Source of the DNA: a bacterium D16-56
GTDB lineage: Bacteria; Bacillota; Clostridia; Lachnospirales; Lachnospiraceae
Reading direction: 5' to 3'
DNA length: 64,000 nt
Assembly (NCBI GenBank): GCA_003611875.1
Contig: RAYY01000002.1
Location: forward strand, 186,001-250,000
Positions 1 through 64,000 of the stretch are shown here, piece after piece; within the stretch, counting starts at the first letter, position 1; every line of letters begins with the position of its first letter. Made by a program: the position numbers and the translations under genes. The notes beneath the pieces were generated by a model, which worked only from the letters and a program-made list of their open reading frames with translations, searched no databases and was not told the DNA's origin.

Positions 1-2727
1 TTTAATGAACGGAGTGAGAGGTGTGTCTAAGCTGCTGATGGCGCCAATCACATACTTGGTCATATCCCTCTCATCCGGATCAAATTCCTCCAGATACTTT
101 ACAATCCCCTCATAGACCTGATTTGTTTCTGTTAGGTTGGGATCCCGATAAGACACCAGATATCCCTCTCCAGACCGCCCAAAGCCGCTCATACACCCAT
201 ACGCTCCGCCCTTTACCCGGATATTGAGCCACAGATAATCATAGCTTAAGATCACCTGCAAAATCTTTAAGACGCCTGTATACTCATACCCTTTCTTTCG
301 GAAATCTCCACACCGGGCCACGTAATTCACTTGAGAAGATGTTTTTAAGCCTTCATTGCGGTTCTCTACCGGATGGACAAACTCATACCGTTTCCCGCTT
401 CCCTCCGGCAGGCAGTCCGTCAGCTTTCTCATGGAATCAGGCAGCTTCTCATATCCCTTCTCGTCTGCCGTATAGCTGATCAATAGATTGGAGCGGGTAA
501 ACAGTATGCTGCTGACCTGTAAAAGCTTATCCATCACCTGCTCCTTCTTTGCATCAAAGTTCCGGCAGACATCCTCCAAGAACTGAAAATAAGCGGTTCC
601 GCCCACAATTTCGTTAAAATACGCAGTAGGAGAAAAATAGGAAGTGGCCCGTGACACTGCCGTGCTGTGTCCTGCATTTTCCAGTCTCATCTTTGCCCGG
701 GAACGAGTCTCCTCCAAAACCTCCCGAAGACGCTTCTCATCACGAAAAACAGACCGGCACAAAATTTCCTCCAGAATCTCAAATCCAAAATCCAGCCGGT
801 CATACAAGACCCTGACCACTGCCACAAGAGCTCCCGTAAAATGCTCCGGCTCCTTCAGATTCCCATAAGAAGCCACGGAAAAATCCACGCCCCCGCTGTT
901 TAAATAAATCTCACTGGTCAGGTCTGCATAGCTGTAATGCTCCGTATCCACGCCGCCCAGAACCGATTTTAAGAGCCCCACATAGTACAGATCCTCCTGG
1001 GGAACCACATCAGTCCGAAACAAAACCTTCAGATATCCAATCCCCGATGTGAAAATATTGTGGTGCAGCACCGTGATTCCATGCTCCTGTTTTTCGGTCC
1101 AGCAAAGCTTCTCCCCCTGTTTTCCGATATCCTCCCTTTCCAGAAGCGGAATCTTTGCCAGATCCTCCGGAGAAGAAGGCATATCCTGATAAGCCTCCAG
1201 CTCCCTCGTGGCTTTCACAAGCTCTTTCACCTGCCCGCCGCTTAACGATTCCTTGTAGGCAGCAAGGCTTTTTGCCGTCTTCTCCTCCTGCTTTGCCGTC
1301 AAATTTCTCTCAGGGCTTAAGATCACCACTGCCTCAAACGGATTATCCAGAAGATATTCTCGGATCAGGTTTTCAAAATATCCTTCCTCCACCCGCTTTT
1401 TCAGCTCATCAAAGGTATGCTGGTACTCTAAATGCATCATGGGATCCCCGTCATACAGCCAACTGTCCAAGCTTTGTATACCCCACATCAACCCCTTTGG
1501 AGTAGAGCCATAATCCGCTTCCCGGTATTTAAATTCATAATAATTCATACCAGCCATCAGGCTCTTTTTATTGATTCCCTGATCTGCCAGCCTGCGCAGG
1601 GTTCCCTTTACCACTGCCAGAAATTCTCCCCGCTGCTCCCGCCCGGCATCCTTGGCAATCACCGTAAAATAGGGCTGCAGAATCCCGCTCTCATACCCGC
1701 CCAGCACGTCCTTTCCGATTCCGGCATCAAGAAGCGCCTGCTTCAAAGGAGCTCCCGGCGCTCCTAAAAGCGTATATTCCAAAATCTGAAAAGCCACATA
1801 AAGCATAGGGTCCAGATCCGTGCCCACCACAGTGCTTAAAGAAAGATAGGTCTTATTTTCCTCCGGCTCCTCCCCGGTAATGGAGTAAAAAATCTCCCGC
1901 TCCTGCGGCTTTTCAAAAGGCTTCTGCTCCGGAATATGAGAATCCACCTGTCTTTCATCATAATGACACAAGTATTCCTCATCCAGCCAAGTAAGCTTCT
2001 TAGCCATATCCATATTTCCATACAGATAAATATAGCTGTTACTGGGATGGTAATAGCTTCTGTGGAAATCAAGAAACTGCTCATACGTCAGCTCCGGAAT
2101 CGCCTCCGGATCCCCCCCGGAGTCCTTTCCATAACAATTATCCGGAAACAACACACTCTGGGTATACCGATCCAGCATCCCCTCCGGAGAAGAATAAGCC
2201 CCCTTCATCTCATTATACACCACACCATTATAAATAACCGGAGAATCCTCATCCTCCAGCTCATAATGCCATCCCTCCTGCCGGAATATTTTCTCCTCCC
2301 CATAAATATTAGGATGAAGCACCGCATCCATATACACATCCATCAGATTCTGAAAATCCTTATCATTACAGCTGGCCACCGGATAGATCGTCTTATCCGG
2401 ATACGTCATAGCATTTAAAAATGTATTGAGCGACCCCTTCGCCAGCTCCACAAACGGATCCTTCAAAGGAAATTTCTCAGAACCACACAGCACACTATGC
2501 TCCAAAATATGAGGAAGCCCCGTATTATCCTCCGGCGGTGTGCGAAACCCAATACAGAATACCTTGTTCTCATCATCATTACAAATCAAAAATACCCTTG
2601 CCTTTGTCTTCCTATGCTCCAGAACAATTCCCTCCGACTGGATCTCCTCCAACATCCGATGCTCCGTCACCCGATAAGCCTTAAGCCCTTCCAGCCCCTC
2701 CAACTGACTGCTTTTTCCATTCTCCAT
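1..2727 (-). CDS. M16C family zinc metallopeptidase (presequence-protease/insulinase type), 3' end outside window
   Basis: Large peptide-degrading metalloprotease; 909 codons lie in the window and the C-terminus runs off at base 1. The inverted zinc motif HILEH is visible at residues 73-77 (His73, Glu76, His77), followed by the family block SVLCGSEKFPLKDP. The family is usually about 970-980 residues, so roughly 65 residues are missing. The start is the ATG at 2727, preceded by AAAGGAGAATGAT. No signal peptide is visible, so a cytosolic oligopeptidase is likely. It is the last gene of a minus-strand series, 164 bp after the YdcF-like gene. The family is clear; substrates in bacteria are not established by this sequence. 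Confidence 0.93.
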   Translation of the reverse strand, partial: MENGKSSQLEGLEGLKAYRVTEHRMLEEIQSEGIVLEHRKTKARVFLICNDDENKVFCIGFRTPPEDNTGLPHILEHSVLCGSEKFPLKDPFVELAKGSLNTFLNAMTYPDKTIYPVASCNDKDFQNLMDVYMDAVLHPNIYGEEKIFRQEGWHYELEDEDSPVIYNGVVYNEMKGAYSSPEGMLDRYTQSVLFPDNCYGKDSGGDPEAIPELTYEQFLDFHRSYYHPSNSYIYLYGNMDMAKKLTWLDEEYLCHYDERQVDSHIPEQKPFEKPQEREIFYSITGEEPEENKTYLSLSTVVGTDLDPMLYVAFQILEYTLLGAPGAPLKQALLDAGIGKDVLGGYESGILQPYFTVIAKDAGREQRGEFLAVVKGTLRRLADQGINKKSLMAGMNYYEFKYREADYGSTPKGLMWGIQSLDSWLYDGDPMMHLEYQHTFDELKKRVEEGYFENLIREYLLDNPFEAVVILSPERNLTAKQEEKTAKSLAAYKESLSGGQVKELVKATRELEAYQDMPSSPEDLAKIPLLEREDIGKQGEKLCWTEKQEHGITVLHHNIFTSGIGYLKVLFRTDVVPQEDLYYVGLLKSVLGGVDTEHYSYADLTSEIYLNSGGVDFSVASYGNLKEPEHFTGALVAVVRVLYDRLDFGFEILEEILCRSVFRDEKRLREVLEETRSRAKMRLENAGHSTAVSRATSYFSPTAYFNEIVGGTAYFQFLEDVCRNFDAKKEQVMDKLLQVSSILFTRSNLLISYTADEKGYEKLPDSMRKLTDCLPEGSGKRYEFVHPVENRNEGLKTSSQVNYVARCGDFRKKGYEYTGVLKILQVILSYDYLWLNIRVKGGAYGCMSGFGRSGEGYLVSYRDPNLTETNQVYEGIVKYLEEFDPDERDMTKYVIGAISSLDTPLTPFIK

Positions 2728-2891
2728 ATATCATTCTCCTTTTCCATAATTAAACCACCAACTGCCAGCATCACCCTTCCCCATAACCTAGCCGGGAGCG
2801 GCATCCCCTCCCCAAGGCTGCGTCCCCCTCAAAACATCTTCCCCCAATCCCCCCGATTCATACCTCCCATAAAAAGTCTCAAAATCCTCCT

Positions 2892-3728
2892 CTACAAATT
2901 CCCCGCCAGTCTCTCTTTCAATATCGCCAGCCCATCCCGAAAGCAAAGATGAAAAAACAACACCTTATCAGAGGGCGCGGCAATCCCACACACATCCTCC
3001 ATCCCCTGCTTTTTGGCAATCTGCAGCGCCCGGTAAAGATGAAAATTACTAGTAAGAATCCCTACCTGATGCGTACTCCTATGCTCCACCCCCATCACAA
3101 ACGGAAGATATGCCGGCAGCGTCCTGTCGTCCTGATGATTCTCCTGTTTCCTCTGGCTCCTCATCTCCTCAATCAAAAGCCGGCTGTAAGCAATATTCTC
3201 CACAGTGCTTAAAGACTGAACCTCCAGAACCATCCGCTCGTCCGGCACCCCTTTTTCCAGCAGATACCTGCGCATGGCCACAGCCTCCACCACCTCGTCA
3301 TTCTCAGACCGGCCCCCCGATAAAATCAAGGTAGTCTCCGGATTCTGCAGCACATACTCCGCCGCCTTGTCAAGCCGCAGCCGCAAGGTCTTTCCCGGTG
3401 CATCCCCCTTTACAGACGCCCCCAGCACGATCACATACTCCAGCCCCGCCTCTGCCACCTGAGGAATCCGGCTTAAAATCAGAATCTGAAGCACCGTCAT
3501 CACCACCATTCCCAGCCCGCACAACGTGACCAGCGAAACCGGAAGACGCAGAGGCAGCTTCTTCGGATATTTCTGATAATACCTGACGCACCATGCCGTT
3601 GCCCCTAAGCCTCCTGCAAACAAAAGCCAGATCAATACATGGGCCGTCCCGATTCCCGAATATACCAGAATGGCAATAAAATAAACAAGGCAAAGCACTG
3701 CCCCTGCCGCCAGAATCCAGGTCAACAT
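2892..3728 (-). CDS. YdcF/SanA-like DUF218 membrane protein
   Basis: 278-residue protein with three N-terminal membrane segments (about 1-22, 28-48 and 64-86), then a DUF218 (ElyC/SanA/YdcF) domain at about 98-265. Family blocks visible are YVIVLGASVKG, the ILSGG strand followed by an acidic SENDEVVEA turn, and the LTSNFHLYRA helix. DUF218 proteins have been linked to envelope precursor handling, but the reaction is unknown. The start ATG at 3728 has GGAGG 7 bp upstream. It sits between the U32-protein gene (52 bp away) and the M16C peptidase in the same direction, so co-transcription is likely. Confidence 0.85.
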   Translation of the reverse strand: MLTWILAAGAVLCLVYFIAILVYSGIGTAHVLIWLLFAGGLGATAWCVRYYQKYPKKLPLRLPVSLVTLCGLGMVVMTVLQILILSRIPQVAEAGLEYVIVLGASVKGDAPGKTLRLRLDKAAEYVLQNPETTLILSGGRSENDEVVEAVAMRRYLLEKGVPDERMVLEVQSLSTVENIAYSRLLIEEMRSQRKQENHQDDRTLPAYLPFVMGVEHRSTHQVGILTSNFHLYRALQIAKKQGMEDVCGIAAPSDKVLFFHLCFRDGLAILKERLAGNL

Positions 3729-3780
3729 CCCTTTTCCTCCTCGTCTCCTTCTCTGATTCTCATAACACGAATCTCCTTGG

Positions 3781-5007
3781 TCAAATCTCTGCCCTTCTCA
3801 GAATATCATACTCCTTCAGCCCGACTCCCAAATCCACATACAGAACCTGCCTGGCATGAGGCGCATTTTCCATGGAAGCTCCTTCCTCATCCTCAATCCC
3901 CAAAACCTTCACCATCAGATTCTGTCCGTCCGGCTTCATGACCTCAATCTCCTCCCCCAGCCAGAACTTATTCTTCTGGCGGATCCTGCATCTTCCGTCG
4001 GGCCTTACCTGCTCAACGGTTCCCAGGTACGTATAATTCTTCTGGTATGTGCTGCTTCCATAGATCTGGGCGCTTTCATCCGGCTTTCCAAAATAAAACC
4101 CTGTGGTAAACTGCCGGTTCGTGCATTTTTCGATCTCCTCCTGATACCAATTCAGATTTGCCTGGTATTTGTCCGGATCCTCCAGGTAATCATCTATGGC
4201 CTTCCGGTAAGCCCGTGTCACCACTGCCACATAGAGGGCTGTTTTCATCCTTCCCTCCACCTTAAAGCTGTTGATCCCGGCTGATACCATCTCCGGAATA
4301 TGCTGGATCATGCACAAATCCTTGGAATTAAAAATAAAAGTCCCTCTCTCATTTTCAAATACCGGCATATATTCTCCCGGACGAGTCTCCTCCATCAGCC
4401 CATAGCTCCACCGGCAGGGATGGGTACAGGCTCCCCGGTTGGCATCCCTTCCTGCCAGAAAGCTGCTGAGCAGGCACCGGCCCGAATAAGAAATACACAT
4501 GGCGCCATGGACAAAGCTTTCAATCTCCATCTCCTCTGGGATCCTTTCCCGAATCTCCCGAATTTCCTTTAAGGACAATTCTCTTGCCGACACCACCCGC
4601 TTTGCCCCCAGCCCATACCAAAACTGGTAAGTGCCGTAATTCGTATTGTTGGCCTGGGTGCTGATGTGAATGTCAATCTCCGGCACCTCCTGCCTTGCAA
4701 TGGAAAAAATCCCCGGATCGGATATGATCAATGCATCCGGCCCATACTCTCTCAGCTCCTGAAAATATTCCCTTGCCTTGTCCAGATCCTCATTGTGAGC
4801 CAGAATATTGGCCGTAACATAAACCCGCACCCCATGGTCATGGGCATAGGCGATCCCCTGCCGGATCTCCTCCCCGGTAAAATTCTTCGCTTTGGCGCGG
4901 AGTCCAAAAGCCTCTCCTCCCAGATACACCGCATCCGCGCCGTACATAACTGCTGTTCGTAAAATATCCAGACTTCCCGCCGGAATCAAAAGCTCAACCC
5001 TTCTCAA
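3781..5007 (-). CDS. trhP: U32 peptidase-family tRNA hydroxylation protein (TrhP/YrrO-like)
   Basis: 408-residue U32-family protein. Members next to trmR in Bacillus (TrhP1/TrhP2, formerly YrrN/YrrO) are needed for 5-hydroxyuridine at tRNA position 34, using prephenate. Four conserved cysteines fit a [4Fe-4S] site: Cys171 and Cys178 in the signature ESFVHGAMCISYSGRC, then Cys194 and Cys198. A C-terminal U32 collagenase-like domain follows from about 300. The start is TTG at 5007 with GGAGAG upstream, and it overlaps the end of trmR by 14 bp, suggesting translational coupling. One U32 gene is present here, whereas Bacillus has two in tandem. Assignment to the tRNA role rests on family plus synteny. 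Confidence 0.85.
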   Translation of the reverse strand: MRRVELLIPAGSLDILRTAVMYGADAVYLGGEAFGLRAKAKNFTGEEIRQGIAYAHDHGVRVYVTANILAHNEDLDKAREYFQELREYGPDALIISDPGIFSIARQEVPEIDIHISTQANNTNYGTYQFWYGLGAKRVVSARELSLKEIREIRERIPEEMEIESFVHGAMCISYSGRCLLSSFLAGRDANRGACTHPCRWSYGLMEETRPGEYMPVFENERGTFIFNSKDLCMIQHIPEMVSAGINSFKVEGRMKTALYVAVVTRAYRKAIDDYLEDPDKYQANLNWYQEEIEKCTNRQFTTGFYFGKPDESAQIYGSSTYQKNYTYLGTVEQVRPDGRCRIRQKNKFWLGEEIEVMKPDGQNLMVKVLGIEDEEGASMENAPHARQVLYVDLGVGLKEYDILRRAEI

Positions 5008-5686
5008 TCTGCTGTCTCTCCTCCATAAAAAAGGGGGTGTGCTGCCCCCGCTTTACACTGACTGCCACCCCGTCTCCTACAGGCAGAATGGCTGTCTCCA
5101 GCTTTGCACTGTGCTTCAGCTCATAAAGATATTCCCTCATCCTGCCATGAATCGTCCGCTCTCTCCTCTCCACCGCAAAACGCGACTCAAAAATATCTCC
5201 GTCCTGAAATACATTGTCTGAAAACAGCATTGCCCCCGTCCCCATCAGTTCCAGGACTCTTGGAAGCCAGGAAAGATACTGCCCCTTTGCCCCGTCCATG
5301 AAAACAAAGCCAAAAGGGCCGGAAAGACGGGACAGCACATCTTTTGCATCCCCCTCCATCAGGGTAATCCTGTGCTCCATGCCTGCCTGGCAAAAATGCT
5401 CTCGTGCCAGGCAAACCCTGGGCGCGTAATTCTCAATGGTAATGATCTCAGCATCCTCTGGCATTACCTGGGCCATCAAAAGAGCTGAATATCCCACTGC
5501 TGTGCCTATCTCCAGAATTCGGGCCGGCTGTACCGCCGTCACCATGGTCCGCAAAAAAGCGGCAGTTTCCGGGCGGATAATCGGCACATGATTCCTTCTG
5601 GCTTCCCTGGCAATGTCCTCACAAAGCTTGCCATATCCTTTCTCAAGAGAAACGATATAGTCTGCAATACGGTCTGCATCCGCCAT
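4994..5686 (-). CDS. trmR: tRNA 5-hydroxyuridine methyltransferase TrmR (O-methyltransferase family)
   Basis: SAM-dependent methyltransferase that in Bacillus (YrrM) converts ho5U34 to mo5U34 in tRNA, acting after the U32 protein encoded directly downstream. Motif I ILEIGTAVGYS lies at about 57-67; the metal/SAM-binding strand FVFMDGAKGQY and the LFSDN motif follow. I choose the ATG at 5686 because the AGGGGG box is then 7 bp upstream; an ATG at 5692 and a TTG at 5707 are in frame but lack spacing. The gene overlaps the U32 gene by 14 bp and follows the MltG-like gene by about 30 bp. Order mltG-trmR-U32 matches Bacillus. Confidence 0.88.
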   Translation of the reverse strand: MADADRIADYIVSLEKGYGKLCEDIAREARRNHVPIIRPETAAFLRTMVTAVQPARILEIGTAVGYSALLMAQVMPEDAEIITIENYAPRVCLAREHFCQAGMEHRITLMEGDAKDVLSRLSGPFGFVFMDGAKGQYLSWLPRVLELMGTGAMLFSDNVFQDGDIFESRFAVERRERTIHGRMREYLYELKHSAKLETAILPVGDGVAVSVKRGQHTPFFMEERQQIEKG

Positions 5687-5718
5687 ATTCATTCCCCCTG
5701 CCGGCAAAGTTTATCATA

Positions 5719-6231
5719 CTACTCCGCCCCCTCTTCTCCCAGCCAGACATCCTGCTCCGGTTCGCCGTCTCCACTCTCCTGTACGCCATCCTGGGTCTCG
5801 GAAGAATCAGTCCGGGAAGCCCGGGTGGAGGTAGTGCCTGCCTTGGTCTCCTCTGTCTCCGGCTTTACATTCAAAATTTGTAAAATCTCCTTGGAAGTCA
5901 TGGAAGTACTAAGCTCATAAGTCCCCGGATAGGTTTCATAGTCATAAAACCACATCTGAATCTGAACCGCATATTCATTTTTAATAAGCCCCACGTCTTT
6001 TAAAAGCTTTGCCGTCTCTGCTGTGGTCTGCCCCTCTGGTATGGTCAGTGCATACCGGGTTCCCGGCGACGGCTCCATGGCCGTGGCATAAAACACCTCA
6101 TGTCCAAAAGCATATCCGCGGCTTATCCCTTCCACCAGCAAAAGAATCACCAATGCATACAAAATCAGCTTTCCTGAAATTCCGATAATGGTTCCAGTGA
6201 TGGCATTGATTTCCTTTGTGATCTGACTCAT
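5719..6231 (-). CDS. Short MltG/YceG-like membrane protein without catalytic domain
   Basis: 170 residues. One membrane helix (about 19-36), a short extracytoplasmic region with a LysM/YceG-N-like fold (IPEGQTTAETAKLLKDVGLI, then YPGTYELSTSMTSKEIL), and an acidic Ser/Thr/Glu-rich tail from about 125. Full MltG endolytic transglycosylases are about 330-380 residues and carry a catalytic glutamate domain that is absent here, so lytic activity is unlikely. Its place between RNase J and trmR is exactly that of mltG in Bacillus, so this is probably the reduced clostridial counterpart. The start ATG at 6231 has AAAGGG upstream. Confidence 0.75.
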   Translation of the reverse strand: MSQITKEINAITGTIIGISGKLILYALVILLLVEGISRGYAFGHEVFYATAMEPSPGTRYALTIPEGQTTAETAKLLKDVGLIKNEYAVQIQMWFYDYETYPGTYELSTSMTSKEILQILNVKPETEETKAGTTSTRASRTDSSETQDGVQESGDGEPEQDVWLGEEGAE

Positions 6232-6253
6232 ATTCCCTTTACCGCCTTTCCTC

Positions 6254-8230
6254 CTACTCGACCTCCATAATGATCGGCAGAATCATGGGATTGCGCTTCA
6301 TCCGTTTCCACAGAAAGTCACTCAAGCTGTCCCGAATAAGATTCTTCATCTTGCCCCAGTCTGTCAGGCGGCGGTCCAGGCAATCCATGACAGCCTCATC
6401 CACCACCCGCTTTGCCTCATCCAGAAGGTCCTCTGACTCCCGCACATAGACAAACCCACGGGACACAATATCCGGACCGGCCAAAAGCTGGTTGCTGTAC
6501 TTTTCCAGGGTAAGCACCACAATGATGATTCCGTTCTGAGCCAGGTTCTGACGGTCCCGAAGCACAATGTTCCCTACGTCTCCCACGCCAAGCCCGTCCA
6601 CAAGAATACCGCCGGACTGGACATGTCCCGTAATTCTGCAGGAATCCGCCCCGATCTCCACCACGTCTCCGGACGACATCAAAAGGACATTTTCCTTGGG
6701 AACCCCCATGGACAGGGCAATCCCCCGATTGGCCACTAAATGACGGTACTCACCGTGAACCGGAAGGGCAAACCTGGGATGAAGAAGAGCATACATCAGC
6801 TTGATCTCCTCCTGGCAGGCATGGCCTGACACATGAGTATCCTGAAAGATCACCTCTGCCCCCTTTTGGGACAGCTCGTTGATCACCTTGGACACAGCCT
6901 TCTCATTGCCTGGTATGGGGGTAGAGCTGAAAATCACCACATCGTTAGGCTTGATGGAAACCTTCCGGTGCAGGTTGGAGGCCATGCGGGACAAGGCTGC
7001 CATGGATTCTCCCTGGCTCCCTGTGGTGATCAGCACAGTCTGTTCGTCTGTATAATTCTTAAGCTCCTCAATATCAATCAGCGTTCCGTCCGGAATACTG
7101 ATGTATCCCAACTCACTGGCCGTACCGATCACATTGACCATGCTGCGGCCCTCCACCACTACCTTTCTGCCATATTTGTAGGCAGAATTAATAATCTGCT
7201 GAACCCGGTCCACATTGGAGGCAAAGGTTGCCACAATGATCCGATTGGTCTTGTGCTCCGCAAAAATGGCATCAAAGGTCCTGCCCACGGTCCGCTCTGA
7301 GGCCGTAAATCCGGCGCGGATGGCATTGGTAGAATCACTCATGAGCGCCAGGACGCCCTTTTTCCCCAGCTCCGCAAACCGCTGCAGGTCTGCCGCATCT
7401 CCAAACACCGGCGTATAGTCGATCTTAAAGTCTCCCGTGTGGACGATCACCCCTGCCGGGGTAAAGATCGCTAAGGCCGCCGCGTCGGCAATGCTGTGGT
7501 TGGTCTTAATAAACTCTACCCGGAAGCATCCTAAATTAATGGACTGTCCGTGGCGCACCACCTTTCTCTTGGTGGATTTCATCAGGTTATGCTCTTTTAA
7601 CTTATTCTCAATCAGTCCGATGGTCAGCTTTGTCCCATAAACCGGTACATTGACCTTCTGCAGAATATAGGGCAGGGCGCCGATATGGTCTTCATGGCCA
7701 TGGGTAATCACGAACCCCTTTACCTTGCTTAGATTCTGCTCCAGATAGGTCACATCCGGAATGACCAAATCGATTCCCAGCATATCATCTGTGGGAAAGG
7801 ACAGGCCGCAGTCCACGACAATAATATTGTCCTCATATTCAAAAGCCGTGATATTCATCCCGATCTGCTCCAAACCGCCCAGCGGAATGATCTTGATCCT
7901 AGGCTGTTCTCCCCCTGCCTGATTCTTCTCTCCTCTTTTCTGTTCCTTCACGCTCTTACTATCCCGATTCTCCATACCATGCGGCACAACATGCCCCTGC
8001 TCAAAAGGAGCATGTATTAAGGTATGTCCTTTGGGTATCCCTTCCCGAGATTCCCTGTGGTCTCTTAAATCCCTTTGGTCTTTGCTGTCTTTTGGTTCTC
8101 TCTGATCCTTAAAATCTCTGCTTCCCTTTGTCTCTTTATGATTTTTCCCGTTCCTTTGACTTTTTCCGTTCTGATTTCCATTTTGATTTCCGCTTTGATT
8201 TTTCACGTCTCTCTGATTTTCTGTTCTCAA
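6254..8230 (-). CDS. rnjA: Ribonuclease J with a long low-complexity N-terminal extension
   Basis: Metallo-beta-lactamase/beta-CASP ribonuclease of 658 residues; RNase J degrades and matures mRNA and rRNA with 5'-exo and endonuclease activity. The zinc motif THGHEDH is at 176-182, and the beta-CASP and C-terminal domains are complete (DTHVSGHAC, HGEYRHL). Residues 1-106 are unusual: an Asn/Gln-rich then Lys/Arg/Asp/Glu-rich tract with repeated GNQNG and KDQRD-like units, before the conserved start at PRIKIIPLGGLEQIG. Typical RNase J is about 555 residues. The start is TTG at 8230 with GGAGG 7 bp upstream, overlapping the stop of an open tail that follows the Fur gene. Confidence 0.95.
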   Translation of the reverse strand: MRTENQRDVKNQSGNQNGNQNGKSQRNGKNHKETKGSRDFKDQREPKDSKDQRDLRDHRESREGIPKGHTLIHAPFEQGHVVPHGMENRDSKSVKEQKRGEKNQAGGEQPRIKIIPLGGLEQIGMNITAFEYEDNIIVVDCGLSFPTDDMLGIDLVIPDVTYLEQNLSKVKGFVITHGHEDHIGALPYILQKVNVPVYGTKLTIGLIENKLKEHNLMKSTKRKVVRHGQSINLGCFRVEFIKTNHSIADAAALAIFTPAGVIVHTGDFKIDYTPVFGDAADLQRFAELGKKGVLALMSDSTNAIRAGFTASERTVGRTFDAIFAEHKTNRIIVATFASNVDRVQQIINSAYKYGRKVVVEGRSMVNVIGTASELGYISIPDGTLIDIEELKNYTDEQTVLITTGSQGESMAALSRMASNLHRKVSIKPNDVVIFSSTPIPGNEKAVSKVINELSQKGAEVIFQDTHVSGHACQEEIKLMYALLHPRFALPVHGEYRHLVANRGIALSMGVPKENVLLMSSGDVVEIGADSCRITGHVQSGGILVDGLGVGDVGNIVLRDRQNLAQNGIIIVVLTLEKYSNQLLAGPDIVSRGFVYVRESEDLLDEAKRVVDEAVMDCLDRRLTDWGKMKNLIRDSLSDFLWKRMKRNPMILPIIMEVE

Positions 8231-8343
8231 TTCGATTCCTCCATGATCTCCTTTGCAGCAGCCAAGACAGCAGGCTTTGCTGCTTTCCTTTCCGCGGCAC
8301 CCTTCCTCGCCCCAGGCTGCCGCCTTTTCTCAGCCGAAACGGC

Positions 8344-8808
8344 TTAAATATTCTTTCTGACGCTCTCTTTTTCCTTTGTACAATCCCTGCAGTACCCGGT
8401 CAGCTTGACTTCATGATCCGTCACGGTAAATCCTGCCGTGTCATAAAGCGCCTGCTCCAGCGTCTCCAGCAGATCCCCTTCAAAGGAAAGCACCTTCCCG
8501 CACTTTTTGCAGATGGCATGATGATGATGATGGCGTTTAACCTCAGCAGCATTTCCCAGCTCATAGCGCACAAACCCGTCGTCAAAGCTTACCTTGTCGA
8601 TCACATTCAATTCCACTAAAACCTGTACCGTGCGGTAAATGGTGGCCAATCCAATCTCCGAATATTTGTCTTTTGCCAGTTCATAGATTTCTTCTGCCGT
8701 CAGGTGTTCCCCCGGATGGTCTGCTATGGTCTCCAGCACCAGCAAACGCTGATTAGTAACCTTCAGCCCGCGCTCCCGCAGTATTGCTTTAAAAAGATCC
8801 TGTTCCAT
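8344..8808 (-). CDS. Fur-family metal- or peroxide-responsive repressor
   Basis: 154 residues: winged helix at about 10-85 (GLATIYRTVQVLVE recognition region), then a dimerisation domain with a five-histidine run and two CxxC pairs (CKKC and CRDC) that would hold structural zinc. The sequence alone does not separate Fur, PerR and Zur. The ATG at 8808 has GGGAGAGG just upstream. After its TAA stop the same frame stays open for 38 Ala/Lys/Arg-rich codons and ends in a TGA that overlaps the RNase J start, so this tail may be a lost or read-through extension. Confidence 0.88.
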   Translation of the reverse strand: MEQDLFKAILRERGLKVTNQRLLVLETIADHPGEHLTAEEIYELAKDKYSEIGLATIYRTVQVLVELNVIDKVSFDDGFVRYELGNAAEVKRHHHHHAICKKCGKVLSFEGDLLETLEQALYDTAGFTVTDHEVKLTGYCRDCTKEKESVRKNI

Positions 8809-8851
8809 ACCTCTCCCTTATTACGTGTCTGGGCATTTGACACCGCCGGTC

Positions 8852-9124
8852 TTATTTTTGAAGCTCTACCTCCGCATCCTCTAAAAGCTCCGAAAAGATC
8901 CGATACAAATAATCCAGCTCATCATCATTTTCCACAAACTCATAGACAGCCTCGCTGTCTGCAGAACCTGACATGTCCTTAAGGACATAGCATTCCCCGT
9001 CCTCGCCCTCTTTTGCGTCCGTCACCATCAGGTAATTCATCCCGTTGATCTTGGTTTCCTCCAGCACATAAAATTCCACTGCTTCTCCCGTATCCGTCAG
9101 AAGCGTAATTCTTTCCTCCTGCAT
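8852..9124 (-). CDS. DUF1292 protein (YrzB-like)
   Basis: 90-residue acidic protein. It matches the DUF1292/YrzB family by the pattern ITLLTDTGEAVEFYVLEE, then NGMNYLMVTD and an Asp/Glu-rich C-terminus. Function is unknown. It sits between ruvX and the Fur/RNase J genes, as yrzB follows ruvX (yrrK) in Bacillus. I start at the ATG at 9124, which has GGGGG upstream at proper spacing; an in-frame ATG at 9139 lies on that site. Confidence 0.82.
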   Translation of the reverse strand: MQEERITLLTDTGEAVEFYVLEETKINGMNYLMVTDAKEGEDGECYVLKDMSGSADSEAVYEFVENDDELDYLYRIFSELLEDAEVELQK

Positions 9125-9188
9125 CACGTTTACCCCCATTCTGTGTACGCTTCATAGCATATACAGGCATGGATGAAATGTTTTTCTT

Positions 9189-9620
9189 TCACCCATCCTT
9201 CTCCTGTGCGGAATCCAGATAGGAACGCAGAATCAAAACCGCCGCGATCTTATCGATCACTCGCTTTCTTTCTCCCTTAGGAACTCCGCTCTCTATTAAA
9301 ATGTCGTTGGCCTCCATAGTTGTCAGACGCTCATCCCACAGGACCACGGGCAGACTTATCCTGCGTATCAGCATATCCCGAAATTCCTCTGTCCTTCTTG
9401 CACGTTCTCCGATAGAATCATCCATATTCACAGGATAACCCAAAATAATTTTTTCAATCTGATATTCTTCAATCAGCTCCTCAATCCTTGCCAAGGTCCT
9501 GCGCAGCTTATTTTCCTCCTTGCGGGTAATCGTCTCTACCCCCTGTGCCGTAATCCCCAGCAGATCACTCACAGCCACACCCACAGTCCTGGAGCCATAG
9601 TCCAATCCCATCATTCTCAT
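9189..9620 (-). CDS. ruvX: Putative Holliday junction resolvase / pre-16S rRNA nuclease RuvX (YqgF family)
   Basis: RNase H-like YqgF/RuvX protein of about 143 residues. Visible motifs are [16 protein letters not shown] at the N-terminus, the central [14 protein letters not shown] block and [10 protein letters not shown]; the last acidic residue falls in the DKIAAVLIL helix. Members process 16S rRNA ends or Holliday junctions. The start at 9620 is favoured by GGAGG 6 bp upstream. The start region abuts a copy of a dispersed palindromic repeat. Neighbours ireB and DUF1292 match the Bacillus order. Confidence 0.9.
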
Positions 9621-9629
9621 ATTAAACCT

Positions 9630-9727
9630 CCATGCGCCCGGCTGTGAACGCGCCACCAACTATGAAAGTCCGGCGGGCGCTTTTGGCATACCTGAATTCA
9701 TGCCGCCTAATCGGAAGCGGACTTTCA
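9630..9727. repeat. Dispersed palindromic repeat, copy A (ruvX leader)
   Basis: About 98 bp that recurs at 62491-62600: shared blocks are ATGCGCCCGGC, AAGTCCGGCGGGC, TTTTGGCAT.CCTGAATT and ATGCCGCCTAATC. GCGCCCG and CGGGCGC can pair as a stem. A separate hairpin (CTGTCA.CCC / GGG.TGACAG) lies at 9782-9806, so the whole 272-bp ireB-ruvX spacer is structured. Reading frames through it are open on the minus strand in both places, but I treat this as a repeat, not a gene. Confidence 0.75.
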
Positions 9728-9892
9728 AAGTAAAAACGTATCCCTTTCGAAATCATAGCTTCCTTCCTGCGCCCGAAAAGACTGTCATCCCATATCGGGT
9801 TGACAGCCTGTCCCTTTTCTTTTGCAGACCTGCAGACATAAATTCCCTGGGGAGTGACTCCTGACTTGTGCCGTATATTCCACGCGAAAGCC

Positions 9893-10162
9893 TCAGTGCC
9901 GTCCCTCCAGCTCCGCATGAATATAGACATACATCAATTCTTCTAAAATCTCGTCCCGCTCCACCTTCATAATAAGGCTCCTGGCGCTCTTATGGCTGGT
10001 AATATAGGTCGGATCCCCTGATATAAGATATCCCACAATCTGATTTACCGGATTGTACCCTTTTTCTGTCAGAGCAACATATACCTTCTCCAAAACCTGG
10101 CTGACATCCATTTTATTCTCCTGTACTGCCTGAAAAAACTGTGTGTTATGAATTTCGCCCAT
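9893..10162 (-). CDS. ireB: IreB family regulatory protein (DUF965)
   Basis: 89 residues, matching IreB, a small dimeric phosphoprotein that in Enterococcus is a substrate of the Ser/Thr kinase IreK and affects cephalosporin tolerance. Conserved blocks: VYVALTEKGYNPVNQIVGYL and SGDPTYITSH, with a C-terminal ERDEILEELM helix. The ATG at 10162 has AGGA 10 bp upstream; a GTG at 10171 is in frame but sits on that site. First gene of the ruvX-rnjA unit, behind a good promoter. Confidence 0.9.
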   Translation of the reverse strand: MGEIHNTQFFQAVQENKMDVSQVLEKVYVALTEKGYNPVNQIVGYLISGDPTYITSHKSARSLIMKVERDEILEELMYVYIHAELEGRH

Positions 10163-10192
10163 GTTTTTCACGTCCTTTAACTATTCTTTTCT

Positions 10193-10221
10193 ATTCTATA
10201 CTACTTTGTGCAATTCGGCAA
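10193..10221 (-). promoter_or_regulatory. Sigma-A type promoter for the ireB operon
   Basis: On the minus strand TTGCCG and TAGAAT are separated by exactly 17 bp, ending about 30 bp before the ireB start. Confidence 0.6.
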
Positions 10222-10299
10222 GGGAAATATTTCTTAACATTCACACAACCTGCAAAAACGTGTAACAGTTCAAGGGATATCTAAACTGCTGCAAAAACG

Positions 10300-10387
10300 C
10301 TGCGGCTCACTCTCTGCCGCAGACGTGCAAAGGAGCATTGACAGCAAGATGGATTCACCGGAATTTAGGCAGAGCTGTGCCGGTGAA
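10300..10387. other. Two intergenic hairpins between mtaB and ireB
   Basis: CTGCGGC (10300-10306) pairs with GCCGCAG (10316-10322), and TTCACCGG (10354-10361) pairs with CCGGTGAA (10380-10387). They lie just after the mtaB stop, so they may end that transcript, but no good U-run follows. Confidence 0.4.
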
Positions 10388-10394
10388 CCGCAGC

Positions 10395-11711
10395 TTAAAG
10401 CAGAATCTCCTCTGTCAGCATTCTTTCCGGTATAACCGTCACCAGGGTATTGGGACGCTGGCCCTCTGCTAAGACTGCCGCCCGGATATATTCTCTGGTA
10501 TGGCCGGTCAGATAACGCGTTCCCTCTATCCTTGTTTCTTCCTCCAAAAGCACCTGCTGCCGTTTTCCTAAAAAGCTTTTCCGGTATTCTGCTGACATGA
10601 CCTGTTCCAGTGACAGCAGTTCTTCACTGCGTATGGTTTTTACGGATTCCGGTATCTGGTCCGGCATTTTGGCGGCGCGGGTGCCGGAGCGGACAGAATA
10701 TTTAAACACATGCATCTCATAAAAACGGATTTTCTGCAAAAAGGCTTTGGTTTCTTCAAATTCTTCCTGAGTCTCTCCCGGAAATCCCACGATCACATCC
10801 GTAGTGATGGCCGGATTTTCAAAGCTTTCGCGCAGAATATCACACTTTTCCGCATATTCTTCTGTAGTATAATGACGGTTCATACGTCTCAAGGTCTCGT
10901 CACATCCACTTTGAAGAGACAGATGAAAATGGGGACAGACTTTCGGAAGCCGGGTGAGAGCCGACACAAACTGCCTGGTTATAATCCCCGGCTCCAGGGA
11001 GCCTAAGCGGATCCGGCTGATTCCGGAAATCCGGTGGAGCCTCCCTATCAGCTCCGGAAGCCCTTCCCTAGATTGTTCCTGAAAATCCGCTCCATAAGAG
11101 CTTAAATGGATTCCAGTCAGCACGATCTCCTGACAGCCTGACGCGGCCAGAGCCTCTGCCTCTTGCTCTACATCCTCCGGTGTCCTGCTGCGCACACGTC
11201 CTCTGGTATAGGGAATGATGCAATAGCTGCAGAACTGGTTGCAGCCATCCTGTACCTTTACAAAGGCCCTGGTGTGATCCGCTGTTTTGCGGATGTGCAG
11301 GCTCTCATACTCCCTTGACCCGTCCATGGCAAACCAATGCTCCTGAACCTGCCTTTTCCCCTGCTTTTTCTGAAAATAATCCTCAAGAATCCCCACAAGC
11401 TCTTTTTTCATATTATTCCCAATCAGCACATCAACAGACAAATCTTTTTTTAATTCCTCTGCCGCTGACTGTACATAGCATCCTGCCGCCACTACCGCGG
11501 CCTCCGGATTCTGCTTTCTGGCACGGTGAAGCATCTGCCGGGATTTCCGGTCTGCAATATTGGTCACAGAACAGGTATTGATAATGTACACGTCTGCCTT
11601 CTCCCGAAAAGGCACAATCTCATATCCTGCCTCCTCCAAAAGCTGCCGCATGGCCTCCCCCTCATACGCATTCACCTTACATCCCAGGTTATGTAATGCT
11701 GCCTTTTTCAC
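10395..11711 (-). CDS. mtaB: tRNA (N6-threonylcarbamoyladenosine(37)-C2)-methylthiotransferase MtaB
   Basis: 438-residue radical SAM methylthiotransferase of the MiaB/RimO/MtaB group, making ms2t6A37 in tRNA. Three N-terminal cysteines (Cys11, Cys47, Cys78) hold the auxiliary cluster; the radical-SAM cluster is CNQFCSYC (Cys157, Cys161, Cys164) followed by IIPYTRGRVRSR. A TRAM-like tail ends the protein. I start at GTG 11711 because AAGGAGG is 6 bp upstream; an in-frame ATG at 11759 is possible. It belongs with rsmE and prmA, as in Bacillus (yqeT-U-V), though here thiI and a desulfurase lie between. Confidence 0.92.
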   Translation of the reverse strand: MKKAALHNLGCKVNAYEGEAMRQLLEEAGYEIVPFREKADVYIINTCSVTNIADRKSRQMLHRARKQNPEAAVVAAGCYVQSAAEELKKDLSVDVLIGNNMKKELVGILEDYFQKKQGKRQVQEHWFAMDGSREYESLHIRKTADHTRAFVKVQDGCNQFCSYCIIPYTRGRVRSRTPEDVEQEAEALAASGCQEIVLTGIHLSSYGADFQEQSREGLPELIGRLHRISGISRIRLGSLEPGIITRQFVSALTRLPKVCPHFHLSLQSGCDETLRRMNRHYTTEEYAEKCDILRESFENPAITTDVIVGFPGETQEEFEETKAFLQKIRFYEMHVFKYSVRSGTRAAKMPDQIPESVKTIRSEELLSLEQVMSAEYRKSFLGKRQQVLLEEETRIEGTRYLTGHTREYIRAAVLAEGQRPNTLVTVIPERMLTEEILL

Positions 11712-11771
11712 ACTGCTCCTCCTTATCATTGATGAAAAAATCCTGCAAAGCCTTTTCATAAAAACTTCCTA

Positions 11772-11800
11772 TTGACTTTTTTCCCATAACTAGGTAGTAT
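11772..11800 (+). promoter_or_regulatory. Promoter of the HPr-like gene
   Basis: TTGACT and TAGTAT with a 17-bp spacer, about 50 bp before the HPr-like start at 11851. Confidence 0.6.
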
Positions 11801-11850
11801 TGATACGAAACAAAAAACAGCCAAAAATAACCATAAAGGAGGTTTTATAC

Positions 11851-12084
11851 ATGAAAACAGTTCGCATTTCATTAAATTCTATCGATAAAGTAAAGTCCTT
11901 CGTAAATGATCTGACCAAGTACGATGAGGATTTTGATCTGGTATCCGGCAGATATGTGATCGACGCCAAGTCCATTATGGGCATCTTCAGCCTGGACTTA
12001 TCCAAGCCCATTGATCTTAACATCCACGCAGAGTCCGGCGTTGATGAGATCTTAGAGACCTTAGCGCCCTACATCATCCCGTAA
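11851..12084 (+). CDS. HPr-like protein lacking the active histidine
   Basis: 77-residue HPr-fold protein. The second half carries the serine-46 type block AKSIMGIFSLDLSKP, but the first part (SLNSIDKVKSFVNDL) has no histidine where HPr has its phosphorylated His15. It therefore cannot be an ordinary PTS phosphocarrier; a Crh-like regulatory role is possible but unproven. The start is set by AAAGGAGG 8 bp upstream. It has its own promoter and lies alone between mtaB and thiI, which are both on the other strand. Confidence 0.75.
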   Translation: MKTVRISLNSIDKVKSFVNDLTKYDEDFDLVSGRYVIDAKSIMGIFSLDLSKPIDLNIHAESGVDEILETLAPYIIP

Positions 12085-12239
12085 TTTCAGACCTTTTATG
12101 GGATAAGCCGTCGCCGAAGCGTGTCTGAGAATTGCTTTCTGACCGATGCATGGCCCACTTAGCGGGACACCCAAGACATCCCTTGCGGCGGCAGCGGGAA
12201 TGGATTTTCAGACCCGCTCCAGGACAGATCCGATAAAGA

Positions 12240-12274
12240 GGCTGCGGTTTCCGGTTTTTCGGCCAACCGCAGCC
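12240..12274 (-). terminator. Hairpin terminator after thiI
   Basis: GGCTGCGGTT (12240-12249) and AACCGCAGCC (12265-12274) form a perfect 10-bp stem just downstream of the thiI stop; the loop adds a smaller CCGG/CCGG pairing. The minus-strand tract after it is TCTTTAT; the plus side is CTTTTCCCTTT, so it may serve both strands. Confidence 0.6.
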
Positions 12275-12287
12275 ATACCTTTTCCCT

Positions 12288-13469
12288 TTAATCACACCAG
12301 ATCATTTCTGCCGTCTCAATGGCAGTCTGAACCATTTCCTGAATTCTATCTTCCAGACTTTCCTCTGATTTTCGAATCCTCTCCAGATTGGGCTTAATCA
12401 CCGGATGCTTTGCCACAAATATGGTACAGCAGTCCTCATATGGCTGAATGGAGGTCTCAAAGGTCCCGATCTTCTGGGAAATGTCCACGATCTCCTGTTT
12501 GTCAAAACCGATCAAAGGCCGGAATACCGGCATGGAGCACACCTCATTGGTGGAGGCTAAGGACTGTACGGTCTGGGACGCCACCTGTCCGATGCTCTCC
12601 CCTGTGATCAAGGCCAGCCCGCCGCTTTTTTCGGCAATCTCCTGGGCAATCCGCATCATATACCGGCGCATCAGGATGGTCAGCTCCTCATGAGGACATT
12701 TATCGTAGATATAAAGCTGAATATCCGTAAAATTCACCACATGGAGAGGAATGGGGCCAGAATACCGGGCCACCTGCCTTGCCAGATCCACCACCTTTTG
12801 CTTGGCCCGCTCACTGGTGTAAGGCGGCGCGTGAAAATATACCGCATCGATCTTTACCCCTCTTTTGGCTATCATGTACCCTGCCACCGGGCTGTCAATG
12901 CCCCCTGACAAAAGAAGCATTGCCTTTCCATTGGTCCCCACAGGCATTCCTCCAGGACCTGGAATCATCAGCGAATAGATATTGACCACCTTGCGGACCT
13001 CCACCCGCAAAAGAACGTCCGGCTTGTGGACATCTACCCTAGTCTCCGGAAACGCCTTTAAAATCACCTCGCCCAGATCACGGTTCATCTGCTCTGAGTG
13101 GACCGGATACTGCTTGTCAGCCCGCCTGCTGTCTACCTTAAAAGTAAAGTGCTTGTCCGGATAGACCTCATCCACATAATCCGTCACCGTTTTTTTCAGA
13201 TTTTCAAAATCTTTATCCTGAATCTGAAGCATGGGGCAGATCCAGGCAATTCCAAACACCTTCTGCAATGCCTGGATCGTCTCGTCATAATCATAGCCGC
13301 TTAAAGCCTGTACGTAAATCCTTCCGGACTCCTTGGTAATCACAAAGGAACCCTCTGCCCTTTTCAGGGCATTTTTAATCTGGTGGATCAAAGCATCCTC
13401 AAACAGATAACGATTCTTTCCTTTTGTTCCGATTTCTGCATATTTGATCAAAAATGACTGATATACCAT
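12288..13469 (-). CDS. thiI: tRNA 4-thiouridine synthase ThiI (no rhodanese domain)
   Basis: 393 residues: N-terminal ferredoxin-like domain, THUMP domain to about 165, then a PP-loop ATPase with SGGIDS at 188-193. It activates U8 of tRNA for sulfur insertion. The C-terminal rhodanese domain of the E. coli protein is absent, as in Bacillus, where a dedicated cysteine desulfurase supplies sulfur; such a gene lies 120 bp upstream. The start is ATG 13469 with GGAAAGAGAG. Confidence 0.94.
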   Translation of the reverse strand: MVYQSFLIKYAEIGTKGKNRYLFEDALIHQIKNALKRAEGSFVITKESGRIYVQALSGYDYDETIQALQKVFGIAWICPMLQIQDKDFENLKKTVTDYVDEVYPDKHFTFKVDSRRADKQYPVHSEQMNRDLGEVILKAFPETRVDVHKPDVLLRVEVRKVVNIYSLMIPGPGGMPVGTNGKAMLLLSGGIDSPVAGYMIAKRGVKIDAVYFHAPPYTSERAKQKVVDLARQVARYSGPIPLHVVNFTDIQLYIYDKCPHEELTILMRRYMMRIAQEIAEKSGGLALITGESIGQVASQTVQSLASTNEVCSMPVFRPLIGFDKQEIVDISQKIGTFETSIQPYEDCCTIFVAKHPVIKPNLERIRKSEESLEDRIQEMVQTAIETAEMIWCD

Positions 13470-13589
13470 CTCTCTTTCCTCCCGTCTCCCTGTGTCTGTT
13501 TTCCTACTGCCGTTTTCCTGTCTTGCCTTTCATCCCTTTTCCGGCACTGCCTCCCGGCTTGCTTCCACCCCTCCTCCAACATGGTGCTC

Positions 13590-14744
13590 CTACGCTCTTT
13601 TATACCTTCTTAAAACCGGCAGGATTTCCTTTAACACGTCCATGCAGTAATCGATTTCATCTTTTGTATTAAACATCCCAAAGCTGAATCGCACCGTAGA
13701 TTCCAAAAGCCTTTGATGCACTCCGATTCCCTTTAAGGTCCCGCTGATCCCCGGATGGTGAGCCGAGCAGGCCGACCCGGAGGACACGTAGATCCCCCTG
13801 TCCTCTAAGGCATGAAGCAGCACCTCGCTGCGAACGCCCTCAAAGCTGACGCTGACGATCTGAGGCGCACTGCCCTGGCCCCTTTTGCTGTTGACGGTAA
13901 TGCCGTCCAATTCTTCTACCCGGTCAATCAGATAATCCTTCAGCCCGGTCAGATAAGCGGCCTTGGCCTCATGGTCCCGATACATCTCCCTCGCCGCCGC
14001 GCCAAGTCCTGCCACCCCCGGAACATTTTCCGTGCCGGAACGCAGGTTGTTCTGCTGTCCGCCTCCGTAGATCATAGGCTTTATCCTCACCCCGTCACGG
14101 ATATACAAAAATCCCACTCCCTTAGGCCCATGAATCTTGTGTCCGCTTACGGAAAAAAGATCGATTCCCTGCTTTTTGGGGCGGATCACATATTTTCCAT
14201 AAGCCTGAATCCCATCCACATGGAAAAGTGTTTTGGGATTTTTTTCCTGAATCACACGGGAGATCTCCTCCACCGGCTCCACTGCTCCCACCTCATTGTT
14301 CACATACATCACAGACACTAAAATCGTGTCGTCCCGAACAGCATCCCCAAGCTCCTTTAGGGAAATGTGCCCGTCACGGTCCACAGGAAGAAACGTCACA
14401 TCAAATCCCATATCCTCCAGCGCAGCAAGAGGATTGTATACAGAGGGATGCTCAATGCTTGTGCTGATAATATGCTTTCCGGCCCTCTGATTAGCCAGCG
14501 CACCTCCGATCAGAGCCAGATTGTTGGACTCAGAGCCTCCGGAGGTAAAAAGAATCTCCTTCTCGGATACCTTCATGGTCCTGGCAATCTCCTGGCGGGC
14601 CTGTCGGATATACTGCTCTGCCTCCATCCCCCGCCGATGCTTTGCCGCCGGATTGGCATAATCCTCTGTCATAGTCTTAACCACAATATCCCTTACACAA
14701 TCCAGAACCCTTGTGGTGGCAGAATTATCAAAGTATGCTTCCAT
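13590..14744 (-). CDS. Cysteine desulfurase (NifS/IscS family), probable ThiI partner
   Basis: 384-residue PLP enzyme. It takes sulfur from cysteine as a persulfide. The PLP lysine is Lys203 in SGHKIHGPKG and the catalytic cysteine is Cys326 in SSGSACSAHHPG. A short active-site loop fits the NifZ/IscS-type group that pairs with ThiI. The ATG at 14744 is preferred over the adjacent in-frame GTG because of the GGGGAG spacing. It follows rsmE by 5 bp and precedes thiI. Confidence 0.92.
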   Translation of the reverse strand: MEAYFDNSATTRVLDCVRDIVVKTMTEDYANPAAKHRRGMEAEQYIRQARQEIARTMKVSEKEILFTSGGSESNNLALIGGALANQRAGKHIISTSIEHPSVYNPLAALEDMGFDVTFLPVDRDGHISLKELGDAVRDDTILVSVMYVNNEVGAVEPVEEISRVIQEKNPKTLFHVDGIQAYGKYVIRPKKQGIDLFSVSGHKIHGPKGVGFLYIRDGVRIKPMIYGGGQQNNLRSGTENVPGVAGLGAAAREMYRDHEAKAAYLTGLKDYLIDRVEELDGITVNSKRGQGSAPQIVSVSFEGVRSEVLLHALEDRGIYVSSGSACSAHHPGISGTLKGIGVHQRLLESTVRFSFGMFNTKDEIDYCMDVLKEILPVLRRYKRA

Positions 14745-14749
14745 CACGA

Positions 14750-15490
14750 TTATCTCCCCTCCAGATGAAACATCAGAATCGACAAGGCAGCCATGCCGGC
14801 TGTCTCGGTCCGCAGAATCCGCCGTCCCAGTGTAATAGGGCAGATTCCCGCCTGTCTGGCCTCCTCCACTTCCTCCACGTCAAACCCGCCCTCAGGGCCG
14901 ATCAGAATCCCTGCATCCATTCCCGGACGTATCCGGTCAAGAAGCGCTTTGGTTTCTTCCATCCCGCTGGCCAGCTCATAGGGAATCAGCCCTGCATCCA
15001 GCTTTTGTGCCATGGCACATGCCTGGGAGAAGCTGACCACCTGGCCTACCTCCGGCACAATCATCCGCCCTGACTGCTTTGCCGCACTTTCGGAGACCGC
15101 ATTCCAGCGGCGCACCTTGGCCTCCGCCTTCTTTTTATCCAGCTTTACCACAGACCTTCTGGTAGCCATGGGAACGATCCGGCAGGCCCCCAGCTCTACT
15201 GCCTTCTGGATAATCCAATCCATCTTGTCACCCTTGGGAAGTCCCTGAAACAGCCAAAGCCTGGCAGGAAGCTCACTGCCACCTTCCTCCTCTGACTGAA
15301 TGCGGGCGCAGATTTCCTCCTCCCCGATCTTATCAAGAGTACAGATATAATTCCTGGAAATGCCGTCCCGTACTCCGATCTGTTCCCCGGGCTTCATCCT
15401 CAGCACATTCCGGATATGGTTCACATCCTGCCCGGCAATCAGACAAAAGCCGTCCCTGACCTGAGCCGGCGTTACAAAAAAATAATGCAT
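14750..15490 (-). CDS. rsmE: 16S rRNA (uracil(1498)-N(3))-methyltransferase RsmE
   Basis: 246-residue SPOUT methyltransferase. N-terminal PUA-like domain (VTPAQVRDGF), then the knotted domain with ILIGPEGGF and the C-terminal LGRRILRTETA. It methylates U1498 of 16S rRNA. The ATG at 15490 has AAGGAAC at good spacing; the frame is open further upstream without family similarity. It is followed by the desulfurase (5-bp gap) and preceded by prmA by about 100 bp, a common pairing. Confidence 0.93.
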   Translation of the reverse strand: MHYFFVTPAQVRDGFCLIAGQDVNHIRNVLRMKPGEQIGVRDGISRNYICTLDKIGEEEICARIQSEEEGGSELPARLWLFQGLPKGDKMDWIIQKAVELGACRIVPMATRRSVVKLDKKKAEAKVRRWNAVSESAAKQSGRMIVPEVGQVVSFSQACAMAQKLDAGLIPYELASGMEETKALLDRIRPGMDAGILIGPEGGFDVEEVEEARQAGICPITLGRRILRTETAGMAALSILMFHLEGR

Positions 15491-15590
15491 ATGCCTTGTT
15501 CCTTTCTGCATCTTCAAGCTCTGCTTCCTTTTTCTCCACACGCTGCATGCCTCGCCTGATCGGGCAGCAATGGGATGGGTGAAACATTTT

Positions 15591-16547
15591 TCACACTTTC
15601 CTGGCCGTAATAGACACCCAGTCGCCCTGGTATGTAGTTTCCATGATCTCCAGCTGATTATTTGCCTCCATGGCTGCCCGCACCTCATCCTCCTTTGTAT
15701 TGATGATGCCTGATGTGATAAAAATGCCTCCCTGCTTTAAATGCCTTCCGATCTCTGCCTGAAGAAGGATAATAACCGGCGCCAGAATATTCGCCACCGC
15801 AATATCGTAGCATTTGTCCCCAGCCTGCCTGCGTATATCCTCATCCTCAATCAGATTCCCCTGAACCACCTGAAACTGGTTTTCTGATATCTGGTTTGTC
15901 TCCAGGTTCTCCTTTACTGCACTGACCGCATTTTCATCCAAGTCCGTCCCAAAGACCTTTCCTGCTCCCAGCTTCAACGCCGCAATTCCCAAAATCCCGC
16001 TGCCGGTTCCCACATCCAGCACACAAAAGCCTTCCTTCACATACCTGCCAAGCTGCCGGATGCAGAGCTGGGTCGTCTCATGCATCCCTGTGCCGAAGGC
16101 TGTCCCAGGATCAATCTGAATCATCCGCTTGTCCTTGTGCTCCTGGGGTACGCTCTCCCAGGTAGGCTTAATTAAAATATCATCTACGGTAAAGGGCTTA
16201 AAATACTGCTTCCAATTATTGATCCAGTCCTTATCCTCTGTCTCGGACAGGACAAGGGTTCCCTCCCCCACATCCACAAACGCTCTTAAATCCTCCAGCC
16301 CTTCCTCCACCTGCCGCAAAATCCCTTCTGCCTTGGCAGGATCCTCCAGATAAAAGCTGACCATGGCTGTGCCGTCATCCGGCGGCAGCTCCGGCAGGAT
16401 GTCAATAAACATCCCCTTTGTATCTGACGCGGAAAGCGGCACATGATCCTCAATCTCAATTCCCTCGATTCCAATGTCATCCAGCATACTGCCAATCAAA
16501 TCCACGGCCTCAGTAGTCGTCTTCAAGGTAAATTTGGTCCATTTCAT
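15591..16547 (-). CDS. prmA: Ribosomal protein L11 methyltransferase PrmA
   Basis: 318-residue class I SAM methyltransferase. N-terminal substrate-binding domain starts MKWTKFTLKTTTEAVD; motif I DVGTGSGILGIAALKLGA and the VANILAPVI motif (NPPY-like position) are typical of PrmA, which trimethylates L11. The start at 16547 follows GGAGAC 7 bp upstream. A promoter and long hairpin precede it. Confidence 0.93.
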   Translation of the reverse strand: MKWTKFTLKTTTEAVDLIGSMLDDIGIEGIEIEDHVPLSASDTKGMFIDILPELPPDDGTAMVSFYLEDPAKAEGILRQVEEGLEDLRAFVDVGEGTLVLSETEDKDWINNWKQYFKPFTVDDILIKPTWESVPQEHKDKRMIQIDPGTAFGTGMHETTQLCIRQLGRYVKEGFCVLDVGTGSGILGIAALKLGAGKVFGTDLDENAVSAVKENLETNQISENQFQVVQGNLIEDEDIRRQAGDKCYDIAVANILAPVIILLQAEIGRHLKQGGIFITSGIINTKEDEVRAAMEANNQLEIMETTYQGDWVSITARKV

Positions 16548-16600
16548 GGTAAAAGTCTCCTCTCCTTTTGATTTTCCAGCCTGGTCAGGACACCCGTGAG

Positions 16601-16648
16601 CCAAAGGATCTGTCGGCATATTCTCTAGGACAGCTCCCGATCCTTTGG
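16601..16648 (-). other. Long hairpin in the prmA leader
   Basis: CCAAAGGATC (16601-16610) pairs perfectly with GATCCTTTGG (16639-16648), leaving a 28-base loop. It lies between the promoter and the prmA start, so it would be in the transcript leader. Apart from this hairpin, the promoter and a doubled AGCATAAGCC motif near 16746-16773, I see no gene in 16548-16891. Confidence 0.5.
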
Positions 16649-16682
16649 CAAATAAGTATGCTCTCCGGGTACAGCAGCATTT

Positions 16683-16711
16683 ATCATATCATAGAATCCC
16701 ATGGTTTACAA
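16683..16711 (-). promoter_or_regulatory. Promoter of the prmA-rsmE unit
   Basis: TTGTAA and TATGAT separated by 17 bp on the minus strand, about 135 bp before the prmA start. Confidence 0.55.
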
Positions 16712-16891
16712 CTAAAGTCCAATCCCGGCACCGCCAAAAACAGCACAGCATAAGCCAAGTATAGCATAAGCCGCCACTTTTGGCTACCTTGACCCACCGC
16801 CGAAAGCAAGCGGGATTGCGGCAGCCATTATTTCAAGCCGCTCCCTCTATTATTTTTCCGGACATAATCGCAGCTGGCGCCGGCTATAAAA

Positions 16892-17881
16892 TCAATCAAA
16901 CACTGCCTGATGGATTCCCTCCGAGATCGTAAAGCTCAGCCGTTGGATCATCTCGTCAATATTAGGCGGCGTCACATAAAGATTTCCAAACTCTGGCTCC
17001 AGAAGCTCCCGGATCAGATCATACTGGTCGTCCGAAGACATTTCCTGAATAAAATCCCCCATACCCTTTGTGGACATATTGTTTGCCAGGGTTTCAATCA
17101 TGGTATTTACCGTGTCATGGACAATGGCCGCAGCCCCCACCACCGTAGGCACCCCGATGGCCAGAACCGGTACGCCTAAGCTTTCCTTTGTCAGACTGTG
17201 GCGGTGGTTGCCCACACCGGAGCCTGGATGAATCCCGGTGTCTGTCACCTGAATCGTGGTTCCCAGCCTGCGGATACTTCGGGCCGCCAGTGCATCAATG
17301 GCAATCAAAAGATCCGGCTTTGTCTCCTGAATGATTCCCTTTAAGATTTCGGCCGTCTCCATCCCGGTCTGCGCCATGACCCCAGGCACAATTCCGCTTA
17401 AAACCGGCAGTCCCTTTTCCCTGCAGAAGCCTTCCCCGTACTGCTGTTCTAAATGGCGTGTCACCTGCAGATGTTCCACTGCCTTAGGGCCTAAGGCATC
17501 CGGGGTCACGTAAAGATTTCCCAGCCCTACCACCAGAATCTTCCGTTCCTTCCCCTTCACCATATGGCCGATCAGCCTTCGGACATGCCTGGCCAGCTCC
17601 TGAGACACCTGCTCATGATAATTCTCATCCTTTTCGGCAAGCTGATCCGCCTCCAGGGTCAGATACGTTCCTTCCGGCTTTCCCATTGCCTTTGCTCCCC
17701 GTTCATCCAATATCTTTACCTCTGTCAGCTTTACCTGCTTCTCCTTGTCCTGCCATTCCCGCAGAGACACCCCTGCAATCTCTCCTCCGTCTCCCGGAAA
17801 GCTCTCCCTCTCCTCCAAAGCCAGATCCGTCCTCACCTCAAAATCCGGTTTTTCCTTTTCTATCACATAATTCATTGCCAT
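16892..17881 (-). CDS. gpr: Spore germination protease GPR
   Basis: 329-residue aspartic-type protease that degrades small acid-soluble spore proteins during germination; a marker of spore formers. The zymogen self-cleavage region FEVRTDLALEERE is at residues 14-26, and the conserved VVGLGNLYVTPDALGP and AIDALAARS blocks (with the DLLIAIDAL aspartates) are present. Length matches the family. Start ATG 17881 has AAGGAG 9 bp upstream. It is divergent from rpsT, a common clostridial arrangement. Confidence 0.95.
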   Translation of the reverse strand: MAMNYVIEKEKPDFEVRTDLALEERESFPGDGGEIAGVSLREWQDKEKQVKLTEVKILDERGAKAMGKPEGTYLTLEADQLAEKDENYHEQVSQELARHVRRLIGHMVKGKERKILVVGLGNLYVTPDALGPKAVEHLQVTRHLEQQYGEGFCREKGLPVLSGIVPGVMAQTGMETAEILKGIIQETKPDLLIAIDALAARSIRRLGTTIQVTDTGIHPGSGVGNHRHSLTKESLGVPVLAIGVPTVVGAAAIVHDTVNTMIETLANNMSTKGMGDFIQEMSSDDQYDLIRELLEPEFGNLYVTPPNIDEMIQRLSFTISEGIHQAVFD

Positions 17882-18068
17882 TGCTGTATACTCCTTCTAA
17901 GCATTCTTAATATGATTCCTGATCTGATGCCGGTCACAGGACCGTATGCCCGCGGCCACTACGCCTCTGATTTTTCCCTCTGCATTCTCGGAAAAGTATC
18001 CCTGCCGAAACAGAAAGGTATTTAAAACGGGTTATACTAGTTTTCTTCAAAATCCTCCAAAATATGTA

Positions 18069-18097
18069 TTGACAATTCTCCCCTGATTCGCTAGAAT
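18069..18097 (+). promoter_or_regulatory. rpsT promoter
   Basis: TTGACA and TAGAAT with a 17-bp spacer; the leader to rpsT is about 80 bases. The rest of the gpr-rpsT spacer (17882-18068) shows no gene. Confidence 0.75.
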
Positions 18098-18185
18098 AAA
18101 ACAGTATGTTTACATTGAACTGTCCGTGTCCAGGCTTTAATGCAAACCAGCGATTATTAATCATATCATATCGGAGGTGAACAGA

Positions 18186-18449
18186 TTGGCAAACATTAAA
18201 TCTGCGAAAAAAAGAATCTTAGTAAATGAGACTAAAGCTGCAAGAAATAAAGCGATTCGTTCCAAAGTCAAGACTGCCTGCAAGAAGGTTGATGCCGCCG
18301 TGGCTGCCGGCGACAAGACTGCTGCAGCGGCTTGTCTGACTGCTGCGATTTCCGAGATTGACAAGGCATGCACCAAAGGGGTATACCATAAGAATACCGC
18401 TTCCAGAAAAGTATCCCGCCTGTCCAAGGCCGTCAATGCAATCGCTTAA
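18186..18449 (+). CDS. rpsT: 30S ribosomal protein S20
   Basis: 87-residue basic protein with the S20 start ANIKSAKKRI and the C-terminal NTASRKVSRLSKAVN. The initiation codon is UUG at 18186 with GGAGG upstream; a GTG at 18177 sits on the ribosome site. E. coli rpsT also uses UUG, where it is tied to autogenous control, so the same regulation is possible here. Own promoter and terminator: a monocistronic unit. Confidence 0.95.
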   Translation: MANIKSAKKRILVNETKAARNKAIRSKVKTACKKVDAAVAAGDKTAAAACLTAAISEIDKACTKGVYHKNTASRKVSRLSKAVNAIA

Positions 18450-18470
18450 TCGATATACCATACACAGTTT

Positions 18471-18517
18471 AAAAAGCCCGTATCCGGATGGTGTGCCGGA
18501 TACGGGCTTTTTCTTTA
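18471..18517 (+). terminator. rpsT intrinsic terminator
   Basis: A 17-bp perfect stem (AAAAAGCCCGTATCCGG, 18471-18487, with its complement at 18496-18512), 8-base loop, then TTCTTTATT. It is symmetrical enough to work on both strands. Confidence 0.92.
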
Positions 18518-18570
18518 TTGGGTGAAAACAGGCTGTCTCACCCTTTTCCACAATCTATTTTAGATCTCCC

Positions 18571-18828
18571 CTACATATTTGCCTCTGCAAATTCCTTCAG
18601 CCTTGCCGCTTCCTCCTGCTCCTTCTCACCCTCCACCAAAAGCTCCAGAGTGTCGCCGGCCTTTGCAGACAGAGAAAGCACATGGAAAATCAGCTTGGCA
18701 TCACCACTCTTTTCTCCTTTCCTTATCCGGACCTTACTGGTACAGTGAATCGCTTCTTTTACCAGCTTTCCTGCTGCCTCCGGCAAAAGTCCGGCAGGAT
18801 CCTTTATCAGAAATTCAAATCTGACCAT
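18571..18828 (-). CDS. Degenerate HPr-family protein
   Basis: 85 residues with the HPr pattern, but the active-site loop GLHARPA is replaced by GLLPEAA, so the His15 position is Leu, and the Ser46 region reads DAKLIFHVLSL, without the regulatory serine. The later AKAGDTLELLVEG strand is normal. It cannot be a standard phosphocarrier. The start at 18828 follows AAAAGGAT. The HAD gene lies upstream by 48 bp on the same strand. Confidence 0.7.
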   Translation of the reverse strand: MVRFEFLIKDPAGLLPEAAGKLVKEAIHCTSKVRIRKGEKSGDAKLIFHVLSLSAKAGDTLELLVEGEKEQEEAARLKEFAEANM

Positions 18829-18876
18829 ATATCCTTTTCTCCTCTTTTACACCTGTAAGCCAGATATTCTGCCAAT

Positions 18877-19728
18877 CTATTCCTCATCCTTTAGCAAATG
18901 AATATGCTCCCGTCTGTCACTTACGGACAGATAGCGGTCCAGAGCAAAAGCAATTCCTGAATCATTATTGCTCTCTGTGACAAAATCCGCCAGTTTTTTT
19001 AACTCCTCAATGGCATTTCCCATGGCAATGGCTGTACCTGCCTTTTTGAGCATGGGAATATCCAGCTCCTGGTCGCCAAAGGCCATGGTTTCCTGGGGGC
19101 GGATATCCAGCTTTTCACAAATCGCCTCCAGCGCCTCCCCTTTCGTGGCTCCCCTGGGAAATATCTCAAGATAAATATCTGCCGAGCGGGCCATATCCAC
19201 CTCTGAAAGCCCCTCAACCTTCATTCGGTCCTGAATTCGGCAGATAATTTCCGGCTCTGCGGCAATCAGAAGCTTATTCGGCCCGGTTCCCTGCTCCTTC
19301 CACCCTTTTATCAAAGCTTCCATATCTGCAAGCTCCGGCTTATGGCAAATGATCCGGCTCTCCCGCTCCACATAATAATCCACACCGGTCACATACCACT
19401 TTCTTCCCTGGAAAATCCACAGCGGAAGGTGTTCCGGAGCCATAAATTCTTCATAGATCCTTCTGGCTGCCTCCAGGGGCAGACATCTGCTGTGGATACA
19501 TTCCTCTCCCAGAAGGATGTAGGTTCCCGCATTGCAGGCTTTGATGCAGGGAATGGAAAGCTCCTGCTCTACCAGCTCTGTGGCCACCGGCATCCTTCCT
19601 GTGACAAGGGCAATCTGTATCCCTTTGTCGTATGCTTTCCTAAGGCTCTCCCTTACGGGCTGGGGAATCCTTTTTTCATCATTCAGAAGGGTCCCGTCCA
19701 CATCCAGACAAATCAACTTATATGACAT
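18877..19728 (-). CDS. HAD-superfamily phosphatase, Cof/YidA type (IIB)
   Basis: 283 residues. Motif I DVDGTL with catalytic Asp9 and Asp11, motif II VTGRMP, and motifs III/IV ending GDQELDIPMLKKAGTAIAMG; the long cap between about 80 and 190 is the Cof-type C2 cap. These enzymes remove phosphate from sugar phosphates and similar metabolites. The start ATG overlaps the end of the upstream small membrane-protein gene by 16 bp. Confidence 0.9.
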   Translation of the reverse strand: MSYKLICLDVDGTLLNDEKRIPQPVRESLRKAYDKGIQIALVTGRMPVATELVEQELSIPCIKACNAGTYILLGEECIHSRCLPLEAARRIYEEFMAPEHLPLWIFQGRKWYVTGVDYYVERESRIICHKPELADMEALIKGWKEQGTGPNKLLIAAEPEIICRIQDRMKVEGLSEVDMARSADIYLEIFPRGATKGEALEAICEKLDIRPQETMAFGDQELDIPMLKKAGTAIAMGNAIEELKKLADFVTESNNDSGIAFALDRYLSVSDRREHIHLLKDEE

Positions 19729-20012
19729 GACTTATCCCTCTCCAGCAAACCTAATATCTTTTCCACATTGCGTCTTCCGTTTCGGATACCCAGATTCAAT
19801 ACTGCTGCGCTTCCTGCCCCGGCAAGAATCAGAACGATGCCCCAGATACCGAGAAAAAAATGGGGAATTTCTCCTGCATATCCTGCATAGACAAAGGCCA
19901 CGCCCACAGCTGACAGGGCAAGGGCCATTTTCCTCCATCCTTCAATCTGCCCAAGGGCTTTTGTCTGAAGGGCTGCTTCCTGAGTCAGCCGATTTCTTTC
20001 TGCCAAATTCAT
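19713..20012 (-). CDS. Small two-helix membrane protein
   Basis: 99 residues: a polar N-terminal helix (MNLAERNRLTQEAALQTKAL), two hydrophobic segments at about 27-47 and 49-70, and a basic tail. No family recognised. The ATG at 20012 has AGGAGG 7 bp upstream, and the gene overlaps the HAD phosphatase start by 16 bp, so the two are probably co-translated. Confidence 0.6.
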   Translation of the reverse strand: MNLAERNRLTQEAALQTKALGQIEGWRKMALALSAVGVAFVYAGYAGEIPHFFLGIWGIVLILAGAGSAAVLNLGIRNGRRNVEKILGLLERDKSCHIS

Positions 20013-20105
20013 CACATTACCTCCTGATCCAGATAAACCAAAACTAAGTTTTCGCCCTGCATCGGCACAAACCATATGGCTCACAGGTTCATTTTCAAAT
20101 AAGAT

Positions 20106-20124
20106 GGGGCACGAAACGTACCCC
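20106..20124 (-). terminator. Terminator of the mannose-family PTS operon
   Basis: GGGGCACG and CGTACCCC form an 8-bp stem (one G-U pair) with a 3-base loop, about 60 bp after the IID stop; the minus-strand tract after it is ATCTTATTT. Confidence 0.55.
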
Positions 20125-20182
20125 AAAATCATTTTCGACCAAAATATTTTCCAATCCGGCTTTCCAATCCCGCTTTAATGCT

Positions 20183-21016
20183 TTAATATACAAGACCCGG
20201 GTTGAAGAATCCAGCCAGTACGCCTACAAATGCCACCACCACTAAAAGCAGCATAACCTTAATGGGAGACATCCGCTTTTTCGCCATCAAAAACCAGCAG
20301 GCTATGACGAAAATTGCCGTTAACAGACCGGGGAACACTTCGTTTAATTTATCCTGCAGCACCAGATAAGGCTCCCCTGCTTCATTCAAAAGCTGCAGCG
20401 ATGTGGTAACACTGACCCAGGTGGCAGATACGGCTCCGATTACCATTCCGCCAAGGATGGAAACCGATTCCCGGATGGCATCTCCCTGGGCGCCGATCAG
20501 AAATTCCACGGCCCTGGTACCAAGACTGTACCCCTTAAAGTACAGAAACCGCATTCCGAAATAGGCAAATAAATTCCAGACAATGATGTAGAAAATTGCT
20601 CCTAAAGGAGAACCGCCGGTAGACATACCCATGGCAATGCCCAGAAGAATGGGAATCACCGTCCCCACTACCAGGGAGTCACCGATTCCTGCAATGGGCC
20701 CCATCAGACCGGCACGAAGACCGTTGATGGTCTCGTCATCCACATCCTCGGCTCCGCCTGCCCTTGCTTCCTCCAGACCTGCGGTAATTCCTACAATTAA
20801 TGTGCCAAGCTGAGGCTCGGTGTTGAAGAATGCCGTATAGGTATTCATAGCCTTTGCCTTGTCGTCTTCATTATCATATAAATCCTCTACCAGAGGAAGC
20901 ATGGAACACAGATATCCGAAGGTCTGCATGTGTTCCTGTGAAAAACAGGTCAGATGTCCATAAAACCAGTTATGGAATGACTTTGTTAGAGCCTTCTTTG
21001 ACAGCTTTTTTTCCAT
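20183..21016 (-). CDS. PTS system mannose/fructose/sorbose family IID component
   Basis: 277 residues, EIID-Man family. It starts with the typical LTKSFHNWFYGHLTCFSQEHMQTFGY segment region and the GLMGPIAGIGDSLVVGT motif; several hydrophobic helices follow to the C-terminus. Together with IIC it forms the membrane channel for the sugar. The ATG at 21016 has GGAGG upstream and is 1 bp from the end of the IIC gene. Sugar identity cannot be read from the sequence. Confidence 0.93.
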   Translation of the reverse strand: MEKKLSKKALTKSFHNWFYGHLTCFSQEHMQTFGYLCSMLPLVEDLYDNEDDKAKAMNTYTAFFNTEPQLGTLIVGITAGLEEARAGGAEDVDDETINGLRAGLMGPIAGIGDSLVVGTVIPILLGIAMGMSTGGSPLGAIFYIIVWNLFAYFGMRFLYFKGYSLGTRAVEFLIGAQGDAIRESVSILGGMVIGAVSATWVSVTTSLQLLNEAGEPYLVLQDKLNEVFPGLLTAIFVIACWFLMAKKRMSPIKVMLLLVVVAFVGVLAGFFNPGLVY

Positions 21017-21017
21017 A

Positions 21018-21857
21018 TCAGATGTCCTCCTCCTCATCCTCGTATCCACCGGCAACTGCTGCTTTGCTCATGGACAGCATTTTAATCTTATAGTTAATGA
21101 CTGCAAACATTCCGGCAATCACGGTTGCCGATACCAGGTTGATCCCCATGGATGCTGCCAGGGTAAACCCGAACAGATAGGGAATAAAGTCTGTCACCTG
21201 CTTTACGATCTGCTTTAACAGAATCGCAATACCCACACAAGGAAGGAGTGAACCTACAGTGAACAGAGTTTTCATGGCAATTCCGTCCATGGGAAGTGTG
21301 GTCTTAATCAGTTCTACCACGCTGGTTCCCATCTTACACATTATCAATGTGGGAATAAAGGAACAGATAAAGTGTGACACCCAGGGCAGAACCATGTCAA
21401 CAATATATAATTTGTGGTAATCCCTCTTTTCCACGGCCTGCCAGCCAATGTGCTGCCATGCCAGATTGACGGTAGCTGTTCCGTAAAACAGCACGGTTCC
21501 CAGCGTACCCACCATGGCGCCGAAGGAAGTGGCCAGAGCTGCGCCCTCTACCGATGCAGCTTCCAGTCCATAGCTTTTCAGTGCAACCATGGCCAGGGGA
21601 ATCCCTATGTAGCTGACCGCACGGACGTCGGCCGATACGGTGCCGCCGGGAGTGACCAGGGCAATGTAAACCACCTGCATGGCACATCCTACCAGGATGC
21701 CGGTCGTCATGTCTCCCAGAATCAAACCGCATATAAACCCACCAATTAAGGGTCTTCCAAATGTATAGTTACCAACCGATGAACCGCCCATACCAGGCAT
21801 ACTTGACAGACACGCAAACAGACCCAGAAGCGCTGCCTGTAACCAACTGATCGTCAT
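21018..21857 (-). CDS. PTS system mannose/fructose/sorbose family IIC component
   Basis: 279 residues, EIIC-Man family: about seven or more hydrophobic segments, with the conserved GNYTFGRPLIGGFICGLILGD region, TPGGTVSADVRAVSY, and an acidic cytoplasmic tail (YEDEEEDI). Start ATG 21857 follows AAGGAGG. It is 12 bp downstream of the IIB gene and directly upstream of IID. Confidence 0.93.
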   Translation of the reverse strand: MTISWLQAALLGLFACLSSMPGMGGSSVGNYTFGRPLIGGFICGLILGDMTTGILVGCAMQVVYIALVTPGGTVSADVRAVSYIGIPLAMVALKSYGLEAASVEGAALATSFGAMVGTLGTVLFYGTATVNLAWQHIGWQAVEKRDYHKLYIVDMVLPWVSHFICSFIPTLIMCKMGTSVVELIKTTLPMDGIAMKTLFTVGSLLPCVGIAILLKQIVKQVTDFIPYLFGFTLAASMGINLVSATVIAGMFAVINYKIKMLSMSKAAVAGGYEDEEEDI

Positions 21858-21869
21858 AATGTCCCCTCC

Positions 21870-22364
21870 TTAGTGAAATCCAAACTGTCCTCTGAATTTT
21901 TTCCAGTTGCCGATTGCCTCATCCTTCAAAAGTGCAAATTCCACCTCATATCCTGCATTCATAATATTTTCCAGGGCCTGTGCTTCCTCCTGGGTAATAG
22001 ACTGGTTATTGCCCAGCTTCGTGGTTCCCGGCCGATCGTTGCAGGGCCCGATGATCACGGTGGTGATTCCCGGTTTTAATCCCTGCTCTACCAGAATCGT
22101 CTCCATATCCAGAGGATTTTTGGTGATGAGGAAATAATTGTCCTTGCTCTTTAACACCTTCTCCGTTTTCTCCTTAAATTCCTCCAATGACCAGACGAAG
22201 GTTTTCTTTCCGCTTGCGCTCTTATACGCTGATTTCAGCACCGGGTTCTTTGCCGCCGCATTGTTGACTGCAATCAGCCCGTCACAGGGATACTCTAATG
22301 CCCACCTGGTACACGTCTGCCCATGAATCATCCTGTCATCCACACGAATAAATGAAATTGCCAT
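21870..22364 (-). CDS. PTS system mannose/fructose/sorbose family IIB component
   Basis: 164 residues; cytoplasmic phosphotransfer domain. The phosphorylated histidine is His14 in VDDRMIHGQ. It passes phosphate from IIA to the sugar in the IIC/IID channel. The ATG at 22364 has GGAGGG 7 bp upstream; a second start 15 bp earlier is less likely. Unlike many organisms, IIA and IIB are separate polypeptides here. Confidence 0.93.
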   Translation of the reverse strand: MAISFIRVDDRMIHGQTCTRWALEYPCDGLIAVNNAAAKNPVLKSAYKSASGKKTFVWSLEEFKEKTEKVLKSKDNYFLITKNPLDMETILVEQGLKPGITTVIIGPCNDRPGTTKLGNNQSITQEEAQALENIMNAGYEVEFALLKDEAIGNWKKFRGQFGFH

Positions 22365-22453
22365 AACTGTTCCCTCCAATTTTTTTATTTTTTAGCTTTG
22401 ATACTTCCTTTGTTTTCCATGCCTTATCCAATATGCTGCCGGATCCCCGGATT

Positions 22454-22882
22454 TCAGATATCATCTTCCCCTTGGCTGACTTCCACCGTAAATTCCCGCA
22501 TCGCTTCCCTTGCCTCCGGAACCAGCATGTCAACAAGGGCTTTGCTGTCCACACTGTCCTTGGAAACAATGGCGCTGACCACCAGCGGAAGGTTCATTCC
22601 CCCTATCATGGTGGTGCGGCTCAAAAGCCCCTCCTCCGCCAGCACATTGGCTGTGGTGGTTAATGGAGATCCTCCGATCAGATCTGCAAACACCAGAAGC
22701 TCATCCTCCTCCTTCACCACAGAAACACATTTCCGCACATTCTCGGCAAGCTCATCAGCGCCCATACCGTTTTTCAGGCTTGTGGACAGAATATCCTCTC
22801 TCCCCTCTCCCACAAGCATTTCCAATACACTATGTACCCCCTGGGCCATCGTACCGTGACTTACCAGCAATATGTACTTCAT
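22454..22882 (-). CDS. PTS system mannose/fructose/sorbose family IIA component
   Basis: 142 residues, EIIA-Man fold. The phosphorylated histidine is His9 in LLVSHGTMAQG; ADLIGGSPLTT and GGMNLPLV are the other family blocks. First gene of the four-gene PTS unit, 89 bp before IIB. Start follows AAGGGAGG. It lies just after a palindrome-rich regulatory region and the two-component operon. Confidence 0.93.
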   Translation of the reverse strand: MKYILLVSHGTMAQGVHSVLEMLVGEGREDILSTSLKNGMGADELAENVRKCVSVVKEEDELLVFADLIGGSPLTTTANVLAEEGLLSRTTMIGGMNLPLVVSAIVSKDSVDSKALVDMLVPEAREAMREFTVEVSQGEDDI

Positions 22883-22961
22883 CTTCCTGCCTCCCTTACA
22901 AAAAATTTTTCGTGACGTCTCTGTTTTTTGAACCGTTACGCCTTTGCTTTATGGTGATTTC

Positions 22962-23050
22962 AGTATACAAAAAAAGCGACACATGTTCACCTAACATGTG
23001 TCACTCCTTCTTTCTGCCATGTGTCACCATTTTCCATGACATTTGTCATA
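22962..23050 (-). promoter_or_regulatory. PTS control region: palindrome, repeated TGACACATG and -10 box
   Basis: On the minus strand, two TGACACATG repeats are 23 bp apart. The nearer one is part of a perfect inverted repeat GACACATGTT / AACATGTGTC (22978-23002), followed by a T-run (22969-22975) and by TATACT (22962-22967). A third palindrome, ATGACATTTGTCAT, lies at 23036-23049. The hairpin plus T-run can end the upstream transcript; the repeats and the weak -35 also suit an activated promoter, with the adjacent NarL-type regulator as the obvious candidate. Confidence 0.6.
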
Positions 23051-23076
23051 TTTCATATACTTTCTGAGCCTCGCTT

Positions 23077-24417
23077 CTATTGCTTTGCCTTCAAATAACG
23101 ATTGACATGCCGATTCTGGATAATGGTCTCCATATTGATGTTGGAGCTGCTTTCCAAAATAGTCCTGACCGCCCGGTCCACCTCCGCAACCGCACTGTCA
23201 TAATCATGAAACCGGGGAATCACCACTGCGTCTTCCACCGCATCACTTAACATGGAAAGATTCCCCACATTGCCGGAGTCCGTATTTTTCACAAAAAGCT
23301 TCTGGTTGTCCTCTGCTTCCACCACCTCCCTCAGCACAGGCACTCCCTCGGAATAGGTGAATATTTCCGACTGGATCCTGTCATCCCCTGTCAGAAACTT
23401 CATCAGTTCCCACGCATCCTGTGAGTGAATAGTCGAAATACTCATAGATAAAGTAAGGGTGTCCAGACGGGAAATGTTTCTTCCTTCCGGGCCGGCAGGC
23501 ATGGTCAGACAGTCCCACTCAAATCCGGAGTATTTTTTTATGCTCAGGGGATAGGATTTATAGGCCCGGTATTCCGAAAACAGCATGGGCTGAAAGGCCA
23601 CGTTTCCCAATGCAAACTCTTTGCTGGAAACACTGTAGCCCCGGTTCAGCTCCTCCATCCTCCCTATAAAGGAAATGGCCTTCTTGGCCTTCTCATCTGT
23701 CAGGTAGCACTCAGTCCCCTTCTCGTCAAACAGCGTCACCCCATTGGAATCAAAAGCATCCTCCCAGGTATAGCCCACCGTCCCAAACTGGTCAATGACA
23801 CCGTTTCCGTCCGTGTCCCTGGTCACCTCCCGGCAAATCCTGTAGAAATCTTCCCAGGTCCACTGATTGTCCGGCAGAGCCAGCCCCTCTCCTTCCAGAA
23901 TGCTCTTATTCACAAACATCAGCTTGGGGGCACATTCATAAGGCAGGGCATACTGTACCCCTTCATAATTGCCGTACTCATAGGCAGAGGTGTAATATCG
24001 CTCCGGAAAAAACTCCTCATCTCCTTCTATAAAAGAAGTCAGATCCCGCAATACCCCTGCTTTGGCAAAATCATTAAAATGCTCCCCCGGTACAAAGAAA
24101 ATGTCCGGGACCGTACCCTTCATCATCTGTTCTGACAGCCATTCCGAGTAATCCTCCCGAATAATGCCGCTCACATACTCCACCCGGACCCCCGGGTGCT
24201 CCTCCTCATACCGGGCAATGGCATTCTCCAGGATCTGGTAGGAATAGCCATTCTGCACTCCCCAGTAGCTGTCACTGAATACCCCCACCCGTATCACATT
24301 TTCATAAAAGCCCGGAAGCCGCAGATAAGTGTCACTGGCAATCATCCATATCACCAGCAGAAGGAGGAGGCAGCTTCCTGCCCGGAGAGCATATCTTTTA
24401 TTGGTTCCCTGTCCCAT
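23077..24417 (-). CDS. Membrane-anchored extracellular solute-binding protein (family 1), probable sensor partner
   Basis: 446 residues: an uncleaved-looking signal anchor at about 10-28 with no lipobox cysteine, then a family-1 sugar-binding fold (VRVGVFSDSYWG start, DIFFVPGEHFNDFAKAG, and an EF-hand-like DTDGNGVID). No ABC permease or ATPase is near, so transport is unlikely. It overlaps the stop of the response-regulator gene by 1 bp and is last in the binding protein-kinase-regulator operon, suggesting it presents ligand to the kinase or works in feedback. This role is inference. Confidence 0.8.
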   Translation of the reverse strand: MGQGTNKRYALRAGSCLLLLLVIWMIASDTYLRLPGFYENVIRVGVFSDSYWGVQNGYSYQILENAIARYEEEHPGVRVEYVSGIIREDYSEWLSEQMMKGTVPDIFFVPGEHFNDFAKAGVLRDLTSFIEGDEEFFPERYYTSAYEYGNYEGVQYALPYECAPKLMFVNKSILEGEGLALPDNQWTWEDFYRICREVTRDTDGNGVIDQFGTVGYTWEDAFDSNGVTLFDEKGTECYLTDEKAKKAISFIGRMEELNRGYSVSSKEFALGNVAFQPMLFSEYRAYKSYPLSIKKYSGFEWDCLTMPAGPEGRNISRLDTLTLSMSISTIHSQDAWELMKFLTGDDRIQSEIFTYSEGVPVLREVVEAEDNQKLFVKNTDSGNVGNLSMLSDAVEDAVVIPRFHDYDSAVAEVDRAVRTILESSSNINMETIIQNRHVNRYLKAKQ

Positions 24418-25094
24418 TAATTCCCATCTCCAAAGACTTTATTGATTGCGCCGGTCTGCACCGCCCATATGGCAAGCTGTGTCCGGTCACGCAGATTCAG
24501 CTTGCTTAGCACTGTGCTGATACAGTTTCTCACGGTTCCGTCAGACAGATTCAGCTTTGCCGCAATCTCCTTGTTGGACAGACCGCTTCCCACCTGCACG
24601 ATAACCTGCCACTCGCTGTCCTTTAAGTCAGCCGACTGCCGCTCATCCACCTGAATTGCGATGTTGGACTGTGCCATTCTGGAAAACAGCCGGACCACCT
24701 TGGAGGCAATGTCCTCATTGATCATGGCTGTTCCATGATAGACCTTGTGAATTGCCTCTGTCAGCTCCTTCATGGAAATCCCCTTGAGAAGATAACCGCT
24801 GGCTCCGTATTTCAATGCATTAAACACATACTCGTCATCATCAAAGGTGGTGAGAATAATGATTTTGATATCCGGGTAATTCTCCTTTAAAATCTGGGTA
24901 CAGACCACCCCGTCCATCTCCGGCATCCGGATATCCATCAGAATCACATCCGGCCTTTCCCGCCGCACGGAGCGTATGACCTCCACTCCGTTGGCAACCG
25001 CATCCGTCACCTCAAAGCTGCCCTCACTGTTCAGAATAATCATAAGGCTCTGCCGAATCAGCTCCTGGTCATCTGCAATCAATATTTTAATCAT
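24417..25094 (-). CDS. NarL/FixJ-type response regulator
   Basis: 225 residues: receiver domain with phospho-acceptor Asp54 (ILMDIRMPEMDG) and a LuxR-type helix-turn-helix at about 155-220 (GLSNKEIAAKLNLSDGTVRNCIS). The ATG at 25094 follows GGAGG and overlaps the kinase stop codon by 8 bp, so it is translationally coupled to its partner kinase. Likely target: the PTS genes immediately downstream, whose upstream region carries repeated TGACACATG boxes. Confidence 0.92.
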   Translation of the reverse strand: MIKILIADDQELIRQSLMIILNSEGSFEVTDAVANGVEVIRSVRRERPDVILMDIRMPEMDGVVCTQILKENYPDIKIIILTTFDDDEYVFNALKYGASGYLLKGISMKELTEAIHKVYHGTAMINEDIASKVVRLFSRMAQSNIAIQVDERQSADLKDSEWQVIVQVGSGLSNKEIAAKLNLSDGTVRNCISTVLSKLNLRDRTQLAIWAVQTGAINKVFGDGN

Positions 25095-26406
25095 CTTCTT
25101 CCTCCGTCCCCCATCTGATAGGAATCCCTGCATCTATGACAAAGCCATGGTCTCCGTGATAAGACAATGAACCCTTCAGCATTTCCAGCCGTTCTTCCAT
25201 ATGATGCAGGCCAAATCCCTTTTTTATATTGCCACAGCCCACTCCGTTATCTTGGATATGAATGTTTAACATATTAAAATCCCGGCATATAAAAACCGTC
25301 ACCTGATCTGCCTTTCCATGCCGGATGGCATTGGTGATCGACTCCTGTACAATCCGGTAGATCACATCCTCCTCATCCTTGTTAAAGCCCTTCAGCGCCG
25401 GTTCGATCTGATAAATAATCTCCACTCCTGTAGAGCGTTTCGTCTCCTCCATCATCTGAATCAGCGCTGATTTAAGATTCAGGCTTTCCAGCGCATCCGG
25501 CCGGAGCGCCTTCACTGACCGCCGGACATCCTTGATCCCCTGCCTTGCCACGCCTGCAATGGCCTTTAGCTGCTCCTTGGTGGCCTCCGGAGCCACATCC
25601 ACCAGCATAACACAGGCGTCAATCCCGGTGATAATCCCGGTGAGGGAATGTCCCAGGGTATCATGGATCTCCCTGGCAAGACGGTTTCTCTCCCTTGTCT
25701 CTGCCGTCTTTTCCGACTCCCTGGCATACTCCTCCAGCTTCTCATTGGCCTCCCGCAATTCCTGGTTGGCTGTATTCAGTCTTTCGTTCAGTCCCAGAAC
25801 CCGCTCCTTCTCCCTGATCTCTGCCAGAATCATCACAATGGCATAGCTGATAAAAACAATCGTGTTTAAGGAATTTAGGATATTCCGGATCCCCAGCAGC
25901 AAGGACTGCATCTCCTTACTGTAATAAGCCCAGCAGGCTTCTATGGAGATGATAGGATATGCTGCTGACAGCAGGTCATAGTCCAGCAGAATATAAACCA
26001 CGCAGATGGATGCCACAAGAATCATTCTCTGCTTCATATCCGAAAAATGGGCTATGGTATCTGCAATAATCAGAAGGACCATGCCTGTGTAGCTGAAATT
26101 TAAAACATAGCTGATAAAAAACACGATTCCCAGCTCCAGAACCGTTTTCAGCAGAAAGCTCAGCTTCCTCCTGCAGCGGATTGACAGCAGAAGAAGCAGA
26201 CACAGATACAAGCCGATGGACAGGATGGGAAGCTTCCAAGGCTCCATGGGCATCCGTTTTACCTGCATCAAAAAACTCATGGCAGAATTTTCATAAATAT
26301 AGCCGGACAGGCTGTGTACCGTCACCATCGTCAGATACAAAATAATAACCATATTCAGATTTTTCATGGTATTTAACACAAAGCCCGGAAAATCCTCCCT
26401 GTTCAT
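25087..26406 (-). CDS. Sensor histidine kinase, HisKA_3 (NarX/DesK-like) type
   Basis: 439 residues: about six hydrophobic segments to residue 195, a coiled coil at about 197-240, the phospho-accepting His248 in LAREIHDTLGHS, and a GHKL ATPase domain (QESITNAIRHG N box, DNGVGCG G box). It has no recognisable extracellular ligand domain of its own, which fits ligand detection through the two anchored binding proteins encoded on either side. It lies 17 bp after the upstream binding-protein gene. Confidence 0.92.
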   Translation of the reverse strand: MNREDFPGFVLNTMKNLNMVIILYLTMVTVHSLSGYIYENSAMSFLMQVKRMPMEPWKLPILSIGLYLCLLLLLSIRCRRKLSFLLKTVLELGIVFFISYVLNFSYTGMVLLIIADTIAHFSDMKQRMILVASICVVYILLDYDLLSAAYPIISIEACWAYYSKEMQSLLLGIRNILNSLNTIVFISYAIVMILAEIREKERVLGLNERLNTANQELREANEKLEEYARESEKTAETRERNRLAREIHDTLGHSLTGIITGIDACVMLVDVAPEATKEQLKAIAGVARQGIKDVRRSVKALRPDALESLNLKSALIQMMEETKRSTGVEIIYQIEPALKGFNKDEEDVIYRIVQESITNAIRHGKADQVTVFICRDFNMLNIHIQDNGVGCGNIKKGFGLHHMEERLEMLKGSLSYHGDHGFVIDAGIPIRWGTEEEDD

Positions 26407-26423
26407 CCCTTATCCCTCTTTTC

Positions 26424-27395
26424 CTACTGCCACCGATCAATGCTGTACTGCTCCACATTTTCCCGCGTTACCAGTTCTACCGGCACCTGAATTTTTCGTT
26501 CTACGGTTTCCCCATCCAGGAGGCGGTAGATCACATCTGCCGCTATCTGGCCGAGCCGGGAGGGAAATTGAGCTGCAGAAGCTGACATCATCCCTTCCTT
26601 AATCAACGCCTTGGCGTCCGGGGAGGCATCGATGCCATACACCCTTACCTGCTTCAGCATCTCATGCTCGTCCAGAGCCGCCGCCACCCCAACAGCCGCC
26701 AGGTCATTCAGACAGAATACACTGTCAAATACCACTCCCTCCTCAATGACCTTCTGCATTTTGGGCATGGCAATCTCCAGCTGGCCGTCACAATTCATGC
26801 GTTTCACCACATGGATTTTATCATTTCTCTCCACCACATCCAGAAATCCCTGTACTCTGTCCTGACCGGATTTTGCCGCATCATGGGTCATCACAATCAA
26901 ATCCGATTCTCTGTTTTGCTTCAGAAAATACCGGCCTACCAGCTGGCCGGCACTGTAATTATCGGAAGTGATGGTACAGTCTGCCACGCTTTCCTCCTCC
27001 AGGTCAGAATCCACCACCACAATGAAAACTCCCTGGCTTTTTGCCCTGTTCAGGACGCCGGACAGACTTTTCCAGTCTACCGGAGTCACCACCAAAACAT
27101 CAATCCCCATGTGCAGCATTTCCTCAATCTGGTCGATCTGTCTGTCCACATTGAGAGCAGGATCCCTTAAAACCATCCGATCCCCTTCAATCTCCACCTG
27201 ATTGCTGATTTCTTCATTCAGGATTTTATAAAATTCGTTATTCATGGTCATATAGCTTACACCGATGAGATGACTGTTCTCCTTCTGGCCCAGGGAATAA
27301 TCCCTGCCCCCAAATCCCGTCCAGATCAGCATCGCCACAGGCAGGTATAGAAGAAGGTTAAACAGGATAAAAATTTTTCGGAAATTTATGTTCAT
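26424..27395 (-). CDS. Membrane-anchored periplasmic-binding-protein-like sugar sensor (type 1, RbsB-like)
   Basis: 323 residues: N-terminal anchor helix at about 9-28 without a lipobox, then a type-1 periplasmic-binding fold as in RbsB/LacI sugar-binding domains (HLIGVSYMTMNNEFYK, VLVVTPVDW, FCLNDLAAVGVAAAL, VYGIDASPDA). It heads the sensor operon. With no transport genes it probably acts as an extracellular co-sensor for the kinase encoded next. The ATG at 27395 follows GAGGAAAGG; the open frame continues upstream without similarity. Confidence 0.85.
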   Translation of the reverse strand: MNINFRKIFILFNLLLYLPVAMLIWTGFGGRDYSLGQKENSHLIGVSYMTMNNEFYKILNEEISNQVEIEGDRMVLRDPALNVDRQIDQIEEMLHMGIDVLVVTPVDWKSLSGVLNRAKSQGVFIVVVDSDLEEESVADCTITSDNYSAGQLVGRYFLKQNRESDLIVMTHDAAKSGQDRVQGFLDVVERNDKIHVVKRMNCDGQLEIAMPKMQKVIEEGVVFDSVFCLNDLAAVGVAAALDEHEMLKQVRVYGIDASPDAKALIKEGMMSASAAQFPSRLGQIAADVIYRLLDGETVERKIQVPVELVTRENVEQYSIDRWQ

Positions 27396-27471
27396 TTTAC
27401 CTTTCCTCAAGTATTCATGCAAGGCTGTATTCGAGTCTCTCTGCTTTATAAGCGCCATCCCCCTGCCCCTT

Positions 27472-28059
27472 CTACTCCCTCAGATTCCCCTTCCTTATAT
27501 TCTCCCGAATGATCTCATCCGATAAATGGTACAGCCTTTCCGAACCGTATTTTGTCTTTTCATGCCTGCCATATACCTGTTTTGAAGTCACCTGATGCTC
27601 CTTCCAGTCTCCTCCCTTATTGCTGTCATTCAACAGCAAGGGCTGAAGATTATCCATGGCATGAGCAAACCTTGCCTCTGCTGTCCGGTTCTCCTCAAAC
27701 TCGTCAAACAGGGAGATAAATTCCTGTTTCTGGTCATCCGGCAAAATAGAATAGATTCTTTCCTTTGCCAAATCCTCCCTCTCCTTTTGGCTCTTTAAGC
27801 TTTCCTCATCATAGGCATAGGTATCACCGGATTCGATCTCCACAATATCATGAATCAGACATAAAATCATCACCCTGGCAATATCAATTTCCTCGTTGGA
27901 GTATTCTCGCAGAAGATAAGCCATCACCGCCATGTGCCAGGCATGCTCCGCGTCATTTTCCTTTCTTCCGTGACCGGACAAATGGGTCTGGCGGAAGATA
28001 TTCTTTTCCTTATCAATCTCCAGTGCAAAGTCCAGCTGCCTTTTTAACCGTTCTTCCAT
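27472..28059 (-). CDS. HD-domain hydrolase, YfbR/5'-nucleotidase-like
   Basis: 195 residues with the HD_3 signature: AEHAWHMAVMAYLL, LCLIHDIVEIESGD and the later MDNLQPLL aspartate, giving H..HD..D metal ligands. Related proteins dephosphorylate deoxynucleoside monophosphates. Start ATG 28059 follows GAAGGAG. It ends 76 bp before the sugar-sensor gene; whether it shares that transcript is unclear. Confidence 0.85.
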   Translation of the reverse strand: MEERLKRQLDFALEIDKEKNIFRQTHLSGHGRKENDAEHAWHMAVMAYLLREYSNEEIDIARVMILCLIHDIVEIESGDTYAYDEESLKSQKEREDLAKERIYSILPDDQKQEFISLFDEFEENRTAEARFAHAMDNLQPLLLNDSNKGGDWKEHQVTSKQVYGRHEKTKYGSERLYHLSDEIIRENIRKGNLRE

Positions 28060-28156
28060 AAAGCCTTGTCTCCTTCATCCCTCTGCCCTCTCTCCCGGAG
28101 AGTATCTAATTTCTGCCAAACAGGTAAGGGCCCCGACTCCCTCAGCAGCCGCCAAA

Positions 28157-29026
28157 TCATACCCTGCGGACATACATCCGCGACATTTCCGGCTCCCCGT
28201 CTCCCTGAACCAGGCACAAAAATTCCCACCCGTACCGCTCATAAAACGAAGTGTGGTCGGTCAGTAAATACAGGGTATCCATTCCCCGCCGGCTCATATC
28301 CCGGCACACATGCTCTAACAATGCGCCGGCCACGCCCCGGTTTCGCCATTTTTTCTCTGTGTAAACCGCACACACATTGGGAGTCAGATCCTTCCTGTTG
28401 TGGAAATCATTTTCAATCACTCCCAGTCCCCCTATTATCTCCTGTTTTTCTAAGGACAGAGCCAGATACCACTGAGGAACAGCCCTCTTTCCCTTCAGAC
28501 ATTCCTCCATGCTTTCCAGATAAACTTCCAGGGGAATCCCCCATTTTGCATGAAACCACCGGGCGGCCTGCTCCTTCATCTCAGGCTTGTCCGCCAGAGA
28601 AATGATGGTCATCCAGTCATCACAGGCTCTGTTCCTCCTTCCGGCGGAAGATGTGCTGTCAATCCCGGCAGAAGAAGCCAGATCCTGTTCTCCAAATTCT
28701 CGGACCACCTGTATATTCCCAAGAATATGCCGGTTAAATTCCGCCAGCTCCTGGGCAGGAACCCACAATTCCTGGTGGTAGGATCTGCCTGCCCGATGAA
28801 CCTCAAACCTTTCAAAATACTCATTATCAATTTCAAACCTTGTCACATAGCCCTTTTGGTCACGGTTATATGTTGCGTTCCATCTCCCGGCAATCTCTGC
28901 CGCATAGATTTCATTTAAAACCGGATAGAAAACAGGCTGCTCCGGCAGCCTGGGAGGAAATTCAGAGTAACCGCTTTCTTTTATTAATTTCAGCTCCTCT
29001 GTCCCTACTGGTCTGTACAAAATCAT
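28157..29026 (-). CDS. Two-domain protein: ADP-ribosylation/crystallin J1-like domain fused to GNAT acetyltransferase
   Basis: 289 residues. Residues 1-108 match the small domain usually annotated as ADP-ribosylation/crystallin J1 (LYRPVGTEELKLI, FPPRLPEQPVFYPVLNE, YVTRFEI, ELWVPAQELAEFN). Residues about 135-289 are a GNAT acyltransferase (CAVYTEKKWRNRGVAGALL acetyl-CoA loop, FYERYGWEFL). A Ser/Ala-rich linker joins them. The fusion suggests small-molecule or protein modification; no substrate can be named. Start ATG 29026 has GGGAGATC. Confidence 0.8.
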   Translation of the reverse strand: MILYRPVGTEELKLIKESGYSEFPPRLPEQPVFYPVLNEIYAAEIAGRWNATYNRDQKGYVTRFEIDNEYFERFEVHRAGRSYHQELWVPAQELAEFNRHILGNIQVVREFGEQDLASSAGIDSTSSAGRRNRACDDWMTIISLADKPEMKEQAARWFHAKWGIPLEVYLESMEECLKGKRAVPQWYLALSLEKQEIIGGLGVIENDFHNRKDLTPNVCAVYTEKKWRNRGVAGALLEHVCRDMSRRGMDTLYLLTDHTSFYERYGWEFLCLVQGDGEPEMSRMYVRRV

Positions 29027-29111
29027 TTTGATCTCCCAAATTCTTTTGTCATTATTTTATAATTTTTCTAATCACCTGACATAGGCCGCCGGGCGCATGC
29101 AGGTCTGCATT

Positions 29112-30095
29112 CTAATTCTCCGCCCCTGCCATAAGAAGCTGCTCTGTAATTTCAGTCAGCCCTGCCTCGGAAGCATAATACAATGCACTGTGCTGTTCAT
29201 TGTCCACAGCGTTCACATCTGCGCCGTTTTCAATCAGCATTGCCGTAAAATCGTTTCTGCCGTTTCTAGCCGCCACAATAAGCGGGGTCAGGCCCTCTGC
29301 CGTCTTTCCATCCACGCCTGCGCCGGCTGCAAGCAATGCTCTGCCCACATACAGATCGCCGTTGCCAGCCGCAATATGAAGCGGCATAACGCCGTTTAAA
29401 TCAGCACAATCCGGCTTTGCATCCGCCTTAAGCAAAAGCTCCGTAATAACAAGATTGGATTTTTTCACTGCCAGCATAAGGGGAGATTCTCCCTCGTCAT
29501 TCAGCTTATTCACACTGTCCTTATCCTTCTCAAGAAGCACCTTTACCACTTCTCCCTGCTCGTTCCAGCAGGCATGGTGAAGAGTCGTATTGCCATAGGT
29601 ATCGGTATGCTCCTCCTCTGCCTGGGTAAGCGCTTTTACCAGCTCCCTCAGCCCGGAGGATGTGGCATAATCAACCGCCATACGGCTGTCATGATCCTTG
29701 ATTTTAATATCAATATCCGGATTTTGAATGAATTTGATCGCAGCATCCGTCTTTCCATGCTGCGCCATAACCATCAGCGGCGTAACACCATCGTTATCGG
29801 TACAGTTCACATCTGCTCCTGCCTCTGTCAGTAAAGCGATGATCTCAGAATTTCCCGTCTCTGCCGCAAAATGCAGAGGCATAAGATTCCGCTGATTTCC
29901 CAGATTCGCATCTGCTCCATTTTCCAGAAGCATTTTTACCAGATCTCGTGCATTTTTAAGACAAGCATAAATAAGAGGGGTATTGCCGGATTCATCCCGT
30001 TTATTCACATCAATACCGCCCCGTTTTAAAAATGTCTGCACAACACTTTTCCGGTTATTTTTACATGCCTGTAAAAACATATTGTCAAGCTGCAT
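29112..30095 (-). CDS. Ankyrin-repeat protein
   Basis: 327 residues made almost wholly of about nine ankyrin repeats (for example GNTPLIYACLKNARDLVKML, LMPLHFAAETGNSEIIALL, GLTPLIVAARNGRNDFTAML). No signal peptide, membrane segment or catalytic domain. Such proteins bind other proteins. Start ATG 30095 follows GGGAGAA. It lies 98 bp after a TPR-like gene on the same strand and opposite a larger ankyrin gene, so the three probably form one functional locus. Confidence 0.88.
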   Translation of the reverse strand: MQLDNMFLQACKNNRKSVVQTFLKRGGIDVNKRDESGNTPLIYACLKNARDLVKMLLENGADANLGNQRNLMPLHFAAETGNSEIIALLTEAGADVNCTDNDGVTPLMVMAQHGKTDAAIKFIQNPDIDIKIKDHDSRMAVDYATSSGLRELVKALTQAEEEHTDTYGNTTLHHACWNEQGEVVKVLLEKDKDSVNKLNDEGESPLMLAVKKSNLVITELLLKADAKPDCADLNGVMPLHIAAGNGDLYVGRALLAAGAGVDGKTAEGLTPLIVAARNGRNDFTAMLIENGADVNAVDNEQHSALYYASEAGLTEITEQLLMAGAEN

Positions 30096-30193
30096 GGTAT
30101 TCTCCCACCCTTTCTGTTTGTTTTATATAAAAATAAAGGCTCAAATCGCAGCCAAGCTTAGGAGCGGTTCCTAAACAACCTGTGAGCCGTTCC

Positions 30194-30685
30194 TTACAAT
30201 AGTTCAATCTGATATTGCCGTAAAAACCTGACGCATAAAGACGCCTCCTGCTGACGGCCAAGCGCAAGAAGACAAAGAGCCATAAGCCATTTGATCCGTA
30301 TCTGGCCGTAACGCGCAAGCTTTTTGCCGCTTTCCGGGTCCAGGGGAAGCAGCCCGGCTTCCTTTCCTGCTGCAGACAATGCCTGTGTTAAACGCTTTCT
30401 GTCTGATACGTCAAAATCAGGAGCGCTGCCCAGAGACTGCTCTGCCAGCTTAAGCTCTGTCAGAGCCTTTTCATATTCTCCCAGCCGGTATAAGCAGAGT
30501 CCGCAGTTAAATGCCGTTGCATAGGACAGTTCTTCTGCTTTCCGCCTTTCTGCTTTCCGCCTTTCCATAAGTGATTTGGCTGTCAGCCATGCTGCAGGCA
30601 AATCTCCGCAAACCAGCCCGCGATACAAGCATCGGTCGTCTTCTATAGCTTCGGCAGACTCCCTTCCCTTACCTATAAATTCCAT
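30194..30685 (-). CDS. TPR-like protein of unknown function
   Basis: 163 residues with one readable TPR-type helix pair (FNCGLCLYRLGEYEKALTEL) and a C-terminal helix pair (LMALCLLALGRQQEASLCVRF). A 15-bp tandem duplication creates KAERRKAERRKAE near residue 43. Start ATG 30685 follows AGGAGG. It is first in a unit with the 327-residue ankyrin gene, behind a good promoter. Confidence 0.7.
   Translation of the reverse strand: MEFIGKGRESAEAIEDDRCLYRGLVCGDLPAAWLTAKSLMERRKAERRKAEELSYATAFNCGLCLYRLGEYEKALTELKLAEQSLGSAPDFDVSDRKRLTQALSAAGKEAGLLPLDPESGKKLARYGQIRIKWLMALCLLALGRQQEASLCVRFLRQYQIELL
30535..30564. repeat. 15-bp tandem duplication inside the TPR-like gene
   Basis: CTGCTTTCCGCCTTT occurs twice head to tail (30535-30549 and 30550-30564), adding five residues in frame; a likely slippage site. 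Confidence 0.9.
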
Positions 30686-30748
30686 ACTTCCTCCTATTAC
30701 ACGTTCCCGCAGTTCTTTTTATCACCTTCGGCTCCAAAACCATATTTT

Positions 30749-30777
30749 ATTTTATCGCCTTAAAGAGTACAAGTCAA
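30749..30777 (-). promoter_or_regulatory. Promoter for the TPR-ankyrin unit
   Basis: TTGACT and TAAAAT separated by 17 bp on the minus strand, about 65 bp before the TPR-like start. Confidence 0.65.
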
Positions 30778-30855
30778 GTAATAGTACAGATGTAACCCAC
30801 CTGAAAACATTTCTGTCTCAGCAGCCTAATTCCCCTACCATTCCTATGGCTCCTG

Positions 30856-30864
30856 TGGTATAAT
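30856..30864 (+). promoter_or_regulatory. Extended -10 promoter of the large ankyrin gene
   Basis: TGGTATAAT on the plus strand, about 70 bp before the start at 30935; the -35 position is weak. Divergent from the TPR-like promoter 80 bp away. Confidence 0.5.
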
Positions 30865-30934
30865 CATAGCTGCACCAATCTGCACACGGCCAAACGTGTA
30901 CTAAACCATAAACATACACAGAAAAGAGGACATT

Positions 30935-32995
30935 ATGGACATAAAAGAGCTTACTGATTTGCTGGTAACTTCCTCTCAGCAGATTAACCAATGCAAATTC
31001 ATTCCCTGGTGGAACGATGATTTTGAAAGCAGCATTTACTGGTACACCATCATCCCTCCAAACATTGTAACAGATGCAGAAAGCTGTATTGCAGAATGCC
31101 CCAAAGAGACTCTGCTGAAGCCGGTAGGCAGCTATGGGCTTTCCTTGTTTCACCTTCTGGTCTGGCACAATTTCTACGATGCCGTAAAAAGCATACTGGA
31201 TGACCAACAGACAGAAGAAAAAGCCGTTAATCTGCCTGACCATAAAGGCTATGGCCTGACCCCCCTTCTGCTGGCCTGCTGTCGGGGAAACCTGGCCATG
31301 GTCAGACTTTTGCTGGAGCATAAAGCAGATCACAATCTGTCTGACAAACGAGGCATGAACCCCTATCATTTTCTGGTATACCCCAGATTTGAAGGACTGG
31401 TAAATACCTGTACAGACAAGACTGCAGACCAGAGACAGGCCATTGCCCGCCTTTTAAACTGCGACGTCAATCAGAAGGACCAGGAAGGCTTTACTCCCCT
31501 GGTACGCCTTTTGTCCACCTCCTACTGCTCTGGCTATACCTGGCCTCTTACAGAAGTTTTTCTGGATAAAGACGCCGACACAGATTATACAGACAAAGAC
31601 GGCAATTCCCTTCTGATGCTGGCCCTGATAAACGGCCATATGACTGGAGCGCTCCAACTGATGAATCGTCATAGGGAGCTGGTCCACATACCAAATAAAG
31701 AAGGCATCACACCCATCCAGCACTCCTATAATTGGAGAAATGAAGGGCTTTGCCTTGCCCTGGAGGACTGCGGTGCAGATCCGGTTAACACGACTCCCAT
31801 GGACATAGACCATTTAAGCCAGATTACCAGCAATGCTTTCTGCCGCTGTTTTGACGATGACCAGGATGGCGTCAGCCTTGCCTTGTATCTGACAGAAAAG
31901 CTGATTGGACAGGTGGATATGGACGATGATGACGAGCTGGGATATGTAACCGAGATTTTCCACAATGCCCTCATCTCTGACAAGGATTTCCGGGTTCTGG
32001 ATGCATGCCAAAAAGCAGGTCTGGACTTTACCATGCCGCTCCATTTTCAAGGCAGCATCATCTGCCTGCGCGATGAATGCCTTGACATCCGCTATGAGCC
32101 AGACATGATCCGGAAATTAACAGAGCTGGGTGTGGATATGGATACCGGGATCATCAGAGGACAGACCCCTGCCAATCTTATTGCCTCCAAAACCAGACAC
32201 TCCCAAAGCTCTGAGGAGGAGGATTCCTTCCGGAAAACAGCAGAGCTTTTGTCCAAAGAATCTATGGAGCAGCTAAACAACAACGGTCTGGCCGCAATCC
32301 ATCTGGCTGCACAAAACGGACATATCGATATGCTGGCCGTTATGATCGAAAAGGGTGTGGATGTAAATCTGATGGAGGATGCGCCTGCAGAGCCAGGAAC
32401 AACCCCCCTTCATGAAGCGTGTACCTATGGCCATTGGGATGCTGTAAGGCTTTTGATGGCCGCCGGCGCAGACGACACCATGAAAAATTCCAAGGGCGAA
32501 ACACCGGCCCACTGTGCGGTAAAGAACAAGAAACCTGGCAATGAGCTGACGCCAGAACAGCGGATTCAAGTACTGAATGAACTGAAAAATCTGGATCTGC
32601 CGGAAGACAGCGGAAAAACCCCTCTTATGCTGACACAATTTCTGGATCTGTCTACTTCCAGGGAGCTGCTCCGCTTCTTTATCGAAAAAGGCGCAGATGT
32701 GAACCGCACGGACAATCATGGCATGACCACTTTAATGCTCAATGCAGCAAATTTCTGCCGTAAAGATTTGATCAAGCTGCTGATTCAGTCCGGAGCAGAT
32801 ATCCATGCAGCAGACAGCCAGGGCAATACGGTCTTGTATTATTCTCTGAAATCCGACGATGCAGGGACAGCACGATATCTGATCAAAAAAGGCGCCAATT
32901 ATAATCAGCCCAATAATCAAGGCGAAACGCCTGTACAGATAGCGGTGGAAAAGGGCTTTGATACGGTATTGGAGCTTATGACTGACATTGAATAA
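30935..32995 (+). CDS. Large ankyrin-repeat protein
   Basis: 686 residues. An N-terminal non-repeat part (to about 65) is followed by ankyrin repeats in two blocks (about 65-290 and 440-686), split by a segment at about 290-440 without clear repeats (acidic DMDDDDELGY). Repeat signatures such as GLTPLLLACCRGNLAMVRLL, TPLHEACTYGHWDAVRLL and KGADVNRTDNHG are clear. No signal peptide or enzyme domain. Start follows AAGAGGAC. It is the only large plus-strand gene of this part and has its own terminator. Ankyrin proteins of this type often sit near secreted-toxin loci, but none is adjacent. Confidence 0.88.
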   Translation: MDIKELTDLLVTSSQQINQCKFIPWWNDDFESSIYWYTIIPPNIVTDAESCIAECPKETLLKPVGSYGLSLFHLLVWHNFYDAVKSILDDQQTEEKAVNLPDHKGYGLTPLLLACCRGNLAMVRLLLEHKADHNLSDKRGMNPYHFLVYPRFEGLVNTCTDKTADQRQAIARLLNCDVNQKDQEGFTPLVRLLSTSYCSGYTWPLTEVFLDKDADTDYTDKDGNSLLMLALINGHMTGALQLMNRHRELVHIPNKEGITPIQHSYNWRNEGLCLALEDCGADPVNTTPMDIDHLSQITSNAFCRCFDDDQDGVSLALYLTEKLIGQVDMDDDDELGYVTEIFHNALISDKDFRVLDACQKAGLDFTMPLHFQGSIICLRDECLDIRYEPDMIRKLTELGVDMDTGIIRGQTPANLIASKTRHSQSSEEEDSFRKTAELLSKESMEQLNNNGLAAIHLAAQNGHIDMLAVMIEKGVDVNLMEDAPAEPGTTPLHEACTYGHWDAVRLLMAAGADDTMKNSKGETPAHCAVKNKKPGNELTPEQRIQVLNELKNLDLPEDSGKTPLMLTQFLDLSTSRELLRFFIEKGADVNRTDNHGMTTLMLNAANFCRKDLIKLLIQSGADIHAADSQGNTVLYYSLKSDDAGTARYLIKKGANYNQPNNQGETPVQIAVEKGFDTVLELMTDIE

Positions 32996-33009
32996 GGATG
33001 TTTTATGCA

Positions 33010-33056
33010 GGGGATGGTGTAACTCAGTAAAATGGGTTGCACCATTCCCTTTTGTT
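33010..33056 (+). terminator. Terminator of the large ankyrin gene
   Basis: GGGGATGGTGTAAC (33010-33023) pairs with GTTGCACCATTCCC (33036-33049) over 14 positions with two G-U pairs, followed by TTTTGTT. Confidence 0.85.
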
Positions 33057-33126
33057 ATGCCACAAATCTGACAAAAACACTCACAACACGGTTCAGGATC
33101 TCTAAAAAGAACCATTTTGCAGATTT

Positions 33127-33888
33127 CTACAGCAGTATGGAATCCACCAGCATCCTGGTATACTCCGTTTTCGGATGCAGTATCACCTCATCCGTGATTC
33201 CCTCCTCCACGATCTTCCCCTCATTCATTACCAGAATCCGATGGCAAAAGGATTGTACCAATGCCAGATTATGGCAGATAAACAAATAAGACAGCCCATA
33301 AGAATCCCGAAGCTTCCAAAGCAGCTCCATGATCTGCTGCTGCACCGTCACATCCAAAGCTGAGGTTGCCTCGTCACAAATCAGGATCTTGGGCTGAATC
33401 GCCAATGCCCTGGCAATGGCTGCCCGCTGGCATTGACCGCCGCTTACCTGGTGAGGATACCGCAGCCCAAGCTCTGCCTCCAGTCCACACTGCTCCAAAA
33501 GCTCCCGCACCCGCGCCTTGACCTGTGCATTGGCAAGTCTTCTGTTTTGCAGGCTTTCTCCAATGCTGTCTCCCAGGGTCCGCCGAGGATCAAAAGAGCT
33601 TACAGGGTCTTGAAATACCATCTGGATATTCTGGTATGCGTCCCGCAGCTCTTTTCCCTTTGCTTTCGTTATGTCCTGTCCGCATAGACAGATGCTGCCT
33701 TCTGAGGGATTGATCAACCGGCACACCAGCTTTGCCAGGGTGCTTTTGCCGCTGCCCGATTCTCCCACAATGCCCAATGTCTCCCCCTGATTCAGCCGGA
33801 AGCTGATGTGATCAACCGCAGAAAAATCTCCTTTCCCCCGCACGGCATATTTTTTTGTCAGATCCTTCACTTCTAAAATCGGTTCCAT
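33127..33888 (-). CDS. ABC transporter ATP-binding protein, nickel/peptide importer type (NikE/DppF-like)
   Basis: 253 residues: Walker A GESGSGKST, signature VSGGQCQRAAIARALA, Walker B ILICDEATSALD, and switch His in FICHNLALV. It is the second ATPase of the importer and last gene of the eight-gene operon. Its ATG at 33888 directly follows the stop of the partner ATPase gene. The family covers nickel, metallophore and oligopeptide uptake; the LarE and methyltransferase context favours metal or metallophore. Confidence 0.88.
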   Translation of the reverse strand: MEPILEVKDLTKKYAVRGKGDFSAVDHISFRLNQGETLGIVGESGSGKSTLAKLVCRLINPSEGSICLCGQDITKAKGKELRDAYQNIQMVFQDPVSSFDPRRTLGDSIGESLQNRRLANAQVKARVRELLEQCGLEAELGLRYPHQVSGGQCQRAAIARALAIQPKILICDEATSALDVTVQQQIMELLWKLRDSYGLSYLFICHNLALVQSFCHRILVMNEGKIVEEGITDEVILHPKTEYTRMLVDSILL

Positions 33889-34671
33889 CTATTTCCTCCG
33901 CAGCCTGGGAACTGCTGCCAGCAGACTCTGGGTATACTCCTTTTTCGGAAAGCACAGCACCTGCTTTGCCGGACCATATTCCACCACCCTGCCATCCTTT
34001 AGCACCAGCACCGTGTCAGCCATGGCAGACGCCACCCCGATATCATGAGTAACCAGGAGCATGGCCGTTTTAAACATATCCCTTAAACGAAGCATTTCCT
34101 CCACCACCTGCCTCTGTACTGCTGCGTCCAAGGCACTGGCAGGTTCATCTGCCAGCAGCACCGACGGCTTCATGAGCATGGCAATGGCAATGCCCACCCG
34201 CTGGTTCATGCCCCCGGACAATTCAAAGGGATAGCTGTCCCAGATTCGGCGGCTGTCAGGAAAATGCAGCTTCTCAAACAGCTCCAAAGCCATTTGTTCT
34301 GCTTCTGCCCGGGATATGTCTCCATGGGCAGCCATACTCTCATAGATCTGGCTGCCCATGGTGCGGATGGGACACAGGGAAGCCTTGGCGTCCTGAAAGA
34401 TCATCCCGATTTTGGCGCCTCGGATCAAGCGCAGCTCTTTTTCCTTTAAATCCGGTATGTCCTTTCCCTGAAAAAAAATATTCCCGCCAGTTACCATGCC
34501 GCTGCTGCCAAGCAATCCCATTGCCGCCTTTAATAAGGTGCTTTTTCCGCTGCCCGATTCTCCCACAATACCCAGGATCTCCCCCGGATGCAGCGAGAAG
34601 CTGACATCATGGATGACAGCATGGCCATGAAAGGCTATCTCCACATTCCTGTACTGCAGCAATTCTTCCAT
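33889..34671 (-). CDS. ABC transporter ATP-binding protein, nickel/peptide importer type (NikD/DppD-like)
   Basis: 260 residues: Walker A GESGSGKST, signature ELSGGMNQRVGIAIAML, Walker B VLLADEPASALD, and VTHDIGVA. First of two paired ATPases. It is shorter than the 320-residue DppD/OppD, lacking their Cys-rich C-terminal extension, which fits the Nik/Cnt branch. Start follows AGGAGGAA, 16 bp after the substrate-binding protein gene. Confidence 0.88.
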   Translation of the reverse strand: MEELLQYRNVEIAFHGHAVIHDVSFSLHPGEILGIVGESGSGKSTLLKAAMGLLGSSGMVTGGNIFFQGKDIPDLKEKELRLIRGAKIGMIFQDAKASLCPIRTMGSQIYESMAAHGDISRAEAEQMALELFEKLHFPDSRRIWDSYPFELSGGMNQRVGIAIAMLMKPSVLLADEPASALDAAVQRQVVEEMLRLRDMFKTAMLLVTHDIGVASAMADTVLVLKDGRVVEYGPAKQVLCFPKKEYTQSLLAAVPRLRRK

Positions 34672-34687
34672 TTACCATTCCTCCTGG

Positions 34688-36247
34688 TCAGGCTGTACCA
34701 GGCGCCAGCTCTGCGGTAATCTCATAATAATCACAGGGATGAGCCTCCAGCCCGGTGACACCGGCTCTGGAAATCATGTTCATTTTCAGATGGGAACAGA
34801 AAATGTAGGCATTATCGTCCAGAATGGTCTGCTGCATCAAAACTGCCAGTTCTTCTCGGCGGGCAGTGTCAAAGGTTTCTGCCAATTCCTGCCCCAGCTT
34901 CTCCAGCCTGTCGCTGTGATAATGGCCATTGTTTGCAGAAGACCGGTCCAGGCAATGGGTAGTAAAAAAATACTCCGGGTCTCCGGTAGGAGCCGTAACC
35001 ATGGCGCTGGCATATACATCCCATGCGCCGGAATCCCTGCGCAGGCTGTTGTGGTCAGCAGTGCAGTAAACAACAACGGAAATGCCGATATCCTTTAAGG
35101 TGGCCTGGGCCGATTCTGCAAGCAGCGGCAGCTCCTGACGACTGGGGTAAGTCAGCCACCGTATCTCAAGCCTTTTGCCGTCCTTCTCCCGGATACCGTC
35201 GCCGTCGCTGTCTATCCATCCCGCATTCTCCAATACCTGCCTGGCTCCCTCCGGGTCATAGACTTCTGTCTGAACGGCATCGCCGCCAAAGGAAAGGTTG
35301 TCCGGATAAGCTCCGGCCGCCACATAACCATTGCCGTCCAGCAGCGTATTCACAAAGCTTTCTTTATCAATCCCCATTGCCATGGCTTTCCGCACAGCAC
35401 TGTCCTGAATAACCGGGCTGTCAAAATTCATATGAACGAAAAAAGCCCTGCTGGTTGCGCAGCCTGATATGGTATAATCTTCATTTCGAAACAAGGGATA
35501 GCTGGCATAAGGCATTCCATAAGCCCCATCGATCTCACCGGACTGCAGCGCCATTGTCAGGGTATCCCCGTCAGAAATGGTACGCACAGTGATTTCATCA
35601 AAGCCCGGCTCACCATTCCAGTAATTTTCGTTTTTCACCAGCTCCAGCCGTTCACCGGAGATAAGAGATACCACCTTGTAGGGACCGGTGGCAGTCACTA
35701 TACCGTCATCCGTGATCCCTGCCTGCATATCAATGATACATCCGTAAGGATCCGAAAGATAATTTAACAGAGCAGGCTTAGGTACCTGGGTCTTAATGGT
35801 CACAGTCTGTCCCTCGGCTGAAACCGTATCGATCATCAAGTCGCCCCGCGCCCGGTCATGGACCTCAATCAGATGCTCCAGACACTCCTTTACCGCCTCA
35901 CCGTCCATCTTCCTGCCGCTGGTAAAGGCAACATCGTCCCGCAATGTAATAACCCAGGTCCGGTCATCCACATTTTCAAACCCTGCAGCCAGCCAGGGCT
36001 CCATCTCCATGGAATCAGAATAGCGAAACAAGGTTTCTCCCACACCATAGCGGATGCAGGCCCAGCCGGCATAGGTATGGTGCGGGTTTACATCCGGCTC
36101 CTCATTTTCCGGATTGAACGTGGTATCGCCAAATACAAAGATCTTTTTTTCTTCCTCTGCTGCCGCCTTCTCAGAGCCGCCGCAGCCTGCCAGAACACCA
36201 AGACCTAAGAAAAACGCCAGAATCCATGCTTTTGTGAATCGTTTCAT
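34688..36247 (-). CDS. Substrate-binding lipoprotein of a nickel/metallophore-type ABC importer
   Basis: 519 residues. Lipoprotein signal with lipobox LAGC at about residues 18-21, then a family-5 (SBP_bac_5) fold: VNPHHTYAGWACIRYGVGETLF, TFTLRDDV-like WVITLRDDVAFTSG, and ATGPYKVV. The family includes NikA, CntA and DppA. The ATG at 36247 follows AAAGGAGG. Genes for two permeases lie upstream and two ATPases downstream, completing a five-gene importer. Confidence 0.88.
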   Translation of the reverse strand: MKRFTKAWILAFFLGLGVLAGCGGSEKAAAEEEKKIFVFGDTTFNPENEEPDVNPHHTYAGWACIRYGVGETLFRYSDSMEMEPWLAAGFENVDDRTWVITLRDDVAFTSGRKMDGEAVKECLEHLIEVHDRARGDLMIDTVSAEGQTVTIKTQVPKPALLNYLSDPYGCIIDMQAGITDDGIVTATGPYKVVSLISGERLELVKNENYWNGEPGFDEITVRTISDGDTLTMALQSGEIDGAYGMPYASYPLFRNEDYTISGCATSRAFFVHMNFDSPVIQDSAVRKAMAMGIDKESFVNTLLDGNGYVAAGAYPDNLSFGGDAVQTEVYDPEGARQVLENAGWIDSDGDGIREKDGKRLEIRWLTYPSRQELPLLAESAQATLKDIGISVVVYCTADHNSLRRDSGAWDVYASAMVTAPTGDPEYFFTTHCLDRSSANNGHYHSDRLEKLGQELAETFDTARREELAVLMQQTILDDNAYIFCSHLKMNMISRAGVTGLEAHPCDYYEITAELAPGTA

Positions 36248-36260
36248 ATGTTTTCCTCCT

Positions 36261-37115
36261 TTACCGGCTGCCGCTGGAATCCAAATAATCCCGCATGGTA
36301 TCGCCAAGAAGATTAAAAACTGCCACTGCCGTAAAAATCCCAATACCGGGGCCAATGACGACCCACGGGTAGGTCTGCAGCATGCTCCGCCCACTGCTCA
36401 TCATATTGCCCAGCTCCGCTGTGGGCGGCTGTGCGCCCAGACCCAAAAAGGATAAGCCTGCCAGCTCCATAAGCATGGTGCCGATATCAAGCACGGCAGT
36501 GACTAAGACAGGGCCAAGGCTGTTGGGAAGAATATGCCGGAAAATGATCTGTACCGAAGAACCGCCTGCCAGGTGTGCGGCAGCAATGTAATCCAGAGTT
36601 TTTAGGGTCAGGGTCTGGCTGCGGGCAATCCGGGCATATTTAGGCCAGCTAATCACTGCCAGCGCAATAACCGCGTTTTTGATGCCTCCGTTTAACAATG
36701 CGGCGATTGCCATCGCAAATACCAGACCCGGAAAAGCCAGACACACGTCAGAAATGCGCATCACAGCCGAATCCAGAATACCGCCATAAAAGCCGCACAG
36801 CACTCCTGCTGCCGTTCCTGTCACGGTAATTATCGCGACAAGCGTCAGGGCAGAGGTAATGCTGGTTTTTAATCCCACCAGGATTCTGGAAAACATATCC
36901 CGTCCAAAGCGGTCGGTTCCTGCAGGATGAGCCAGACTAGGCGGCTGTAAGAAAATACCGGTATCCTGAAGATTGGGATCATAGGGGCAGAGCCGCTCCG
37001 CAAAAATAATCACCAAAAGCAAGGCAGCCGTCAGAGTCAGAAAAAACACAAGACGGGCTTTTACCCGATTTTTGTGAATCTTCTGTCTTCGAATCGTAAC
37101 CGTTTCCGTGCTCAT
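36261..37115 (-). CDS. ABC transporter permease, NikC/DppC-like
   Basis: 284 residues, about six membrane helices with an N-terminal Lys/Arg-rich tail (RRQKIHKNRVKAR), the PSLAHPAGTDRFGRDMFSRI periplasmic motif typical of DppC/NikC, and the EAA-type loop AAHLAGGSSVQIIFRHILP. Start ATG 37115 overlaps the end of the partner permease gene by 4 bp (ATGA), showing translational coupling. Confidence 0.9.
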   Translation of the reverse strand: MSTETVTIRRQKIHKNRVKARLVFFLTLTAALLLVIIFAERLCPYDPNLQDTGIFLQPPSLAHPAGTDRFGRDMFSRILVGLKTSITSALTLVAIITVTGTAAGVLCGFYGGILDSAVMRISDVCLAFPGLVFAMAIAALLNGGIKNAVIALAVISWPKYARIARSQTLTLKTLDYIAAAHLAGGSSVQIIFRHILPNSLGPVLVTAVLDIGTMLMELAGLSFLGLGAQPPTAELGNMMSSGRSMLQTYPWVVIGPGIGIFTAVAVFNLLGDTMRDYLDSSGSR

Positions 37116-38059
37116 GGCTCCCTGCCTCCTTCCAGCCGGATTCTTGGGTCCAGGAAATGATAGGAAAGATCCGTGATCAGGTTCACACAGACGTAAATGA
37201 CCGCCATCCACATAACATAAGCCTGAATCATAGGGTAATCACGCATATGGATGGCATCAACTGCCAGCCTGCCCACCCCGTCCCACAAAAAAATGGATTC
37301 CACAATCGCCGTTCCGCCCAGAAGACTGCCAATAGAGAGTGCCAATAAAGTAAGGATGGTCACAAGAGACGCCCGCAGAACACTTTTCGTCAAAATAACA
37401 GAAAAGCCTACGCCTCTTGCCTGTGCGCCGGCCACATAGCTTTTGCTCAATTCCTCCAGCACTGCGGCGCGTACCTGCCGCAGATATTTTGCCGACATGG
37501 CGACAGCCAGAGTAACGGCAGGCAGCGCCACGCTCTGTAATCCAACACCAGAGGCAATGACCGGAAAGAGCCTGAGACGAATCGCAAAAAAATACATCAG
37601 CAGCAGCGCCACAAAAAAATTAGGCATACTGTTGCCCAAAAAACTGCATAAACGAATCAGATAATCTGTAAATCGGTTCTGCCTCACTGCTGCCAGAACT
37701 CCCAGAGGGATGGAGACCACCACCGTAAGCATAATCGAAACGGCTGTCAGCAGCAGAGTCGCCGGAAGCTTGGACAGAAAAACAGGAAGAACCTTCTTTC
37801 CGGAAATATAGCTGGTTCCCATATCTCCATGAAACAGCCTTCCCAGCCACACAGCATACTGGGTCAAAAACGGCTTGTCCAGCCCCAGCTCCATCCTGAC
37901 CCTTTCCATAACCTCCTGGGAAAGCGCCATGCCTGTATTCTCCATTTTCTGAAGCACCGCATCACTGCCCGCTAACCGCATCATAGCAAAAGACAGGAAG
38001 GTGATCACCAGCAAAATGGGAACGATCTGCAGCAGGCGCTTTATTACATAGCTTCGCAT
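37112..38059 (-). CDS. ABC transporter permease, NikB/DppB-like
   Basis: 315 residues, six predicted helices beginning MRSYVIKRLLQIVPILLVIT; contains the DppB-type GLDKPFLTQYAVWLGRLFHGD motif and the EAA loop YVAGAQARGVGF. Start ATG 38059 follows GGAG 10 bp upstream. It is first of the five transporter genes and follows the second methyltransferase by 47 bp. Confidence 0.9.
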   Translation of the reverse strand: MRSYVIKRLLQIVPILLVITFLSFAMMRLAGSDAVLQKMENTGMALSQEVMERVRMELGLDKPFLTQYAVWLGRLFHGDMGTSYISGKKVLPVFLSKLPATLLLTAVSIMLTVVVSIPLGVLAAVRQNRFTDYLIRLCSFLGNSMPNFFVALLLMYFFAIRLRLFPVIASGVGLQSVALPAVTLAVAMSAKYLRQVRAAVLEELSKSYVAGAQARGVGFSVILTKSVLRASLVTILTLLALSIGSLLGGTAIVESIFLWDGVGRLAVDAIHMRDYPMIQAYVMWMAVIYVCVNLITDLSYHFLDPRIRLEGGREP

Positions 38060-38106
38060 GGGTTCTGATCTCCTTTCCGTATGCTTGCCTTTTCTGTATG
38101 TTTCTT

Positions 38107-38901
38107 TCAATACCAGATCTTCTGCTCCTTTCGGGCCTCTATGAGAAACATGGGCGTGGAAGCATTGTTGATCCGTTCCTCTCTGGTCCATACCCGCTTC
38201 CATATCTCTGTATCTGCAAACGCTTCCATCCCAAGCTCCTGCAGCATATCCAGATCCCACTCCGGACGTTTTCTGGCAGACAGAGGGGCCTTCCGAGCAA
38301 TGGCTTCCATGGCAGCCACATCTGTTCCTTCCGTTTCATCCCCCACCTTGGAATTTACAATATTCTCCCGATCCTGCAGATGTCCCTTCCTTGCAGCCTC
38401 GTCGTAAAGATAACGATACCACCCGGCATCAAAATTCAACAGCAGGCCGCCCTTTTTTAGCACCCTGCTCCACCGGGCATACGCCTTCTTTGGATGGCGC
38501 AGGTTCCAGGTCAGATTCCTTGTCACCAGCACGTCAAAGCTGTTATCCGGAAAATCCAGCTCCTCTGCATTCATCTGATAAAAAGAAATGTCAGACGCCA
38601 GACTGCCTGCATTTTCCTTTGCCGCTTTCAGCATGGAAGCCGTGTAGTCCACAGCAGTCACACGATAGCCCATTTCTGTCAGAATAATGGCAAAAAAGCC
38701 TGGACCTGTACCTACATCCAGCACTTGAAGCTGATCTGGCGTTCTTTCCGGAAACCGGGCGGCAATCCGTTCGGAAATAATGCTGCCCCAGACAATACGC
38801 TGCCGGGAGGCCAGCTCTCCTTGATTGACCTCCAAATAGCCGGGAGTACGTTCTGTCCAGTAATGAATGTTCTCCTCCTCATAGCTTGCAAACCTTTGCA
38901 T
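38107..38901 (-). CDS. Class I SAM-dependent methyltransferase, paralog 2
   Basis: 264 residues, Methyltransf_11/UbiE-like. Motif I LDVGTGPGFFAIILTEMG; the segment VLVTRNLTWNLRHPKKAYA and KKGGLLLNFDAGWYRYLYDE closely parallels the neighbouring methyltransferase, so the two are paralogs. The substrate is unknown. Its place between larE and a metal-type importer suggests a role in making or modifying a metal-binding small molecule or cofactor (inference). The ATG at 38901 has GGAGGAGAGG upstream. Confidence 0.85.
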   Translation of the reverse strand: MQRFASYEEENIHYWTERTPGYLEVNQGELASRQRIVWGSIISERIAARFPERTPDQLQVLDVGTGPGFFAIILTEMGYRVTAVDYTASMLKAAKENAGSLASDISFYQMNAEELDFPDNSFDVLVTRNLTWNLRHPKKAYARWSRVLKKGGLLLNFDAGWYRYLYDEAARKGHLQDRENIVNSKVGDETEGTDVAAMEAIARKAPLSARKRPEWDLDMLQELGMEAFADTEIWKRVWTREERINNASTPMFLIEARKEQKIWY

Positions 38902-38992
38902 GCTTCCTCTCCTCCTTTTTGTCAGGCGTCTGCAAGGCTCAAAATCCCGCAAAGCCTCTGACCGCTTTGGCTTCTGCATCTGCTAGTGCCTC

Positions 38993-39715
38993 TCATTTTA
39001 CCGCATAAATTCCAAACATCGGCGCAGTGCGCAGATCAAAGCTGCCAAGTACACGCCTTCCTGTACTGATATCCGTTTCACACCTTTGAAAGCCGGTTGC
39101 CAGCAATACCTTTTGGTCCCATTGGGGACGTGATTTCCTGCTGATTTCCATGGACAGCGTAATCAACCGGTTTTCCTCTTCCATTTCTCTGGTCATACCC
39201 ATATGGCCATAGGGACTGTCAGCAGCAACCTGGCTGTTCTGGAGATTTTCGCTTCGCACATGTTCCCCATAAGCAGCGTCAAAATTTAAAAGAACACCTC
39301 CCTTTCGCAGAACCCGATACCATTCTCTGTAGGCTTTCTCCGGCTCCGGGAGAGTCCACGTCAGATTCCGGCTGACTACCACATCAAAGCTTTCCGGCTC
39401 ATAGCTTAGACTCTGTGCATCCATCTGCCGGAAACAAATGGAAAGACCCCGTTCCTTTGCAAGAGCGGCCGCCTCTTTCAGCATGGCAAAGGTCAGGTCG
39501 ATTCCCTGCACACGATGCCCTTTCCCAGATAAAAGAACAGCAAAAAATCCGGTTCCTGTCCCCACATCCAGAATGTCCAAGCTTTTTCCTTTCGGCAAAT
39601 ATGCTTCCATCTCCTTAAGCCACCGGACGCCCATATCATTTTCCAACTCATTCTTACGGATCTGTCCAAAATCATGTGCCCGTCGGGTCCAGTATTTTTT
39701 AATGCGTTCCTCCAT
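38993..39715 (-). CDS. Class I SAM-dependent methyltransferase, paralog 1
   Basis: 240 residues, same family as the downstream paralog: motif I LDVGTGTGFFAVLLSGKG, VVVSRNLTWTLPEPEKAYR, and RKGGVLLNFDAAYGE. The shared NLTW and NFDA motifs point to a common substrate class. It is 46 bp after larE and about 90 bp before the second methyltransferase. The ribosome site is weak (GGGGATTGGAAACATAGG before the ATG). Confidence 0.85.
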   Translation of the reverse strand: MEERIKKYWTRRAHDFGQIRKNELENDMGVRWLKEMEAYLPKGKSLDILDVGTGTGFFAVLLSGKGHRVQGIDLTFAMLKEAAALAKERGLSICFRQMDAQSLSYEPESFDVVVSRNLTWTLPEPEKAYREWYRVLRKGGVLLNFDAAYGEHVRSENLQNSQVAADSPYGHMGMTREMEEENRLITLSMEISRKSRPQWDQKVLLATGFQRCETDISTGRRVLGSFDLRTAPMFGIYAVK

Positions 39716-39761
39716 CCTATGTTTCCAATCCCCTCTGTATATGATTCATCCATCCTGTCAT

Positions 39762-40508
39762 TTATTCTCTTACCTCCAGATCTACAGATACCGTTTTATA
39801 GTATTTTTTTAATTTTGTCAGAATTGCTTTGCGATGCTTCAGCAAAAGCGCAAACTGCGGCTCCGGTATCTGCAGCCTTCCATGGCCGTTCTGGGAACGG
39901 ACACGGAAATCCGTAAAGCCAAGAGAAAACAGATAGCTTTCCGCATCCTCTGTTGCAGACAGTTTATCCCCTGTGATTTCCTCACCAGTGGGAATCCTTG
40001 TGGCAAGACATGCATAGGCAGGCTTGTCCCAGGTAAACAGCCCTGCCTCCTTTGAAAGCCGACGCACCTGTGATTTTGTCAGTCCGCATTCCCGCAGCGG
40101 AGAAAAAACAGACAATTCTGCCAATGCCCGCATCCCCGGACGATCGCCTGCCTCATCAGAAGCATTGGTTCCATCCAGAAGCACAGAAAAGCCGTCGGAT
40201 TCTGCCGCTTCCGTAATTGTACGAAACAATGCCCTTTTACAGTAATAGCAACGGTCTGACGGATTTTCCCTCACACCTGGAACAGAAAGTATGTTTTGAT
40301 TAAGAATCCTCATTTCCGCTCCAAGTTCCCTTGCCAGCCGCTTGGCATCGTCCAATTCAAACCGGGGCTGAAACTCAGATTTTACATAATAGGCCCTTAC
40401 TTCCTTTGCATACTGTTTTGCTGCATATAACAAATATGCCGAATCCACGCCGCCGGAAAAAGCAACCGCAGCCCTTGGATGACACGCAAAAAATTCCTGC
40501 AGCTTCAA
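39762..40508 (-). CDS. larE: LarE-like ATP-dependent sulfur transferase
   Basis: 248 residues, PP-loop ATPase with SGGVDS at 18-23. Family cysteines are Cys87 and Cys90 in DRCYYCKRALF and Cys167 in YACLATRIP, the position of the sacrificial sulfur-donor cysteine of LarE. LarE inserts sulfur while the nickel-pincer nucleotide of lactate racemase is made; no larA, larB or larC is in this window. The start is TTG at 40508 with GAGGTG upstream. First gene of the operon, behind a hairpin leader. Confidence 0.88.
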   Translation of the reverse strand: MKLQEFFACHPRAAVAFSGGVDSAYLLYAAKQYAKEVRAYYVKSEFQPRFELDDAKRLARELGAEMRILNQNILSVPGVRENPSDRCYYCKRALFRTITEAAESDGFSVLLDGTNASDEAGDRPGMRALAELSVFSPLRECGLTKSQVRRLSKEAGLFTWDKPAYACLATRIPTGEEITGDKLSATEDAESYLFSLGFTDFRVRSQNGHGRLQIPEPQFALLLKHRKAILTKLKKYYKTVSVDLEVRE

Positions 40509-40532
40509 AGCATCACCTCATTTCAAAAAAGT

Positions 40533-40570
40533 AAAGCACACAGATCCCCTTCTGAGGATGTGTGTGCTTT
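40533..40570 (-). terminator. Terminator-like hairpin in the larE leader (attenuator candidate)
   Basis: AAAGCACACA and TGTGTGCTTT form a perfect 10-bp stem topped by ATCC/GGAT; on the minus strand it is followed by ACTTTTTTG and then directly by the larE ribosome site. It lies between the promoter and the first gene, so it would regulate the operon itself. Confidence 0.7.
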
Positions 40571-40663
40571 CTAAGCATACCATTCACGCAATATTCAAAT
40601 TTTATGGATTGAAAAAGTTCAATGCTTCTGCATCAGTAAAGGCAGCTTCCTGCTGTCTTAATA

Positions 40664-40692
40664 GTTATACAACATTGAAACAAAAAAATCAA
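40664..40692 (-). promoter_or_regulatory. Promoter of the larE-methyltransferase-importer operon
   Basis: TTGATT and TATAAC with a 17-bp spacer on the minus strand. The leader of about 150 bases contains small hairpins (ATGC-AGAA-GCAT and TTGAA-CTTT-TTCAA) before the terminator-like one. Confidence 0.6.
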
Positions 40693-40965
40693 GCTCTAGT
40701 TTTACTCGGTTCCATCTCTGCGCCATCATAGGTTACTGTTCACGGGGACATCTTTTTACCCGGCTCCGCCGGACAAGAAGCATCGGGTGTCCATTCGATG
40801 TGGAAAACTGGACGAAAATAGTCTTACAAGCACATCTTCCCTGAATCCTTTCCCTAAGCCTCATCTGTACCGTTACGCCGAAGTCTCAAAAGCCTGCAGC
40901 CACAGGTTTATTGATGCCATGGCAGATCGTCCCTGTTAAATCTGTACGGCAGGAAATCGCCTTTA
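40693..40965. other. Intergenic stretch without a recognisable gene
   Basis: Between the larE promoter and the manA stop. It holds a CCGGC-TC-GCCGG hairpin near 40772-40784 and no convincing coding frame; possibly the remnant of a lost gene. Confidence 0.4.
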
Positions 40966-42708
40966 TCATGGTTTCCCCTGCCTTACATATGCCCGTATCA
41001 CGCCGATTTTTTCATTCCTGATGGGACGTATCCTGTACGCTCCGGCTTTTGCGGGTACTATGAACGTCTCGGCGTAATGAACCGTAAAAGGTTCAAAAGC
41101 GCCTGATGGGCTTTCCACAACGGCTTCCTTCCCCTCCGCCAGGTTCAGCATATTTACAGTATCTCCCGGAGTGATGACAGCTTCGTTCGTGATCCAGTAC
41201 CTTCTTGTCTCGATAAACTCCAGAGAGTGAAGGCCCGTGTGTTCCTCTGTATAGTCCTCATTTTCCTCCACCGTGTATACTGCATTGACCAGATTTTCTT
41301 TCACCCACTGAGTTCTTCTGTCCCATTGAATCACCTGTTTTCCGTGGTTTAGATGCACTGGTCTGGGCCTGCCGTCCAGCCCTACCCTGTCCCAGTCCCA
41401 CAGCTTAAAGGTGAAAATATACGGTGTGGCACTGATCTCCAGCACCATGGCATTGGCGCCGGAGCAGTGGCAGGTTCCTGCCGGAATCAGGAAATGGTCG
41501 TGCTTTTTGGCTGGGAATTTATTGACATATTTCTCTGCATCAAAGGAACCCTCCCCTCTATGGGCTTTCTCCAGGTCTTCAAACATGGAAGCCGGCTCAG
41601 CTTGGTCTGTCAATCCCAGATAGACGCAGGCATTCTCACCTGCATCCAAAATATAGTAGCTCTCATCCTGGGTGTAGGTCATTCCAAACTGCCTGTGTAT
41701 GAACTCCGTCAGGGGATGGACCTGAAGGGAAAGGTTCTGACCACCCATGGTATCCAGCAAATCGAAGCGGATAGGAAATTCTGCACCGAACCTGGCAAAT
41801 ACCTGCTCCCCCAGCAGTTCCTTTGGCTGATACAGCACAAGATCCATAGCGGGAATCTCCAAAATTCCGTTTCCAAAGTCCAGAAGCAGAGAATTTTCTT
41901 CTGGTACGCCGTCAAAACTCCAGGCATAATTGGGTTTATCCTGACTCAGCCCGCAGACCTCCTTCATCCACTGGCCTCCCCACACTCCAGGATCAAAATA
42001 GGGCACTGTTCGGAATGGCTGAAGGGTCAGCTGCCGCAGGCCCGTGCGGACACCGTCCCCCGGCGCCATGACCGGCTCGCCCTTTCTGTTGGTATCCAGA
42101 AAATAATCTACTTGGTCAAAGATACGCATCTTATACTTGTCGGCAATCCGCCACTCAATAAAGAACGCCCTTTTGTATTTTATCAGCGGGTCTTCACCGG
42201 TGTTGGAACAATTGTAATTAGGCATTCCGCTGCGGTAACGCAGCTGTATCTCCCATCTGGCCATATCCAGATAGACCAGAATATCCGCCTTTGCTGCCAG
42301 CGCAGCCCCGAATCCATAGACCACAGTAAGCCCCTTTGCCTCTTTTGCACGGTTTTTTACCTTTTCCAGAGCCTTCAGATCCATCAGATCTTCAATCTCT
42401 CCATAATACATCCTGCCAAACACGCGGTCATCTGTCAGATGATATTTCAGATGCTCTGACAGTACCTCCTCTGGCCAAAAGGCTTCTTTCATGCAGATCA
42501 CCCTATCCGGCCGCAGCAGAGCAACCGCCTCTAAAACCTCCTCATCCCATACTCCCGGATAGGTATCAAATACAATCCAGTAATCCCTCCTTTTACTGTC
42601 CTCATAAGTTTTGCGGAGTTTTTCCATGATCGTGTCATAGCCTTTCATGGCTCCTTTGCCCCACCCTTTTACAGGCACGGAAGGATACTTATTATAGCTG
42701 CCTGTCAT
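40966..42708 (-). CDS. manA: Class I mannose-6-phosphate isomerase with long N-terminal domain
   Basis: 580 residues. Residues about 235-580 are the cupin-type phosphomannose isomerase (PYFDPGVWGG, LSLQVHPLTEF zinc ligands, AGTCHCSGANAMVLEIS). Residues 1-230 form an extra domain with nucleotide-kinase-like features (RRDYWIVFDTYPG, ADILVYLDMARW), larger than the about 320-residue short form. It interconverts mannose-6-P and fructose-6-P. Start ATG 42708 follows GAGGGAAG, 20 bp after the phosphoglucose isomerase gene. Confidence 0.88.
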   Translation of the reverse strand: MTGSYNKYPSVPVKGWGKGAMKGYDTIMEKLRKTYEDSKRRDYWIVFDTYPGVWDEEVLEAVALLRPDRVICMKEAFWPEEVLSEHLKYHLTDDRVFGRMYYGEIEDLMDLKALEKVKNRAKEAKGLTVVYGFGAALAAKADILVYLDMARWEIQLRYRSGMPNYNCSNTGEDPLIKYKRAFFIEWRIADKYKMRIFDQVDYFLDTNRKGEPVMAPGDGVRTGLRQLTLQPFRTVPYFDPGVWGGQWMKEVCGLSQDKPNYAWSFDGVPEENSLLLDFGNGILEIPAMDLVLYQPKELLGEQVFARFGAEFPIRFDLLDTMGGQNLSLQVHPLTEFIHRQFGMTYTQDESYYILDAGENACVYLGLTDQAEPASMFEDLEKAHRGEGSFDAEKYVNKFPAKKHDHFLIPAGTCHCSGANAMVLEISATPYIFTFKLWDWDRVGLDGRPRPVHLNHGKQVIQWDRRTQWVKENLVNAVYTVEENEDYTEEHTGLHSLEFIETRRYWITNEAVITPGDTVNMLNLAEGKEAVVESPSGAFEPFTVHYAETFIVPAKAGAYRIRPIRNEKIGVIRAYVRQGKP

Positions 42709-42728
42709 TGTTCTTCCCTCTCTGTCTT

Positions 42729-43505
42729 CTAAGGCTCATATTTTTCCCAAAGCTTTGGATAATCCAAAGGTCTGGCTACAAATAAAAACAAATCCTTATT
42801 TTCCTGAAACTGTGTATATATGGGTATGCCAGGCTTTAGCCCAAAGTCCTCATAGGCTCTCGCCCTCTTTTCAACCAGCTTTCCTCCCTGGTAAGACGGA
42901 TTAGGTTTCCACCAAATCCCGTCTCTGCCCACTTTCGGAAAATATGCAATTCCGTTATGCCTTCTGATCTCCTCGTATCGAAACCCGTAATCACGGACGC
43001 ACCATGCCCCAAAGGTCATGTTATGTTTCACATCTGGGTTGACTGTCGCATGAACCCATCCGGGAGGTACGATCACCACATCCCCCGCCTCAGCATACAC
43101 GGCATAACACCGTCCCGGATTATCTTCGTCAGATTGCTGTATATAGATCACAGCCCTTCCTTCCCAGATCTCATACACTTCCGGTGTGGATGCGCCGCAG
43201 GAACGGCTTATGGCGTGAATGTGTCCCTGAGAACGGACAGGCTCCTGTCCGATGACCCCTGCTGCATAGGTCACAGCGCCAAAAAGCAGATTCCGGTTTT
43301 TCATGGAAATTCTGTCCTCTTCATTCCCAATATCCATGACAATAGCATACAATTCTTCAGGTCCGTCACAATTTTTGTCCTCCAGAGAGTGTCTGATATC
43401 TTCCAGCCTTCGAACCTCCTCCTTCGGTCCAAATACACCCTGACCATAGGAAAAACCAAGAGGCTCTTTTGTCGCCTCAATCTGCAAACCAGGATAAAAG
43501 GTCAT
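42729..43505 (-). CDS. Cupin-type glucose-6-phosphate isomerase
   Basis: 258 residues, archaeal-type PGI cupin fold. Metal ligands are in SQGHIHAISRSCG, TPEVYEIWEG and PPGWVHATVN (His, His, Glu, His). It interconverts glucose-6-P and fructose-6-P; with manA next to it the pair channels hexose phosphates to fructose-6-P. Start ATG 43505 has GAGGAGG. It lies downstream of the GntR gene behind an AT-rich palindromic region. Confidence 0.88.
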   Translation of the reverse strand: MTFYPGLQIEATKEPLGFSYGQGVFGPKEEVRRLEDIRHSLEDKNCDGPEELYAIVMDIGNEEDRISMKNRNLLFGAVTYAAGVIGQEPVRSQGHIHAISRSCGASTPEVYEIWEGRAVIYIQQSDEDNPGRCYAVYAEAGDVVIVPPGWVHATVNPDVKHNMTFGAWCVRDYGFRYEEIRRHNGIAYFPKVGRDGIWWKPNPSYQGGKLVEKRARAYEDFGLKPGIPIYTQFQENKDLFLFVARPLDYPKLWEKYEP

Positions 43506-43533
43506 AGATTTCCTCCTCTTGCAAGTTATTTGA

Positions 43534-43548
43534 TATATTGTTATAACA
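43534..43548. promoter_or_regulatory. Operator candidate upstream of the pgi-manA unit
   Basis: TATATTGTTATAA with the palindrome TGTTATAACA (43539-43548). The same 13-mer occurs inverted at 44371-44383 upstream of the GntR gene, so both may be sites for that regulator. Confidence 0.5.
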
Positions 43549-43616
43549 TTATATTATTATATTCGATTTGTTTTGTCAACTTCTATTTTAATTTTTCGCT
43601 CTTATTTCCGCTGCCC

Positions 43617-44351
43617 TCAGGTCTTCCTTAATGTCACATAATATGCATACCGATCCGAACGGTAATAGGACATGGTATACTCCAGCATCCTTCCATTCTC
43701 CATATAGGATCTCCGAATCCGCCGAAGCACCGGCATGGTCTTTGAGATATTCAAATGTTCCCTTACCCATCCCTCCGGCATCATGCAGTCAAAGCATTCT
43801 TCCACATATTCCGGCATAAAGCCCTTCTCCTGAAGAGTTTCATAAACACTGCCAAAATATAGACTGTCATTCAGAATAAACTCACACTCTAGTGCAAAAT
43901 AGGATACAAACAGGACAATGGGATTCCCATCCCCATTGCGAACCCTCTCCAGACGGTATAATTTTGCTCCTGCCTCCACTCCAAACAGGGACGCAAGCTT
44001 TTCATCCGCCTCTGCCAGTTCTATGTGGGCATAGGATGTAGACGGAACGATTCCCCTGTCCTTCATCTCGTCAGTAAAGCTTTTGATCTGGGACAGGTAC
44101 TCCTCAATCCGCTCCTGGTATACCACAACCGTTCCCACCCCCCTTGAACGTTTCACCATCCCGTCCTTCTCCAGCTCCTGTATGGCCTGTCTGGCGGTGA
44201 TCCGGCTGACATTATACATTTTCTGCAGCTCCGTCTCACTTGGGATAATCTCATTATAAAGATAATCCTTACTCACAATCTTTCTCCGCAGTATCTGACT
44301 GATCTGCAAATAAAGCGGCGGGGCTCCGCGGTTCGTATCAAGCTTATCCAT
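43617..44351 (-). CDS. GntR-family transcriptional regulator (HutC/UTRA type)
   Basis: 244 residues: winged helix at about 10-78 (PSETELQKMYNVSRITARQAI, RGVGTVV) and a UTRA ligand-binding domain at about 95-238. UTRA regulators usually sense sugar phosphates or related small molecules, which fits the adjacent pgi and manA genes. Start ATG 44351 follows GGAGG by 5 bp. Confidence 0.9.
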   Translation of the reverse strand: MDKLDTNRGAPPLYLQISQILRRKIVSKDYLYNEIIPSETELQKMYNVSRITARQAIQELEKDGMVKRSRGVGTVVVYQERIEEYLSQIKSFTDEMKDRGIVPSTSYAHIELAEADEKLASLFGVEAGAKLYRLERVRNGDGNPIVLFVSYFALECEFILNDSLYFGSVYETLQEKGFMPEYVEECFDCMMPEGWVREHLNISKTMPVLRRIRRSYMENGRMLEYTMSYYRSDRYAYYVTLRKT

Positions 44352-44370
44352 ACTGGCCTCCTTCTAATGA

Positions 44371-44383
44371 TTATAACAATATA
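44371..44383. promoter_or_regulatory. Operator candidate upstream of the GntR gene
   Basis: TTATAACAATATA, the exact inverse of the site before pgi, just upstream of the regulator start; suggests autoregulation. Confidence 0.5.
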
Positions 44384-44477
44384 ATAATATATCTATATAG
44401 AAAAAGTCAAGTCCGCCACATTATGCGCCGATTTTCAAGAAAAATATGCATTTCTTCGAAGTGAGGATTCCAATGAA

Positions 44478-44665
44478 ATGAAAAAATATATTGGAGACAT
44501 TTCTTTCAAAACACTTAGCTCTACTTTAAAAGAATTAGAAGCAGACCAGTCAGTACACAGAAAAGAATACTCCCAAATTCCGCCAAAGGTAGAATACAGC
44601 CTAACGGAACGTGGTAAATCCTTAATACCAATTCTCGATGGAATGTGCGAATGGGGAGATAAAAA
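44478..44665 (+). pseudogene. HxlR-family regulator, truncated remnant
   Basis: The frame reads the C-terminal two thirds of an HxlR winged-helix domain (FKTLSSTLKELEADQSVHR, PPKVEYSLTERGKSLIPIL, MCEWGD), but the N-terminal helices (metal/redox-sensing Cys region) are missing and the frame then runs into unrelated sequence. No ribosome site. The following 44666-44934 shows only degraded sequence. Confidence 0.75.
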
Positions 44666-44934
44666 CAGTTTCTTAATTGCGGCAAGGCTGTCTGCCATAT
44701 TTGCAATCCCCACTTGCTCCTCTATGATGAAAACCGCTGTACCCGCTGCCAGACCTGTGTCCTGACCTGTTAACTTTTGAACATTTGATTGATACAAATC
44801 CCAACAGCGGGCTTGTTATCCGCCCCCTTACACCTAAACTTGAAACAAAAATATTTTTAATCCGGAAAAAATGAAAGCAGAATTTTTTGCTGGTGGTCTC
44901 TCCGTTTTCTCACCCCATATTCACATATTTCCTG

Positions 44935-46896
44935 TTATTTCTGCTCCTCCACCTCAATCTTGCGAATTCTTCTGGTGCGGATTTCCTCACAGACTTCCCC
45001 TATAAAGCTGTCCAGCGGCTTCTGACCCTCATCACCCAGATAACGGCTTCTCACGGAAACTACGCCATCTTCCTGCTCCTTGGCGCCCACCACCAGCATA
45101 TAAGGTACCCGGTCTAAGCGGGCCTCACGAATCTTATAGCCCATTTTCTCCGAACGCTGGTCTGCCGAGCAGCGGATACCATTGGCTTTCAGCTTTTTTT
45201 CCACCTGAGCCCCATACTCATGGAATTTCTCGGAAATGGGAATGACCCGTACCTGCTCCGGGCACAGCCAGGTGGGGAACAGGCCGGCATATTTCTCAAT
45301 CAGCCATGCCAGCGTTCTCTCATAGCATCCCATAGAGGTTCTGTGGATAATGCAGGGACGCTTCTTGTCACCGTTCTCATCAATATAGTACATGTCAAAC
45401 TGCTCCGCCAGCAGGGCGTCCCACTGGATGGTAATCATGGTGTCTTCCTTGCCATACACGTTTTTGGCATTGATATCCACCTTGGGTCCGTAGAAGGCCG
45501 CCTCTCCCACATCCTCCACAAAAGGAATGTTTAACTCCTGAAGCATGTTGCGGATATGGCCTTCCGTCTCCTCCCACACCTCCGGCTCACCGATATATTT
45601 CTCCGTATTCTCCGGGTCTCGTTTGGACAGATGATAGGTTACATCCTCCTCCACTCCCAGCACCTGCAGACAATGCTGAGCCAGGGCAATACAGTCCTTA
45701 AACTCCTTCACCATCTGATCCGGTCTTACGATCAGGTGTCCCTCAGAAATCGTAAACTGGCGTACCCTGGTCAGACCGTGCATTTCACCGGAATCCTCAT
45801 TGCGGAACAAGGTAGAGGTCTCACCGTAGCGCAGAGGCAGATCACGGTAGCTGTGCTGCTCCGCCTTATACACATAATACTGGAAAGGACAGGTCATGGG
45901 ACGAAGGGCAAATACCTCCTTATCCTTGTCCTCATCTCCCAGCACAAACATCCCTTCCTTATAGTGATCCCAATGACCGGAAATCTTGTACAAATCGCTT
46001 TTGGCCATCAGCGGAGTCTTGGTGCGGACATAGCCCCACTCGTTGTCCTCCAAATCCTCAATCCACCGCTGCAGTTCCTTGATAATAATCACGCCCTTGG
46101 GCATCAGAAGAGGCAGCCCCTGACCGATCACATCTACCGTGGTAAACAATCTCATCTCACGGCCCAGCTTATTGTGATCCCGCTTCTTGGCCTCCTCCAG
46201 CATATGCAGATGTTCTTCCAGCTCCTCCTTGGTGCCGTAAGCTGTTCCGTAGATACGAGCCAGCATCTGATTCTTCTCGCTGCCTCTCCAGTAAGCGCCG
46301 GAGGAGGAAATCAGCTTGAATGCCTTGACTCCCTTGGTGCTCATCAGATGAGGGCCTGCACACAAATCTACCCAATCTCCCTGAGTATAGAAGGAAATCT
46401 CTGCATCCTCAGGAAGATCTTCAATCAGTTCCACCTTATAAGGCTCATTCTTCTCCTTAAAAAATGCAATGGCCTCATCTCTGGACTTGGTGAATCGTTC
46501 AATCCTGGATCCCTTCTTAATGATTTTCTTCATCTCTTTCTCAATGGCATCCAAATCCTCCCTGGAAAAAGGAGCGCTCTCAAAATCATAGTAAAACCCT
46601 GTATCAATGGAAGGCCCAATGGTCACTCTGGCATTGGGGAATAAGGTCTGCACCGCCTCTGCCAGTACATGGGAAGCTGTATGGCGCAGAACAGCCAGTC
46701 CCTTGGCATCTTTTGATGTAAGAATATTCAGCCGGCAGTCATGGTCCAGTATGGTGCGCAGATCTGCTACCTCACCGTTCACCTCACCGGCACATGCCGC
46801 CCGGGCCAGCCCCTCACTGATATCACAGGCAATATCAATGATAGATCTGGCTTCGGAGTATTCCTTCGTTGATCCGTCTTTTAAAGTAATAATCAT
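44935..46896 (-). CDS. thrS: Threonyl-tRNA synthetase
   Basis: 653 residues: TGS domain (MIITLKDGSTKEY), editing domain with HTASH near residue 72 and the later CAGPH, class II catalytic core (RPMTCPFQYYVY zinc/active-site segment, GETSTLFRNE, VRQFTISEGH), and anticodon domain. It charges tRNA-Thr. The ATG at 46896 follows GGGAG; the frame continues open upstream through the azoreductase remnant. No T-box specifier leader with the conserved AGGGTGG element was seen. Confidence 0.95.
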   Translation of the reverse strand: MIITLKDGSTKEYSEARSIIDIACDISEGLARAACAGEVNGEVADLRTILDHDCRLNILTSKDAKGLAVLRHTASHVLAEAVQTLFPNARVTIGPSIDTGFYYDFESAPFSREDLDAIEKEMKKIIKKGSRIERFTKSRDEAIAFFKEKNEPYKVELIEDLPEDAEISFYTQGDWVDLCAGPHLMSTKGVKAFKLISSSGAYWRGSEKNQMLARIYGTAYGTKEELEEHLHMLEEAKKRDHNKLGREMRLFTTVDVIGQGLPLLMPKGVIIIKELQRWIEDLEDNEWGYVRTKTPLMAKSDLYKISGHWDHYKEGMFVLGDEDKDKEVFALRPMTCPFQYYVYKAEQHSYRDLPLRYGETSTLFRNEDSGEMHGLTRVRQFTISEGHLIVRPDQMVKEFKDCIALAQHCLQVLGVEEDVTYHLSKRDPENTEKYIGEPEVWEETEGHIRNMLQELNIPFVEDVGEAAFYGPKVDINAKNVYGKEDTMITIQWDALLAEQFDMYYIDENGDKKRPCIIHRTSMGCYERTLAWLIEKYAGLFPTWLCPEQVRVIPISEKFHEYGAQVEKKLKANGIRCSADQRSEKMGYKIREARLDRVPYMLVVGAKEQEDGVVSVRSRYLGDEGQKPLDSFIGEVCEEIRTRRIRKIEVEEQK

Positions 46897-46899
46897 ATT

Positions 46900-47453
46900 T
46901 CTTTTCTCCCTTTCTGATAAAATTTTTTTAATAAACAAAAGGTCTGCCCCCTCCATATCCAGTCCCTCTGCCTTACAGTATCTCACTTCCGGAATCTGCC
47001 AGAATATCTTTGCCAGAGAATGGAGATAGCCAAATCCGTGGTCCTTCCCGGGAATATATCTGCCAGTGATAGTGACATAGGTCCGTTTCTTCGCCTGACA
47101 CATGGTGCGGTACTGTCCGTTCGCCTGGAATCAAAGGTGATACCCTGTGTACATACCAGCTCCAGGTATGCATGAAGGGCAGCCAAAATACTGTAATTCC
47201 AAAAAGGTGCCGCAATTAATATTTCCTCTGCTTCCCGGAACTGCTTTGCATAATCAAACAGGGAAGCTGCAAAATCATGGCTGGCAGCCCCCTGATTATA
47301 CTGTTACAGATGTTTTCGATCCAGAACACAGACCTCCGGATCACCTATGCCGATTTCCTCCACTGCTCCTTTGTACTGATTCAGAAAATCCTCTGTCAGC
47401 TTCCTGGTACGTGACCCCTCTCGGTAACAGGCATTTATAAACAGTAATCCCAT
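46900..47453 (-). pseudogene. FMN-dependent NADH-azoreductase/quinone reductase, broken
   Basis: Starts at ATG 47453 (GLLFINACYREGSRT, a flavodoxin-fold start), meets an in-frame stop after DRKHL, resumes with ASLFDYAKQFREAEEILIAA and FWNYSILAALHAYLE, then shifts frame before RTYVTITGR. The final part (AEGLDMEGADLLFIKKIL) is in frame with thrS, without a stop between. At least one nonsense and one frameshift mutation. Confidence 0.8.
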
Positions 47454-47454
47454 T

Positions 47455-47850
47455 GTATGAACTCCTATCTTCTTTTATTTTATAAACTATGTTTCCGCTA
47501 TTTTATCACCAAACAGGATTTTACTCAAGGACAAAAAGAAAAGCAAAAAGAATCATCCCTCCAGTATCTTCAAGTCAGCAAAAGCTCATTTAAGCGAATT
47601 CTGCTTTTGCCCGTGAACAATAACAGGCTTTTCAAACGCCGAACCCGATCCTAAATCATGGATTGAACATTTTCAGTTGTTATAAAATCAATCAAGTCCA
47701 AAATTCAAATCAGCATGTTATCAGTGGTATTGATTGGCCAAATTCTGATCGGGGTCATCACATCCTTATTTCCAGCAGTGCAAGGCGACCGTTAAGCCCT
47801 GCATCTCCGACATTATGAGCGACGGCCGGCGACATCGCAGAGAATGCCCG
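47455..47850. other. AT-rich spacer without a gene
   Basis: 396 bp between the azoreductase start and the truncated kinase. A weak hairpin (CAAAAGC/GCTTTTG near 47580-47610) is the only feature; the part near 47690-47850 may derive from rearranged coding sequence. Confidence 0.4.
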
Positions 47851-48969
47851 TCAGACCATGAAGGCTGCTGAGGATGCGGGGAATTTTGTGAACCAGGCCG
47901 GCGCACAGCTGGGAACCTGCCGCAGAGCCTCCATGGAGTTTTCCAGGCAATTGCCTAAAAGCACCGTCATATCTATGGGATCAATACTGCTTCCCTTTAA
48001 AGCCACACTCCAGTTTACCGAAACTTCCTCCTCCCCGGCCTGGGCCAGATAATGCCCCAGAACGCTTTCTACCACCGGGTCGCCGCACAGCTTATATTCC
48101 TCCGGCTGGTCATAAACCGCGCCGTACTTTTTTAAGTAGTCCGCAATCTCTGCCTGTTTGCCCTGGGCGTTGAGAGCTCCTAAAGTGACGATATGGCGAC
48201 GCATATCATGGCGCAGCCGACTCGTCTCCTCTACCCGGCTGCTGATCTGCTGATACTGCATCTGATAACTTTCCAGCTGTCTAAGGGCGGCGTCAATCTC
48301 CTGGAAAAAGATATAGCAGGCAATCATATCCGTCACCGTCATAGCCCCGATGACCACGGACATCTCCGGCTGTATTTCATAAGGCGGATAGTAGGTCGCC
48401 CCGCAGAACAAAAGAAAGACAACGCATATATAGCTTAAGCCCCGCTGTGTCTGCCGTTTATCCAAATCAGGCAGGTTTTCCCGCAGGATATGGCGGAGAA
48501 AATACCACACTAACGGCCAGGTCATTACTGTGGATGCCAAAAGACACAGATCAAAGGTCAGACTTCCGCATTCTGCATTGATCATCTCCAGATAACGCTC
48601 TTTCAGGATCAGGTAAGCAAACACATTGCTCATGGCATTGAGAAGATCGGCGTAATGGAGCATAATCACTGCCACCAGAAGTTTCCGGGTGCCCGGCGTG
48701 CGTACCATGGTTACCCAGAAGAAAAAATAGACAGCCAGCACAGCCGCCAGGGCAAAATCACGGGCAGCAATATTCCGCTGTCCGCTTACGCTGAACACCG
48801 GACTGGCTGCGGCCAGCGCCACACCGGCTAAAAGCATATAAGCTGTCGAAATCAGCCATCCCGTCCTGCGGCTGACGGCCAGTTCCCTGTCCTCAAAAGG
48901 GGTCAGCATCAGCATGGCTATGGGAATGGTCTGAAACCACCTCATCAGGAGAAATAAGGGCTCAATCAT
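47851..48969 (-). pseudogene. AgrC-like GHKL sensor kinase truncated in the ATPase domain
   Basis: 372 residues: six or seven N-terminal membrane segments to about 225, a short coiled linker, the H-box SRLRHDMRRHIVTLGAL, and the N box LLGNCLENSMEALRQV. After that the sequence leaves the family (SCAPAWFTKFPASS) and stops, so the G boxes and the end of the ATPase domain, about 70-80 residues, are missing. The ATG overlaps the stop of the response-regulator remnant by 4 bp. Kinase activity is unlikely. Confidence 0.8.
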
Positions 48970-49124
48970 CTCTCCTCCTTCGCCGCATTCATCTTGCGGA
49001 ACAAAAAATCACTGTAGCGGTTCTGTACCTTTGACCGTTCCCGCCGGCTGATCTTTACAATGGGAAACTGAACCTGCTTCCCACGGCCCACTGACAGCTC
49101 CAGCATCCGTATGGACTGCTTCTG
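48966..49124 (-). pseudogene. LytTR response regulator, 3' fragment
   Basis: 53 codons (with stop) reading QKQSIRMLELSVGRGKQV and then RRERSKVQNRYSDFLFRKMN, the two ends of a LytTR DNA-binding domain with about 50 middle residues deleted. Its stop overlaps the kinase start (ATGA). It is in frame with the 5' fragment at 57184-57558 if the intervening element is removed. Confidence 0.75.
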
Positions 49125-49146
49125 TTGGATAGTTGGAATAGGTGAC
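49125..49146 (+). repeat. Left terminal inverted repeat
   Basis: Begins TTGGATAGT and ends GGTGAC; matches 57162-57183 on the other strand at 17 of 22 positions. Confidence 0.7.
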
Positions 49147-49160
49147 TTAGAAAATATCCA

Positions 49161-49943
49161 TTATTCAAGGGTTTCCAGTGCCCCTATGAATTTGTAATGG
49201 ATAGTAAGTCGTTGAGTTTTCTGCCCGTCAACTTCTACGGGTTCAGAAACAAGAATTTTTTCTATAAGTTGATTGATTATCTTGAAATTGAGTTCCGTTA
49301 TTCCTGCATAACCGCTTATCTGCTCCGCAAACTGCTCAATGGAAGATAACTGCTCTTTGTCTGCTATGGCACTTTTTTCAAGTTCCTTTATCTTGGCTGT
49401 CAGTTCTTCTTGCTCGCTGTCAAATCGTGCCGACAACATCTGAAAACGCTTTTTGGTCAACAGTTCCCTTGTCAAATCCTCGTACAGTTTGGCATACAGG
49501 TTTTCTATTTCCGACACTCGCTGTTTACATTGCCTTAGTTCCTTTTTCTGCTGTTCCTTATCTGCCGACAGTTGGAGATTAAGACGCTCCGCAATTTCCG
49601 TTACCATTGCTTTCCTGTCCGTCAGTGCCTGTCCTGCGTGTTTCTGAATGTCCGCAAGCACAACTTCGTGAACCGTCCTCGCCTCAATGGTGTGTGCCGA
49701 ACAACCCTCTTTCCCAAACTTACGGTATTTGGTACAGCAGTAGAAAGTCTTGTCCAGTACGTTGTTCCGCTTTCTTTTCTGCTCGACTTTGACAAGCATG
49801 GCACTCCCACAATCGGCGCATTTTATAATCCCTCGGAAAATGTTGTCATATCCGCTTGAACTTTCCCCGATAACGGGCGGTCTGCTCTCCAAAATCTTCT
49901 GTATGGAATTTGCTTTGAAGTTGATGCAAGAATATCTAGGCAT
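49161..49943 (-). pseudogene. Large serine recombinase, C-terminal part
   Basis: 260 residues from the zinc-ribbon region onward: FRGIIKCADCGSAMLVKVE, YCCTKYRKFGKEGCSAH, a long coiled coil at about 100-215, and a DUF4368-like tail (INQLIEKILVSEPVEVDGQK). The catalytic resolvase domain and the first recombinase domain are absent, so it is inactive alone. It ends 15 bp inside the left repeat, the normal place for such a gene. Confidence 0.85.
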
Positions 49944-50144
49944 AGATGCTTAATATAGCTACATCCGAAGAAAAAATTTAACATACTTTTAGGACTCCCG
50001 CACTTTATAAGTAAATCAAGATATGTCGCAACATAAGAAAAGAGCCTATATGAAGCCCTTTTCGCGTTATATTATTATCTGTTTTTAACTTTTGGATTAG
50101 ATGTAAGATCACCACCAAACCAATAGAAAACGACATTTTTTTAG

Positions 50145-50173
50145 TTGACGAAGAAGCATTTCCTCCATATAAT
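50145..50173 (+). promoter_or_regulatory. Promoter for the 101-residue gene
   Basis: TTGACG and TATAAT with a 17-bp spacer, about 55 bp before the start at 50229. Confidence 0.65.
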
Positions 50174-50228
50174 TAACCCATACAACCAAATAGCTGATAT
50201 AAAACAAACATGGCAGGAGGATACCCCC

Positions 50229-50534
50229 ATGAAATACACCTTATACCGTTCCTTTGGAAATTTGGATAATGATGTCAGGAAGCACGAGCTGATCGCTGTG
50301 GAATACGGGCCGGATATCAACGCAGTCACAAATGACCTTGTCCGAGACGTAACCGACGACCTGGCTGAAATGCCGGAATATGCTGGATGTGAAACAACTT
50401 CTTTTATTCCAGAACCTGTGCAGCCTTTCCGTAAAGTAAAGTATTACAACTATGTAATGACATGGCAAATAATCCCGCCCAATGCTCCGCAAAATATCCT
50501 CATTGAATACGGTGTTATTGAGGATAATGGATAG
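50229..50534 (+). CDS. Small unknown protein of the mobile element
   Basis: 101 residues, acidic (DNDVRKHELIAVEYGPDINA, VTDDLAEMPEY). No domain recognised, no membrane segment. A strong promoter and AGGAGG before the ATG at 50229 indicate a real gene. It is the only plus-strand gene inside the element. Confidence 0.65.
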   Translation: MKYTLYRSFGNLDNDVRKHELIAVEYGPDINAVTNDLVRDVTDDLAEMPEYAGCETTSFIPEPVQPFRKVKYYNYVMTWQIIPPNAPQNILIEYGVIEDNG

Positions 50535-51185
50535 TGGCAAGTATACACGAATACCACTATCTGATTCAATCGAAAAAGCGAAGCTACCCATAATTTGGTA
50601 TGCCAGCAAGCATATCACCATCAGACTGCGTTAGTGAATTCTGTCTACTATTTCAGCTTTTTCGACTGCGCAGAACTGCTCTTTGGTAATTTGCTTTTAA
50701 GAAGTGAATATGGAATCATCGAAATACGGAAAAAGGCTGTTTCAGCAGTCTTTTTCCCCGTTTTGTTGTCTATTCGTTCTGTTTTTAAAGTTTTGTCTGA
50801 TAGCATGGAGTTTTGCTTGATAGTAGCCGACTTTTTCCTACGAGTATATACTAACAGGCAAAACAGCCTCAGAACAAAAGTTCGCACCCTCATTAATGAA
50901 AAAATGCCCTTAAAAGCACACGAAAATAATGTAACTTTGAATGCTATATAGTGCCGAAAGTGCCGTGTTTTTACGGGCTTTCTCGGCTTTCCGTGTCCGT
51001 ATTTGCCGGGGAAGGAGACACCGTTGGAAGCTAAAGTTATCGCCCCCCCCCAAAATTCCTATCGTTAATAATTGCACCAAAACTCATGCTTGAGTACGTT
51101 ATATCAAATTGTGGTATGCAAGCCAGTAAGACCGTGTTCCGACAAATATCTACACATCTATAAGAAGCACTTTTCTGCAACTATG
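50535..51185. other. Element spacer with hairpins, no convincing gene
   Basis: Contains a terminator-like hairpin (GGAAAAAG...CTTTTTCC, 50728-50757), a long hairpin near 50953-50985 (GCCGAAAG / CTTTCTCGGC), a run of nine C at 51043-51051, and a short start-like segment (GGAG then TTGGAAGCTAAAG) that stops within 15 codons. Probably decayed ICE sequence. Confidence 0.45.
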
Positions 51186-51548
51186 TTATTCCCCATTCCC
51201 TATCTGATTTAGCATCTTTACCAATATTTGAGGAAGCGGCACTCCAAGCCGATTTATATTCTTTAATATAGCAAGCCCTTCATTTGAAATGTAAAACAGA
51301 ATAACTGTCGTCCGAATTGCATAGTTGCTTTCAATGATTGTGCCTGCAATGTTGGAAACAATCACCAAAATAAATATCGCCGCTTTCTTAAACATATTCT
51401 TTAGCAAAAACACATTGGAACGCTTCTCCTCCCCCACGATCACAAGAAGCATTTCTGCTATGTAATTTATTACCATAAATACAATCAGCGCAGAAAGAAA
51501 TTTATCAACCCCTCCCAATAATTGAATAATGTAGTCTGCCATATCCAT
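51186..51548 (-). CDS. Phage/toxin-secretion-type holin
   Basis: 120 residues resembling the holin family of phage and TcdE/UtxA type: IIQLLGGVDKFLSALIVFMVI, then IAEMLLVIVGEEK and two further hydrophobic segments, ending in a polar tail. Such proteins form membrane holes for endolysin or toxin release; no endolysin is next to it. Start ATG 51548 (or 51542) follows AAAGGA. Confidence 0.75.
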   Translation of the reverse strand: MDMADYIIQLLGGVDKFLSALIVFMVINYIAEMLLVIVGEEKRSNVFLLKNMFKKAAIFILVIVSNIAGTIIESNYAIRTTVILFYISNEGLAILKNINRLGVPLPQILVKMLNQIGNGE

Positions 51549-51727
51549 TCCATCCTTTCTCACAATAATCCAAATATCATCTACATGGCCTGTCCATATC
51601 CTGTTTACATACATAAAATAGCCAGAACAAATTATCTGGCAGGGTTTATCCCCTGTCCCAATAATCTGCTCTGGCTATTAGTGACTGTCCTATATGACGC
51701 CCTGTTGCTCAGTCAGCAAACACTACC

Positions 51728-51928
51728 TTATACATTTACCACCATCTTATAAACTTCTCTTTCCTGCAAAGTTGGTTCCGCAGTCATTTTATCATAATCC
51801 ACCAGTAAAAAAGTATGGCAATTGCCACATTGAATAGAGGATTTTCCCGCAGCATCTTCATACGCTACAATCTTCCCCTTTCTACAGCAAGGACATTTGA
51901 TTACCCCTTTGATTTTTATCCCTTCCAT
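51728..51928 (-). CDS. Small zinc-ribbon protein
   Basis: 66 residues with two cysteine pairs (CPCC and CGNC) spaced as a zinc ribbon. Start follows GGAGG 8 bp upstream. It lies 13 bp after the XRE regulator gene and is probably co-transcribed. Function unknown. Confidence 0.65.
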   Translation of the reverse strand: MEGIKIKGVIKCPCCRKGKIVAYEDAAGKSSIQCGNCHTFLLVDYDKMTAEPTLQEREVYKMVVNV

Positions 51929-51941
51929 TCATAACACCTCC

Positions 51942-52952
51942 TCAATTAAATGGCAGTTCTTCGTCAATGCCATCTGGTATGTTCATAAAGCCATCCGCAT
52001 TGTTTCTTTTAGGATTTAAATACCTATCAATCAAACTTTTTGCTGATTCAGATATTACAAAATCTGATTCATGCAATTTGACAGATTTAAAAAGTTCATC
52101 GCATTTTCCTTTCAATGCGTTACTCTTATCATAAAAAGTTGAACATATTAAATCCAAGTCTGTTGTATCATAATTTGAACTATAATTCTCTCCACCTGTA
52201 TAATGATACAGTTCATATCCCTTTTCACCGAATTGATTTTCAAGTGGCAAAAGATAAATTTCGCCTATGCTGGTTTCCGCGGAAAAAATGTCATCCGTAA
52301 GTCCTATTGCCTTTGTTTCATTTGCATACCCGTCTGGAGCGTACTGATACCGCTTTGTTCCATCTAGTCCGCCTTCCTCCGATTCCCTGAAAAATATTCC
52401 TACATAATTTTCTTGTTTATTACCTTGATTGTTCCAATGAATTGTCGCTTCATCAGTCTCCTGCTTCAATTTCTTAAAAAAAGCAATTACATCACACAAA
52501 GATTGGGTAGGAATCTGAAAATCAATATTTAAAAGATCATCGACATTAACTTGAAAAATCGCTGATATTTTCCAAACAATATCCACAGATAATCTTTTCT
52601 TTGAATCCGGATTCACTGTTCTGGAAACATACCCCGCGCTCACGCCTAACAGTTCCTCAAGGTCAGAAATCCGCAGGCCATGCATCTTTAGCAAATAATC
52701 CAGATTACTGCTTAAAAACTTAGAATCGTAATTTTCCTGTGCATTGATAAACTCAGTAATATGTTTTTTCTGCTCCTCTAACTTATGTTCCATCTCCACA
52801 ATTCCGCTCTCTAGTTTAGGTGTTTCTTCATCATCCAATTCCAAATCTAACTGTAACGAACTGATTTTTTTTGTCAGTTCCTCAAAATTCCGTTTTGCCA
52901 GTCCATAGTCTTTAAATGATTTAATCGGATGAACTTTGATTTCTTCATTCAT
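51942..52952 (-). CDS. XRE-family regulator with coiled-coil N-terminus
   Basis: 336 residues. An acidic coiled coil at about 20-75, an XRE helix-turn-helix at about 83-145 (LLKMHGLRISDLEELLGVSAGYVSR region), and a C-terminal part of unknown fold. Start ATG 52952 has GGAGG 7 bp upstream. AATCAAT-like repeats around its promoter suggest self-control. AT-rich, like the rest of the element. Confidence 0.8.
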   Translation of the reverse strand: MNEEIKVHPIKSFKDYGLAKRNFEELTKKISSLQLDLELDDEETPKLESGIVEMEHKLEEQKKHITEFINAQENYDSKFLSSNLDYLLKMHGLRISDLEELLGVSAGYVSRTVNPDSKKRLSVDIVWKISAIFQVNVDDLLNIDFQIPTQSLCDVIAFFKKLKQETDEATIHWNNQGNKQENYVGIFFRESEEGGLDGTKRYQYAPDGYANETKAIGLTDDIFSAETSIGEIYLLPLENQFGEKGYELYHYTGGENYSSNYDTTDLDLICSTFYDKSNALKGKCDELFKSVKLHESDFVISESAKSLIDRYLNPKRNNADGFMNIPDGIDEELPFN

Positions 52953-52983
52953 ACTAATTCCTCCGTCTCGTCCAACTGACCAT

Positions 52984-53012
52984 AGAATATCACAGTCCAT
53001 TTTTATTGTCAA
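52984..53012 (-). promoter_or_regulatory. Promoter of the XRE regulator
   Basis: TTGACA and TATTCT with a 17-bp spacer; AATCAAT/ATTGAC-type repeats lie immediately upstream (53008-53055) and could be operators. The remainder of 53060-53392 has no clear gene. Confidence 0.65.
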
Positions 53013-53247
53013 TAGTTCAAATTGATTATTTTATTGAATTATTGATTGTTCCATTTTTGTCTCTTGACCATTCTTTTCAATAGTCGCAAAACATTCTTTT
53101 ATATCCCCCATATTCAACAGCGTTTTTCCACAAACAGGCGAAACTCTAAACTTTCACGGAAACCCTTATACTATCAGCGGCATCAAAAACGCAAAAAAGA
53201 GAGATCCACCAGCCACTTCGATGAACCCCTCTACGCCCAATAATCTT

Positions 53248-53270
53248 AATAGAAAGCGTAGCTTTCTATT
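53248..53270. terminator. Hairpin downstream of the Rpn nuclease gene
   Basis: AATAGAAAGC and GCTTTCTATT form a perfect 10-bp stem with a 3-base loop; a weak T-rich tract follows on both strands. Confidence 0.45.
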
Positions 53271-53392
53271 GATTTTAAGCCATTCTTCAATACTTTTGCC
53301 TGTTAATACCCAAATTCCTACGGCATCAATTGGAAATAGCCGCCTGTGCCGCTGTTAAATTTTGTTCAGGGATATCAGCACACACCCTCGCA

Positions 53393-54382
53393 TTATGATT
53401 CAAGCCCAAGCCAACCCTTTACCGTTTCCACAGCATAGCCAACCGCCTGGGCTATCTTATCTGTATCAAGTCCCATTTCATACAATTTTCCAGCCGCTTC
53501 CCTGGCCTTCTTTAATTCCCCATCCCGTTCAGATTCTTTTCTCATTTCCTGAATCGCTTGGCACACATTAACCACCTCGTCTTCTTCATCATATTTTATG
53601 CCCGAATTTGTGATTGCTTCAATCACATCTGCCGCCCTACGCTCCACTTCCCGGAAACGCCTCTCATTGGCCGACAGTACCCTGCTTAAGTTTTCCTTAT
53701 CTTTCGAATACTTGATGAACAGCATAACCTCCCGCATGCTGGACTGGAATTTCATAATCTCCTCATCCGCCATCTGCGCCGGTGCAATCAGCCGCACATG
53801 GTAATTGTCCATGCAGGCAAGCACCTCCGGTTCTGACACATCCATCATCTCAAAGAGGCTCAACAGCCCATCCCACTCTTCCGAGCCGAAAAATACAGTC
53901 ACCGTGATAGATGGTACCAGCCTGTCTTCCACCCAAAAACCGCTTAAGAATTCACCTGCGCTTGGTGTTTTCCCGCCTTCTTCAGCAAACGCTTCCCCCT
54001 TCTCTTTTTTCCGCTTCATTTCTTTCCGGTGCGACTTTGCCGCATCTTCCACCTGCCCTGCGTATTCCAACGCATCATAGAGATTGTTCTTAACAGGCAT
54101 AGCATAATGGATTTCAGCCTGGTTCTCCGCGCCGTAAAGGACATATTCCATCTTCCCATCCGTCATTGCCGCATACAGCTTCTGCACATCACGGAATTTC
54201 TGGACGGGAACCACTGCGCCGTCCGCACCGTATGGCAGCACTATCTTCGTGGAATCACGCTCCGTGAGCTGCTCCGGCAGGATCACCTGCCGCCCACCGT
54301 AAATATAGTAATTAAAAATATCGGCAAACACGCCTGCATCTTTTACATAATCCTTTGTGATTGTATATGCTCTCAATGGCAT
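53393..54382 (-). CDS. Rpn-family recombination-promoting nuclease / putative transposase (PD-(D/E)XK)
   Basis: 329 residues. The nuclease core is at about 60-120 (YVLYGAENQAEIHYAMPVKN), followed by a Lys/Glu-rich insertion, a second conserved block (FYEEDRL-like GFWVEDRLVPSITVTVFFG) and an Arg/Glu-rich C-terminal helix. Rpn proteins make DNA breaks that stimulate RecA-independent recombination. Common in multiple copies in Lachnospiraceae. No nearby partner; GC content is higher than the neighbouring element genes. Confidence 0.85.
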   Translation of the reverse strand: MPLRAYTITKDYVKDAGVFADIFNYYIYGGRQVILPEQLTERDSTKIVLPYGADGAVVPVQKFRDVQKLYAAMTDGKMEYVLYGAENQAEIHYAMPVKNNLYDALEYAGQVEDAAKSHRKEMKRKKEKGEAFAEEGGKTPSAGEFLSGFWVEDRLVPSITVTVFFGSEEWDGLLSLFEMMDVSEPEVLACMDNYHVRLIAPAQMADEEIMKFQSSMREVMLFIKYSKDKENLSRVLSANERRFREVERRAADVIEAITNSGIKYDEEDEVVNVCQAIQEMRKESERDGELKKAREAAGKLYEMGLDTDKIAQAVGYAVETVKGWLGLES

Positions 54383-54501
54383 CTACCGCCTTTCTCATGA
54401 ATGGCAGACATCCCATCAGATTCCCGTTTCTGCCATGGTTCCATTATACTAAAGCATCTACTTTTTTCAAGCGTATCTGAGCTTCTTCGATAACGTTCTG
54501 A

Positions 54502-54613
54502 GGGGTCAGATTGGACAAGGGGAGGGGTCAAAACCGTGACCACAGGGGTCACATTCACAGCCATAGGGGTCAGACCTTTAGCCGCAGGGGTCAAAACAGC
54601 CACAGAGGGGTCA
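54502..54613. repeat. Six-copy GGGGTCA array with about 21-bp spacing
   Basis: GGGGTCA at 54502, 54524, 54545, 54566, 54587 and 54607 (spacings 22, 21, 21, 21, 20). On the minus strand the unit encodes seven-residue LTP/VTP/SDP repeats, so it may be an iteron array or the remnant of a repetitive coding region. The gap 54383-54767 holds nothing else clear. Confidence 0.85.
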
Positions 54614-54767
54614 GACTTGTGACCACTGTGGTCGTCTGTAACCGCCTCTCCCGTGCTGCCCTGGCACAGCCCTAAAACCAAACAAGGGATTCCAGCAACA
54701 CCCAATGTGCCGGAATCCCTTGTTTTCAGCGGTTTTCCCGATATTCTGTTTTTGCCCTTTGTATCAA

Positions 54768-54983
<216 letters not shown>

Positions 54984-54986
54984 CTA

Positions 54987-55268
54987 TTATACTATATTCC
55001 CTTTTCCGTTTCCAGTGCTAATCTGCTGACATTCCTTTGTCTGCAATGCAACCGACAAGATACGGTTTAACTCGTCCTCGTCATAGCGGTAGCAGTCGGG
55101 GAAATACTTTACGATAATACCGCCCATGATATACTTGTGGTGGTTCTCAGCTTTTCGCTTTTTCTCGTTCTGCTTTTTCTTCTCGTTGGCTACACGCTGT
55201 TGCGCCTGTTTCAATGCCTGCAATGCTTTTTCTAAGTTTTTGCTTGTATCATTCTTGCTCTCAATCAT
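54987..55268 (-). CDS. DUF3847-like mobile-element protein
   Basis: 93 residues: a Lys/Glu/Gln-rich coiled helix (about 8-42) and a globular tail (HHKYIMGGIIVKYFPDCY, DEDELNRILSVAL). The pattern fits DUF3847 proteins encoded near relaxases on clostridial mobilisable elements. No relaxase survives here. Function unknown. Confidence 0.6.
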   Translation of the reverse strand: MIESKNDTSKNLEKALQALKQAQQRVANEKKKQNEKKRKAENHHKYIMGGIIVKYFPDCYRYDEDELNRILSVALQTKECQQISTGNGKGNIV

Positions 55269-55424
55269 TTCTGATACCTCATTCTTTCTGTGCTGTGTTG
55301 ATAGGTTCTGAAAATAAAAAAGGTAGCGGATTGTCTGTTAAGATAATCGCTACCTAAAGGTAAACAATATTCAGTTTTTACATCATTTTTCTGTCTTGAT
55401 TTTTCCTGACAAATAAGAATTTAA

Positions 55425-55892
55425 CTACCCCTTAATTGGTAGCCATATTTCAATAATAGAATTTTCCTTATTCCAATGAAAGTGATAATCGTATTTTTCA
55501 AAGTGTAAAAAGTTTTCTTGTAAAGGTATATATTCCATTTGGGGTAATATTTCTTGATAAATCATTCCGTAGGTTTCATATATTTTGTCCATAGAACCTA
55601 TATGCTCTACAACAAGATATTTGTAATGTTGTATTTCTTTATAGACAAAATTATTTGGAACGACATTCCTTTTTGGAATAGAACAGAAATAAAATAGTTT
55701 CTCATTTCTTCTTTCCATAAAGGCATATTTTATCCAGTTTCCCGATTGTGAAAGATACGATTTCTTCAAATTACTGTTAAACTTTCGCCAAAATTGTGTA
55801 CTGATTTGAATGTTTCTTTTTTGATAATTGGTGAGTTCTACTTCCTGCCCAATAACTGAAAATGTTTCTAATTCACGAATTGTATATTTCAT
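55425..55892 (-). CDS. GyrI-like effector-binding domain protein
   Basis: 155 residues matching the stand-alone GyrI/AraC effector-binding fold (MKYTIRELETFSVIGQEVEL start; EIWLPIKG end). These bind small hydrophobic ligands. It overlaps the upstream DUF3781 gene by 4 bp, so the two form a small operon. AT-rich. Confidence 0.75.
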   Translation of the reverse strand: MKYTIRELETFSVIGQEVELTNYQKRNIQISTQFWRKFNSNLKKSYLSQSGNWIKYAFMERRNEKLFYFCSIPKRNVVPNNFVYKEIQHYKYLVVEHIGSMDKIYETYGMIYQEILPQMEYIPLQENFLHFEKYDYHFHWNKENSIIEIWLPIKG

Positions 55893-56140
55893 TTCTTTTC
55901 CTTATGTGCCGTTATAATCGTGTAACTATATGCATTTACCGTTAAAATATAATTGTCTACATTCACATACCAGTTTTTTCCATTTCGGGTAATGACAGCA
56001 TTATCGGAATTGATTTTAGTTTTACACCAGTCAACCACATCATCTGTATCTAAAGATAGATTTCTTTTAATGCGCTCTACGCCTAATTCCGTTGTGTGCA
56101 ATTTATCCAAATTTATTAGTAATTCATTATCCGCATTCAT
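55889..56140 (-). CDS. DUF3781 protein
   Basis: 83 residues: NLDKLHTTELGVERIKRNL, DVVDWCKTKI and NAYSYTIITAH are the DUF3781 blocks. Function unknown; frequent on clostridial elements next to GyrI-like genes as here (4-bp overlap). Start ATG 56140 follows AAAGG. Confidence 0.75.
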   Translation of the reverse strand: MNADNELLINLDKLHTTELGVERIKRNLSLDTDDVVDWCKTKINSDNAVITRNGKNWYVNVDNYILTVNAYSYTIITAHKEKK

Positions 56141-56238
56141 TTTACAATTATCCCTTTCCTTATCATAAATCCCGATTATTGAGTTGCTCAACGTCACAAT
56201 TTTACCACAAACACATACACAATACCAATAAATTTTCC

Positions 56239-56766
56239 TTAATCTTTCTTTGCCCTATTATTAGCAATCATCATCTGCCTTTCCCGTTCCCTCTGCTCGG
56301 TGCTGACTGTCCTCGGCTTTCGGTAACTGACGTGTGACTTCGGAAAGGAATAGGTCTTAGATACCTCGTCCTGCCCTGTCAGCTTGTATGTGTCGGGATA
56401 ATCGGCAACAAGTGTGTCAAGTTTCCGCATGACTGCTTTATCTCTTGTGTAGAGGGTGGCGGTCAGTTCCGCGCGCGTTTCTTCGGACAGGGCATTTAAT
56501 TTCTTCAATGTGCCGCTTACTATCTGCTTTGTGTCGCTGTCCTTTATCTGCGGAAGAATAGCGGACAGACTGGCACACGTTTCCGCTTTGCTCTGTTCCC
56601 CAAACTGATAAATCAGATTGACTTCATCAGCGTTAAAAAGTATCTGAAAATTTGCGCCCTCACATAAACGCTCCACGCCCACGCACTTAGGGATATTTCT
56701 TGTCAGTTCGTAATTATCCCTTGCTGTGATTGTTCCATGACTGTCGGTCTGCCTTACCTCAACTTC
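56239..56766 (-). pseudogene. ICE-type conserved protein, N-terminally truncated
   Basis: The frame is open from just after the TGA at 56767 (EVEVRQTDSHGTITARDNYE, then NFQILFNADEVNLIYQFGEQ) to a basic tail. There is no start codon with a ribosome site at the family N-terminus, and it is in frame with the small gene upstream, so a deletion probably joined the two. Confidence 0.6.
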
Positions 56767-56919
56767 TCACTGGCTTTTCTGCTCCAACACAAGCCACTGG
56801 TATTTGTCGCTTTCTTTGGTAAATACAGTCTGATGCGCATTGGAATGTGTCTTGCTACGGATATATTTGTCTGTGGTGCTGTAATAATCTAAAATCTGCT
56901 GTTCCTGCTTTTTGTTCAT
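56767..56919 (-). CDS. 50-residue mobile-element protein
   Basis: MNKKQEQQILDYYSTTDKYI start, Gln/Lys/Ser-rich, preceded by GGAGGG at good spacing (ATG 56919). It ends at a TGA in frame with the truncated ICE gene. Either a genuine small protein or the 5' part of a longer gene. Confidence 0.5.
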   Translation of the reverse strand: MNKKQEQQILDYYSTTDKYIRSKTHSNAHQTVFTKESDKYQWLVLEQKSQ

Positions 56920-57161
56920 GGTCTTTGCCCTCCTGTGATATGGATTGATTGATATGATTGATTGGTTTCGGTGCTGATATATGGTTTTCTTTCGTTAATT
57001 GTCGGAAGATTGGATTGCGGAATACTGTTGTTGGGCATTTCTCCGCTTGTTGGAATAAGGGTTTATTTCTTACGGTAATTACCGCATGGAAAAAAGCTAT
57101 AACCGTTATTGTCATAGCCTTTTAAGGATTGAGGAAGTCCCTTTTTTATTTGTATTTGTTT

Positions 57162-57183
57162 GTCACCCCTCCGCACTATCCAA
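57162..57183 (-). repeat. Right terminal inverted repeat
   Basis: Minus strand begins TTGGATAGT and ends GGTGAC; partner of 49125-49146. Confidence 0.7.
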
Positions 57184-57558
57184 CATCAGACGGGCGGGAA
57201 GCCGAGTTAAAAGCGTATGGAACATATCTGCAGTTACCAGTTTCACCATATAATGCAGGGCATCCATCTCAAAGGCGTCTACGGCAAAATCCCTGCTGGA
57301 GGTGAGAAATGCCAAAAACACATCAGGCAGAAGAACACGCAGCCTGTGCGCCGCTTCAATGCCGTTCATACCGTCCATAAAAATATCAAATACCGCCAGG
57401 TCAGGCTTCGCCCCGCCCTCCACTGCTTTCAGCAATGCTTCCCCGGAAAAGTACGGAACAATTTTTATATCAGAAGACAGGTCCAACGCCGCTTTTGCCA
57501 GATATTCCTGTATACGGTTCATCTCCTGCCGGTCATCGTCACAGATAAAAATCAACAT
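57184..57558 (-). pseudogene. LytTR-type response regulator, 5' fragment (receiver domain)
   Basis: 125 codons of a receiver domain: ICDDDRQEMNRI acidic pocket, phospho-acceptor in DLAVFDIFMDGMNG, and DALHYMVKLVTADMF. Start ATG 57558 follows GAGGTAAG. The frame then enters the terminal repeat and stops at 57163. The missing DNA-binding end is the fragment at 48966-49124. Confidence 0.8.
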
Positions 57559-58056
57559 AAATCTTACCTCAAATCCTTAAATACATTATGTATTTTTTAT
57601 ATCTTATCCTATTTCTGCCTCTGACCGCAAGACCTTTGATGCCGTTTTTTGACCGCTCATCCTGTAATGTATAAAATATCTGTAATAAAATGCCGTATTT
57701 TGTCTAATATGCACTATAGGTCCAGAGTGACATTTATTTCATAAGTACACACCGTCCCATCACTCCGCCTCATAAGCGTAACTGCAGTAAAGGGCAGCAT
57801 CACAGGGACTGGCCAGGACCGCGTCCCCTTCAGCCAGAGGGTCGGCAGACTGGGCAATGGTCAGAATCTGTCCCCGATAATTTCTGGGAAGCTTATATTA
57901 CTTCAAACCTCAATGTCCGCTACCGGTATGTTCTCGTGCATCAGGAACATCCAACTCTCCCTTCTTTTTTCGTTTCTTAATCTCTGCTTCCATGGAAAAT
58001 ATGGCTGTCTCTTCCCGCTTATGATTCCTGCGGATATCCATTACCACCTAGAGCGT
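57559..58056. other. Degraded intergenic region
   Basis: About 500 bp with broken minus-strand coding traces (for example EIKKRKKKGELDVPDA and RGQILTIAQSADPLAEGD in different frames) but no intact gene. Confidence 0.4.
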
Positions 58057-58088
58057 AAAGCCCCTGGCTTTAGTCATGGGGAGTATCA
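58057..58088 (+). mobile_element. IS200/IS605-type right-end remnant
   Basis: AAAGCCCCTGGCTTTAGTCA followed by TGGGGAGTATCA resembles the right end of IS605-family elements, with CCCC/GGGG stem. No tnpA or tnpB gene is present beside it. Confidence 0.5.
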
Positions 58089-58099
58089 GGTCCTTGACA

Positions 58100-58113
58100 G
58101 TATAACGTTATAC
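58100..58113 (+). promoter_or_regulatory. Palindromic operator before the HipB-like gene
   Basis: GTATAACGTTATAC is a perfect 14-bp palindrome, overlapping the space between TTGACA (58095-58100) and the ribosome site; suits autoregulation by the XRE protein. Confidence 0.6.
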
Positions 58114-58133
58114 TAATATTGAGGAGGATTTAT

Positions 58134-58616
58134 ATGAAAGAAACAGGAGAAAACATCAATTTTCAGAAAAATCTCAACAAAAATTTTCTGCGCTATGTGG
58201 ATGCATGTGGAAAAACCGCATACCAGATCAGCAAGGAAACTGGTGTCCCCTATACAACGATATCCGAATTGGCAAACGGGAAAATTAACATCAATAAATG
58301 CGCGGCGGACACGGTGTTTCGCCTTTCTTTATATTTCCGATGTTCCATGGACGAGATCCTGAACCGGGTTTCCCTGCTCACCAATGTATCCGGAACATAC
58401 CGCGGCATCAAATACCAATGGAAACCTGGCGGGGATCATTCTGTCGAGCTGAATATCTGGGACCGTGGGGAAAAACATATCCTCGACAGAGGCGAATACT
58501 CGCAGGCACGCTTTTATAAGGTGTATGGGGACATGACTGAACTGATCATCGACGGATATATCGAAGGAAAAGAAGCGGAGGATCTGCTAAATGAGTCAAT
58601 ACTTTTTAATGCATAA
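58134..58616 (+). CDS. XRE-family antitoxin/regulator (HipB-like)
   Basis: 160 residues. Helix-turn-helix at about 22-75 (KTAYQISKETGVPYTTISEL, INKCAADTVFRLSLYF), then a C-terminal domain with DGYIEGKEAEDLL. GAGGAGG precedes the ATG at 58134. The gene overlaps the start of a HipA-like toxin gene by 26 bp, the usual antitoxin-toxin order. Confidence 0.8.
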   Translation: MKETGENINFQKNLNKNFLRYVDACGKTAYQISKETGVPYTTISELANGKININKCAADTVFRLSLYFRCSMDEILNRVSLLTNVSGTYRGIKYQWKPGGDHSVELNIWDRGEKHILDRGEYSQARFYKVYGDMTELIIDGYIEGKEAEDLLNESILFNA

Positions 58617-59689
58617 GGACACAGTATGCGGGACGATCTTGTTCGACGACAGAAACGGACGGGTAACAGGGTATCGGGATCACCACACAGGAGCTTCCCC
58701 ATATATAGGCAATGCTGATCTGAAAAAAATAATGAGGTGGTGGGAAATGAGGGCCGTACCCGTGTCAAGGGCTGCGATCCAGGAAGTGCTCAAAAGGTCC
58801 GGCTGCCTGAACACGCATCATCAGCCGCTGCAATGCATTCACTTCGGATAAGGTTGAACTGATTTCTGCATACGAGCTGGTCGAAAGCCAAAAAGCACCA
58901 AACAGCTGTTCCTTGTATGACCACTACATCAACCTATGCGTTGAATACGGTATCAGCCCTGATACCATCCAGAAATTCATGGATTACCAGATAATGACTG
59001 ACTTCATCATCAGTAACACAGACGAGCATCTGATGAATTTCGGAGTGCTGCGGGACGCTGATACCATGCAGTTCATTGGCCCGGCCCCTATCTTTGATTC
59101 AGGAAACAGCATGTTTTTTAAAGATGACTGGACGATACCGTACTCAAGAGCTGGACTGCTGGAACGTCCAATCACAAGTTTTTATAAAACAGAAGATAAG
59201 ATCCTTGCGAAGGTACGGGATCGCAAGGTAGTCAAACTTGACCTGCTGCCGTCCCCGGCTGAAGTGAAGGATTTTTATATGCGGGCCGGAATCCCGGAGC
59301 AAAAAGCAGGGTTCATTGGCAGGAATTATGAAACAAAACTCCAGATGGCCCGCGAGTTCCAGCAAGGAAAAACTATCTCACTATACCAGGAAAAGCAAGC
59401 GGAAAAACAAAAACGCGCTGCAGCTGCAGGGAAAGGAAATGCCTCGCAAAAATTTATCATGCTGTGCGGTCTGCCTGCTTCCGGGAAAACAAAAAAAGCA
59501 GAACAACTCATGCTTGGCTGCCAGCGGGCCGGGAAGATATACCAGGGTGTCGAAAGCTTATTTACGGTTAGTGACGCCATCCGTGCCTCTTCATTTATTC
59601 TGGATAAAAAACAGGTAACGTACTCACTGCCGAAGGCCCCGGGGTATGAACAGTCAGTAACCATCATTTCCGCAAACAATAATAAATAA
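58591..59689 (+). pseudogene. HipA-like kinase toxin with C-terminal P-loop domain, deleted and frameshifted
   Basis: N-terminal part in one frame (SQYFLMHKDTVCGTILFDD to about 58805), then a shift and apparent internal deletion; the second frame carries the kinase core (TDEHLMNFGVLRD, PAPIFDSGNSMF) and a tail domain with Walker A CGLPASGKT. About 100 or more residues that should join the parts are missing. An unusual kinase plus P-loop architecture in its ancestral form. Confidence 0.75.
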
Positions 59690-59846
59690 GCGTACCAAAA
59701 TCCGGACTTTCCCCTATCTGAATACGATAAGCCGACTGAAAGACATTTCTCTTGTCCGACTCAATCTCCCATCCCGTCCGTATTTCGCCGCAAATCCCCC
59801 AAGGCTGCTGCAAATGATTGATTTTAATCCGCTTGATATTTAACAT
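59664..59846 (-). pseudogene. Alpha-L-rhamnosidase, N-terminal fragment
   Basis: Reads IKRIKINHLQQPWGI, TGWEIESDKRNVFQSAY and RIQIGESPDFGTL, the opening of a GH78-type alpha-L-rhamnosidase, then ends abruptly next to the HipA-like remnant. The enzyme is normally 850-1000 residues, so this is a relic. Confidence 0.55.
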
Positions 59847-60215
59847 AGGGTTGTTTCTGCTCCTTATCTGAACTCGATTAACCGTACAGCGGCCCTGTAT
59901 TCAGGCCGCCGCTTCGTGTAATCATTATAGCAAAAACCTTGGGGGACGGACATATAATATTTAACGATTTGAAATAAATTACACAGATGAAACGCCGACT
60001 TCACAGCTTAATCTTTCTTTTCCGGCTTAATGAACTGCTGCTGCCTGATATTCCTCCTGTGCCACCGGCTCCATCCAGTTCACTCCGGAATTATCCGGAT
60101 TGGCGCTGATGGGAATGCATAACAGTTGTAATGACAACGGAAAGTACATTTTTCTCTTTCTTATTTGGAAGAATATATCCATGAAAAAGAGAAATTTTGC
60201 TGCTGTCAATTCTGT
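59847..60215. other. Spacer with a cupin C-terminal fragment
   Basis: Minus-strand reading near 60030-60130 (NPDNSGVNWMEPVAQEEYQ) resembles the end of a small cupin protein; the rest is AT-rich with no gene. Confidence 0.4.
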
Positions 60216-60920
60216 CTATTCCTCAAACACAACCCCAAACTGCCCGAACACCTCCTGGCAGACATCGATATTGTAAGGCCCGGTGGCTTCCAGCACCGCG
60301 ATCTCCTCATTTTTCAGAACCACTTTTTTCGTAGGGCACTGAATCCGTTCCCGGTAAATGCGCTCTGCGATCTCCATCCTGGGGGTGTCCATAGAGCATT
60401 TTACCTCATAATAAGGCATTGCCTCTTCAAATGGCATCATCAGAGTCTCCAATATGTGGCCGCCGTGGTCAAGCCAATCCTCATGATCATCATGACTGAA
60501 AACCTGACCGCCTTCCCCCCAAAAGCCTGCTGTCACAAAAGGCAGATATTTTTCCCCGTCCTTGATCTGAAAAAGAAGCGACAAAGCCTGGGCCATGTCC
60601 CGGATCTCCTCCGGCGCTCCTCTGTAATGGGACATGGCATATTCTTCCGATAGGACCAGATCTGTACGCCGGCTCATGAAATCCCGGCACATGCCCAGCA
60701 TCAGCTCATTGTCCTCATCATTGGAAAAGACAAGGGCCGCCTTCTCCCCCTCATAATTTTCCATCACATAGATTCCCCCGGACCATTGGTTTTCATCCAA
60801 GGTAAAAGGGTATTCTGCCAGCATAACGGCATGGACACAGGAAGCCAGGATACATCCCTCCCACAGCTTCCTGCTGTCTATAGCCAATTTATTTATGGGC
60901 CTGTCTTTTAAATCACTCAT
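60216..60920 (-). CDS. Unknown protein, immunity candidate for the adjacent nuclease-like gene
   Basis: 234 residues, acidic, no membrane segment, no family recognised with confidence (MSDLKDRPINKLAIDSRK start; HDDHEDWLDHGGH; EATGPYNIDVCQEVFGQF end). GGAGGAAAAA precedes the ATG at 60920. It follows the HNH-like gene by 71 bp on the same strand, the usual place of an immunity gene, which is inference from position only. Confidence 0.55.
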   Translation of the reverse strand: MSDLKDRPINKLAIDSRKLWEGCILASCVHAVMLAEYPFTLDENQWSGGIYVMENYEGEKAALVFSNDEDNELMLGMCRDFMSRRTDLVLSEEYAMSHYRGAPEEIRDMAQALSLLFQIKDGEKYLPFVTAGFWGEGGQVFSHDDHEDWLDHGGHILETLMMPFEEAMPYYEVKCSMDTPRMEIAERIYRERIQCPTKKVVLKNEEIAVLEATGPYNIDVCQEVFGQFGVVFEE

Positions 60921-60991
60921 TTTTTCCTCCACGCCGTGCATACTTCACAGCACATCCTGCTCTATGGAAATTGCATGTCCCGTTTTAGATT

Positions 60992-61945
60992 CTATTGGCG
61001 TATATTGTCAATTTCTTTTGCCACATTCTTTTTTAGCCTGTTTTGAAAATGACGCGGATCATCTAAATCGCAAATTCTTTTGTATTTTTCTATGGTTGCA
61101 GGAGGATGAGGAGGCAGCTTCCTTCCCCTCGGTTCCTGATTCGCTTTACACAGATACTGACATTCCCAAAGATTGTAATCCTTTTTTGCAGCCGGCGGAC
61201 GAGTAAACTTCTTCTGCTCACCTGCTTTCTTCTTACAGTCCAGACAGGGACATCCTGGCCAGCTATCCAACTTATCCCCATTATCCTTAAAGGACAAAAG
61301 AGCCCCGTTGCAAAATCGGTTGCATCCGCCTTTTGACTTGGTCTGAATATGATCCACTGACCACTGCTTATCCCTAAGTTTACCGGTATATAGGCCAGAA
61401 AAAGGAATTATTTTTTTTGACCTATACTTGCTTTTGCCTTTTTCCTTATAAGGATCCTGTTTCATTACATGATGATTCTTCACCAGATTTCCTCGCACAA
61501 AAATAGATCTTTGAAAATTCGTGAAGTTGCCTGTGTTGCAAAGCGCTGAACTTTTCACGATTCTCATCTGAGCTGTCATATAAGCATCACTGATCTCCGG
61601 CAGGGTCAACACCCTTACGTTCTTACCGCAGTACACTAAAGGATAGAGATTTTTATAAAATTCATTATAATTTTTCCCTTCCTTAACATTACGTTGAATT
61701 GCTTTTTGAAACTTTTCCGCCATTTTATCTAATGATGCCGTATCTTTTACAGCGCCTTTTTTGCTGTTGTAAGCTATCACTCCCATGGCCTGCTTCCGTT
61801 TCTCCGGATCCGCCCACACACTGCTTCCATAAGGCAGTCGGGAATTGCACCTTAAAAACGGCGAACAAGGACATAGATCAGGAGGCTCACATTCATTTGG
61901 TTTTATCGCTTCCACAGCAGCAGACTTTGCGCCATCCTCATTCAT
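60992..61945 (-). CDS. HNH-like nuclease, candidate effector
   Basis: 317 residues. A cysteine-rich N-terminus (Cys19, 25, 27, 33), and a central HNH-like motif WSVDHIQTKSKGGCNRFCNG with Asp198-His199, followed by CPCLDCKKK, which could hold zinc. Basic C-terminus. The ATG at 61945 follows AGGAGG and overlaps the upstream gene by 8 bp. Position downstream of a VgrG-like gene suggests an injected DNA- or RNA-cutting toxin; unproven. Confidence 0.6.
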   Translation of the reverse strand: MNEDGAKSAAVEAIKPNECEPPDLCPCSPFLRCNSRLPYGSSVWADPEKRKQAMGVIAYNSKKGAVKDTASLDKMAEKFQKAIQRNVKEGKNYNEFYKNLYPLVYCGKNVRVLTLPEISDAYMTAQMRIVKSSALCNTGNFTNFQRSIFVRGNLVKNHHVMKQDPYKEKGKSKYRSKKIIPFSGLYTGKLRDKQWSVDHIQTKSKGGCNRFCNGALLSFKDNGDKLDSWPGCPCLDCKKKAGEQKKFTRPPAAKKDYNLWECQYLCKANQEPRGRKLPPHPPATIEKYKRICDLDDPRHFQNRLKKNVAKEIDNIRQ

Positions 61946-62393
61946 GACTTTCACCTCCTAACGTTTCGATCCTCTCCAGTCCCAAGTTCACATAGCCGCG
62001 CCGCAGAAGGCTTTCGGCCAGAGCCAGATTGATCACATACGATACTTTTTTATAATTGGGAACCAGAAAGACAGGCAGTAATCCCATGGGCTCTACCGCG
62101 CTCACTGACCCGTCCGGCAGGAATCTGGCATGCTCCGCCGCCTGCTCCTTAGGATAGAACGCCCAAAAAGCTGGTTTTTCTTTTCCCTCTGTCACACAGG
62201 GGGTAAACTCCATATTGGGCAGATACTGCTCTAACAATTCCTTGAATCGATTGCTGATCAGCGGACAGGGGCTGAGGGTAAAATCCGGCTCCTCTCCCTT
62301 TTTTACTATGCTGCAGCTTAAGATATCTTTGCTGCGGTTCGTAATCTTGATCCTGCACCCGCCCTCAAAAGGCTTCATTAAAAAATATTCCAT
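61938..62393 (-). CDS. Small conserved protein of the effector cassette
   Basis: 151 residues. Contains FTLSPCPLISNRFKELLEQYL and a C-terminal helix ALAESLLRRGYV; similar small proteins (Imm11/DUF1629-like pattern) sit in polymorphic-toxin loci, but my match is weak. It overlaps the HNH-like gene by 8 bp, so it is co-translated with it and could be chaperone, adaptor or immunity. Start follows AGGAGC. Confidence 0.5.
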   Translation of the reverse strand: MEYFLMKPFEGGCRIKITNRSKDILSCSIVKKGEEPDFTLSPCPLISNRFKELLEQYLPNMEFTPCVTEGKEKPAFWAFYPKEQAAEHARFLPDGSVSAVEPMGLLPVFLVPNYKKVSYVINLALAESLLRRGYVNLGLERIETLGGESHE

Positions 62394-62433
62394 AGGTCTG
62401 CTCCTAATTCCTGAAAATCAAACATTCATAAAT

Positions 62434-62600
62434 CTCCATGCGCCCGGCAGGAAACGTGCCGCCTAATCAGCGGCGGGAATTTTTCAGTAAGCCTGCATGT
62501 GCCCGGCTGCCGGCACACCACCGCACATAAAAGTCCGGCGGGCACATTTGGCATCCCTGAATTTATGCCGCCTAATCAGCGGCGGGAATTTTTCAGTAAT
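62434..62600. repeat. Dispersed palindromic repeat, copies B (62434-62490) and C (62491-62600)
   Basis: Copy C matches copy A at 9630-9727 almost block for block; copy B keeps the ends (ATGCGCCCGGC... and CCGCCTAATCAGCGGCGGG) but lacks about 55 bp in the middle. Both end GGGAATTTTTCAGTAA, a hairpin (GCCGC/GCGGC) followed by T5. Copy C overlaps the last codons of the pentapeptide gene. Confidence 0.8.
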
Positions 62601-63663
62601 CAAAGAACCGCGCCTGTTCCCTCTGCTGCCCGCCCATGTCATAATACTCTCTGTGGGCGTGGTTAAACAGAGTCCCTTCCATGTCAGCTCCCGAAAAATC
62701 CGCACATTCAATAGCGCTGAACAGGAAATTCGTGTTCTTCAGGCAACAGCCGGCAAAGCTGGCCGGCTCAAGATCAGGCCGCACCCACAGCTCTGTATTG
62801 ATCTTACAAGAGCTGCGGGCTCCCTCCAGTACTGCCTCCTCAAGATCAGCCCGGTCAAACCGCGCCCCAGGGACCCAGGCTTCATTCAAGCATACCTTTT
62901 TCATGGCGCTGTCACAAAACCATGCACCTGTCAGATCCGCTGCCGTAAAATTACTGCCGTTAAGATTGCATCCCGAAAAATCACACCCCGTCAGATCCAG
63001 ACCAGAAAAATCCCATCCTGAAAAATCAAGCCCCCTGTAATCCCGGAACCGATACTCGCCGTCTTTCCTTTTGGCAAACCATTCCTTCCTCTCTCCCGGC
63101 TCCATGGCAGGCGTGTAACGGCGGCACATAAAGCCATATCCCATATATTCGCAGACGCGCACCCTAAAATCTTTCGTAAGCTCCATACCCTCTATCGCAA
63201 GTCCCATGACAGCCCTTCTGCACGCCATACTCACATATCTCCAGAAATACTCAGCAGTTGAACATAAGCAATAATCAAGAATGCTCTCCGGCAGCTTTGT
63301 CCTGTATTTTTTCGCCGGCCTTACCGCCGCCTGCATTGCCTTCTCAAAAAAGGAAAAAATCCCGCCGGCATCAATCTCCCCCACCTGAACCTGCCTTAAA
63401 TCTGCATACCAGTCGGATCCATATACCATGATGGGCACACGATAATCATGCTGAATCAATCTGGTGCGCAGCATGGTAATCTCCATATACTCTACACTGG
63501 GATACCCCTGCGCCTGCATCTGCCTGACCTGTCCGCAGGCTGCCTCCAGTGAATCACGAAAAGCATCTGACAGTTCTTCTATGTGGGAAAAATAATAGGC
63601 GTTGACTGCAAGCAGCGCTTGATTCACAATTTTCCCATACTCGTCTCTAAAGTTATCATCCAT
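62593..63663 (-). CDS. Pentapeptide-repeat protein of the VgrG locus
   Basis: 356 residues. Residues 1-210 form a helical domain of unknown function (DDNFRDEYGKIVNQALLAVN; VMGLAIEGMELTKDFRVR). From about 215 come pentapeptide repeats (DFSGWDFSGLDLTGCDFSGC and later FAGCCLKNTNFLFSA). Such proteins near VgrG genes are candidate adaptors or effectors. Start ATG 63663 follows GAGGA. It lies 94 bp after the VgrG-like gene. Confidence 0.8.
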   Translation of the reverse strand: MDDNFRDEYGKIVNQALLAVNAYYFSHIEELSDAFRDSLEAACGQVRQMQAQGYPSVEYMEITMLRTRLIQHDYRVPIMVYGSDWYADLRQVQVGEIDAGGIFSFFEKAMQAAVRPAKKYRTKLPESILDYCLCSTAEYFWRYVSMACRRAVMGLAIEGMELTKDFRVRVCEYMGYGFMCRRYTPAMEPGERKEWFAKRKDGEYRFRDYRGLDFSGWDFSGLDLTGCDFSGCNLNGSNFTAADLTGAWFCDSAMKKVCLNEAWVPGARFDRADLEEAVLEGARSSCKINTELWVRPDLEPASFAGCCLKNTNFLFSAIECADFSGADMEGTLFNHAHREYYDMGGQQREQARFFDY

Positions 63664-63757
63664 ATGCATTCCTCAAATACTTGGCTTATCCGACAGCTTC
63701 TCTTGCTCCCTCATTCTTGTATCTGTTCAGACAGGCCATCTTCTTGTCCGGCCATAC

Positions 63758-64000
63758 CTAATTTTCTTTAATCTTCGACGCCTTCAGATCCATAGCGCCA
63801 TCCAATTTTATGGAGCTGCTTTTACAGGCAATTGCCACCTCTGACTTGGCGCTGACCTTAACCTTCTTATCCGACGCCTGAATCAGATCTTCCTTGGAAG
63901 AAAGGGACATTTTCTTCTGGCTGGCTACGGTCATATCCTTTTCCGAATTGACCACAAATTCATCCTTTGTCTCCATTCCCAGCTTCTTTTCGGCAGAAAA
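63758..64000 (-). CDS. VgrG-like spike protein, C-terminal part (5' end outside window)
   Basis: 81 codons, open to the window edge. The sequence is a regular beta-helix-like repeat of Lys/Ser/Asp units (SEKDMTVASQKKMSLSSKED, KVKVSAKSEVAIACKSSS), as in the C-terminal needle of VgrG/gpV spike proteins of contractile injection systems. The three genes downstream on the same strand form an effector-like cassette. Identification is by pattern, not by a complete gene. Confidence 0.6.
   Translation of the reverse strand, partial: FSAEKKLGMETKDEFVVNSEKDMTVASQKKMSLSSKEDLIQASDKKVKVSAKSEVAIACKSSSIKLDGAMDLKASKIKEN

Follow-up and report, generated by a model that had tools for sequence, protein, structure and literature searches.

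The locus described here recalls several known systems for nickel use and metal uptake. In L. plantarum the lar genes include a nickel transporter, and LarB, LarC and LarE serve the synthesis of the NPN cofactor. NikABCDE and Opp2-Opp5A are five-subunit ABC importers of family 5. Opine metallophore systems of the Cnt/staphylopine type place a small set of SAM-using enzymes beside an Opp/Nik-type importer, and PMC7438024 reports that opine zincophore clusters include Opp-type and FecCD importers and that MatE was among the efflux families screened for. In the window that we analysed, a stretch of 64,000 nucleotides from a Lachnospiraceae genome (D16-56), a LarE gene, two paralogous methyltransferase-fold proteins (MT1 and MT2) and a Nik-type importer lie in one operon; among the matches listed in searches of open-licence PMC papers there was no description of the MT1/MT2 pair. 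We give a probability of about 0.5 to the reading that this is a nickel-supply operon in which MT1 and MT2 build or modify a metal-carrying ligand using SAM. In many families of Clostridia this compact SAM-enzyme unit goes with nickel-type importers, which opens a testable way to find a new metallophore and to learn how anaerobes acquire nickel.

The operon comprises eight genes, tightly spaced as the initial annotation had stated and all on the minus strand (33127-40508), and the family assignments of that annotation agree with both Pfam and NCBIfam. In gene order, these encode LarE, MT1, MT2, and NikB-, NikC-, NikA-, NikD- and NikE-like proteins. LarE and MT1 are separated by 46 bp, MT1 and MT2 by 91 bp (taking 38901 as the start of MT2, the ORF of which is open from 38979), and MT2 and NikB by 47 bp; NikB and NikC overlap by 4 bp, with NikC starting at 37115, and the remaining gaps are 13 bp (NikC-NikA), 16 bp (NikA-NikD) and 0 bp (NikD-NikE). 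A leader on the same strand (40509-40692), directly before larE, carries a promoter-like sequence, TTGATT-17-TATAAC (40692-40664), and a hairpin with a T-run immediately upstream of larE (40570-40533). The promoter-like sequence was recognised by eye only, and a consensus scan detected neither promoter nor terminator, so that the single promoter claimed at the outset was not confirmed. The leader is 82% identical over about 205 bp to its counterpart at locus L049, the closest relative seen, and the fold of 40505-40700 has a z-score of -3.28. Searching the region and leader against Rfam returned no family near its gathering score.

The importer matches NikABCDE in composition, with two permeases, a solute-binding protein and two ATPases in one operon, and its permeases and solute-binding protein find their best NCBIfam models among those for nickel. 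It differs from NikABCDE in being preceded by the MT pair and in scoring below every NCBIfam cut-off. The NikB/Opp2B-like permease (37112-38059, minus strand) falls short by about 1 bit (NF045470 Opp2B, 348.9 against 350 bits) and the NikC/Opp2C-like permease (36261-37115, minus strand) by 10 (NF045474 Opp2C, 290 against 300), and the NikA-like family 5 solute-binding protein (34688-36247, minus strand) reaches 330 bits against a cut-off of 600 (NF045468 Opp5A_nikA). The NikD-like ATPase (33889-34671, minus strand) has nearly equal sub-cut-off matches to CntF (241 bits), CntD (239.9) and NikD (237.9, cut-off 318.7), and the NikE/OppF-like ATPase (33127-33888, minus strand) likewise matches OppF (256.1) and NikE (247.7, cut-off 332.55) below threshold. 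The NikA-like protein has a lipoprotein-like N-terminus, and its closest solved chains are 3t66 and the S. aureus NikA 4ofj.

The first gene (39762-40508, minus strand, TTG start) encodes a LarE of the CXXC-C type, a sulfurtransferase in the synthesis of the NPN cofactor; it scores 253.9 bits against TIGR00268 (cut-off 150) and has the PP-loop previously noted (SGGVDS at residue 18, an SGGXDS motif). Its cysteines are at residues 9, 87, 90, 141 and 167, and C87-X-X-C90 together with C167 forms the CXXC-C motif that PMC9283937 (section 4) links to [4Fe-4S] LarE of the T. maritima type. The initial annotation took Cys167 for a cysteine of the sulfur-donor type. We rejected Cys167 as a sacrificial sulfur donor because the CXXC-C motif is present and the donor Cys of L. 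plantarum LarE (5udq, sequence position 176) aligns with Ala166, Cys167 being the next residue; alignment to 6b2o also puts Ala166 opposite the donor. Operon LarE thus has no Cys at the Cys176 position that defines the sacrificial (L. plantarum) type, and the displacement of Cys167 by one residue is the shift described in PMC9283937. Judged from sequence, its cysteines are arranged as in [4Fe-4S] LarE, and this pattern was also matched in the 57 LarE loci described below. Arg202 and Arg204 align with L. plantarum Arg212 and Arg214, which bind phosphate according to PMC9283937, and Thr170 stands at the position of Ser180.

Like the LarBCE system, the operon has a LarE above the family cut-off with its PP-loop and CXXC-C motif, and larB, larC and LarA homologues are present in the genome; unlike it, larE sits away from larBC, within a nickel-import operon. 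The description of the locus as lacking larABC therefore holds for the operon and not for the genome (5.54 Mb, 202 contigs, 97.5% complete). There is one copy of larC (contig C135), adjoined by a LarB-like AIRC-domain gene, on a contig other than that of the operon, and LarA matches over the Pfam cut-off occur on two contigs (C125, 139 bits; C44, 35 bits). The only LarE over its family cut-off is the operon copy. All NPN genes are thus present in the genome, and the likeliest role of LarE is in ordinary synthesis of the NPN cofactor; the initial annotation had itself named lar genes elsewhere as the finding that would account for LarE. A new nickel cofactor centred on LarE was rejected, since these genes lie elsewhere and larE has been lost from this place in the L049 genome. 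Judged by eye, the cluster around the C125 LarA copy consists of genes for phosphofructokinase, triose-phosphate isomerase and aldolase.

The position of larE beside a nickel importer has parallels in the family. We fetched 60 LarE-centred loci, chosen non-randomly from the matches listed and omitting the window and the genomes of loci L102 (G230) and L112 (G037), and LarE was called in 57 of them (L144, L145 and L183 were dropped). LarB was near in 28 of the 57 and LarC in 33, and NikB and NikC were each near in 12 and NikA in nine; LarE near a Nik-type importer is therefore not unusual in the family. MT genes occurred in 0/57, a sample that omitted three loci known to have both. These three are the window (LarE), L102 (LarE, LarC, LarB) and L112 (LarE, LarB, LarC). 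A tblastn search of 81 MT loci with the genome's own LarE, LarB and LarC matched only L102 and L112 and missed the relics at L049, so relics at other MT loci could likewise have escaped it. L049 is 81% identical in nucleotide sequence across the operon and retains the leader and MT1-MT2-Nik. Between leader and MT1 it has the first larE codons, a piece of about 10 codons matching larE near residue 196, and larB fragments; elsewhere in its genome, larB and larE occur as open genes, along with larC as far as that locus reaches. We read the relics as those of an ancestral larE-larB-MT1-MT2-nik operon that shed its lar genes.

MT1 (38993-39715, minus strand; Methyltransf_11, 85.7 bits) and MT2 (38107-38901, minus strand; 82.6 bits) are paralogous class I SAM-dependent methyltransferase-fold proteins with 39% identity across the matched part, and they share the NLTW and NFDA motifs as first reported. 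In MT1, the glycines of the SAM motif (G52, G54 and G56) and Asp73 are invariant in 39/39 aligned sequences; in MT2, G66, G68 and D85 are invariant and G64 is nearly so. Both have the Rossmann fold, GxGxG motif and acidic ribose ligand of class I methyltransferases, and their AlphaFold2 models have pLDDT values of 92 (MT1) and 95 (MT2). Because the SAM-binding residues are kept and the class I models are of high confidence, both are probably active enzymes. Foldseek (MT1 only) and a VIA comparison (MT1 and MT2) each returned many tied class I methyltransferases, without a hint of substrate. Annotated MT loci, including the window, numbered 82, with 120 MT ORFs that split into 128 domains, four of which (<190 residues) were excluded from the tree. 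The remaining 124 domains formed an MT1 clade (n=57, support 0.911) and an MT2 clade (n=61, support 0.935). Both clades were represented at 38 of the 82 loci, MT1 alone at 19, MT2 alone at 21, and neither at four; these loci were located via MT1, so that units with MT2 only are under-sampled.

The MT genes co-occur with the importer well beyond this genome. At E up to 1e-20, MT1 matched 44 of the 299 genomes of the family; a search with it also gave 25 loci on GTDB contigs titled Clostridia-type or unclassified Bacillota. NikA, NikB or NikC was found within 7 kb of an MT gene at 66 of the 82 loci, and NikB and NikC both at 59; when near-duplicates were merged (at least 80% MT identity), 49 of 61 clusters had a Nik gene. 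Under the same bit thresholds (NikB/NikC >60 or NikA >100), such a match was absent from all 20 of the 18-kb windows taken arbitrarily from large contigs. When 398 genomes of the phylum were searched with a profile, 32 had MT genes, 30 of them outside the family. In these 30 a NikB homologue lay within 10 kb at 27 of 43 MT places, where copy number and rounded genome size would predict 0.94. This is the opposite of the missing association between methyltransferases and importer that the initial annotation had named as counting against its proposal; its methylated metal ligand thereby gains support, and the thiolated ligand or LarE-built cofactor that it also proposed does not. Among the family genomes, LarE occurred in 41/44 with MT genes and 138/255 others (Fisher p 2e-7), and LarA in 16/44 and 46/255 (p 0.009; counted at E up to 1e-15, a limit too strict for weak homologues like the second in this genome), so MT presence tracks LarE more than LarA; the tests cover 298 genera among 299 genomes and are uncorrected for kinship, genome size and completeness.

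In relatives, some MT domains are joined to one another or to a deacylase domain. MT2 and MT1 form a single ORF at L085 and L088, MT2-AspA-MT1 is a single ORF at L087, L090, L091 and L092, and eight further ORFs are AspA-MT1 fusions. The AspA domain was assigned by Pfam (AstE_AspA_cat) on two fused proteins and elsewhere with a profile derived from the fused domains. Gene calling gave priority to match ORFs and, after these, to the longest; because unlabelled neighbours may thus be shadow ORFs, we searched again for AspA in all ORFs of at least 100 residues. AspA was present at 27 of 82 MT loci and at 0/80 controls (60 LarE loci and 20 arbitrary windows). By clade, it occurred at 26/57 MT1 loci and 0/21 MT2-only loci; it was found neither at the 30 phylum loci with short flanks (0/30) nor in the window. 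All 12 fused domains retain the H-x-x-E and D-x-H motifs, and 9/12 retain DGxNxNxxFP. For one fused domain, the nearest structures solved are 3na6, 3cdx and DoeB (6twm/6twl), and they include an N-acetyl-L-2,4-diaminobutyrate deacetylase. The AstE_AspA_cat domain and metal-site motifs of the relatives' AspA are thus like those of DoeB/AstE-AspA deacylases; it differs from DoeB in being fused, in 12 ORFs, to a domain of the MT1 clade.

Transporters other than Nik also accompany the MT genes. MATE-like genes occur at nine MT loci (one Pfam-confirmed) and lie at most 11 bp from, or overlap, an MT gene at six of these, and exporter-type ABC half-transporters occur at nine, directly at the MT gene in five. 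At L074, ZnuA and ABC-3 replace Nik, and at L108 and L128, FecCD and Peripla_BP_2 stand beside the MT gene. Such FecCD alternatives and occasional exporters resemble the opine clusters of PMC7438024. The operon in the window differs from Cnt in having no exporter. A further difference is that the NAS family (CntL) is not among the Pfam matches of MT1 and MT2, the two proteins searched (E up to 0.001). The opine dehydrogenase (CntM) model PF10100 gave no match in this genome, and none in the control genomes either. Because the transporter types match those of opine zincophore clusters yet the opine enzymes were not seen, the MT unit may, by analogy, work like an opine metallophore system and not be a member of one.

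The partners of the unit are several kinds of metal importer, occasional exporters and a deacylase, a set that points to the organic ligand of a metal as the substrate of MT1 and MT2. In the nickel-supply reading, the Nik-type importer would bring nickel in, probably as a chelate, and MT1 and MT2 would work as a conserved pair of enzymes, drawing on SAM to assemble or alter the small organic ligand of the metal, a nickelophore step analogous to the use of SAM by CntL for staphylopine. In relatives, the AspA/DoeB-type deacylase would contribute a further reaction, and export of the ligand may fall to MATE or ABC transporters. We infer that nickel is the cargo, that its ligand is the substrate, and that MT1 and MT2 act in biosynthesis rather than in release after uptake. 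A bolder and distinctly tentative version is that MT1, MT2 and, in many relatives, the deacylase make up an undescribed pathway of anaerobic Clostridia, in which a small nickel-carrying molecule would be made from SAM and a common metabolite, with an aminocarboxypropyl group perhaps moved in place of a methyl group by one or both "methyltransferases", and be imported by Nik-type importers, feeding NPN and other nickel enzymes.

The same enzymes could instead act after import, methylating or cleaving a chelator made by others and freeing nickel within the cell. Nik genes are near at 66/82 MT loci and MATE or exporter-type ABC genes at only nine each, and AspA belongs to a hydrolase family and largely keeps its motifs; however, the exporters that directly abut MT genes at some loci better fit synthesis and export, and methylation is not known to serve metal release. 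We consider action after import rather unlikely. That the importer takes up peptides or another nutrient, with the MTs in the corresponding catabolic or detoxifying route and nickel uninvolved, would agree with Nik and Opp/Dpp forming one superfamily and with all five subunits scoring under the nickel cut-offs. This is improbable given that permeases and solute-binding protein match best the nickel models and solved nickel-binding proteins, that lar genes recur beside the unit, and that its alternative partners are metal importers. A role of MT1 and MT2 in NPN chemistry, with an intermediate of LarE/LarB/LarC or a variant form of nickel cofactor as the molecule modified, draws on the lar genes adjoining the unit in the window, L102 and L112, on the relics at L049, and on the excess of LarE in MT genomes, but we consider it very improbable: 79/82 MT loci are without LarE, LarB and LarC accompany only L102 and L112 (relics, which could be missed elsewhere, were detected solely at L049, by a separate search), no MT gene appeared in the LarE-centred loci, a sample from which the three loci with both had been excluded, MT1-MT2-Nik persists in the L049 genome while its larB, larE and larC lie elsewhere, and some MTs adjoin Znu or FecCD importers in place of Nik. 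The nickel-supply reading is thus the one we prefer.

The MT loci also vary in other respects. At L121 and L129 there are two MT domains per ORF, one (L121) or both (L129) of which fall outside both clades, and neighbours at MT loci include a LysR-like gene at eight, a FecCD-like gene at three and a CbiK-like gene at three.

In the sister genome that carries the closest relative seen of the operon (locus L049), relics of larB and of the start of larE lie at positions 3826–4121, flanked by the leader and the gene for the methyltransferase MT1; larB, larE, and larC are present at a second place in this genome (locus L240). The leader 5′ of larE (window positions 40509–40692, minus strand) is conserved between the two operons, with ~82% identity to L049, and a hairpin and T-run directly 5′ of the larE start codon are nearly identical. 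A small stem in this leader is formed by CAGC/GCTG in the window and by CGGC/GCCG in L049, and the lowest-energy fold of the window sequence pairs that segment differently. The leader could be an attenuator. The downstream end of the operon is adjoined by two ankyrin-repeat genes (window positions 29112–32995), one of which (30935–32995) was identified by Pfam and the other by reading.

LarE occurs in 179 of the 299 Lachnospiraceae genomes and LarA in 62 (E up to 1e-15, a threshold that misses weaker homologues); 131 LarE-carrying genomes lack LarA at this threshold, which weaker LarA homologues would escape. D16-56 itself encodes two LarA homologues. The neighbours of one (L013, positions 8182–9675), as read, are phosphofructokinase, triose-phosphate isomerase, and aldolase genes, and this neighbourhood links an NPN enzyme to glycolysis-like genes. 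The second, weak homologue (L014, positions 7095–8426; 35 bits, cut-off 23.3) neighbours genes read as tripartite tricarboxylate transporter, PdxA-like, and hydroxyacid dehydrogenase genes.

CbiK-like genes, of the cobalt chelatase family, lie close to the methyltransferase genes in L086, L098, and L114, with a Pfam basis for the L114 gene only; in L098, the called CbiK-like ORF overlaps that of the AspA-MT1 fusion. Genome G102 has a second methyltransferase locus (L117, C1:1438868–1440786) near a Nik gene set. This copy is probably decaying, because the MT1-like match contains two internal TGA stops.
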